From positions 1 through 40,840 of the forward strand of contig JAUYTX010000093.1 in the NCBI GenBank assembly GCA_030695025.1: a stretch of DNA of 40,840 nucleotides, given 5' to 3'. The DNA comes from Bacteroidales bacterium. GTDB taxonomy: Bacteria; Bacteroidota; Bacteroidia; Bacteroidales; UBA932. Below the pieces are notes generated by a model, which ran no database searches, had not been told where the DNA came from, and was given only the letters and a program-made list of their open reading frames with translations. The position numbers and the translations under genes are program-made. Shown in pieces: positions 1 to 40,840 of this stretch (positions within the stretch are counted from its first letter, which is position 1; each line of letters begins with the position of its first letter).

Positions 1-410
1 ACTGCGTTATTTTTAACGACAAAACTCATGCTCAGGTTTCAGACAAAGAATCCCGTGCAGACAGAACAATTGTTCTTAAGCATGGTGAGCCTATGATATA
101 CGGTAAGGATAAAAACAAAGGCCTTATCCTTGACGGTCATAAGATTAAATCAGTTATTATAGGGGAGAACGGAATAACTGAAAAAGATCTGCTTGTACAT
201 GATGCGGAGGAGGAAAATCCGGGAATACACTCTATGCTTATTGATATGATGTATCCGGAATTGCCTGTTGCTCTAGGTGTTATTCGCGCAGTTAAAGATA
301 AAACTTATGACGACAATGTTCGTGATCAGGTTATTGATGCAAGGGAACATGCACAGATCCACAACATGGATGAACTGCTGCACAGCGGTGCAATCTGGGA
401 GGTTAAATAG
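1..410 (+). CDS. korB: 2-oxoacid:ferredoxin oxidoreductase, beta subunit (3' part)
   Basis: The frame is open from the first full codon at position 3 to a TAG at 408-410, so the start lies before the window. About 135 C-terminal residues are visible, including the stretch ELPVALGVIRAV. This matches the end of the TPP-binding beta subunit of 2-oxoglutarate/2-oxoacid:ferredoxin oxidoreductases, which decarboxylate 2-oxoacids to acyl-CoA and reduce ferredoxin in the cytoplasm of anaerobes. The catalytic TPP motif is outside the window, so the exact substrate cannot be read here. The alpha subunit gene is expected just upstream. A start at the internal ATG at 93 is not needed, because the upstream codons continue the same family sequence (VIFNDKTH). 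gdhA follows after 36 bp. A 2-oxoglutarate enzyme next to glutamate dehydrogenase would be metabolically coherent, but that link is inference. Confidence 0.8.
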   Translation, partial: CVIFNDKTHAQVSDKESRADRTIVLKHGEPMIYGKDKNKGLILDGHKIKSVIIGENGITEKDLLVHDAEEENPGIHSMLIDMMYPELPVALGVIRAVKDKTYDDNVRDQVIDAREHAQIHNMDELLHSGAIWEVK

Positions 411-446
411 AGAACTAACATACCAAACATTAAAAACAAAGAAATA

Positions 447-1784
447 ATGAAAGTTGCAGACATTATGGCTTCTCTCGAGAAGAAGCACGGTAACGAAAAA
501 GAGTTTTTACAAGCAGTTCATGAAGTGTTGGAGTCAATTGAAGAGATTTACAACCAGCATCCTGAATTTCAAAAAGCAAAAATTATCGAAAGACTTATCG
601 AGCCGGACCGTATTTTTACATTCAGGGTAACATGGCAGGATGACAAAGGAGAGGTTCACTCAAACCTTGGCTACAGAGTTCAATTCAGTAACGCCATTGG
701 TCCTTACAAAGGTGGATTCCGTTTTCATCCTTCGGTAAATCTATCGATTTTAAAATTCCTTGGCTTTGAGCAAATGTTTAAAAATGCTCTAACCACTTTG
801 CCTATGGGCGGTGGAAAGGGCGGTTCTGACTTTGATCCCAAAGGTAAATCAGATGCCGAGATCATGCGTTTCTGTCAGTCATTCATGACAGAAATGTGGC
901 GCCACCTGGGTCCTGACACAGATGTTCCTGCAGGCGATATTGGAGTTGGAGCACGTGAAATCGGTTTTATGTACGGCTGGTACAAAAAACTTGCTCGTGA
1001 AAATACCGGAGTACTTACAGGAAAAGGTGCAACCTGGGGAGGTTCACTAATTCGTCCTGAGGCTACCGGTTACGGCGGAGTTTACTTTGTAACACACATG
1101 CTTGCTACAAAAGGAATGGATATTAAAGGTAAAACCGTTTCAGTATCAGGTTTCGGTAACGTTGCCTGGGGTGCTGCTCAAAAAGCCACTGAACTGGGAG
1201 CAAAGGTTATTGCCCTTTCAGGCCCTGACGGAATGATTCATGACGAAGCAGGAATGACCGAAGAGAAGATTGAATACATGCTGGAGCTTCGCGCTTCAAA
1301 TAATGATGTTGTTGCACCTTATGCCGATAAATTCCCGGGATCAAAATTTTATCCAGGCAAAAAGGCTTGGGCAGTTAAGGTTGACATTGCACTCCCTTGC
1401 GCTTTCCAGAACGAACTTAACGGTGATGACGCAAGAGAACTAATCAAAAACGGAGTAATTTGCGTTGGGGAGCTTTCTAATATGGGTTGTACTCCTGAAG
1501 CAATTGCCGAACTTCAGAAAGCTAAAGTTCTGTACGCTCCGGGTAAAGCTGCAAATGCAGGAGGTGTAGCAGTTTCCGGTCTTGAGATGACACAGAATGC
1601 AATGCACATCAGCTGGACTGCAGAGGAGGTTGACAACAAGCTTAAGCAGATTATGGAGAACATCCATCAGCAGTGTGTTAAATACGGTACCCAAAAAGAT
1701 GGCTTTATCAACTACGTTAACGGTGCAAATATTGCCGGATTTATGAAGGTTGCCAGAGCAACACTTGAACAGGGACTTTGCTAG
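447..1784 (+). CDS. gdhA: NADP-type glutamate dehydrogenase
   Basis: This 445-residue protein has the normal length of hexameric bacterial glutamate dehydrogenases. They reductively aminate 2-oxoglutarate with ammonia to give glutamate in the cytoplasm. Visible signatures are the substrate-binding glycine/lysine segment PMGGGKGGSDFDPKGKSD near residues 120-138, the DVPAGDIGVGAREIG segment near 165-180, and the Rossmann segment VSGFGNVAWGAA near residue 235. The family assignment is secure. NADP preference is inferred from resemblance to the long bacterial anabolic type. The start at 447 is the first ATG after the upstream gene and gives the usual N-terminus (MKVADIMASLEKK). There is no Shine-Dalgarno sequence, as is usual in Bacteroidota. 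A strong terminator follows 60 bp after the stop. Confidence 0.95.
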   Translation: MKVADIMASLEKKHGNEKEFLQAVHEVLESIEEIYNQHPEFQKAKIIERLIEPDRIFTFRVTWQDDKGEVHSNLGYRVQFSNAIGPYKGGFRFHPSVNLSILKFLGFEQMFKNALTTLPMGGGKGGSDFDPKGKSDAEIMRFCQSFMTEMWRHLGPDTDVPAGDIGVGAREIGFMYGWYKKLARENTGVLTGKGATWGGSLIRPEATGYGGVYFVTHMLATKGMDIKGKTVSVSGFGNVAWGAAQKATELGAKVIALSGPDGMIHDEAGMTEEKIEYMLELRASNNDVVAPYADKFPGSKFYPGKKAWAVKVDIALPCAFQNELNGDDARELIKNGVICVGELSNMGCTPEAIAELQKAKVLYAPGKAANAGGVAVSGLEMTQNAMHISWTAEEVDNKLKQIMENIHQQCVKYGTQKDGFINYVNGANIAGFMKVARATLEQGLC

Positions 1785-1844
1785 ATTTTTGACCGATTCC
1801 TCAGAAGGAATTCAGTTTCCTAAAATATTCTAAAACTTATTCAG

Positions 1845-1878
1845 GTAGCCACATTTGTTAATGTGGCTACTTTTTTTT
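1845..1878 (+). terminator. Rho-independent terminator after gdhA
   Basis: A perfect 10-bp stem, GTAGCCACAT at 1845-1854 with ATGTGGCTAC at 1861-1870, encloses a 6-nt loop and is followed by eight T residues at 1871-1878. It ends the gdhA transcript. Confidence 0.9.
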
Positions 1879-1992
1879 ATTGCAAAAATGAATTCTCTTA
1901 TATTTTTATATAATTACACTGTTATTGATTATGATTTATAATATATTTTTCTCCCCCCGAACTAAAATATTTATTATTTGATGAATAAAATA

Positions 1993-2023
1993 TTTATTAT
2001 GAATTAAATTTTTGTTAAATTTG
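1993..2023 (+). promoter_or_regulatory. Candidate susC/susD promoter (TTTA-N19-TAAATTTG)
   Basis: The -7 element TAAATTTG at 2016-2023 matches the Bacteroidota TAnnTTTG consensus. A TTTA at 1993-1996, one base off the -33 TTTG, lies exactly 19 bp upstream. The implied start near 2030 gives a leader of about 100 nt. The region is AT-rich, so chance matches are likely. Confidence 0.4.
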
Positions 2024-2133
2024 TTAGGCCTATGTTTTTAGGTTAAATATTTAAAGCCGATAAAATGCTTATGAGAATAAACCAAAATACTTAAAAAACT
2101 AACTAACTTAATTACTAACCAAAACTTTTTTAC

Positions 2134-5100
2134 ATGAAAAAAATTAAACTAATCTTAACAGGTCTGTTGCTTGTTTTGGCTGTTGGCCTAGCCAGCGCTC
2201 AGAATATTCAAGTAACAGGAACTGTTACTGATGCCAGCACAGGGGAGCCTGTTATGTTTGCATCAGTTATGCTGAAGGGGACATCTGTCGGAGTTGCAAC
2301 TGATCAGATGGGTAAATTCACCATCAACGCTCCCGCTAACGGAATTCTGATTTTCAGCTTTATCGGTTATACTACCCTGGAGCTTCCTATTAACGGACGC
2401 GCAATTCTGGACGTTAAAATGAGTCCGGATGCTGTTTATCTGGAGGATGTTCTTGTGGTTGCATACCAGACTGTCAGAAGATCTTCATTTACAGGATCTG
2501 CTGCAACTGTTAAACAAGATCAAATTGAGAGAATTCTGTCAACAAACGTGACAAAATCTCTCGCCGGAGCCGTTCCTGGAGTACAAGTAGTAGGTGGTTC
2601 AGGTCAGCCTGGCTCATCAGCCAATATTCGTATCCGCGGTATCGGTTCGGTGAATGCATCAAGCGCACCACTTTATGTTGTTGACGGAGCTGCATATGAT
2701 GGAGACATTAACGCCATACCAACAGATGATATCGAATCAATCAGCGTATTGAAAGATGCCGCTGCTGCTGCTCTTTACGGAGCCCGCGGAGCAAATGGTG
2801 TTATTATGGTAACAACAAAAAAAGGTAGAGTTGGAAAGGCAACCGTTAATGCAAAAATTAACATCGGAACCAGTTCCCGCGCTATTGAAGAGTACGAAAG
2901 AGTAGATTCAAAACAATACTATGAGTTGATGTGGGAAGGATGGAGAAATGCCCGCGTTATCGCAGGAGGTATGACTCCGGAAGCTGCTGCTGCACAGGCA
3001 AGCGGTACCACTACTAACGGTATTGTTGCAAAAATGGGAGGTTATAATCCTTTTAATGTTGCAAATGGTCTTGTTATTGGTCTTGACGGCAAACTTAATC
3101 CTGCTGCACAACTATTATATCAGGATGACTGGATTGAAGCACTTTCACAAAAAGGGATCAGACAGGACTATAATGTTAATGTAAGCGGAGGAGTTGACCA
3201 GACAACATACTATCTCTCTTTAGGTTATATTAACGAAAAAGGACACTTAAAGTGGTCAAGTTTTGATCGTTTTACAGGTCGTATTGGTCTTTCTACCAGA
3301 GTTAACAAATGGTTTAAAATTGATGGAAACATTTCGGGAACATCAGCTAATACAGCAAATCTGCTAGCTGAGGGAACCTATACATCTAACCCTTTCTATT
3401 ACGGAAGGATGATGGGTCCAGTTTATCCGATATATCAAAGAAATGATGATGGCTCTATCAAAAAGATGAATGACGGATCTCCTGCCTATGATATGGGAGG
3501 TGGAAACACCGTTTATACTTGGGCAGGTCACACAAGACCTTATGCTCCTAACTCAAACCTTATGGTTACTCTGCCACTAGATGACAGATCAAACATGAGA
3601 AATCAGCTCTCTGCTCGTATGTCTGCAGAATTTACCATTCTGAAAGATTTGACATTGAGAGTTTCAGGAAGTACAGACATGACCAACACGTTATTCACTA
3701 CATATCAGAACAACAAGTTTGGTGATGCAGGTGTAACATTAACAGGAGCCGGTGTTTCAGGTAGATCTACCAAACAATACACAGGTTCACAGTCATACAC
3801 TTTCAACCAGGTACTTACCTATAATAAATCTTTCGGTTCACATAATTTGAATTTCCTAGTAGGTCATGAAAATTATCAGTGGGACAGAAGAATTGTATCA
3901 GCAACCAGAACCAATTTCAAGATCGATTCTAAAGAGCTCGTTGCCGGATCAGTAGCAGAAGGATCTACATCATATTCTGATATTTACACTTTGGAAGGTT
4001 ATTTTGCAAATGCTAGTTATGCATTCTCAAATAAGTATTTCCTTTCAGGTTCATATCGTTATGACGGTTCATCAAGATTTTCATCTGACTCTCGCTGGGG
4101 AGGCTTCTGGTCAGTAGGTGCTTCATGGAGAGCTAATGTAGAGCCATTTATGTCTACACTACACTGGCTTGATGATCTTCGCGTTAAAGCATCTTATGGT
4201 GAGCAAGGTAATGACGATATCGGAAACTACTACGGCTACCAAAGTTTGTTTACAATCTCAGGTTACAATAACGGTAACTTTAACGGAGCATTCTATAGCC
4301 AACTTGCTAACAACGAACTAAAATGGGAGAAAAATGGCAACTTTAATGTTGGAGTTGATTTTTCACTATTCACAAGAGTAAGAGGTCAGGTAGAGTACTT
4401 TATTAGAAAATCAGACAACCTACTATTCCAGGTGCCACTTCCTCAATCTGCCGGTCTCCATATAAAATGGGATAACATTGGTAGTATGAAGAATAATGGT
4501 ATTGAATTCCAGCTTGCTGCTGATATTATTAAGACAAAGGACTTCGTATGGACTTTTGACATAAACGGTACTCATTATAAAAACGAGATTACTAAGATGC
4601 CTGTAGGTCCGGACGGAAAATTCCAGGAAATAATTTCAGGAACAAAGAAACTTTCTGTTGGTCACTCAATATTTGATTTCTGGCTAAGAGAGTGGGCAGG
4701 CGTTGATCAGGCTGATGGTAGTGCTTTGTATTATAAAGATATCAAAGACTCTGAAGGTAAGGTTACCGGCAGAGAGACAACCAAAGATCAGAACGCAGGA
4801 TCATACTATTATTTAGGTTCTTCAATTCCTGAGCTATATGGAGGTATTACCAATACCGTTAAGTTTTATGGATTTGATCTTGCTGTATTCCTGATTTATC
4901 AACTAGGAGGTAAAATGTATGACACCAACTATGCTGCTTTGATGCACCCAGGAACTTTCGGTTCACACATGCACGTTGATTTGTTAAACAGATGGACATC
5001 AGCAAATACGAACACAAATATTCCTAGACTTCAGAATGCATATGCTGCACCAACAGCAGCATCAAGCCGTTGGTTAACTTCTGCAAGTTTCTTGTCGCTT

Positions 5101-5307
5101 AGAAATATAACATTAGGATATTCAGTTCCTTCACGTTTACTTAAGCCATTGAACCTATCAGCTGTAAGGCTGTTTGCAACCGGTGATAACCTGGCTATGT
5201 ACGCTAAGAGAAAAGGTATGGACCCTCAGCAGACATTCGGAGGTACATCAGACCATACTTACATTCCTAACAAGATTATATCACTAGGACTTAACATTAC
5301 ATTTTAA
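2134..5307 (+). CDS. SusC/RagA-family TonB-dependent outer-membrane receptor
   Basis: This 1057-residue protein has the size of SusC/RagA transporters, which import oligosaccharides or peptides across the outer membrane using TonB energy. The order is a signal peptide ending near residue 22 (ASAQ), a carboxypeptidase-regulatory-like domain at about 27-110, a SusC-type junction (EDVLVVAYQTVRRSSFTGS), and a plug with the LYVVDGAAYDGDINAIP and ALYGARGANGVIMVTTKKG signatures near 180-232. A beta-barrel follows, ending in a terminal Phe (SLGLNITF) as expected for barrel insertion. The start follows a typical leader and gives a clean signal peptide. The susD-like gene begins 11 bp downstream, so they form a pair. 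No glycoside hydrolase, sulfatase or regulator lies nearby, so the substrate cannot be inferred from carbohydrate genes. Peptide import as by RagAB is an alternative. Confidence 0.95.
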   Translation: MKKIKLILTGLLLVLAVGLASAQNIQVTGTVTDASTGEPVMFASVMLKGTSVGVATDQMGKFTINAPANGILIFSFIGYTTLELPINGRAILDVKMSPDAVYLEDVLVVAYQTVRRSSFTGSAATVKQDQIERILSTNVTKSLAGAVPGVQVVGGSGQPGSSANIRIRGIGSVNASSAPLYVVDGAAYDGDINAIPTDDIESISVLKDAAAAALYGARGANGVIMVTTKKGRVGKATVNAKINIGTSSRAIEEYERVDSKQYYELMWEGWRNARVIAGGMTPEAAAAQASGTTTNGIVAKMGGYNPFNVANGLVIGLDGKLNPAAQLLYQDDWIEALSQKGIRQDYNVNVSGGVDQTTYYLSLGYINEKGHLKWSSFDRFTGRIGLSTRVNKWFKIDGNISGTSANTANLLAEGTYTSNPFYYGRMMGPVYPIYQRNDDGSIKKMNDGSPAYDMGGGNTVYTWAGHTRPYAPNSNLMVTLPLDDRSNMRNQLSARMSAEFTILKDLTLRVSGSTDMTNTLFTTYQNNKFGDAGVTLTGAGVSGRSTKQYTGSQSYTFNQVLTYNKSFGSHNLNFLVGHENYQWDRRIVSATRTNFKIDSKELVAGSVAEGSTSYSDIYTLEGYFANASYAFSNKYFLSGSYRYDGSSRFSSDSRWGGFWSVGASWRANVEPFMSTLHWLDDLRVKASYGEQGNDDIGNYYGYQSLFTISGYNNGNFNGAFYSQLANNELKWEKNGNFNVGVDFSLFTRVRGQVEYFIRKSDNLLFQVPLPQSAGLHIKWDNIGSMKNNGIEFQLAADIIKTKDFVWTFDINGTHYKNEITKMPVGPDGKFQEIISGTKKLSVGHSIFDFWLREWAGVDQADGSALYYKDIKDSEGKVTGRETTKDQNAGSYYYLGSSIPELYGGITNTVKFYGFDLAVFLIYQLGGKMYDTNYAALMHPGTFGSHMHVDLLNRWTSANTNTNIPRLQNAYAAPTAASSRWLTSASFLSLRNITLGYSVPSRLLKPLNLSAVRLFATGDNLAMYAKRKGMDPQQTFGGTSDHTYIPNKIISLGLNITF

Positions 5308-5318
5308 TTAAAAGAACT

Positions 5319-6758
5319 ATGAAAAAAAATATACTAGTTTTACTTTTACTGGCATCTCTGGGTATAGTCTCTTGTACTAAGGAATATTTGGAGACTGCAC
5401 CAACATCCAGTGTTGCAGAGGCCGACCTTTTCAAAACACTGACAGGAGCTCAGACCCTTTTGGAGGGAATACACCGTTTTGGATATGTATACGGTGGCGC
5501 GCACGATAAATTCGGCCACAAGGCCATAGATTATGCTATGGAGTGTCTTGGAGAAGACTTCTATCCTACAGAAAGAGGCTACGGATGGTTTGTATCATGG
5601 TATCAGTACCTTGATCACAGAAATGTGAACTCTACAAACTGTCTTTATCCATGGGATTTTTATTATGACATAATAAATAATGCCAATCTTCTGTTGTCAA
5701 ATATTGATAACATCACTGTATTCGACTCAGAGGTTCCAAGAAGAAACAACATCAAAGCTCAAGCTTTGGTTTACAGAGCTCACTCTCACTACCAGCTTGT
5801 TCAGATGTATGCAGAAAGGTACAATTTTGTAACCAAGAGTAATACTCAACTTGGAATTCCAATAAGAATCACTCCAGGTCAGGAACCTCTTGCAAGAGCA
5901 ACTGTAGAAGCAGTTTATACACAAATTAAGAAAGACCTGACAGATGCGATAACTTTATTGACAGGTAACACTGCTTCAAGACTTAACATGTCTCATATTC
6001 ACTTTAACGCAGCTAATGCTATAGCTGCCAGAGTTGCTTTAACCACAGGTGACTGGGCAAATGCTGTTACATACGCAAGAGCTGCCAGAACAGGTACAAC
6101 ACTTGAAGCTAATTACAACTACGGTTTCAATAAAGTATCTACTGAGTGGATTTGGGGAGCAGTTCTTATTGATGAGCAACAAACAAGCTACGCTTCGTTT
6201 TTCTCTCACATAGACCCTGCTTTCCAGGGATATGCAACCTTAGGTAATCACAAACTTTTGAGTACAGTTGTTTTTGATTTTATGAGTGCTACAGACACAC
6301 GTAAAGTTGCTTTCAAAACGACATCAGGTAAACCAAGAGTAGGCTGGAAATTTACCGGAGCCGGTGGATGGACAAATGACTATCTCTATATTAAAGCTGG
6401 TGAAATGTTTCTAATTGAAGCAGAAGCAGAAGCAAGAAGAAATAACTTTACTGATGCTCAAAATGTTCTGTTTACTTTGATTAACAAACGTGATCCGGGT
6501 TATGCCAAGACAACTCTTACAGGAGATGCTCTTATTAACCATATTATTATGCACCGCCGTGCCGATCTATGGGGCGAAGGTCAAAGATTCTTTGACATCA
6601 AGAGGTTAAACAACGGTCTTGACAGAAGAGATCTTGGACATAACCCAGCTCAGTGGAATGCTGCATCAAATTTTGCTGCCGGAGACAAGAATTTTGTATT
6701 CCTGATTCCTCAGCAAGAGATGGACGCAAATCCACTAATGGTTCAGAATCCGCTATAA
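5319..6758 (+). CDS. SusD/RagB-family surface nutrient-binding lipoprotein
   Basis: This 479-residue protein begins with a lipoprotein signal peptide, LASLGIVSC with the lipidated Cys at residue 19. It continues with SusD features: an N-terminal TPR-like helical segment (AQALVYRAHSHYQLVQMYAE) and the C-terminal RRADLWGEGQRFFDIKRL motif. SusD/RagB proteins form the lid of the SusC channel and bind the ligand at the cell surface. The 11-bp gap to susC and the terminator right after the stop indicate a two-gene transcript. It is somewhat shorter than many SusD proteins (500-600 residues) but shows no sign of truncation. The ligand is unknown. Confidence 0.95.
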   Translation: MKKNILVLLLLASLGIVSCTKEYLETAPTSSVAEADLFKTLTGAQTLLEGIHRFGYVYGGAHDKFGHKAIDYAMECLGEDFYPTERGYGWFVSWYQYLDHRNVNSTNCLYPWDFYYDIINNANLLLSNIDNITVFDSEVPRRNNIKAQALVYRAHSHYQLVQMYAERYNFVTKSNTQLGIPIRITPGQEPLARATVEAVYTQIKKDLTDAITLLTGNTASRLNMSHIHFNAANAIAARVALTTGDWANAVTYARAARTGTTLEANYNYGFNKVSTEWIWGAVLIDEQQTSYASFFSHIDPAFQGYATLGNHKLLSTVVFDFMSATDTRKVAFKTTSGKPRVGWKFTGAGGWTNDYLYIKAGEMFLIEAEAEARRNNFTDAQNVLFTLINKRDPGYAKTTLTGDALINHIIMHRRADLWGEGQRFFDIKRLNNGLDRRDLGHNPAQWNAASNFAAGDKNFVFLIPQQEMDANPLMVQNPL

Positions 6759-6780
6759 TAATCAACTTATTGTTTAATAA

Positions 6781-6807
6781 ACCCCGGATATTTCCGGGGT
6801 TTTTTTT
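6781..6807 (+). terminator. Rho-independent terminator after susD
   Basis: An 8-bp stem, ACCCCGGA at 6781-6788 with TCCGGGGT at 6793-6800, has loop TATT and is followed by seven T residues. It closes the susCD transcript 22 bp after the stop codon. Confidence 0.9.
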
Positions 6808-6814
6808 ATATTTG
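6807..6814 (+). promoter_or_regulatory. Candidate -7 element (TATATTTG) for the first M64 gene
   Basis: TATATTTG fits TAnnTTTG and lies 22 bp before the ATG, overlapping the end of the terminator T-run. I see no TTTG at the -33 spacing, because that position falls inside the terminator stem. The assignment is therefore tentative. Confidence 0.3.
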
Positions 6815-6836
6815 ACGTTCTGAAATACGACATCGC

Positions 6837-8717
6837 ATGAAAAAAATAAAATATATTTTGTATGCTACGTTTGCAATTTTACTTATGTATGGTTGTGATC
6901 CAGAACCTCCGGTTGAATTAGAACTTTCTGTAAAAGAAGTTTTTATTTCAAATATTGACGGAAACGGAACAATTACTGTAAGCGCAAATTCAAACTGGAC
7001 GGCAACACTTTCTTCTACCTGGTGCTCAATTTCACCAACCAGCGGAAATGGGAACGGAGAGATTACAATAACTGCTTCTGATAATTTCAACGATGAAAAC
7101 AGGGGTGTAGTGCTTTATGTAACAAGCAAAGGAGTTAAAAAAAGCGCAACAATAAGACAAGATTTTTCTAAGTTGGAAATTGACAAAAATCAGATTCTTT
7201 TTTCTAAACTGGGCTCAACAATAAATGTTTCTGTTGTTTCTAACACAAATTGGCAAATAGAGATTCAAACCGGTACTAATTGGATATCGACTAACACTTA
7301 TAGTGGTAAGGGTAATGCAGAAATAGCATTTACGGCAACTCCAAATGAAGGCAAGCAACGAGAATCTAAAATATTTTTTAAATATGCCAATGGACAAAGG
7401 GAACTAGTTGTAATTCAGGAGAGGAGTATTAACACTTCTCCTAATTCTCCAATAATGAAATCCCCGGTCAACAATCTTAATGATGCAAACAGACTTCCTA
7501 CCTTCAGGTGGGGTGCTTCAAAAGATCCGGATGGAGATATTGTTACATATCGTATTGAATATTCCTTAAGTCAGACCAACTGGAACAATTCTATTCATGT
7601 GTCTGATACAGTGTACAACCTTCCTGCCTACCTCGATGAAAATAAAAAATACTACTGGAGAGTTGTTGCAATTGATTCATTCGGAGGAGAGGGCATATCT
7701 CAGGTTTATACGTTTACTACCGGAACTAAAAAAAGCTATTTTGACGGTCAGTATAAAGTTGCTCAAACTTATACTAAAGGTTCAGGGCCTTCGGAGATTT
7801 TGTTTATCGGAGACGGATACGTATCGGAGGACTACGAGGAGGGAGGCATTTTTGACAGAGACATGAATAATGGTATTGAATACTTTTTTGAAATAGAACC
7901 GTATAAAAGTTACAGAGAGTATTTTAATATTTATAAACAAGCTGGGTATTCCAGAGACAGGGGCGTAAAACAGACAGATAAAGGTATTTTTAAAAACACA
8001 AAATTTGGAGTTGACTTTTTAGGAGGATCTTCACTTTCTGCTGACACAGATGAGGTATTCAGATATGCCAAAATGATTTCCGGGGTTGATGATATTAAGC
8101 TTAGAGACATGCTTATTATTCTTGTTGTAAACCAGGACAGGTATGCCGGAACATGCTGGATCTGGACAGATGGTAAAGCGATTGCAATATGTCCTGTCAG
8201 TACTTCAACAGCAGCCGGTACCCATTTCAGGAACTTAATTTATCATGAAGCTGGAGGGCATGGTTTTGGAAGACTAGCGGATGAATATACAACCGCAGCA
8301 AATGCAGGAAAAACCATAAATGACGAATATAAATCTAAGTACAACACATTCAAGAATGCAGGTTTCTATCCAAATATTGATCTTACCGGGGATTTAACAG
8401 CTGTAAAATGGAAGCATTTTATCAATCTATCCGGATACAGCAGAGTGGGAGCAGTAGAGGGTGGATTTTACTTCCCATTAGGGGTATGGAGGCCTGAGCA
8501 AACAAGTTGTATGATGTATAATGAACCTTACTACAACGCACCTTCAAGAGAAAAAATGGTTCAACGCATTTTGTCTGCTGCGCAGGAACAATACTCACTG
8601 GAGATATTCAGGCAAAAAGATATTCAGAAAGCTCCATCTCAATCTGTGCTCTTGCAAACCAAGAGCATAAACCCACTAACATTTGTGCCACTTGCTCCAC
8701 CAGTAATGATGAAATGA
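6837..8717 (+). CDS. BACON-domain lipoprotein with M64 metallopeptidase domain (copy 1)
   Basis: This 626-residue protein starts with a lipoprotein signal peptide (LLMYGC, Cys20). Two BACON-type domains follow at roughly 29-103 (SNWTATLSSTWCSISPTSG) and 110-198 (NTNWQIEIQTGTNWIS), then a fibronectin-III-like domain at about 203-296 (YYWRVVAIDSFGG). The last half is an M64 (IgA-peptidase family) domain, beginning with SEILFIGDGYVSEDYEEGG and containing HEAGGHGFGRLADEY at about 470-484. BACON domains often bind glycans or mucin-like ligands, and M64 enzymes are zinc peptidases, so a surface protease acting on a glycoprotein is a reasonable inference. The metal motif reads H-E-x-x-x-H, one residue longer than the usual HExxH. 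The stop is TGA, followed two codons later by TAA. A diverged paralogue lies 43 bp downstream. Confidence 0.85.
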   Translation: MKKIKYILYATFAILLMYGCDPEPPVELELSVKEVFISNIDGNGTITVSANSNWTATLSSTWCSISPTSGNGNGEITITASDNFNDENRGVVLYVTSKGVKKSATIRQDFSKLEIDKNQILFSKLGSTINVSVVSNTNWQIEIQTGTNWISTNTYSGKGNAEIAFTATPNEGKQRESKIFFKYANGQRELVVIQERSINTSPNSPIMKSPVNNLNDANRLPTFRWGASKDPDGDIVTYRIEYSLSQTNWNNSIHVSDTVYNLPAYLDENKKYYWRVVAIDSFGGEGISQVYTFTTGTKKSYFDGQYKVAQTYTKGSGPSEILFIGDGYVSEDYEEGGIFDRDMNNGIEYFFEIEPYKSYREYFNIYKQAGYSRDRGVKQTDKGIFKNTKFGVDFLGGSSLSADTDEVFRYAKMISGVDDIKLRDMLIILVVNQDRYAGTCWIWTDGKAIAICPVSTSTAAGTHFRNLIYHEAGGHGFGRLADEYTTAANAGKTINDEYKSKYNTFKNAGFYPNIDLTGDLTAVKWKHFINLSGYSRVGAVEGGFYFPLGVWRPEQTSCMMYNEPYYNAPSREKMVQRILSAAQEQYSLEIFRQKDIQKAPSQSVLLQTKSINPLTFVPLAPPVMMK

Positions 8718-8760
8718 ACATAAAAAAACGTATCTTTGATACGCTTAAAACTAACCATTT

Positions 8761-10662
8761 ATGTTAAAATCAATACTTTTCAATAAAATCAATTTTTATA
8801 AAATATTTTTAATAATTACTGTTTTAATTGCCTCTGGATGTAAAAAAGAACCAGCTCCTGAATTAACTTTAACGTCAACAAATTTGTCTGTTCTTAATAA
8901 AGCTGGAAGTGAGAAAATTGCATTTACTTGTAACGGAAACTGGACAGTAGCCTCATCTGAAACATGGTTTACTGTTGCTCCGTCATTCGGTAATGGTAAT
9001 GGTGAGATCACAGTCACTTTTTCAGAAAATTCTGCAACAGATGAACGAAATGGGAATATAATCCTTACCACTGGCACTCTAACCAAAACTGTTAGAATTT
9101 CACAGAGCAGAACACTGTTAGATATTGATACTCCCACAATCTCTTTTACTAAAGAGAGCTCTCTTGCCAAGATTAGTATTGTCTCCAACACTAACTGGCA
9201 GATAATTGTTCCTCCCGGCACAACCTGGATTAATATATCTCCTCTGAGCGGATCGCAGAATATGGATGTAAACATATCTGTATTGGCAAATGATGGAGCA
9301 TTAAGAACAGTAGACTTAGCTATTAAATATGCTCAAACTGAGAAAATTGTGTCGGTAAGCCAGCAAAGAGGTAAAAACACTGCACCTGAAGCGCCTAAAT
9401 TAAAATTACCGGCAAACAATAATTTAGATGCTAACCGACTACCAACTTTCCGATGGGCAGCATCAAAAGATCCGGATAATGACGTTGTTGTATACAATTT
9501 GGAATATTCAAAGGGCGGTACAAACTGGACTATTTCTCAATCAATACAGGATACTGTGCTTAATATCTCTGCATATCTTGATGCAAACTCAACATATAGT
9601 TGGAGAGTTCGGGCAACTGATAGTATGGGAGATTTTGCCTATTCTCAAACATACACTTTTAAAACAGGAGTTAAAAAGAGCTATTTTGACGGAGAGTTTA
9701 AGATCGCTCAGGAGAACACCGCAGGTGCACTTCCTTCTGAAATTCTTTTTATTGGAGATGGTTACATTTCTGAAGATTTTGAGGAGGGTGGTAAATTTGA
9801 CAAGGAGGTTGATGAGGGTATTAATTATTTATTCGACACAGAGCCGTATAGATCTTATAAACAATACTTTAAGGTATACAAACAGGCCGGATATTCGAGA
9901 GATCAGGGTGTTACACAGACAGATAAAAATATTACCAAAAACACAAAATACAGTGTGTCTTTCAAAGGTGGCTCTTCAATGGAATCCAACAGTGATGCGG
10001 TTTTTTCAAGCGCTAAGCTGATTCCGGGAGTAGATGATATAAAGTTGAGGGAGCTTCTCATTGTTTTACTTGTAAATGAAAACAGATATGCCGGTACTTG
10101 CTGGACTTGGTCAGACGGAAAAACAATTGCCATAACTCCTGTCAGCAGGAATTCAAACCCAAGTTACCATTATAAAGGTGTGTTGCTGCATGAAGCAGGA
10201 GGCCATGGATTCGGGCGTTTGGCCGATGAATATGTCAGTTCGACAAATGCCGGAAAGACCATTACTGCAGAAGACACACAAAAACTTAAGGATAGATTTA
10301 ATAAAAATCATGCAGCTAACGTCGACCTTACATCAGATACTACTCTAGTCAGATGGAAACATTTTCTCCGAAGAGCAGGATATGACAGGGTAGGAGTTTA
10401 CGAGGGGGCATACTACTATCCATTTGGAGTGTGGAGGCCAGAATTGACAAGTTGTATGATTAACAACATTGCATACTATAATGCAGCATCAAGAGAGGCA
10501 ATTGTCAAAAGAGTACTGGCCAAGGCGGGTGAACCATATTCACTGAATAGTTTTCTTTCCAAAGATATTCTGAAAGAGCCGTCACAGGCAGCAGTGCTTC
10601 AAACAAAGAGTTTCAACCCATTAACTTTTGTACCATTGGCACCACCGGTGTACGTGAAGTAA
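8761..10662 (+). CDS. BACON-domain lipoprotein with M64 metallopeptidase domain (copy 2)
   Basis: This 633-residue protein has the same architecture as the gene 43 bp upstream. It has a lipoprotein signal (LIASGC, Cys27), two BACON-type domains at about 36-115 and 120-205, a fibronectin-like domain at about 210-303, and an M64 domain to the end. The zinc motif is again HEAGGHGFGRLADEY, with the first His at residue 477. Both copies share a near-identical C-terminal tail (NPLTFVPLAPPV), while their first 30 residues differ completely, which points to an old tandem duplication. Residues KKE right after the lipidated Cys resemble the charged surface-export signals of Bacteroidota lipoproteins. 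The catalytic half is more alike between copies than the BACON half, so they may cut similar substrates but bind different ligands; this is inference. Confidence 0.85.
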   Translation: MLKSILFNKINFYKIFLIITVLIASGCKKEPAPELTLTSTNLSVLNKAGSEKIAFTCNGNWTVASSETWFTVAPSFGNGNGEITVTFSENSATDERNGNIILTTGTLTKTVRISQSRTLLDIDTPTISFTKESSLAKISIVSNTNWQIIVPPGTTWINISPLSGSQNMDVNISVLANDGALRTVDLAIKYAQTEKIVSVSQQRGKNTAPEAPKLKLPANNNLDANRLPTFRWAASKDPDNDVVVYNLEYSKGGTNWTISQSIQDTVLNISAYLDANSTYSWRVRATDSMGDFAYSQTYTFKTGVKKSYFDGEFKIAQENTAGALPSEILFIGDGYISEDFEEGGKFDKEVDEGINYLFDTEPYRSYKQYFKVYKQAGYSRDQGVTQTDKNITKNTKYSVSFKGGSSMESNSDAVFSSAKLIPGVDDIKLRELLIVLLVNENRYAGTCWTWSDGKTIAITPVSRNSNPSYHYKGVLLHEAGGHGFGRLADEYVSSTNAGKTITAEDTQKLKDRFNKNHAANVDLTSDTTLVRWKHFLRRAGYDRVGVYEGAYYYPFGVWRPELTSCMINNIAYYNAASREAIVKRVLAKAGEPYSLNSFLSKDILKEPSQAAVLQTKSFNPLTFVPLAPPVYVK

Positions 10663-10803
10663 TTCTCCGCGCCAGTTTTGGACAACTGTTTGTTTATGAG
10701 TGTTTTGCAAATGAGACTTTTTTTGAAATCTAAGTCATTTTTGCCATAGTCTGTTTTGTAAGTGTCTGTTGGATAAGTGTATGTCCAAAAGTGGCGCGGA
10801 GAA
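10663..10803. repeat. 141-bp MITE-like element with 22-bp terminal inverted repeats
   Basis: The left end at 10663-10684 begins TTCTCCGCGCCAGTTTTGG. The right end at 10782-10803 is its reverse complement with one mismatch in 22. Inside, a second interrupted stem pairs GCAAA 10707-10711 with TTTGC 10740-10744, and GACTT 10715-10719 with AAGTC 10732-10736. There is no ORF. The element starts immediately after the TAA of the second M64 gene. No convincing target-site duplication is visible; the flanks are GTAA and AAAA. It could be a miniature transposon, a REP/ERIC-like structural repeat, or a large 3' RNA hairpin. Confidence 0.65.
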
Positions 10804-10804
10804 A

Positions 10805-10832
10805 AAAAGCCTGCTTATAGAAGCAGGCTTTT
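10805..10832. terminator. Bidirectional terminator between the M64 gene and rpoC
   Basis: A perfect 12-bp stem pairs AAAAGCCTGCTT at 10805-10816 with AAGCAGGCTTTT at 10821-10832, with loop ATAG. A-runs on one side and T-runs on the other make it work on both strands. It sits between convergent genes and ends both transcripts. Confidence 0.9.
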
Positions 10833-10870
10833 TTAAATATTTAACTGTTTATATTACAAACAGATTACGA

Positions 10871-13800
10871 TTACTCCTCTTTTTTGCTCTTGAAAACTCT
10901 TTGATAATCATCTTTTGATGTTACAATTATCTTTTCGAACTCTCTTGTACCGGTTCCGGCAGGGATAAGGTGTCCGCAGATCACATTCTCTTTAAGACCC
11001 TCAAGAGTGTCAGTTTTGCCGAATGTAGCTGCTTCGCTAAGTACCTTGGTTGTCTCCTGGAACGATGCGGCCGACATAAAGCTGTTGGTACGCAATGCTG
11101 CTCTGGTTATACCCTGAAGTATCTGGTTTGAAGTGGCAGGAACGGCATCACGTGCCTCAACTGTCTTAAGATCTCTTCTCTTAAGAGTAGAGTTCTCTTC
11201 ACGCAGTCTTCTTACCGTGATAATCATACCTGCTTTAAGTTCTAGTGAATCACCAGCATCAAGAATAACTTTTTTATCATAAATGTTATCATTCTCCAGC
11301 ATAAATTCCCATCTGTCAACAAGTTGTTCCGGAAGGAATCTGGTGTCGCCCGGATCTACGATCTCAAGCTTACGCATCATCTGTCTTACAATAATCTCAA
11401 AGTGCTTGTCATTGATCTTCACACCCTGCATTCTGTAAACCTCCTGAACCTCGTTTACGATGTACTCCTGAACCTTTGTCGGGCCTTGAATAGCGAGTAT
11501 ATCGGTAGGTGAAATAGCTCCTTCTGATAGCGCCATACCTGCTCTTATGTAGTCATTCTCCTGAACAAGTATCTGTTTTGAAAGTGGAACAAGATAGCGT
11601 TTCTCTTCACCGGTCTTAGATTTGATGATAATCTCGCGATTTCCCCTTTTGATTTTACCCATTAAAACCTCACCGTTAATTTCTGAAACAACAGCAGGGT
11701 TTGAAGGATTTCTCGCTTCAAAAAGTTCGGTTACCCTTGGAAGACCTCCCGTGATGTCACCGGATTTACCGATTGCTCTTGGGATTTTTACCAGGATATC
11801 ACCCGATTTAACCTTTTTACCGTTTTCAACCATGATGTGGGCTCCAACCGGCAGGTTATATTGCCTTAGTTCAAGCTTGTTTTCATCAAGAATACGGATA
11901 GTAGGGTTCTTTGATTTATCACGTGATTCAATAACAACCTTCTCTTTGTGAAGTGAATACTCGTCAGCTGCCTCTTCGCGGAATGTAACACCTTCGATAA
12001 GGTTGTCAAATACAATCTTACCACCGGTTTCAGCAATTGTGATAGCGTTGTAAGCATCCCATTCGCAAATCTTGTCACCTTTTTTAACAGTATCGTTATT
12101 TTTGAAATAGAGAGTTGCGCCGTAAGGAACGTTGTGAGTAGAAAGTACGATACCGGTATTGATATCTACTATTTTCATCTCAGCTGTACGTCCAATTACA
12201 ATTTCCGATTTCTCTCCATTCTCAAACTCTTTGAGTAGTGTTCTTAGCTCTTCAAACTCTATCTTACCATCATATCTTGCAACGATTTCATTTTCAGAAG
12301 CAATGTTTGATGCTGTACCTCCGACGTGAAATGTACGCAGAGTAAGCTGAGTACCTGGTTCACCGATAGACTGAGCAGCAATTACACCAACAACCTCTCC
12401 AATTTCAACCATTCTGCCGTTAGCAAGGTTTCTTCCGTAGCATTTGCTGCAGACACCCTTCTTGGATTCACAGGTTAAAACCGAACGAATCTCAACATGT
12501 TCAATTGGCAATGATTCAATAAGAGTTGCAATCTCTTCGGTAATCTCCTCACCTGTATCGATGATTTTCTCTCCGGTAAGTGGATTGTAAATATCGTGAA
12601 CGGTAGTTCTACCAAGAATTCTGTCATACAGTGATTCAACGATTTCGTCTTTATTCTTGATTGCTGTTGCAACAAGACCTCTTAATGTTCCGCAATCGTC
12701 TTCGTTTATGATAACGTCATGCGACACATCCACAAGCCTTCTTGTAAGGTAACCGGCATCTGCTGTTTTAAGAGCGGTGTCGGCCAGACCCTTTCTTGCA
12801 CCGTGTGTAGAGATAAAGTACTCAAGAACTGATAGTCCCTCTTTAAAGTTTGAAAGAATCGGGTTCTCGATAATCTCAGCTGAACTTGCTCCTGATTTCT
12901 GAGGTTTTGCCATCAGACCCCTCATTCCTGAGAGCTGACGAATCTGTTCCTTTGAACCCCTTGCACCAGAGTGAAGCATCATGTAAACAGGATTGAAACC
13001 ATCTCTGTCTGTTGCTATCCTCTTCTCAACAATATTTGTAAGTTTAGAGTTGGTTGATGTCCAAATGTCAATAATTTGGTTATACCTCTCGTTGTTGGTT
13101 ATAAGACCATTATTGTATGAGAACATAATATTCTCAACCTGCTTGTAACCATCTTCGATAAGGCTTACCTTCTCTTCCGGAATAATCACATCTTCAAGGT
13201 TGAACGAAAGTCCGCCCTTGTATGCCATCTGGAATCCAATCTCTTTGATATCATCTAGGAATTTGGCAGTTTTGGCAACTCCTGCAACCTTGAGAACGTT
13301 ACCGATAATGTCTCTTAAAGACTTCTTGGTAAGGATCTCATTGATGTAACCAACTTCCGGAGGAACAACCTGATTAAACAGAATTCTACCTACAGTAGTC
13401 TTTACTAGTGAGAAGCCCTTTGAGTGATCTGTAAAGTCATTTGGCAATCTTACTTCAATTTCTGCATGAAGAGCAGCTCTTCCCTCATTGTATCCAATAA
13501 TTACCTCTTCAGGACCATAGAATTTAATTCCATGACCTTTAGCCTGGTGACGAGCTTTAGTAATATAATAAAGTCCAAGTACCATGTCCTGAGACGGAAC
13601 GGTAATAGGAGCTCCGTTGGCCGGGTTAAGAATGTTGTGAGAACCCAGCATTAAAAGCTGTGCTTCAAGAATTGCAGCGTTTCCTAACGGAAGGTGAACA
13701 GCCATCTGGTCACCGTCAAAGTCAGCGTTGAATGCTGTACATGAGAGCGGGTGCAGCTGGATAGCTTTGCCTTCGATAAGTTTTGGCTGGAATGCCTGAA

Positions 13801-15136
13801 TACCAAGACGGTGAAGGGTAGGGGCACGGTTTAGCATAACCGGGTGTCCCTTCATAACATTTTCGAGAATATCCCAAATAACAGGATCTTTTCTGTCAAC
13901 TATTTTTTTAGCAGACTTAACAGTCTTCACTATTCCTCTTTCAATAAGCTTGCGGATAACAAACGGCTTGAAGAGTTCTGCTGCCATATCTTTAGGAATA
14001 CCACATTCGTGCATCTTAAGCTCAGGACCAACGACAATCACCGAACGGGCAGAGTAGTCAACCCTCTTACCCAAAAGGTTTTGACGGAAACGACCCTGTT
14101 TTCCTTTAAGACTGTCTGATAGTGACTTAAGTGTGCGGTTTGCCTCGGTTTTAACGGCGTTTGACTTTCTTGAGTTATCAAACAGAGAGTCAACTGCCTC
14201 TTGTAGCATACGCTTCTCATTTCTTAGAATCACCTCAGGAGCCTTAATTTCAATAAGTCTCTTTAGACGGTTGTTTCTAATAATTACCCTGCGGTACAAG
14301 TCGTTAAGGTCTGATGTTGCAAACCTTCCACCATCAAGAGGAACCAAAGGGCGCAACTCCGGTGGAATAACCGGAACTACCTTAAGGATCATCCATTCAG
14401 GTTTATTAATCGCTTTAGATTCACGGAATGCCTCAACAACACTTAGTCTTTTGAGAGCCTCTGCCTTTCTCTGCTGAGAGGTTTCGGTCTCTGTCTTGTG
14501 TCTGAGGTCGTATGAAAGCTGGTCAAGATCAATCCTGCTCAGCATTTTATAAATCGCTTCGGCACCCATTCCGGCAATAAACTTATTAGGATCATTGTCG
14601 TCAAGCATTTGGTTTTCTCTTGGGAGAGAATCCAGAATATTTAAATATTCATCCTCTGTCAGGAAGTCGTGCTCTTTTACTCCGTCTACGGCTTTAGAGC
14701 CGGCCTGAATAACAATATATCTTTCATAATATACAATTGCTTCAAGTTTTTTAGATGGAATACCTAACAGATAACCTATCTTGTTTGGTGTGCTGCGGAA
14801 ATACCAGATATGAGCCACAGGTACCGTGAGTGAGATGTGTCCCATTCTCTCTCTTCTTACCTTTTTCTCTGTCACCTCTACGCCGCAACGGTCGCATATA
14901 ATGCCTCTGTAGCGGATTCTTTTATACTTACCGCAATGACATTCATAATCCTTGTAAGGACCAAAGATCCTTTCGCAGAAGAGTCCGTCTCTTTCCGGTT
15001 TGTATGTTCTGTAGTTAACAGTTTCTGGCTTTAGTACTTCGCCGGAAGATCTCTCGAGGATCTCTTCGGGTGAGGCCAGACTTATGGTAATCTGATTGAA
15101 ATTACTTTTTACCTTTATCTCTTTCTTTAAAGACAT
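10871..15136 (-). CDS. rpoC: RNA polymerase subunit beta'
   Basis: The largest catalytic subunit of RNA polymerase, about 1421 residues and normal for Bacteroidota. The N-terminal zinc-binding site ([20 protein letters not shown]), the active-site Mg-binding motif NADFDGDQM, and the second zinc cluster ([13 protein letters not shown]) are all present. I chose the ATG at 15136 ([13 protein letters not shown]), because it aligns with the usual N-terminus of the family. An upstream in-frame ATG at 15151 would add only five residues. It lies 24-39 bp after rpoB in the same operon and ends at the bidirectional hairpin. No disruption is seen in this gene. Confidence 0.97.
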
Positions 15137-15175
15137 ATTATTCTGTTTCAAAGATTTGCAAATACTATTATCAAA

Positions 15176-17311
15176 TTACTCCAGGTTTATGCTGAGTCCA
15201 AGACCACGAAGTTCGTGAAGCAACACATTAAGAGATTCTGGGATGCCGGGCTGCGGCATTGGATCTCCTTTAACGATTGCTTCGTAGGCACGGGATCTTC
15301 CAACTACATCATCTGATTTAATCGTTAGAATCTCCTGAAGAATATTGGCAGCACCAAATGCCTCAAGTGCCCAAACCTCCATCTCACCAAATCTCTGTCC
15401 TCCAAACTGAGCTTTACCTCCCAGAGGCTGTTGGGTTATAAGTGAGTAAGGTCCTATAGAACGGGCGTGCATCTTGTCATCAACCATGTGACCGAGTTTT
15501 AGCATATATATTATGCCAACTGTAGCCGGTTGATCAAACTGGTCACCAGTTCCGCCGTCACGAAGATATGTTTTACCATATTTTGGAATTCCGGCGTTAT
15601 CGGTATACTGACAAATTTCATCAAGGGTGGCTCCGTCAAAGATTGGAGTACTAAAGCGCTGTCCAAGCTCTTTACCTGCCCATCCGAGAACTGTTTCATA
15701 AATCTGACCAAGGTTCATACGAGATGGCACACCAAGAGGATTCAATACAATATCTACTATTGAACCATCTTCAAGGAATGGCATATCCTCGTCTCTTACA
15801 ACTTTGGCAACAATACCTTTGTTACCGTGACGACCCGCCATTTTGTCTCCAACTCTAATCTTACGCTTCTTGGCAATGTAAACCTTAGCAAGCTGCATTA
15901 TGCCAGTTGGTAGTTCATCACCGATTGTCAGATTATATTTTATTCTCTTAAGTTCTGCATCGAACTCCTTATGAGCAATTAGATAATTGTTAATAAGCAG
16001 TTTAATCAGGTTGTTAGTGCTCTTGTCTGTTGTCCATTTGGTAGGATTGATGTTTTCATAATCAATCTTATCCAGAACTTCATATTTAAAATCAATTCCT
16101 TTTTCAACGATAACAACACCATAAAGGTCAGATACTCCCTGAGAAACTTTATTTGTCAAAAGTGCAAAGAGTCTTTCCAGGAAGTTAAGTCTAAGCTGAC
16201 TTGCTTTTCTGGCAAAATTCTCTTCGGCATGTTGAATCTGGTTTTTTGAAACAGATTTACCTTTCTTGGAGTTCTCCTTGGCAACTCTCGAGAACAATCT
16301 TTTATCAATGATTGTTCCTCTTAGTGAAGGAGATGCTTTAAGCGAGGCATCTTTTACATCGCCTGCCTTATCACCGAAGATTGCTCTTAAAAGCTTCTCT
16401 TCAGGAGAAGGGTCGCTCTCTCCTTTAGGAGTGATTTTACCAATCAGAATGTCACCTGGTTCGATATTGGCGCCAATTCTTATGATACCATTCTCATCGA
16501 GATCTTTGGTGGCCTCTTCACTTACGTTAGGAATATCAGCAGTTAGCTCTTCCATTCCTCTCTTGGTGTCGCGAACCTCCATAGTGTATTCATCAACGTG
16601 AATTGTTGTAAATACATCTTCTCTCAGGAGTCTCTCAGAAATAACAATGGCATCCTCAAAGTTATAGCCTTTCCAAGGCATAAATGCAACCTTAAGGTTC
16701 CTCCCCAATGCCAGTTCACCCTTCTCTGTGCCATAACCTTCAGTAAGAATCTTACCTTCGGTAACCTTTTCACCCTTTCTTACGATTGGGTTAAGCGTGA
16801 TTGATGTATTCTGGTTGGTTTTTCTGTATAGTGGTAATTTATAGACAGTAATTTCAGGATCAAAGCTTACAAAACGCTCATTTTCGGTCATCTCATATTT
16901 AATATGAATCTCCCTGGCGTCAACATAAACAACTTCACCCTTACCTCTTGCAGTTATCTGTGTTCTTGAATCATGAACTACAGGGCCTTCAAGACCGGTA
17001 CCCACAATCGGAGCCTCAGGTCTGACAAGCGGAACTGCCTGGCGCATCATATTTGAACCCATCAAAGCACGGTTAGCATCATCATGCTCAAGGAACGGAA
17101 TCAGCGAAGCCGCGATAGAAGCAATTTGATTAGGGGCAACATCCACAAGGTGGACGTCTTCCTTGCCTACTACCGGATAGTCTGCTTCGAAACGACACTT
17201 GATCCTTTCGTCAGTCATCATACCGTTTTCGTCAATATGAACGTTTGCCTGAGCAACCATCTTCTCCTCTTCCTCCTCTGCACTCATGTAAACGATGCCC
17301 TTAAGGGTCAT
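15176..17311 (-). CDS. rpoB: RpoB C-terminal part (711 codons, after the TGA)
   Basis: The first ATG after the TGA ([17 protein letters not shown]) lies 15 codons downstream, but conserved RpoB residues already resume directly after the TGA. This piece holds the catalytic lysine region and the flap ([34 protein letters not shown]), the [12 protein letters not shown] motif, and the C-terminal clamp ([20 protein letters not shown]). Reinitiation here to give a two-piece beta subunit is possible in principle, but nothing in the sequence supports a dedicated start site. Confidence 0.85.
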
Positions 17312-17356
17312 ATCAACTTTACCCTCTTCTACCTTTCTGTAAGGAGTTTCGATAAA

Positions 17357-18994
17357 TCAAAGTTCATTAATACTTGCATCTACGCAAAGTGATGAAATCA
17401 GACCGATGTTTGGACCCTCAGGTGTCTCAATTGGGCATAGACGGCCATAGTGAGTGTAGTGAACGTCACGTACCTCAAAACCTGCTCTGTCTCGTGAAAG
17501 ACCTCCGGGACCCAGTGCCGAAAGACGACGTTTGTGAGTCATCTCTGCCAAAGGATTTGTCTGATCCATGAATTGAGAAAGCTGGCTTGTTCCGAAAAAT
17601 GAATTAATTACCGAAGATAGAGTCTTGGCATTAATCAGGTCAATTGGGGTAAATACCTCATTATCCCTTACATTCATTCTTTCACGAATGGTTCTTGCCA
17701 TTCTTGACAATCCAACACTGAATTGATTTGCAAGCTGCTCTCCAACTGTTCTGATACGACGATTGCTAAGGTGGTCAATATCGTCAACGATTGCCTTAGA
17801 GTTTATAAGCTGAATAAGATAACGAATGATTTCGATAATATCCTGCTTTGTAAGAACTCTGGTTTCGTCAGCAATATTTAGATTAAGCTTGTGATTAAGC
17901 CTGTATCTTCCAACCTCTCCAAGGTCATATCTCTTGTCTGAGAAGAAGAGTTTGTCAATCACATCCCTTGCTGTTGCCTCATCTGGTGGTTCAGAGTTAC
18001 GAAGCTGGCGGTAAGTGTAAAAGACAGCCTCTTTTTCGGAGTTACACTGGTCTTTTTGTAATGTATTATGTATGATAGCGAAGTCATTGAAGTTTGCATC
18101 TTCTTTGTGAACAAGTATCGTACTTACCTCTGATTCCAGAATAAGGTCAATATGATGTTCTTCGATGATGGTCTCCCTGTCAATAACTATTTCGTTTCTT
18201 TCAATGTACACAACCTCTCCTGTGTCCTCATCAACGAAATCTTCATTCCATGTTTTGAGAACTCTGGCGGCAAGTTTATTGCCAACACATTTTTTGAGGC
18301 TGCTTTTGTTGACCTTGATCTCATTTGCAAGGCCGAATATATCAAGGATGTCCTTATCACTCTCATATCCAATTGCTCTTAGGAGAGTGGTAACAGGTAA
18401 CTTTTTCTTTCTGTCGATGTATGCATACATTACATTGTTAATGTCTGTTGCAAACTCGATCCAGGACCCTTTGAAAGGGATTATTCTGGCAGAATATAGT
18501 TTTGTTCCGTTTGCGTGCAGACTCTGGCCGAAAAATACTCCCGGAGAGCGGTGCAACTGAGAAACAACAATTCTTTCAGAACCGTTTATTACAAATGTAC
18601 CTCTGGGTGTCATATAAGGAATTGTTCCCAGATATACATCCTGTATAACTGTGTCAAAATCCTCATGTTCAGGGTCTGTGCAATAAAGTTTTAATTTTGC
18701 TTTGAGAGGAACGCTATATGTTAAACCTCTGTCAAGACACTCCTCGATAGTGTAACGAGGTGGGTCGATAAAGTAGTCTATGAATTCAAGGACAAAATTA
18801 TTACGGGTGTCCGTAATTGGGAATATTTCCTGGAAAACCTTGTAAAGTCCTTCGTTTTCACGATTTTCTGGTGTCGTCTCAAGCTGGAAGAAGTCTTTGA
18901 AAGACTTCAGCTGTACCTCTAAAAAATCCGGGTAATCAAGAAGGGATTTAGAAGTAGCGAATGTAATTCGCTGATTTATTGTTTTTTGCGACAT
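17357..18994 (-). CDS. rpoB: RpoB N-terminal part (545 codons, up to the TGA)
   Basis: It starts at [16 protein letters not shown], the normal RpoB start, and carries the protrusion and lobe regions plus the complete rifampicin-binding region at about 470-498 ([20 protein letters not shown], then RLSALGPGG). The drug-contact positions have wild-type residues: Asp477, His487 and Ser492. The frame ends at the TGA just after the [14 protein letters not shown] motif. On its own this piece lacks the downstream half of the catalytic core and could not form a normal beta subunit. Confidence 0.9.
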
Positions 18995-19032
18995 TGTATT
19001 CGGGTTAGTTGAAAATATATTAAAATAACGAC

Positions 19033-19067
19033 AAAAAGGTTTAGAGCCTTTTAATGACTCTAAACCT
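19033..19067 (-). terminator. Attenuator-like hairpin between rplL and rpoB
   Basis: On the minus strand a perfect 10-bp stem, AGGTTTAGAG with CTCTAAACCT (19058-19067 and 19037-19046), encloses an 11-nt loop. It is followed by TTTTT (counting one stem base), then GTCG. It lies in the 104-bp rplL-rpoB gap, where partial termination is known in other bacteria to lower rpoBC relative to ribosomal-protein mRNA. Partial termination here is inference. Confidence 0.7.
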
Positions 19068-19098
19068 GATGGTGTTCCCCGATCAACGGGTTGTGGAG

Positions 19099-19473
19099 TT
19101 ATTTAATTTCAACTTCTCCGCCCGCCTCTTCTATTTGCGATTTAACTTGTTCTGCTTCTGCTTTTGAAACTTTTTCCTTGATAGCTTTAGGAGCAGCGTC
19201 TACTAGATCTTTAGCCTCTTTAAGACCAAGACCTGTAAGCTCTTTAACAACTTTTACTATCTGGAGTTTAGCTTGTCCGGCTGATATAAGAACTACATCA
19301 AACTGAGTTTGCTCAACTTCTGCAGCTGCACCGGCAGCGGCAGGAGCAGCAACTGCTACAGCAGCAGCAGCTGGTTCGATTCCATATTCGTCTTTAAGAA
19401 TTTTTGCTAATTCTTGTACCTCTTTAACAGACAGGTTTACTAATTCTTCTGCAAATTTTTTGATATCTGCCAT
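19099..19473 (-). CDS. rplL: Ribosomal protein bL12 (L7/L12)
   Basis: This 124-residue stalk protein recruits translation GTPases. It has the N-terminal dimerization helix ([20 protein letters not shown]), an Ala-rich hinge at about 35-52, and the C-terminal domain ending [20 protein letters not shown] and beyond. Length and motifs are normal. It lies 33 bp after rplJ and before the attenuator-like hairpin. Confidence 0.97.
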
Positions 19474-19506
19474 GATTATATTTGTTTTTAAAATGATTAA
19501 TTTCTG

Positions 19507-20031
19507 TTACTCTTTTTCTGAAAGGGTCTTTACAATACCTGCAATTTTACCACCGCCACTTGATACAAGTGCAGAGATAACATTTTGTGCAGGAGATTGA
19601 AGTAGACCAATTATGTCACCGATGAGTTCATCACGAGACTTAATTGAAATCAGTGCTTCAAGTTGGTTCTCACCAACATATGCGCACTCTTGTACCAGCG
19701 CTCCCTTAAGAACAGGTTTCCCATGCTCTTTACCGAACTCTTTAATAAGTTTGGCAGGGATGTTCACTACTTCTGTGAACATAACTGCTGTAGGGCCTTC
19801 CAGTATTGGAAACAGAGCTTCTGAGTCTGTTAGTGCTTTCTTCTCAAGAGCCTTACGTAGTAAAGTATTCTTTACAACAACAAGTTTAATCTCTTTCTCG
19901 AAGCAGGCACGACGCAGCTTTGCAGTTTTCTCGGCATTCAGCCCTGATATATCTGCAATGTAGAAATTTGGAGTTTTCTCCAACTGTGCTGCCAGACTTT
20001 CAATAATTTGTGTTTTTTCGTCTTTTTTCAT
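19507..20031 (-). CDS. rplJ: Ribosomal protein uL10
   Basis: This 174-residue protein forms the base of the L12 stalk and binds 23S rRNA. The N-terminal RNA-binding part (IADISGLNAEKTAKLRRAC; VVVKNTLLRKALEKK) and a C-terminal helix for L12 dimers are recognisable. It follows rplA by 15 bp. No long L10-type autoregulatory leader fits into that gap, so any L10 feedback would need a site elsewhere. Confidence 0.96.
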   Translation of the reverse strand: MKKDEKTQIIESLAAQLEKTPNFYIADISGLNAEKTAKLRRACFEKEIKLVVVKNTLLRKALEKKALTDSEALFPILEGPTAVMFTEVVNIPAKLIKEFGKEHGKPVLKGALVQECAYVGENQLEALISIKSRDELIGDIIGLLQSPAQNVISALVSSGGGKIAGIVKTLSEKE

Positions 20032-20046
20032 AAAATAGTAGTTATT

Positions 20047-20748
20047 TTATTCAGCAGCACTAAAAGTCTTGCTATCTACATTAATACCCGGACTCATAGT
20101 AGATGAAAGGAATACGCTCTTAACATAGGTGCCTTTAAGTGCCTGAGGTTTCAGTTTAATAACTGTATTCAGGAATTCAAGAGCGTTCTCTGCAAGTTGT
20201 TCCTGAGAGAATGAAACTTTACCTATCGAAGAGTGAACTATACCTTGTTTATCTACTTTAAAATCGATTTTACCGGCTTTAACCTCTGTAACAGCCTTAC
20301 CAACCTCCATTGTAACAGTTCCTGTTTTTGGATTAGGCATCAGACCTCTTGGACCGAGGATACGGCCAATAGCACCAATTTTTGCCATAACGGAAGGAGT
20401 ACAGATGATAACATCTATATCTGTCCAACCATTTTTGATCTTCTCGATGTATTCATCAAGTCCAACAAATTCTGCCCCGGCTGCTGTAGCCTCGGCCTCT
20501 TTATCGGGAGTACACAGTACCAGTACACGGACTGTTTTACCTGTTCCATGCGGAAGAGTCACAACGCCGCGCACCATCTGGTTCGCTTTACGAGGGTCTA
20601 CACCAAGACGAACAGCAATGTCAACAGAAGAGTCAAACTTTGTAAAAGATATCTCTTTTACCAGCTTGCAAGCCTCTGTAAGTTTATACTGCTTATCAGG
20701 GTCAACCTTAGCGTATACTATTTTTTGGTTTTTTGTTAGCTTACTCAT
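20047..20748 (-). CDS. rplA: Ribosomal protein uL1
   Basis: This 233-residue protein of the ribosomal L1 stalk has the usual N-terminus ([18 protein letters not shown]) and the family signature [18 protein letters not shown]. In other bacteria L1 also represses the L11-L1 mRNA. It lies 16 bp after rplK and is translated from the same transcript. Confidence 0.97.
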
Positions 20749-20764
20749 TATCGCAGGATTTAAT

Positions 20765-21211
20765 CTAATTTACATCATCAGGGAAATTCCCTGACACAGT
20801 TATACCCATACTTCTTGCGGTTCCGGCCACCATTGTCATTGCTGACTTAAGTGTGAAAGCGTTCATATCAGGCATTTTATCTGTAGCAATTGCGCGGATT
20901 TGTTCCCAAGTCACAGAGCCTACTTTTTTACGGTTAGGTTCTGCTGAACCTGACTGTAACTTCGCAGCCTCTTTTAACTGGACGGCCACAGGTGGTTGCT
21001 TTACGATAAAAGTAAATGACTTATCGCTGTAAACGGTGATAATGACCGGCAATATCTTACCGGACCTATCCTGGGTGCGAGCATTAAACTGCTTGCAAAA
21101 GTCCATTATGTTTACACCCTTTGAACCAAGTGCCGGGCCTACCGGAGGTGAGGGATTGGCTGCTCCGCCTTTGATCTGCAATTTAATGAGAGCGGCAATT
21201 TCTTTAGCCAT
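20765..21211 (-). CDS. rplK: Ribosomal protein uL11
   Basis: This 148-residue protein of the GTPase-associated centre has the N-terminal motif [20 protein letters not shown] and the C-terminal rRNA-binding domain ([20 protein letters not shown]). Its length is slightly above the common 140-142 residues, from a short C-terminal tail. It begins 13 bp after nusG and stops with TAG. Confidence 0.97.
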
Positions 21212-21224
21212 AATGATTATTTAT

Positions 21225-21779
21225 TTATTCTTTAATTACTTGAACAAAATTCAACTCCAGGAGTGTCTTTCTTCCAAAAATTTTAACCATTACCTTGAGC
21301 TTCTTCTTGTCTTCAAGAATCTCCTCAACCGCTCCATCAAAACCGTTGAACGGACCATCGATTACCTTTACAGGCTCACCGATGATAAATGGTGTAATGT
21401 TCTCCTCCTCCATATCAGCCAACTCATCTACTCGGCCAAGGATCCTGTTCACCTCCGACTGGCGGAGTGGAACCGGCTCTTTGTCTTTACCCGATTTTTC
21501 AGTGAGAAAACCTGAAACATGAGGAAGATTACGGATAAGATGCTGTATCTCTCCGGTTAGGGCTGCCTCAATAAGGATATAACCGGGGTAGAAAATCCTC
21601 TCCATACTAACTTTTTTACCATTTTTAACCTGGTAAATTTTTTCAGTAGGGATAAGAACCTGAGAAACATAGTCATCGAGGCCCAATCTCTTGATCTCGT
21701 TTTCTATGTATTCTTTGGCTTTTTTTTCCTTGCCGCCGGCTGCCCTTACGACATACCACTTTTTGGAAATTTCACTCAT
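21225..21779 (-). CDS. nusG: Transcription termination/antitermination factor NusG
   Basis: This 184-residue protein has the NusG N-terminal domain (KKWYVVRAAGGKEKKAKEYI) and a C-terminal KOW domain (GEPVKVIDGPFNGFDGAVEE). NusG binds RNA polymerase and couples it to ribosomes or Rho. I set the start at the ATG at 21779 (MSEISKKWYVV). The longer frame back to 21911 would run antiparallel-free but out of frame through secE, and its extra 44 residues match nothing in the family. secE ends 5 bp upstream. Confidence 0.96.
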   Translation of the reverse strand: MSEISKKWYVVRAAGGKEKKAKEYIENEIKRLGLDDYVSQVLIPTEKIYQVKNGKKVSMERIFYPGYILIEAALTGEIQHLIRNLPHVSGFLTEKSGKDKEPVPLRQSEVNRILGRVDELADMEEENITPFIIGEPVKVIDGPFNGFDGAVEEILEDKKKLKVMVKIFGRKTLLELNFVQVIKE

Positions 21780-21784
21780 AAAAT

Positions 21785-21979
21785 TTAGTACAACATGTTG
21801 TAAATAAATGTCATAATGTTTCTGAACCCAAAGTCCATTGCAAAAATGACCAAAGCGAAAATCAGAGAGGCAATCATTACTACGATTGCCGAGTTCTGAA
21901 GCTGTGACCAAGTTGGCCAGCTCACCTTTTTTACTAACTCAGTGTACGATTCCTGGAAGTACAATCTAATCTTGTTCAT
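21785..21979 (-). CDS. secE: Preprotein translocase subunit SecE
   Basis: This 64-residue protein has the short single-span form of SecE. An amphipathic helix carrying ESYTELVKKVSWPTW precedes one hydrophobic membrane segment at about 30-52. It clamps SecY in the inner membrane. The position between tRNA-Trp and nusG is the classical one. Confidence 0.95.
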   Translation of the reverse strand: MNKIRLYFQESYTELVKKVSWPTWSQLQNSAIVVMIASLIFALVIFAMDFGFRNIMTFIYNMLY

Positions 21980-22062
21980 CTTTATATGATTGCGGTCTTT
22001 AACATTGGAAGCTGTTGTTCTGACCGGTTACTATTAACTCCGGCACGTAACTGCCGTTGTTG

Positions 22063-22133
22063 CAGGGGCAGAGAGATTCGAACTCCCATCAACGGTTTTG
22101 GAGACCGCTATTCTACCCTTGAACTATGCCCCT
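22063..22133 (-). tRNA. tRNA-Trp (CCA)
   Basis: A 71-nt cloverleaf with acceptor stem AGGGGCA/TGCCCCT, discriminator G (normal for Trp), and anticodon loop CTCCAAA flanked by GCGGT/ACCGT. The anticodon CCA lies at 22099-22101 (reverse strand). The 3' CCA tail is not encoded. It sits between tuf and secE. Confidence 0.97.
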
Positions 22134-22146
22134 GTATAATTATAAC

Positions 22147-22175
22147 AGGTCAGTCACCTTTTGGGTGACTAACCT
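22147..22175 (-). promoter_or_regulatory. Stem-loop between tuf and tRNA-Trp
   Basis: A 12-bp stem with one mismatch pairs 22147-22158 (AGGTCAGTCACC on the plus strand) with 22164-22175, with a 5-nt loop. There is no T-run on the minus-strand 3' side. It looks more like an RNA processing or stabilising structure at the tuf 3' end than a terminator. Transcription probably continues into tRNA-Trp and secE. Confidence 0.5.
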
Positions 22176-22190
22176 GAACTATTAATCTGA

Positions 22191-23378
22191 TTAGTCGACG
22201 ATCTCAGTTACCTGACCGGCACCAACCGTACGTCCACCTTCGCGGATAGCGAAACGAAGACCTTGGTTGATAGCAACAGGGTAGATCAATTCAACAGTAA
22301 TTGTAACGTTATCACCAGGCATAACCATCTCTGTTCCTTCAGGAAGCATAATTTCTCCTGTGATATCCAGTGTGCGGATAAAGAACTGAGGACGGTATCT
22401 GTTGTGGAATGGAGTGTGACGTCCACCTTCATCTTTCTTAAGAACGTAGATCTCAGCTTTGAATTTAGTGTGAGGAGTAATTGTGTTTGGCTTAGCAATT
22501 ACCTGACCACGTTTGATCTCTTTCTTGTCAATACCACGAAGAAGAAGACCTACGTTATCACCAGCTTCACCTCTGTCAAGGATCTTACGGAACATCTCAA
22601 CTCCGGTACAAGTAGATTTCTTTGGCTCTTCACCAAGACCGATAATCTGAACCTCTTCTCCTGTTTTGATTACACCTGTCTCGATACGACCGGTAGCAAC
22701 TGTTCCACGACCTGTGATTGAGAATACGTCCTCAACAGGCATAAGGAAAGGTTTTTCATTTTCACGTGGAGGAATTGGAATGTACTCGTCAACGTATTTC
22801 ATAAGTTCTACAACTTTATCTTCCCACTGTGGGTCACCGTTAAGTGCACCTAGAGCAGAACCGCGAACAACAGGAGCGTTATCGCCGTCAAATTTGTAGA
22901 AGCTAAGAAGTTCACGAACCTCCATCTCAACGAGGTCAATCATCTCAGGATCATCAACAATGTCAACTTTGTTAAGGAATACCACAATCTTAGGTACGTT
23001 CACCTGACGTGCAAGCAGGATGTGCTCGCGAGTCTGAGGCATAGGACCATCAGTTGCCGCAACTACAAGAATAGCACCGTCCATCTGAGCAGCACCTGTA
23101 ACCATGTTTTTAACGTAGTCGGCGTGACCAGGGCAGTCAACGTGAGCATAGTGACGATTTTCTGTCTGGTACTCAACGTGAGCGGTGTTAATAGTAATAC
23201 CACGCTCTTTTTCTTCAGGAGCGTTATCGATAGAGTCAAATGAACGAATTTCAGACAGACCCTTTCTTGCCAGTACCATAGTGATAGCCGCAGTCAAAGT
23301 GGTTTTACCATGGTCAACGTGACCGATGGTTCCGACGTTTACGTGTGGCTTGTCCCTTTTAAAAGTTTCTTTTGCCAT
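22191..23378 (-). CDS. tuf: Translation elongation factor EF-Tu
   Basis: This 395-residue GTPase delivers aminoacyl-tRNA to the ribosome. The G1 motif GHVDHGKT is at residues 19-26, followed by [20 protein letters not shown] and NKVD. Domains 2 and 3 are complete, ending in [15 protein letters not shown]. The start at 23378 ([17 protein letters not shown]) is the universal EF-Tu start; the open frame further upstream runs through the antisense of nothing but the tRNA-Thr gene and is not coding. Four tRNA genes precede it, so it is probably cotranscribed with them from the promoter at 23816-23846. Confidence 0.98.
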
Positions 23379-23423
23379 AATGTTTGAATTTTTAAATATA
23401 ATTAAATTTTTACACACTTGTAG

Positions 23424-23495
23424 AGCCGGTGACGGGAATTGAACCCGTGACCTCTTCCTTACCAAGGAAGCGCTCTACCTCTGAGCTACACTGGC
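23424..23495 (-). tRNA. tRNA-Thr (GGT)
   Basis: A 72-nt cloverleaf with anticodon loop TTGGTAA between CTTCC/GGAAG and T-loop TTCAATT. The acceptor strands GCCAGTG and CACCGGC pair except for an A-C mismatch at 4-69. It lies 45 bp upstream of tuf. Confidence 0.95.
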
Positions 23496-23504
23496 TTACT
23501 ATAG

Positions 23505-23577
23505 AGCGGAAGACGAGGTTCGAACTCGCGACCCTCAGCTTGGAAGGCTGATGCTCTACCAACTGAGCTACTTCCGC
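23505..23577 (-). tRNA. tRNA-Gly (TCC)
   Basis: A 73-nt cloverleaf with acceptor GCGGAAG/CTTCCGC, anticodon loop CTTCCAA between TCAGC and GCTGA, and T-loop TTCGAAC. It is separated by 9 bp from the downstream tRNA-Thr. Confidence 0.97.
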
Positions 23578-23592
23578 GATAAATAATAAAAG

Positions 23593-23675
23593 TGGGGAGA
23601 GCAGGATTCGAACCTACGAAGGCGTACGCCAGCAGATTTACAGTCTGCCCCAGTTGGCCACTTTGGTATCTCCCC
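23593..23675 (-). tRNA. tRNA-Tyr (GTA)
   Basis: An 83-nt class II tRNA with a long variable arm. The acceptor is GGGGAGA/TCTCCCC with discriminator A, and the anticodon loop is CTGTAAA between GCAGA and TCTGC. Confidence 0.97.
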
Positions 23676-23705
23676 ATAATGAATAATTTCAAAAAACTTT
23701 TTTCG

Positions 23706-23779
23706 AGCCGATGGAGGGATTCGAACCCCCGACCAGCTGATTACAAATCAGCTGCTCTGGCCAACTGAGCTACATCGGC
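23706..23779 (-). tRNA. tRNA-Thr (TGT)
   Basis: A 74-nt cloverleaf with acceptor GCCGATG/CATCGGC, anticodon loop TTTGTAA between GCTGA and TCAGC, and T-loop TTCGAAT. It is the first gene of the tRNA-tuf transcript. Confidence 0.97.
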
Positions 23780-23815
23780 GTTATGTCAATTTTCCCCTCC
23801 ACGTTTTGGGGACTG

Positions 23816-23846
23816 CAAAGATATATGTTTTTGATTAAACTCCAAA
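23816..23846 (-). promoter_or_regulatory. Promoter of the tRNA-tuf-secE-rpoBC block
   Basis: On the minus strand TTTG (23843-23846) is followed after exactly 19 bp by TATCTTTG (23816-23823), a full match to the Bacteroidota -33/-7 consensus. The predicted start near 23809 is about 30 bp before the first tRNA. Confidence 0.85.
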
Positions 23847-23876
23847 AAATTTTAAGTAAAAAGTGAGACTCCGGAA

Positions 23877-25274
23877 TTACACAAAAACCAATAACCCTAT
23901 TCTGTAAGCAAAAAATCCTGCAATCCAGGCAACTGCAATAGTACTGAATATTGAGATCAGAGCCCATTTCCAGGTCCCGGTCTCCTTCTTTATTGTAAAT
24001 GCAGTAGCTACACAAGGCATGTACAATAAAGCAAAAATCATGAAAGAGAGTGCATTTGCCTTATTAAAGACCTTCTCTTCCTTTATCCTGGCCATTAATG
24101 ATGTGTTAATCTGCTCATCCGATACAGAATCTTCCTCTGCCTGATAAACCACACCAAGTGTGCTAATAATAAATTCCTTAGCCGTAATACCGGTAACAAG
24201 ACTTACGCTCATCTTCCAGTCAAACCCAAGAGGTTTGAGTGCAGGCTCGACAACTCTTCCAAAATGTTCCAGATATGATACCCTTCCAGCATCAGGATTG
24301 GCTTTATCTTTTAACGGGAAATAGTCCAGTGCCCATACAATTATTACTGCCAGGAGCACTACCGTACCAATCTTCTTTACATATTGCCAGGCTGCATCCC
24401 ACATATTTTCAACAGAGTAGACAAACGACGGTCTCCTGTATCTTGGAAGCGGAATAGAAAAATCTTTTATTCCAAAGTTGAAGAAGATTTTTCTGAACAA
24501 TATGGCCATTCCTATACCAACCAAAATTCCTCCGAAATATAGCAGACTAAGTGCTAAAACCTGATTGTCCGGGAAGAAAATTCCGGAGAATAGTAAAAAC
24601 GTGGGGATTCTTGCACTGCAGGGAATGTAGGGAATCATTAGCATTGTAAGAATTCTGTCCGATTTTCTCTTTATTGTTCTGGTAGCCATTATTGCCGGAA
24701 CATTACACCCAAATCCCATAAGCAGAGGAATAAATGAACTGCCGTGCAGTCCGATCCTGTGCATGTACCTGTCCATTATTGTAGCGGCTCTTGATATATA
24801 TTCAGTCTCCTGTAATAATGAAAGGAAAAAGAATAGTATAAGAATATTGGGAAGAAAGGCCAGAACGCTTCCCACACCCATAATAACACCCTGACTCAGA
24901 AAATCGGCAAACCAACCCTGTGTCATGTTATCCCGGATAAACATGGCTCCAAGGTTCATAAGATGCTCAATACCGGCCTGAGGATATGCTCCAAGTCTGA
25001 ATGTAAAGAAGAATATGAGCCAGATTATTAGAATAAACGCCAAAAGACCCCAAACCGGGTGAGTAAGATAGGAGTCAAGTCTGGAGGTCTGTTCCTGACT
25101 ATATTCTCTTAAATCTTTTAGTTTATTGTGGTGATGGTGTCCTTTGTGACCGCCTTTATGATCTCCTTTGTGCTCTCCTCTTCTGTGGTGACCCTTTCCA
25201 GGATTCTCCTTCTCACTTTTATATGCAAAGTGGTCAAAGACCACTTGGGGTTTTTTATTTTTTTCGTGCGACAT
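23877..25274 (-). CDS. feoB: FeoB-type ferrous iron transporter membrane core, without GTPase domain
   Basis: This 465-residue protein matches the membrane part of FeoB: the first core helix after LTHPVWGLLAF (from about residue 70), the conserved GFGCNVPAIMATRTI and MIPYIPCSARIP motifs, ITAKEFIISTLGVVY, and YMPCVATAFTIKKE. The N-terminal G-protein domain of normal FeoB (about 270 residues, with GNPNxGKT-like motifs) is absent. In its place is a charged His-rich stretch at 29-49 (GEHKGDHKGGHKGHHHH). No room is left upstream for the missing domain, because the start overlaps the last 20 bp of the intact dxs gene. The protein probably moves Fe(II) or another divalent metal across the inner membrane. 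A partner GTPase may be encoded elsewhere, or the His-rich tail may serve metal capture; both are inference. Confidence 0.85.
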   Translation of the reverse strand: MSHEKNKKPQVVFDHFAYKSEKENPGKGHHRRGEHKGDHKGGHKGHHHHNKLKDLREYSQEQTSRLDSYLTHPVWGLLAFILIIWLIFFFTFRLGAYPQAGIEHLMNLGAMFIRDNMTQGWFADFLSQGVIMGVGSVLAFLPNILILFFFLSLLQETEYISRAATIMDRYMHRIGLHGSSFIPLLMGFGCNVPAIMATRTIKRKSDRILTMLMIPYIPCSARIPTFLLFSGIFFPDNQVLALSLLYFGGILVGIGMAILFRKIFFNFGIKDFSIPLPRYRRPSFVYSVENMWDAAWQYVKKIGTVVLLAVIIVWALDYFPLKDKANPDAGRVSYLEHFGRVVEPALKPLGFDWKMSVSLVTGITAKEFIISTLGVVYQAEEDSVSDEQINTSLMARIKEEKVFNKANALSFMIFALLYMPCVATAFTIKKETGTWKWALISIFSTIAVAWIAGFFAYRIGLLVFV

Positions 25275-27123
25275 TAATTATAGTATTATAAATGCCGTTT
25301 ACATCATATCCGCATTCGCCGATAAGTTCTTCAACGGTACCCTGTTCAATAAATCTGTCCGGAACTCCCAGTCCAATAACCTTAACATTAAGGGAATTAG
25401 TGGCAACATATTCCGATACGGCAGAGTACAGGCCTCCTGAAACAGAGCCATCCTCTACAGTAATGATTGTTTTGCACCCGGCAGCCGCACAATTGATTGC
25501 GTCTATATCTAAAGGTTTTATAAACCGCATATTGTAATGCATAATGTTTATACCACTCTCCTTTGCCTTTTCGGCTGCAATAATTACGCTATTGCCAACA
25601 GGTCCTATTGATAAAACTGCAATGTCACTACCATCCTGCAAAAGCTGAGCTTTGCCGGGCTCAATTTTTTTAAAATTACCCTTCCACTCCAGCCCCTCTC
25701 CGTAACCTCTTGGATATCTTATTGCTGTTGCACCATATTCAGGAAACTGTACTGAGTATAATATGTCTTTAAGTTCAACCTCATTCAGAGGTGAAAAAAT
25801 TGTCAGATTTGGTACGCATCTCAGGTATGCCAAATCAAAAACCCCATGGTGTGTTGCCCCATCTTCACCTACAATTCCTGCCCTGTCGAGGCAAAATATC
25901 ACCTTAAGTTTTTGAGTAGCAACATCATGTATTACATTGTCATATGCTCTTTGCATGAAACTGGAGTAGATATTGCAGTAGGGTAGAAGACCCTGGGTGG
26001 CCAGACCGGCCGAAAAAGTTACTGCATGCTGCTCTGCTATTCCAACATCAAAGGCTCTGTTTGGCATCTCCTTCATAAGAATGTTCATTGAACATCCGGT
26101 AGGCATTGCAGGAGTAACCCCTACAATTTTAACGTTTTCCCTTGCTAGTGAAAGGAGGGTCTCTCCAAAAACATCCTGGTACCTTGATCTTTTTTCATCA
26201 GGAGATGATATTCTTTTTCCGGTATTTTTATCGAAAGTTCCCGGCGCATGCCATACAATCTGGTCATTTTCAGCCGGTATATACCCCTTGCCCTTTTTTG
26301 TAATAATATGGAGAAGCTTGGGCCCGGGAATATCTTTAATATGCCCTAATGTCTTAATGAGTTTGGGCAGATCATTACCGTCAACAACGCCAAAATAGCG
26401 GAAGCCCAGGGATTCAAAGAGTGAGCCTGAACGGAAAAATGCAACTTTGGTGCTGAATGTAAATCTTTGGAAAAGCGTTCTCAGTTTCTTTGAACCGATT
26501 ATATTCCAGATTCTGTTTTTGGTCTCGTTGTAGATTTGAGATGTGGTAATTTTCAACAAATGGTTGTGAAGCGCTCCCACATTGGGGTCAATAGATATCT
26601 GATTATCGTTAAGGATAACAAGAATATCGGACTGTTTCGCACCTGCGTTGTTAAGCCCTTCAAAAGCAAGGCCACCAGTTAGAGCACCGTCACCAATTAT
26701 TGCAACTACTTTATTTTTGTTGTTGTTAATCTCAGAGGCTACTACCATTCCCAATGCGGCAGATATTGAAGTAGATGAGTGGCCTACGCCAAATGCATCG
26801 TACTTACTTTCGCTCATTTTCGGGAAACCACTGAGACCTTTATATTTTCTATTGTTAACGAATTGATCTCTTCTCCCTGTTAAAATTTTGTGGGCGTAGG
26901 CCTGATGGCCTACATCCCACACAATTTTATCTTTAGGAGTGTTGTATAAGTAATGGAGTGCAACACTAAGTTCAACTGTCCCCAGACTGGCACCAATATG
27001 ACCCGGATTTTGAGAACAGCAGGATATTATATGTTCCCGTATTTCGGCACATAATTTCTGCAGCTCCTCTTTTCCCAGCCCCTTTATATCATCGGGTGAA
27101 TTGATCTTACTTAATAGCTCCAT
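25255..27123 (-). CDS. dxs: 1-deoxy-D-xylulose-5-phosphate synthase
   Basis: This 622-residue protein catalyses the first step of the MEP isoprenoid pathway, joining pyruvate and glyceraldehyde-3-phosphate with TPP. The TPP-binding GDGALTGGLAFEGLNNAG motif is at about 149-166. The transketolase-type central segment (DRAGIVGEDGATHHGVFDL) and C-terminal domain are complete, so the length equals that of E. coli Dxs. It begins 32 bp after the MFS gene and overlaps the next gene by 20 bp, suggesting coupled translation. Confidence 0.97.
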   Translation of the reverse strand: MELLSKINSPDDIKGLGKEELQKLCAEIREHIISCCSQNPGHIGASLGTVELSVALHYLYNTPKDKIVWDVGHQAYAHKILTGRRDQFVNNRKYKGLSGFPKMSESKYDAFGVGHSSTSISAALGMVVASEINNNKNKVVAIIGDGALTGGLAFEGLNNAGAKQSDILVILNDNQISIDPNVGALHNHLLKITTSQIYNETKNRIWNIIGSKKLRTLFQRFTFSTKVAFFRSGSLFESLGFRYFGVVDGNDLPKLIKTLGHIKDIPGPKLLHIITKKGKGYIPAENDQIVWHAPGTFDKNTGKRISSPDEKRSRYQDVFGETLLSLARENVKIVGVTPAMPTGCSMNILMKEMPNRAFDVGIAEQHAVTFSAGLATQGLLPYCNIYSSFMQRAYDNVIHDVATQKLKVIFCLDRAGIVGEDGATHHGVFDLAYLRCVPNLTIFSPLNEVELKDILYSVQFPEYGATAIRYPRGYGEGLEWKGNFKKIEPGKAQLLQDGSDIAVLSIGPVGNSVIIAAEKAKESGINIMHYNMRFIKPLDIDAINCAAAGCKTIITVEDGSVSGGLYSAVSEYVATNSLNVKVIGLGVPDRFIEQGTVEELIGECGYDVNGIYNTIINVARKK

Positions 27124-27155
27124 AGGACATTATAACAACAAACTAACATAAGAGT

Positions 27156-28520
27156 TTATTTTTTTATGTTAGGTAACTGAAGTCCGTATCCTTTTTTCTT
27201 ATCTTCAATTTTTACCATGAATGCAAGAAGTATTGCAAATGAACACATTCCGGCAAAAATCATCATAGGTAAAGTATAGTCGTATTTGTTTACCTCTATT
27301 CCGTTAAGTACATGTGTTCCGATGATGCAATATTTATCCAGAACATAACCGATCAGTACAGGCATTCCCCACAAACCAATATTTTGAATAAAGAAAGTTA
27401 GTGCATATGTTGTTCCAAGTTGTCTTTCAGGCATGATCTTAGCCAGTGAAGGCCACATTGCAGAAGGAACCATAGAGAATGCAACACCAAGAAGGATCAT
27501 CAGAATAACAGCCGCAATCCAGTGATCAATAAACGGCATGGCAAACAGGGTGTGTATAATTACAATCATAAAAGATCCAATGATCATAAGGTCTGCACCG
27601 TGACCGATTTTGTCATAGATTCTGCCGAACAGAGGTGTAAGGATTATTGCCCCGAATGGAAGCATACCCGGTATTGTTCCGGCAAGTTTAGGATCAACCG
27701 AGAATTTATTTACCATAAGGTCGGTTGCATATTTGATAAAAGGAAATGCTGCAGAATAGAAAACAACACAAAGTAGTGCAATTAACCAAAAACCTTTATT
27801 GGTAAGGATTGACTTAACATCTTTCATGTTGAATGACTCTTCAGCCTCAATCTCAAGCTTCATCTGAGTGTCAAGCTTCTTGTCGTAAAATGCGTACACC
27901 ATAAATGCAAGGCTACCTGCAATCATAAGCGCAAGACCGAAAAATACAGAAGGAGAAACACTTTGATACTTAGCAGCAATCATAGGAGAGAAAATAAGTG
28001 CAGCGGCTGAACCCATACGGGCGATTGAGAGTTGCATACCCATTGCAAGTGCAAGCTCTTTGCCTTTAAACCATTTAACTATTGATTTGCTGACAGTTAT
28101 ACCTGCAACTTCGGCTCCGACACCGAATATTCCGAACCCGACAACAACCCAAACAACCTGAGCCTTGAGCCCAAAAATTGACGCAGCGTGAATAAGTTCA
28201 GGAGATGAAATTGCCCAGTATTTAATGACAAGACCAACAACCATGAAGAGACACGAGGTTATACCGCTGAAACGGATACCCATTCTGTCGAGCATAATGC
28301 CTCCAAGAATAAGTAATCCAAGGAAAACATTAAAAAGAGAGTATGAACTGCTGAACCATCCGTATTCGGTACTTGTCCACTGATTGTGCTGTTCGAGCAT
28401 TGTTTTCAACGGAGAGAAAATGTCCGATGCCAGATAAGCTGCAAACATAGTCAGCGCCACCAGCAGCAGCATTGACCAGCGCATAACGGCTGAATCCTTG
28501 AGATTGGTAGTTTTTTTCAT
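27156..28520 (-). CDS. Major facilitator superfamily transporter
   Basis: This 454-residue inner-membrane protein has about 12 hydrophobic segments with a central cytoplasmic loop (residues about 212-230, acidic: LEIEAEESFNMKD). The loop after helix 2 carries an MFS motif-A-like GGIMLDRMGIRFSG, and its second-half equivalent is FGRIYDKIGHG. The overall pattern recalls MFSD1-like members of the superfamily, but I cannot name the substrate. It lies 42 bp after purA and 32 bp before dxs, within a run of housekeeping genes, which gives no clear substrate clue. Confidence 0.85.
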   Translation of the reverse strand: MKKTTNLKDSAVMRWSMLLLVALTMFAAYLASDIFSPLKTMLEQHNQWTSTEYGWFSSSYSLFNVFLGLLILGGIMLDRMGIRFSGITSCLFMVVGLVIKYWAISSPELIHAASIFGLKAQVVWVVVGFGIFGVGAEVAGITVSKSIVKWFKGKELALAMGMQLSIARMGSAAALIFSPMIAAKYQSVSPSVFFGLALMIAGSLAFMVYAFYDKKLDTQMKLEIEAEESFNMKDVKSILTNKGFWLIALLCVVFYSAAFPFIKYATDLMVNKFSVDPKLAGTIPGMLPFGAIILTPLFGRIYDKIGHGADLMIIGSFMIVIIHTLFAMPFIDHWIAAVILMILLGVAFSMVPSAMWPSLAKIMPERQLGTTYALTFFIQNIGLWGMPVLIGYVLDKYCIIGTHVLNGIEVNKYDYTLPMMIFAGMCSFAILLAFMVKIEDKKKGYGLQLPNIKK

Positions 28521-28562
28521 AAAAAAAATTAATGATTAGTGTGTATTGATAATTGAAAAATC

Positions 28563-29834
28563 TTATTCTTCACTTCTGACTATAGTCTGACTTCTGTCCG
28601 GCCCCAGAGAGATAATTTTGATTGGAACTCCAACCTCTTTCTCAATAAATCGCACATAGTTCATAAATTCAAACGGAAGGTCCTCCTCTTTTGTAACCTT
28701 TGTAAGGTCCCGCTTCCATCCTTTAAACTCTTTATAAACAGGCTCAATCTGAGCGAAAGTGTCGTAAGGAAAAGAATCGGTAAGTTCTCCGTTTACTTTA
28801 TATTTAACGGCAATCTTAACTGTGTCGAAAGCGTCAAGAACATCTGCTTTCATCATTATAAGATTGTCCACACCATTTATCATAACTGCATACTTCAATG
28901 CAACCATATCAAGCCATCCTGTTCTTCTGGGTCTGCCGGTTGTTGCTCCAAACTCTGCACCAACCTCTCTGAGTTTTTCTCCGGTTTCATCAAAAAGTTC
29001 TGTAGGAAATGGTCCGCTGCCAACTCTGGTACAATATGCTTTGAAAATACCGGAAACCTTACCAATGTGTCTGGGGGCAATTCCGAGGCCAATGCAGGCA
29101 CCAGCGCATGTTGTAGTAGATGACGTTACAAAAGGGTAAGAGCCAAAATCCACATCCAACAGTGAACCTTGTGCACCCTCTGCCAAAACCCTTTTTGCTT
29201 CGTTAAGAACATTGTTAATGTAATACTCTCCGTCAATAAGGTTAAAGCCCTTTAAATACTCGATTGCATCCATCCAGGCAGATTCGTTTTCATCTATATT
29301 ATAGTTGTAATCGAACTGCTTAAGAAACGATACGTGTTTATTCTTAAGATTTTGAAATCTTTCTGCAAAGTTGCCGGATAGGATATCACCCACTCTCAAT
29401 CCGTTACGGCCGGTCTTGTCCATGTATGCAGGACCGATACCCTTTAGGGTAGAACCGATTTTTGAAGCACCTTTGGCCTGCTCCGATGCGGCATCAATTA
29501 TTCTGTGGCTTGGAAGAATCAGATGGGCCTTTTTAGAAATCAAAATTCTCTCTTTTACAGGAACGCCTATCTCTTCCAGTTTTCTACACTCGTCAAGAAA
29601 GGTAAGAGGGTCAATTACAACACCGTTTCCAATAATATTTTGTGTGTTTTTTCTGAATACTCCGGAGGGGATGGTATGCAGTACAAATTTCTTATCCTCA
29701 AACTGAAGAGAGTGCCCTGCGTTGGGACCTCCCTGGAATCGTGCTATTACGGGATAGCCATTAGCTAAAACATCCACAATTTTTCCCTTCCCTTCATCTC
29801 CCCATTGGAGACCCAGTACTACATCAACTTTCAT
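28563..29834 (-). CDS. purA: Adenylosuccinate synthetase
   Basis: This 423-residue enzyme makes adenylosuccinate from IMP, aspartate and GTP, the first committed step to AMP. The N-terminal GLQWGDEGKGKIVD motif (residues 8-21) contains the catalytic Asp13. The family signature GIGPAYMDKTGRNGLRVGD and the C-terminal part with KADVLDAFD are present, and the length is normal. It starts 17 bp after ssb. Confidence 0.97.
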   Translation of the reverse strand: MKVDVVLGLQWGDEGKGKIVDVLANGYPVIARFQGGPNAGHSLQFEDKKFVLHTIPSGVFRKNTQNIIGNGVVIDPLTFLDECRKLEEIGVPVKERILISKKAHLILPSHRIIDAASEQAKGASKIGSTLKGIGPAYMDKTGRNGLRVGDILSGNFAERFQNLKNKHVSFLKQFDYNYNIDENESAWMDAIEYLKGFNLIDGEYYINNVLNEAKRVLAEGAQGSLLDVDFGSYPFVTSSTTTCAGACIGLGIAPRHIGKVSGIFKAYCTRVGSGPFPTELFDETGEKLREVGAEFGATTGRPRRTGWLDMVALKYAVMINGVDNLIMMKADVLDAFDTVKIAVKYKVNGELTDSFPYDTFAQIEPVYKEFKGWKRDLTKVTKEEDLPFEFMNYVRFIEKEVGVPIKIISLGPDRSQTIVRSEE

Positions 29835-29851
29835 ATCAAAATTTATAATTA

Positions 29852-30304
29852 TTAAAATGGCAGATCATCCGTATCCGGCATATCTGCAAGGTTATTATTG
29901 CCGGCGTTCATGATATCTTCTGCTTTTGGAGAAGATGGAGCCTGCTCTCTGTCGGGGCCTCTTCTGTCATCACCGGCTCTGTCAAGAAGAACGATACTGT
30001 CGGCAAAAATTTCGGTTGCATATTTCTTTTCACCGGTATTTTTATCGTTCCAACTGTTTGTTCTTATACGGCCTTCGATATAGAGTTTTGACCCTTTATG
30101 TATATATTTTTCGGCCAGATCTGAAAGAGAGCGCCAGCACACAATATTGTGCCATTCGGTCTGCTCCTGAAGATCTCCCGATTTTGTTTTAAACTTCTCT
30201 GATGTTGCCAGAGGAAATCTGGCCACAGATGAATTGCTTGCAAGGTGCCGTATGTCCGGATCCTTCCCAACATTACCAATTAGCATTACCTTGTTTAATG
30301 ACAT
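29852..30304 (-). CDS. ssb: Single-stranded DNA-binding protein
   Basis: This 150-residue protein has an OB fold at about 1-105 (NKVMLIGNVGKDPDIRHL; YIHKGSKLYIEGRIRTNSW) and a disordered tail ending in the acidic tip DTDDLPF, which recruits partner proteins. It is a cytoplasmic protein of replication and repair. A -7-like TATCTTTG lies 23 bp before the ATG, so ssb-purA may also have its own promoter. Confidence 0.96.
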   Translation of the reverse strand: MSLNKVMLIGNVGKDPDIRHLASNSSVARFPLATSEKFKTKSGDLQEQTEWHNIVCWRSLSDLAEKYIHKGSKLYIEGRIRTNSWNDKNTGEKKYATEIFADSIVLLDRAGDDRRGPDREQAPSSPKAEDIMNAGNNNLADMPDTDDLPF

Positions 30305-30326
30305 AATTACCCGTTTTTAGTTCTGA

Positions 30327-30334
30327 CAAAGATA
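30327..30334 (-). promoter_or_regulatory. Candidate -7 element (TATCTTTG) before ssb
   Basis: It is an exact TAnnTTTG match just after the aroE stop, implying a leader of about 15 nt. No TTTG is found at the -33 spacing, so the assignment is tentative. Confidence 0.4.
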
Positions 30335-30341
30335 AAAAAAA

Positions 30342-31091
30342 TTAGCAATTTACAGCCACCATTTTCATGGCATTAAGGTCCGGTTTAATGCCCGTAAAAA
30401 GCATGAACGAAGGTATCGCCTGAGAAACAAGCCACTCCCTACCGGAAATGTATTCGATACATTTTTTTGAATTCAGGTTGGGATTTTTATAGTTTGCCTC
30501 AAAAATTGTAAGGTTTCTAAAATCTGCAGTCTCTAAACCCATTAGTGGCTCATCAATAGTATAAAGAAGCAGGTGACTGTTTTTTAATAAATCTGAAATT
30601 TGCTCTGCAGGCTGATAGCTTACATTGAACTGTTTTGCCAAATCTTCTGCTTTTTTAACTGTCCGGTTTACAACAGTTACCTCCATTCCCAGGTCTTTTA
30701 ATGCCAAAACAGCTGCCCGCGCAGCACCGCCTGCACCCGCAACTACAGCCTTGCCCGATTTAAAACCTCTGGCAGAGAGCGGGTCTTTAACGCCATAATA
30801 ATCTGTATTATAACTTATTAATTTACCGTTACTGTTAAGTATTAGATTTGTTACGCCAATTTTTTGTGAAATTTCATCATGATCATCACAGAAATCCATA
30901 AAGCTCTCTTTGTATGGAGAGGTTATATTTGCTCCTTTGTAACCGTTTGACAGAAATATGTCAAGTGCTTTCGCGGCATCATCACTCTCAATAAGCCCGT
31001 AAATCCAATCTGTATCAGGATAGGCTGCTCTGAAGAGTGCAGGACTCAAGCTCTTTGATACATTATTGCCTATAAGTGCGAATTTGTACAT
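30342..31091 (-). CDS. aroE: Shikimate dehydrogenase
   Basis: This 249-residue enzyme reduces 3-dehydroshikimate to shikimate with NADPH. The shikimate-binding Ser14 and Ser16 (SKSLSP), catalytic Lys61 (NITSPYKESF), Asp97 (NTDYYGV) and nucleotide loop GAGGAARAA are all in place. I chose the ATG at 31091 (MYKFALIGNNVSKS). The longer frame to 31136 would overlap the preceding methyltransferase gene and adds 15 residues without family match. It is a little shorter than E. coli AroE (272). aroK lies elsewhere in the window (35.3 kb), so two steps of the shikimate pathway are seen in separate operons. Confidence 0.93.
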   Translation of the reverse strand: MYKFALIGNNVSKSLSPALFRAAYPDTDWIYGLIESDDAAKALDIFLSNGYKGANITSPYKESFMDFCDDHDEISQKIGVTNLILNSNGKLISYNTDYYGVKDPLSARGFKSGKAVVAGAGGAARAAVLALKDLGMEVTVVNRTVKKAEDLAKQFNVSYQPAEQISDLLKNSHLLLYTIDEPLMGLETADFRNLTIFEANYKNPNLNSKKCIEYISGREWLVSQAIPSFMLFTGIKPDLNAMKMVAVNC

Positions 31092-31098
31092 TATAAAG

Positions 31099-31896
31099 TC
31101 AGGTATTCTTAAATCCTCTCTGTCTGAGAGCCTCAAAACAAATTACTGCAGCTGATACAGAAACATTCAAAGAGTCAAGTTTTCCGCTCATAGGAATTTT
31201 TATCCTGTGGTGGGCTCTCTCCCTCCAGTATGTGGTCAAACCTTCGGACTCTGTGCCCAGTACCAGGGCCATTGGACCCGAAAGATCTGTTTTATGGTAC
31301 CATTCGGCGGCCTGAAGTTCTGCGGTGTAAATTTTTATATTATTTGCCACAATCCATTCGTAAGCCTGTTGCGATGTGCAGGCAAAGACATTTCGTGAAA
31401 ATATCCCACCAATGCTTGATCTTATAACATTAGGATTGTATATATCGGTTTGTGGGTCGCATATTATCACTGCATCGGCGTTGGCAGCATCGGCAGTCCT
31501 GATTACAGCCCCCAGGTTACCCGGTTTCTCGACACTCTCAAGTACCAGAACAAGAGGATTATTGCCGGGTTTAAAACCAGAGAGTATTAACTCTCGCTGT
31601 CTCATGACTGCAATTATACCTTCGGTACCATCTCTGTAAGCCACTTTGGAGTATAGCTCCTTGTTGACAGAGTAATAGCGAGACGCCTTAATATCTGTAA
31701 GATTAGCCTCATCAAATATTTCAGAACAGAAAAAAATCTCTTCGCATTCAAAGCCCGCGTTAAGTGCATTTGAAATTTCCCTCTTACCTTCTACGGTAAA
31801 CAGCCCTTTTTCCCTTCTCTCTCTTGATTTTTCTCCAAGAAGGATAAGGTCTTTAATTTTTGGGTTTTTGAATGACGAGAGCTGATCTATATACAT
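31099..31896 (-). CDS. TrmH/SpoU-family RNA 2'-O-methyltransferase
   Basis: This 265-residue protein has an N-terminal substrate-binding domain (SRERREKGLFTVEGKREI) and a SPOUT catalytic domain. The three SpoU motifs are present: VEKPGNLGAVIRTADAA, VLGTESEGL and IPMSGKLDSLNVSVSAAV. Members methylate ribose 2'-OH in rRNA or tRNA using S-adenosylmethionine. The exact target (for example the 23S rRNA guanosine methylated by RlmB) cannot be decided from the sequence. It stops with TGA, 7 bp before the aroE start, and lies 9 bp after lysS. Confidence 0.93.
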   Translation of the reverse strand: MYIDQLSSFKNPKIKDLILLGEKSRERREKGLFTVEGKREISNALNAGFECEEIFFCSEIFDEANLTDIKASRYYSVNKELYSKVAYRDGTEGIIAVMRQRELILSGFKPGNNPLVLVLESVEKPGNLGAVIRTADAANADAVIICDPQTDIYNPNVIRSSIGGIFSRNVFACTSQQAYEWIVANNIKIYTAELQAAEWYHKTDLSGPMALVLGTESEGLTTYWRERAHHRIKIPMSGKLDSLNVSVSAAVICFEALRQRGFKNT

Positions 31897-31905
31897 TATA
31901 AATAA

Positions 31906-33459
31906 TTATTCTCCTGATTCTCCTGACTCCTGATTCTCTTGTTTGCCACCCTTTTCAGGACGCATTTGCGGGAAAAAGAGAACATCCTGTATTGAGTGAG
32001 TATCTGTCAGGAACATTGTAAGGCGGTCAAGACCTATACCCATTCCGGAAGTCGGAGGCATACCGTATTCAAGAGCTCTTACAAAATCCATATCTATGAA
32101 CATAGCCTCATCGTCACCTTTGTCTTTCAGTTTAACCTGCTCGCGGAATCTGTCAAGCTGATCAACCGGGTCGTTTAGCTCACTGTATGCATTGGCAAGC
32201 TCTTTCCCGTTTACGAACAGTTCGAATCTCTCAGTTAGCGCAGGGTTTGAACGATGTCTCTTTGTAAGAGGCGATGTTTCTACCGGATAGTCTGTTATAA
32301 AGGTAGGCTGGATTAGGTGTTGTTCACAGTATTCACCAAAAATGGCATCAATCAATTTACCTATGCCCATGGTATTGTTCACGGGAACATTAAGTTTTTG
32401 ACAAACAACTCTTAACTCATCCTCACCCATTCCTGCAACATCTACCCCGGCATACTCTTTAATAGCATCCAGCATTGGCAGTCTTCTGTATGGAGCCTTA
32501 AACTCAATCTCCTTATCCGACAACTTAAGCAATGTTTTATTATGCAGAGCAAGGGCAACCTTCTCAATCATCTGCTCAACAAACTCCATCATCCAGAAAT
32601 AGTCCTTGTATGCAACATATATCTCAAGAACTGTAAATTCAGGATTGTGGGTTCTGTCCATGCCCTCATTTCTGAAGTCTTTCGAGAATTCATATACTCC
32701 TGTAAAACCACCAACAATTAGTCTTTTCAGATACAGTTCGTTGGCAATTCTCAAGTAGAGAGGAATATCCAGAGCGTTATGATGTGTGATGAATGGCCTT
32801 GCAGTTGCTCCTCCGGGAATAGGTTGAAGAATAGGGGTCTCAACCTCAAGATAGCCGTGGTTGTTGAAGAACTCACGCATTGTATTCATTATTTGGGTAC
32901 GCTTAATGAACACATCTCTTACCTGAGGATTCACAATCATATCAACATATCTCATTCTGTAACGCTGCTCAGGATCTGTAAAAGCATCGTACTTCTGACC
33001 CTCCTTCTCCTTCACAATCGGAAGCACCCTAAGTGATTTGCTAAGAACCTTAAGCTCTTGAGCATGAACCGAAAGTTCTCCGGCATTTGTGATAAATGCA
33101 TAACCCTTTATTCCAACGATGTCTCCAATGTCAAGCAGCTTTTTGAAAACCGTATTATACATGGTTTTATCTTCACCCGGGCAGATGTCGTCTCTCTTAA
33201 TATAAACCTGAATTCTGCCTGTTTCGTCCTGGATCTCCATAAATGAAGCGGCACCCATTATTCTGCGGGTCATAATTCTCCCGGCAATTGATATCTCCTG
33301 CAGATTCTTCTCTTCTGCATTGTATTTATCTTTGATCTCCTGAGTGGTAATGTTTACATCATACGCCTCTGCGGGGTAGGGCTCAATGCCAATTTCCCTC
33401 ATTGCCAACAGCGATTCTCTTCTAATAATTTCCTGTTCGTTATACTCAGTAAATTCCAT
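31906..33459 (-). CDS. lysS: Lysyl-tRNA synthetase, class II
   Basis: The protein is about 517 residues. It has an N-terminal OB-fold anticodon-binding domain ([20 protein letters not shown]) and the class II catalytic core with motif 2 ([20 protein letters not shown]) and motif 3 ([15 protein letters not shown]). I prefer the ATG at 33459 ([17 protein letters not shown]). The ATG at 33471 would sit only about 6 nt after the predicted transcription start. The C-terminal tail ([13 protein letters not shown]) is low-complexity. It heads the run lysS to feoB. Confidence 0.95.
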
Positions 33460-33483
33460 TACTATAAACATTTTAATAAGCTA

Positions 33484-33514
33484 CAAAAGTAATTTTTTTT
33501 ATCTATTTCCCGAA
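33484..33514 (-). promoter_or_regulatory. Predicted lysS promoter (TTCG-N19-TACTTTTG)
   Basis: On the minus strand TACTTTTG (33484-33491) matches TAnnTTTG, and a TTCG (one mismatch to TTTG) lies 19 bp upstream at 33511-33514. It shares the 67-bp divergent gap with recJ. Confidence 0.6.
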
Positions 33515-33523
33515 ATTAATCGT

Positions 33524-33531
33524 TAACTTTG
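33524..33531 (+). promoter_or_regulatory. Predicted recJ -7 element (TAACTTTG)
   Basis: It is an exact TAnnTTTG match only 7 bp before the recJ ATG. A start site at the usual distance would fall within 1-3 nt of the ATG. No -33 TTTG is seen at the expected spacing. Confidence 0.5.
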
Positions 33532-33538
33532 CGAGGAT

Positions 33539-35275
33539 ATGGCCATAGATAAAAAATGGATAGTAAGAGAGCCGGGCAACCCGGCACTGGTAAGACAACT
33601 TGCTTCGGAGCTTGGAATTGACCAGACTCTTGCAAACCTTTTAGTACAAAGAAAAATAAAGTCACAATCTGAGGCCAGGGCTTTTTTGAAACCCCAGCTT
33701 GAACAGTTACACGATCCATTTCTGATGAAAGATATGGACAAAGCTGTGGCAAGACTCACAACGGCACTCGAATCAAAAGAGAAAATTCTTATTTACGGTG
33801 ATTATGATGTAGACGGTACCACAGCCGTCTCTCTTGTTTACTCTTTTCTGAGAAAGTATGGCGAGGATAATCTTGAGTACTATATTCCAAACAGATATAC
33901 AGAAGGTTACGGGATATCATACAAGGGTATCGACTGGGCAAGCGAGAACGGATTCACTTTAATAATTGCACTTGATTGCGGCATTAAAGCTGTAGAGAAG
34001 GTAAATTATGCAAAGGAGAGAGGCATTGACTTTATTATCTGCGATCACCACCTACCTGACGAATTTCTACCCGAAGCTTCAGCAGTTCTGGACCCTAAAA
34101 GGATGGACTGCTCTTATCCATTTGACGACCTATCGGGTTGCGGTGTAGGGTTTAAGTTTATGCAGGCATTTGCCTCAACAAAAAGCATCCCCTTTGAAAG
34201 CCTCCTCCCTTTGCTCGATCTTTTGGTTGTAAGCATAGCATCTGACCTTGTCTCTATTACCGGGGAAAACAGGGTGTTGGCATACTACGGTCTAAAACAG
34301 CTTAATCAATCACCCCGAAAGGGTCTGCTGTCAATTATCAAGCTTTCAGGTCTGGAAAAGCACATGATTACAATTGATGATATTGTATTCAAGATAGGCC
34401 CCAGGATAAATGCTGCAGGAAGAATGGAATCGGGGAAAACAGCTGTTGACCTTTTAACCTCCCGCAACGACAATGACGCGAGAACCATCGGAGATACAAT
34501 TAATACTCACAATAACGACAGAAAAAACGAAGACAGAAAGATCACACTGGAGGCCAGTGAAATGGCAACAACAGTTTCTGGCTTTGCAAATAAAAAATCA
34601 ACAGTCGTTTATAACCCTGACTGGCACAAAGGTGTGCTTGGAATTGTTGCATCCCGCCTAGTTGAAAACTATTACAAGCCAACTATCGTTTTATGCCGCT
34701 CAAACGGCTTTATTACCGGTTCGGCAAGAAGCATTCCGGGTTTTGACCTCTATGACGCAATAGAAAATTGCTCTGATCTTCTTGAGAATTTTGGAGGGCA
34801 CATGTATGCAGCAGGGCTGACTCTTAAAGAGGAAAATTTTGAGCTGTTCAGCCAAAGATTTGAGGATTTTGTGGCATCTAAGATAACTGCCGAGATTCTT
34901 ACTCCGGTTATAAATATTGATACATATCTTGATTTCAAACAGATTACTCCAAGATTCTTCAATGTTTTAAAGCAGTTCCAGCCTTTTGGTCCGGGTAATC
35001 TCTCACCTGTATTTATATCGGAAAGGGTTTATGATAATGGAAACGGGAGAAAAGTGGGCTCTGAATCGGGGCACCTTAAACTGGAGTTAATTCAGGAAGA
35101 TGACTTCCACAGACATATATCAGCAATAGCCTTCAACAGGTCTGAACATTTTGAACACCTTAAATCAGGAAATCCGGTAGATATATGTTATTCGATTGCA
35201 GAAAATTACTACAGAGGGATTGCCAATCTGCAGTTAAGAGTGAGAGATATCAAGCTTATAGAAGACCCTATCTAG
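33539..35275 (+). CDS. recJ: Single-strand-specific 5'-3' exonuclease RecJ
   Basis: This 578-residue exonuclease acts in recombination and mismatch repair. It has DHH-phosphoesterase motifs: YGDYDVDGTTAVSL (about residue 84), IICDHH (about 168) and GRMESG, followed by the DHHA1 motif FGGHMYAAGL and a C-terminal OB-like domain. The N-terminus (LASELGIDQTLANLLVQRKI; LHDPFLMKDMDKAV) is typical of Bacteroidota RecJ, which fixes the start at 33539. It diverges from lysS and converges with aroK, with only 8 bp between their stop codons and no clear terminator in the gap. Confidence 0.96.
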   Translation: MAIDKKWIVREPGNPALVRQLASELGIDQTLANLLVQRKIKSQSEARAFLKPQLEQLHDPFLMKDMDKAVARLTTALESKEKILIYGDYDVDGTTAVSLVYSFLRKYGEDNLEYYIPNRYTEGYGISYKGIDWASENGFTLIIALDCGIKAVEKVNYAKERGIDFIICDHHLPDEFLPEASAVLDPKRMDCSYPFDDLSGCGVGFKFMQAFASTKSIPFESLLPLLDLLVVSIASDLVSITGENRVLAYYGLKQLNQSPRKGLLSIIKLSGLEKHMITIDDIVFKIGPRINAAGRMESGKTAVDLLTSRNDNDARTIGDTINTHNNDRKNEDRKITLEASEMATTVSGFANKKSTVVYNPDWHKGVLGIVASRLVENYYKPTIVLCRSNGFITGSARSIPGFDLYDAIENCSDLLENFGGHMYAAGLTLKEENFELFSQRFEDFVASKITAEILTPVINIDTYLDFKQITPRFFNVLKQFQPFGPGNLSPVFISERVYDNGNGRKVGSESGHLKLELIQEDDFHRHISAIAFNRSEHFEHLKSGNPVDICYSIAENYYRGIANLQLRVRDIKLIEDPI

Positions 35276-35283
35276 CCACAAAA

Positions 35284-35802
35284 CTAAAGCAGAGTTATAA
35301 TTTTGCCAACAACCTCGCTTATTGTGAGGTTATCTACATTTACAACCGCCTTTGAAACATCGAGATAGCCAGCCTCTCTTACCGAAAGCATATCAAATAT
35401 CTTTTCTGACATCTGCTCAGGAGTGAGGTTTTTCATTAGCGGCCTGCTCTTATGGCTTTTAATAATCCTGTTTTGTAAAGTTATTTCATTTGCCTTGAGA
35501 TAGATGCAAAAAGTATTCTCTTTGATTAATTTTCTATTTTTTTCAGAAACCAAGGCTCCTCCACCAAGAGAGAGTACATGATTTTGATCTTTATTACCAG
35601 AGATAAATTGTTCAAGAGCCTCCTCTTCTACCTTTCTGAATTCAGCCTCTCCTTTGGTTGCAAAAAGAGTCTCAATTGTCTGAGAACATTTGTGTTCAAT
35701 AATTTTATCAAGATCGGTATACTTGCAATATAAAAACAACGATAGCCTTTCGGCAATTGTGCTCTTACCTACACCCATAAAACCTGTCAGGGCAATTATC
35801 AT
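35284..35802 (-). CDS. aroK: Shikimate kinase
   Basis: This 172-residue kinase phosphorylates shikimate using ATP. It has Walker A GFMGVGKST at residues 7-15, LSLGGGALV in the shikimate-binding region, and the lid segment SHKSRPLM. I set the start at the ATG at 35802 (MIIALTGFMG). The longer open frame to 35922 lies inside parC in another frame and has no family match. It begins 10 bp after the parC stop, as the last gene of the operon. Confidence 0.94.
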   Translation of the reverse strand: MIIALTGFMGVGKSTIAERLSLFLYCKYTDLDKIIEHKCSQTIETLFATKGEAEFRKVEEEALEQFISGNKDQNHVLSLGGGALVSEKNRKLIKENTFCIYLKANEITLQNRIIKSHKSRPLMKNLTPEQMSEKIFDMLSVREAGYLDVSKAVVNVDNLTISEVVGKIITLL

Positions 35803-35812
35803 AATCTTTAGT

Positions 35813-38506
35813 TTAGAAGAGGGTAGGCGATGGGTCTGTTTGATGAGGAGTATCAGTCTCTTTTTCAGTTGAATCCGGCTCGATTTCATCTGCAACATTT
35901 GAAAGATCACCTCCGTTTTCAATTATCTCAATATTACTCTCCTTTTGAAGAGGTTCGATAAATGCAACGTTTCCAACTTCGAATGTAGTGATTCTCTTTC
36001 CCTTTGCCCTAAAGCTCTTGCATGCAATAAACTCATCGGCATCAATAACTTCAGCCATGCGTTTATGGTGTTTGCCGGTAAAGTTAACCTCTATCCGAGG
36101 ATACCTGTCCGAGGATATTGCAACCATGTATGAACCGGGAGAGTCACCTATAAAAAGTTGTACAGTATTGTCATTTGGTTCGAAGCAGAATCTTTTGAGA
36201 TAGAACGAAGACTGTTCTCCATCAAAGTATAATGCAGTATAAATCTTGTGATAATCAAGCTTTTCTATTGAAAAAATATCTCCCTGATATCTGTTGCTCA
36301 GATCAAAGTTTGTGGTGTAGTATTCACCGTTTTTGCAAATTACCAAAATGTGGTCATCTGCCAGGAACTCACCCAGAAACTGACCTCTGGAATCGGTGTT
36401 AAGTCTGTTGATGTCAAGATCAAACCAAATAGACTGACCCCCGAATTGTGAAATCCCCTTTGACTTAAGCTGTATCTTATGGATAGGATTTTTACTCAGA
36501 ATATTACCCATAGAGCCTCTGCCTTTTATAGCAAGCGCAGCAAAATCGAATTCAAAAATGAGCTTTTTGAGTTTAGGCCGAGGCTTTAAAAAGATCTTAA
36601 GAACCTCTGCTTCGCCATTAGGATTTGAGGTAAACCAGAGAACCTGACTGCCCTCTTTTCCCTGTGACAGGTCGTACTCCTTATCTCTTGTAACACCGGT
36701 CACAGCAAATCGCTTTACAAAAACCTCACCCCCCTTGCCATTACGATATACAGCGTTGTAAATGGTTCTCTCATCATTTCTGATAAATACCCCTACATGA
36801 ATAATATCTCTGCCCACAAATTGTTTCTCTGCAATCCTGGAAACAGAGTATTTGCCATTTTTGAGGAAGACTATAATATCATCAATATCCGAACACTCGC
36901 AGACAAATTCTGCATTCTCATCCCTTTTGAGATCCATTCCCACAAAACCCTCTGTGCGATTTACATATAATTTTGCATTGGCCGCAACAACCTTGGTCGC
37001 ATGAATGGTTTCGAAACTACACAGCTCTGTTTTTCTGGGGTATGCAGCCCCGTATTTTTTCTTAAGCTGAGTGTAATACTTAATGGTGTATTGCGTAAGG
37101 TGTTCAAGGTTGTAATTAACCTCTTCCATCTCAGCCTCAATTTTTAAGATGGCATCTTCCAGTTGCTTGACGTCAAACATAGAAATTTTCCTAACCGGCT
37201 TCTCTACCAGTTTAAGAACATCTTCCCTTGTAACTTCCCGTTTTAGATTCTTCTCATATTTTTTAAGCTCTTCCTCAACAGTCGCAAGCTGATCCTCCCA
37301 ACTTTTGGCATCCTTCTCAAGTAACCGGTACACCCTCTCTTCAAAGAAAATCTTCTCCAAAGATGTGTAGTGCCAGTTATCATTCAACTCTGCAAGACGA
37401 ATATCAAGTTCCATCTTGAGAAGCGATCTTGTTTTGTCGGTATTGTGCCTGAGTATAACATCTACCCCTATGAAATGAGGATTGTTTTCTACAATAACAC
37501 AGGCATTTGGCGAAATTGAAGTTTCGCACTCGGTGAATGCATAGAGAGCATCTATCGTTTTGTCAGGAGAGACATCGTTGTGAAGATGAACAACAATCTC
37601 TGCACCATCAGAAGTATTGTCGTCAACTTTACGGATTTTAATCTTTCCCTTATCGTTTGCCTTAAGTATTGATTCTATGAGCTTAGAGGTTGTCAGTCCG
37701 AAAGGCAACTCTGTTATTACAAGCGTTTTTTTATCAAGTTTTGAAATTCTTGCCCTGACTTTAACCGCGCCACCACGTAACCCCAGGTTGTATTTGCTGC
37801 AGTCTGCCAGTCCACCGGTAGGAAAATCAGGATAGAGTTCAAAGTCCTCCCCTTTAAGATAGGCAACAGAAGCATCTATTAGTTCGTTGAAGTTATGAGG
37901 AAGTATTTTAGAGGCAAGTCCTACGGCAATACCCTCAACCCCCATTGTAAGCAGAAGAGGAAACTTTGCCGGAAGGCTAACCGGTTCCTGGTTTCTTCCG
38001 TCGTACGACTTCATCCAACCTGTGGTCTTGGGATTGAAAAGGACTTCGTTTGCGAATTTAGTCAGACGAGCCTCAATATAACGTGGAGCAGCTGCACTGT
38101 CACCGGTAAGTGTGTTACCCCAGTTACCCTGACAGTCAACCAGAAGGTCTTTCTGCCCAATCTGCACAAGAGCGTCACCTATTGATGCATCACCATGCGG
38201 ATGGAACTGCATGGTGTGACCTATAATGTTGGCAACCTTATTGTACCTGCCGTCATCCATTCTTTTCATAGAATGGAGTATCCTCCTCTGAACAGGCTTA
38301 AGACCATCATCAATATGTGGAACGGCTCTTTCGAGAATTACATAAGAGGCATAATCGAGGAACCACTCTTTGTACATCCCGGTTATCTTGTACCTTTTGT
38401 CTCCCTCGTTTATGAGTTTATCATACTTACTGCTCTCGGCCGTATCTTCAGAAATTTCCAAAGGTTCTTCCGCCTCGAAATCGAAATCAAGATCTGGGTT
38501 GCTCAT
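35813..38506 (-). CDS. parC: DNA topoisomerase IV subunit A
   Basis: This 897-residue type IIA topoisomerase subunit cleaves and religates DNA to separate chromosomes. The catalytic Tyr143 is in AAPRYIEARL. The quinolone-contact segment reads HPHGDASIGD (102-111). The position of the usual Ser is Ala107, and the acidic position is Asp111. A coiled-coil tower (about 440-500) and a beta-pinwheel C-terminal domain follow, then an acidic tail. The Bacteroidota ParC type is recognised by the segment around DCQGNWGN and LTGDSAAAPRY. No parE or gyrase genes are in the window. It lies between era and aroK on one transcript. Confidence 0.9.
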   Translation of the reverse strand: MSNPDLDFDFEAEEPLEISEDTAESSKYDKLINEGDKRYKITGMYKEWFLDYASYVILERAVPHIDDGLKPVQRRILHSMKRMDDGRYNKVANIIGHTMQFHPHGDASIGDALVQIGQKDLLVDCQGNWGNTLTGDSAAAPRYIEARLTKFANEVLFNPKTTGWMKSYDGRNQEPVSLPAKFPLLLTMGVEGIAVGLASKILPHNFNELIDASVAYLKGEDFELYPDFPTGGLADCSKYNLGLRGGAVKVRARISKLDKKTLVITELPFGLTTSKLIESILKANDKGKIKIRKVDDNTSDGAEIVVHLHNDVSPDKTIDALYAFTECETSISPNACVIVENNPHFIGVDVILRHNTDKTRSLLKMELDIRLAELNDNWHYTSLEKIFFEERVYRLLEKDAKSWEDQLATVEEELKKYEKNLKREVTREDVLKLVEKPVRKISMFDVKQLEDAILKIEAEMEEVNYNLEHLTQYTIKYYTQLKKKYGAAYPRKTELCSFETIHATKVVAANAKLYVNRTEGFVGMDLKRDENAEFVCECSDIDDIIVFLKNGKYSVSRIAEKQFVGRDIIHVGVFIRNDERTIYNAVYRNGKGGEVFVKRFAVTGVTRDKEYDLSQGKEGSQVLWFTSNPNGEAEVLKIFLKPRPKLKKLIFEFDFAALAIKGRGSMGNILSKNPIHKIQLKSKGISQFGGQSIWFDLDINRLNTDSRGQFLGEFLADDHILVICKNGEYYTTNFDLSNRYQGDIFSIEKLDYHKIYTALYFDGEQSSFYLKRFCFEPNDNTVQLFIGDSPGSYMVAISSDRYPRIEVNFTGKHHKRMAEVIDADEFIACKSFRAKGKRITTFEVGNVAFIEPLQKESNIEIIENGGDLSNVADEIEPDSTEKETDTPHQTDPSPTLF

Positions 38507-38527
38507 TTTTTAATAAAAAAAATCTAT

Positions 38528-39442
38528 CTAATCCTGGATGTACCCGAATTGTCTGAGTTTTCTGTCGTCTTCGCGCCAATCGGGATTTACTTTCACAAAT
38601 ATCTGTAAAAATACCCTTTTTTCAAAAAAGGTTTCCATATCTTTTCTGGCCAGCGTTCCAATTCTTTTAAGTGCTTCACCACCTTTGCCAATGATAATTC
38701 CCTTCTGGGAATCTCTTGTGACATAGATGATTGCCTCGACATGATATATATCTTCTGACTCTTTAAATGCCTCTATAACAACTTCTGTGCAGTATGGCAC
38801 CTCCTTGGAATAGTGCAATAGAATCTTTTCGCGGATTATCTCACTCGCAAAAAACCGGAGGTTTCTGTCTGTAAACTGATTTTTATCATACCAAGCCTCA
38901 TTTTCTGGTATCAGCTCCAAAATCCTGTTAAAAATCGCATCCAGATTGAATTTCTCCTGTGCAGAAATTGGAAATATCTCGGCATTTGGCAGAATTTCGC
39001 GCCATGCATTGTATATCTCTTCAAGCTCTGCCTGATTACTCAAGTCTATTTTATTGATTACAAGAAGAACCGGGGTTGATATATCTTTAAGGCGGTTGAT
39101 GAAGTCAAGGTTTTTTTTACTCTTCTCAACTACATCGGTAACATACAATATAACATCAGCGTCTGAAAATGCAGAGCGTACAAAACTCATCATACTCTCT
39201 TGCAATTTGTAGTTAGGCCGTAAAATACCCGGAGTATCGGAATATACAATCTGATAATCCTCTCCGTTTACAATGCCCATTATACGGTGTCTGGTTGTTT
39301 GAGCTTTGGCTGTAACAATTGACAATCTTTCGCCAACCAGAGCATTCATAAGCGTAGATTTGCCAACATTTGGGTTTCCCACTATGTTGACAAATCCTGA
39401 CTTATGATTTTTTTTAGTTTCCGGAGAACTATTCATAGGCAC
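38528..39442 (-). CDS. era: GTPase Era
   Basis: This 304-residue GTPase acts in 30S ribosome maturation. It has G1 GNPNVGKST (Lys28), G3 DTPG, G4 NKID, and a C-terminal KH domain with GKGGEALKRIGTLARKDME, which binds the 3' end of 16S rRNA. The start at 39442 overlaps the upstream gene by 14 bp; an in-frame ATG at 39436 is an alternative. The overlap indicates coupled translation with the pseudouridine synthase. Confidence 0.96.
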   Translation of the reverse strand: MPMNSSPETKKNHKSGFVNIVGNPNVGKSTLMNALVGERLSIVTAKAQTTRHRIMGIVNGEDYQIVYSDTPGILRPNYKLQESMMSFVRSAFSDADVILYVTDVVEKSKKNLDFINRLKDISTPVLLVINKIDLSNQAELEEIYNAWREILPNAEIFPISAQEKFNLDAIFNRILELIPENEAWYDKNQFTDRNLRFFASEIIREKILLHYSKEVPYCTEVVIEAFKESEDIYHVEAIIYVTRDSQKGIIIGKGGEALKRIGTLARKDMETFFEKRVFLQIFVKVNPDWREDDRKLRQFGYIQD

Positions 39443-40840
39443 CCATCTTTAGAAGAGATACTTCTACATCGGTAAGAAAGCGCCACTGTCCTCTTTTAAG
39501 GTTCTTTTTGGTAAGCCCAGCAAAAAAGACTCTGTCAAGTTTCTTAACCTTATATCCAAGGTGTTCGAATATTCTTCTCACAATCCTGTTTTTACCCGAG
39601 TGAATCTCAAGACCAACCTGACTGTTCTCTCCATCAACATAGGAAAGAGCATCTGCGTGAGCCTCTCCATCTTCAAGGTTAACACCCTTAAGAATCAGAT
39701 CAAAATCTGATCCGGAAAGATTTTTATCAAGATGGACATGGTATATTTTCTTTTGCATGTTTGACGGATGAGTAAGCTTCTCTGCCATTTCTCCATCGTT
39801 TGTCAGCAATAGTACACCGGTAGTTGATTTGTCAAGGCGGCCAACAGGGAATACCCTCTGGCTGCATCTGCCTTCAATCAGGTCCATAACGGTTTTATCA
39901 GCATTGGGATCAGACATTGTGGTTACAAAGTCTTTAGGTTTATTCATAACAATGTAAACCTTCTCTTCTCCCTTAAGCCTCTCTCCGTTGAATCTTATAT
40001 CGTCGTTATGTGAAACTTTTATTCCAAGTTGAGTTACAATTTCACCATTTATAGAAACCAATCCTGCCTCAATATATTCGTCAGCCTCTCTTCTTGAGCA
40101 TACGCCCGAATTTGCAATAAACTTGTTTAGTCTAATGTTTCCGGTGTCCGGTTTATATACACCAGGAGTTGCTTTGCTCTTTCTGACTCTCATTTTTGGA
40201 GTACGATCACTCACAAATGAGTCCTCGTCAAAAAATGATTTGTGCTGACCTTCGACATAAGGTTTGCGTTCTGTTTCGTAAGGTTTTTGTTCTCCATCAA
40301 AAGGTTTTTGTTCCCCTTCGAAAGGCTTATGCCCTCTTACAAATGGTCTACGCTCTCCATCGAATGGCTTACGATCTCTGTCATATGGTTTACGCTCTCC
40401 ATCGAATGGCTTACGATCTCTGTCATATGGTTTACGCTCTCCATCGAATGGTTTGCGCTCTCTGTCATATGGTTTACGAGCAGCATCGTATGGTTTACGC
40501 TCTCTGTCAAACGGTTTACGCTCTCTGTCGTACGGTTTACGCTCTCCATCAAACGGTTTGCGTTCCCTGTCATACGGTTTACGCTCTCCATCAAATGGTT
40601 TACGATCTCTGTTGTAAGGTTTACGCTCTCCATCGAATGGTTTGCGCTCCCTGTCGTACGGTTTACGCTCTCCGTCAAACGGTTTGCGTTCTCTGTTGTA
40701 CGGTTTACGCTCTCCGTCAAACGGTTTGCGTTCTCTGTCGTACGGTTTACGCTCTCCATCAAATGGTTTGCGTTCTCTGTCGTACGGTTTACGCTCTCCA
40801 TCAAATGGTTTGCGATCTCTGTTATACGGTTTACGCTCTC
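39429..40840 (-). CDS. RluB/RsuA-family rRNA pseudouridine synthase with long heptad-repeat N-terminus (5' end outside window)
   Basis: The catalytic part has an S4 domain (IRLNKFIANSGVCSRREADE) and the synthase core with catalytic Asp in VGRLDKSTTGVLLLTNDGE, ending in the C-terminal GLTKKNLKRGQW segment. A GTG at 40214 could start a 261-residue protein. However, the same frame continues without a stop to the window edge through 28 charged heptads (KPFDGER / KPYDRER types), so the real start is beyond 40840 and at least 469 residues are visible. The extension is predicted to be disordered and strongly charged. Long basic low-complexity N-termini are common on Bacteroidota members of this family. 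The function of the repeats is unknown. It overlaps era by 14 bp. Confidence 0.88.
   Translation of the reverse strand, partial: ERKPYNRDRKPFDGERKPYDRERKPFDGERKPYDRERKPFDGERKPYNRERKPFDGERKPYDRERKPFDGERKPYNRDRKPFDGERKPYDRERKPFDGERKPYDRERKPFDRERKPYDAARKPYDRERKPFDGERKPYDRDRKPFDGERKPYDRDRKPFDGERRPFVRGHKPFEGEQKPFDGEQKPYETERKPYVEGQHKSFFDEDSFVSDRTPKMRVRKSKATPGVYKPDTGNIRLNKFIANSGVCSRREADEYIEAGLVSINGEIVTQLGIKVSHNDDIRFNGERLKGEEKVYIVMNKPKDFVTTMSDPNADKTVMDLIEGRCSQRVFPVGRLDKSTTGVLLLTNDGEMAEKLTHPSNMQKKIYHVHLDKNLSGSDFDLILKGVNLEDGEAHADALSYVDGENSQVGLEIHSGKNRIVRRIFEHLGYKVKKLDRVFFAGLTKKNLKRGQWRFLTDVEVSLLKMGAYE
40252..40840 (-). repeat. Tandem 21-bp coding repeats (28 heptads)
   Basis: Twenty-eight consecutive 21-bp units encode heptads that mostly alternate KPFDGER and KPYDRER, giving a 42-bp higher-order period. 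The edge near 40252-40330 is degenerate (KPYVEGQ, KPYETER, KPFEGEQ), while units farther left in the protein are nearly uniform. Synonymous changes (for example TTTACG/TTTGCG) show that the units are not all recent copies. The array runs off the window. Confidence 0.92.

Follow-up and report, generated by a model that had tools for sequence, protein, structure and literature searches.

Why the gene for the beta subunit of RNA polymerase should carry a stop codon in the middle of its frame in a Bacteroidales bacterium is not evident. The gene lies on the minus strand of the window, by which we mean the whole stretch of 40,840 nucleotides that was analysed, in an assembly of 2,246,045 bases and 104 contigs that is 90.95% complete and 0.8% contaminated. 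Such an interruption could reflect a changed meaning of UGA, a beta subunit made in two pieces, a dead copy of the gene, or simply an error in the draft.

The rpoB frame and its relatives

Translation of 15176-18994 yields a single frame of 1,273 codons, counting the terminal stop, in which the sole internal stop is codon 546, flanked by INEL and FIETPYRKV. A preliminary description of the locus had likewise reported a frame uninterrupted save for this TGA. The features that bear on its interpretation are these:

15176-18994, minus strand: frame of rpoB, which encodes the RNA polymerase beta subunit; 1,272 codons and a terminal stop, interrupted once by TGA
17357-17359, minus strand: in-frame TGA, codon 546, a glycine position in 109 of 109 related loci
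17357-17389, minus strand: likely error island, codons 536-546, with seven private differences in 33 nt and codons 539, 541 and 546 replaced
17378-17380, minus strand: codon 539, Asp here, and Tyr, Phe or His in 108 related loci
17372-17374, minus strand: codon 541, Ser here, and Lys, Arg or His in 108 related loci
17309-17311, minus strand: internal ATG, codon 562, proposed as a reinitiation site; Met also in L003 and L004, whose genes are uninterrupted

The minus-strand neighbourhood (rpoC, rpoB, rplL, rplJ, rplA, rplK, nusG and tuf, the names other than rpoB being assigned from translations) reads as the usual one. Pfam places RpoB domains 1-3 ahead of the stop and the external 1 domain, domain 6 and domain 7 beyond it, and a search of the Protein Data Bank matches the region of the stop to solved beta subunits. 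No second copy of rpoB was found in the genome, a draft of 90.95% completeness, where PF00562 and the whole RpoB protein each match once, in agreement with the earlier statement that no other copy is visible.

Other parts of the window have features of their own. A pair of neighbouring, similar genes of the M64 peptidase type occupies 6837-10662 on the plus strand, the first with M64 and BACON domains by Pfam and the second classed from its translation; the closest relative, G001, has about 79% DNA identity to parts of 6837-10662, as against 95% over 10802-19999. On the minus strand, 23877-25274 encodes a membrane protein that resembles FeoB and has a His-rich N-terminus; in the protein Pfam found the Gate and FeoB_C domains and, at E 0.001, no G-protein domain, and the start of its gene overlaps the end of a dxs-like frame (25255-27123) by 20 nt. 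Finally, the translation of 39429-40840 (minus strand) suggests a pseudouridine synthase-like gene, and at its N-terminus ERKPYDRERKPFDG-type repeats follow one another over a long distance and past the end of the window; the ERKPYDRERKPFDG-type repeat also matches contig C12 of G001 (L174).

The interruption of rpoB has no counterpart among the matches listed for relatives. When rpoB was compared with 60 genomes, its own included, 56 had a match, giving 58 match rows; the row from the genome itself has the one TGA, and the 57 rows from other genomes are free of internal stops. Rows from three genomes (G003, G012 and G043) are strongly partial, ended by contig edges. A wider search found rpoB in 277 of the 295 genomes of the order, and 'none' is again the entry for internal stops in all other genomes among the matches listed. 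By name, the 80 loci matched by rpoB belong to Bacteroidales and other Bacteroidota, the best, at 90%, coming from a Bacteroidia bacterium. A glycine had been expected at codon 546, and glycine it is in 109 of 109 related loci, although these are drawn from two overlapping collections and are not all independent genomes. At least 25 of the 277 genomes of the order have two or three rpoB matches, and rpoB may be duplicated elsewhere in the order. Among the 60 genomes, G006, which has a contamination of 7%, shows two rows on separate contigs (query 41-1272 and 1-526), and G013 shows one full row and one weak match of 58 residues.

Radical changes at codons 536-546

The preliminary description held that a single change to TGA explains the interruption fully. 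This does not stand, since codons 539 and 541, seven and five codons upstream of the stop, are abnormal as well. Neither Asp at codon 539 nor Ser at codon 541 occurs in the 108 related loci that have one alignment spanning codons 525-560; the 109-row set includes Asp at codon 539 in one row and Gln at codon 541 in one row, states that are missing from the 108-row set, from which one row was dropped. In comparison with L003, which together with L004 represents the two closest, same-genus relatives (RpoB protein identity about 99%), 184 codons differ, mostly silently. Only 11 of the 1,273 change meaning, stop included, and three of these are codons 539, 541 and 546, so that three radical changes fall inside eight codons.

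The same concentration is seen at the level of single bases. Outside the patch rpoB differs from L003 at 4.8% and from L004 at 6.2% of bases, and within codons 536-546 the rates are 24% and 27%, respectively. The seven private sites in the 33 nt of these codons form the densest group in rpoB, where the next peaks hold four. Permutation gives P = 0.00055 for the clustering of seven private sites in 33 nt, P = 0.0015 for three of six private replacements within eight codons, and P = 0.012 for three of the 11 replacements relative to L003 within eight codons, values that are descriptive and not formal tests, the patch having been picked after the TGA was known. When 30 bases of the patch were searched for with up to two mismatches, they were found in the genome itself (1 of 25) and in none of the other 24 genomes of the genus.

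The cluster is visible against close relatives and not when only columns with 99% or more invariance in the related loci are counted. By that strict yardstick no cluster is flagged in rpoB, which departs at two such columns (codons 546 and 797), the median among the loci being one and the maximum 12. The cluster is missed since relatives are themselves variable at codons 539 and 541 (Tyr/Phe/His and Lys/Arg/His, respectively), which lie outside the columns considered. Across the window, denser private patches do occur in the fast-diverging M64 region, with up to 12 private differences in 30 nt, and some of the seven private differences in rpoB leave the amino acid unchanged and may reflect ordinary divergence.

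The types of substitution also differ between the patch and the rest of the gene. Swaps between A and C or between G and T make up five of the eight differences from L003 inside the patch and 24 of the 180 outside it (Fisher P = 0.0025), and five of nine as opposed to 35 of 234 when L004 is used (Fisher P = 0.0073), the class of the swap at codon 541 depending on which relative is chosen as reference. By one account, A/C and G/T swaps are by far the commonest Illumina substitutions (PMC4719071). For this draft, which may or may not come from Illumina reads, the enrichment is to be taken as supportive only.

The most appealing scenario, and to judge from the consensus a highly probable one, is that the TGA at codon 546 is a local sequencing or assembly error and not biology. 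A stretch at about 17357-17389 of a normal, functional rpoB would have been miscalled or misassembled, perhaps at a bad join or where the poor ends of a single read, or of a few, supplied the coverage, and this would have left three codons wrong, among them the stop. Since codons 539, 541 and 546 are altered together, one local event would account for all three, and error is preferred because it does not need a probably lethal lesion, seen once, in an essential gene. The patch resembles the substitution errors of short-read drafts in being isolated, clustered, confined to one assembly, enriched in A/C and G/T swaps and productive of a false stop in an essential gene. It is unlike them in that the rest of the sampled draft is clean, and the rpoB case is judged from the consensus. 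That the draft is otherwise clean where sampled, so that errors are not widespread, is indeed a counterpoint to the error reading. A literature search on premature stops in metagenome-assembled genomes returned nothing directly relevant among the matches listed. Of the options named by the preliminary description, the first, a base-calling error, is thereby the best supported, and nonsense suppression and translation in two fragments are disfavoured because they leave codons 539 and 541 unexplained.

A possible non-functional allele or divided subunit

The sequence may be real and the allele non-functional, if the consensus took in either a second, degraded copy or a strain that was minor or dying out. 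Drafts from mixed populations can blend strains, and with about 9% of this draft incomplete an intact copy of rpoB could be missing. However, the genome has a single rpoB match, and the rest of the gene is normally constrained, third codon positions holding 67 of its 74 private sites. A non-functional allele should decay throughout its length, whereas the damage is confined to one patch. We thus consider a real but dead rpoB improbable.

Perhaps, then, RpoB is made in two fragments, with translation of the second beginning anew at the ATG at 17309-17311. This ATG, where the preliminary description had considered reinitiation, is present. That a beta subunit can be split and still function is known in principle. 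As in split beta genes, two long open pieces meet here close to a domain boundary: residue 542 is the last of Pfam domain 3, and the second fragment would start in the external 1 domain, 11 positions along its model. Unlike in those genes, the second piece would lack conserved residues here, since a restart at codon 562 drops codons 546-561 and with them FIETPYR, a motif present in 34 of the 35 closest rows listed. Moreover, the ATG is an internal Met shared with relatives that have uninterrupted genes, an internal stop is absent from all 57 match rows of other genomes, and codons 539 and 541 would go unexplained. A beta subunit divided at this point is therefore very hard to credit. An extension of this scenario, in which all three changes are real and linked, codons 539 and 541 having been altered to fit the break in a two-piece beta subunit at the domain boundary, we regard as very far-fetched.

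The meaning of UGA in this genome

An alternative of another kind is that UGA is decoded as an amino acid, whether by a suppressor tRNA or under an altered code. UGA stands for glycine in Gracilibacteria and Absconditabacteria (PMC8629427). Such a code would fit the rpoB case in form, with TGA at a conserved glycine (109 of 109 related loci). By comparison with what is described there, the present genome is unlike those of the two groups in having release factor 2, no UCA tRNA found, TGA as a normal terminator and one single case.

Indeed, UGA works as a stop in this genome, on four counts. Release factor 2 is encoded: prfB (L142, at C52:68419-69432 of the genome itself) was found above the curated cut-off, and in it a GGGGAGG run precedes a CTTTGA programmed-frameshift site at which the frame changes, in keeping with the known autoregulation of release factor 2 through its own UGA. 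The anticodon, read for all 34 tRNA genes found, is UCA in none of them (Rfam model, 150 of 158 candidates scored, in a draft 90.95% complete). TGA also ends genes where their relatives end. Among the 123 gene matches that reach the C-terminus of the relative's protein, a stop follows immediately in 114, and it is TGA in 10. Within the window, the first M64 gene stops with the TGA at 8715-8717, and the SpoU gene (31896-31102) ends in TGA at the end of the relative's protein, two cases that the preliminary description had already cited. Lastly, the TGA of rpoB stands alone: no further stop lies inside coding sequence in the 49,707 residues of 133 gene matches, which come from 10 of the 14 stretches of the genome that were tested (the other four being without a retained match).

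Two flagged stops, in L151 (about 16555-17370) and in L154 (about 10009-11346), were dismissed when the frames were read, both lying upstream of a likely start codon, where the frame of the relative happens to be open. In matches that are 95% or more identical to G001 (33,175 residues), the same scan flagged a sole further group of three radical changes in eight residues, in L152 (about 3080-4315), where no stop is made.

The presence of release factor 2 with its frameshift site, the lack of a UCA anticodon among the 34 tRNAs found, the termination of 10 of the 123 gene matches by TGA and the absence of a second internal TGA in 49,707 residues thus all argue against decoding of UGA, and suppression would in any case leave codons 539 and 541 wrong. 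An amino-acid meaning of UGA in this genome seems to us very improbable, and on the same grounds the earlier judgement that genome-wide recoding is unlikely holds.

The cluster of changes, its position at the stop, its absence from relatives and the normal use of stops elsewhere in the genome are directly visible, and a local error would accommodate them. In the living cell rpoB is very probably ordinary and full-length, with glycine at codon 546, and the TGA is a matter for caution and not a discovery. When a premature stop appears in an essential gene of a draft, neighbouring radical changes should be checked first, a test for which relatives suffice and which, applied to rpoB, separates error from recoding.
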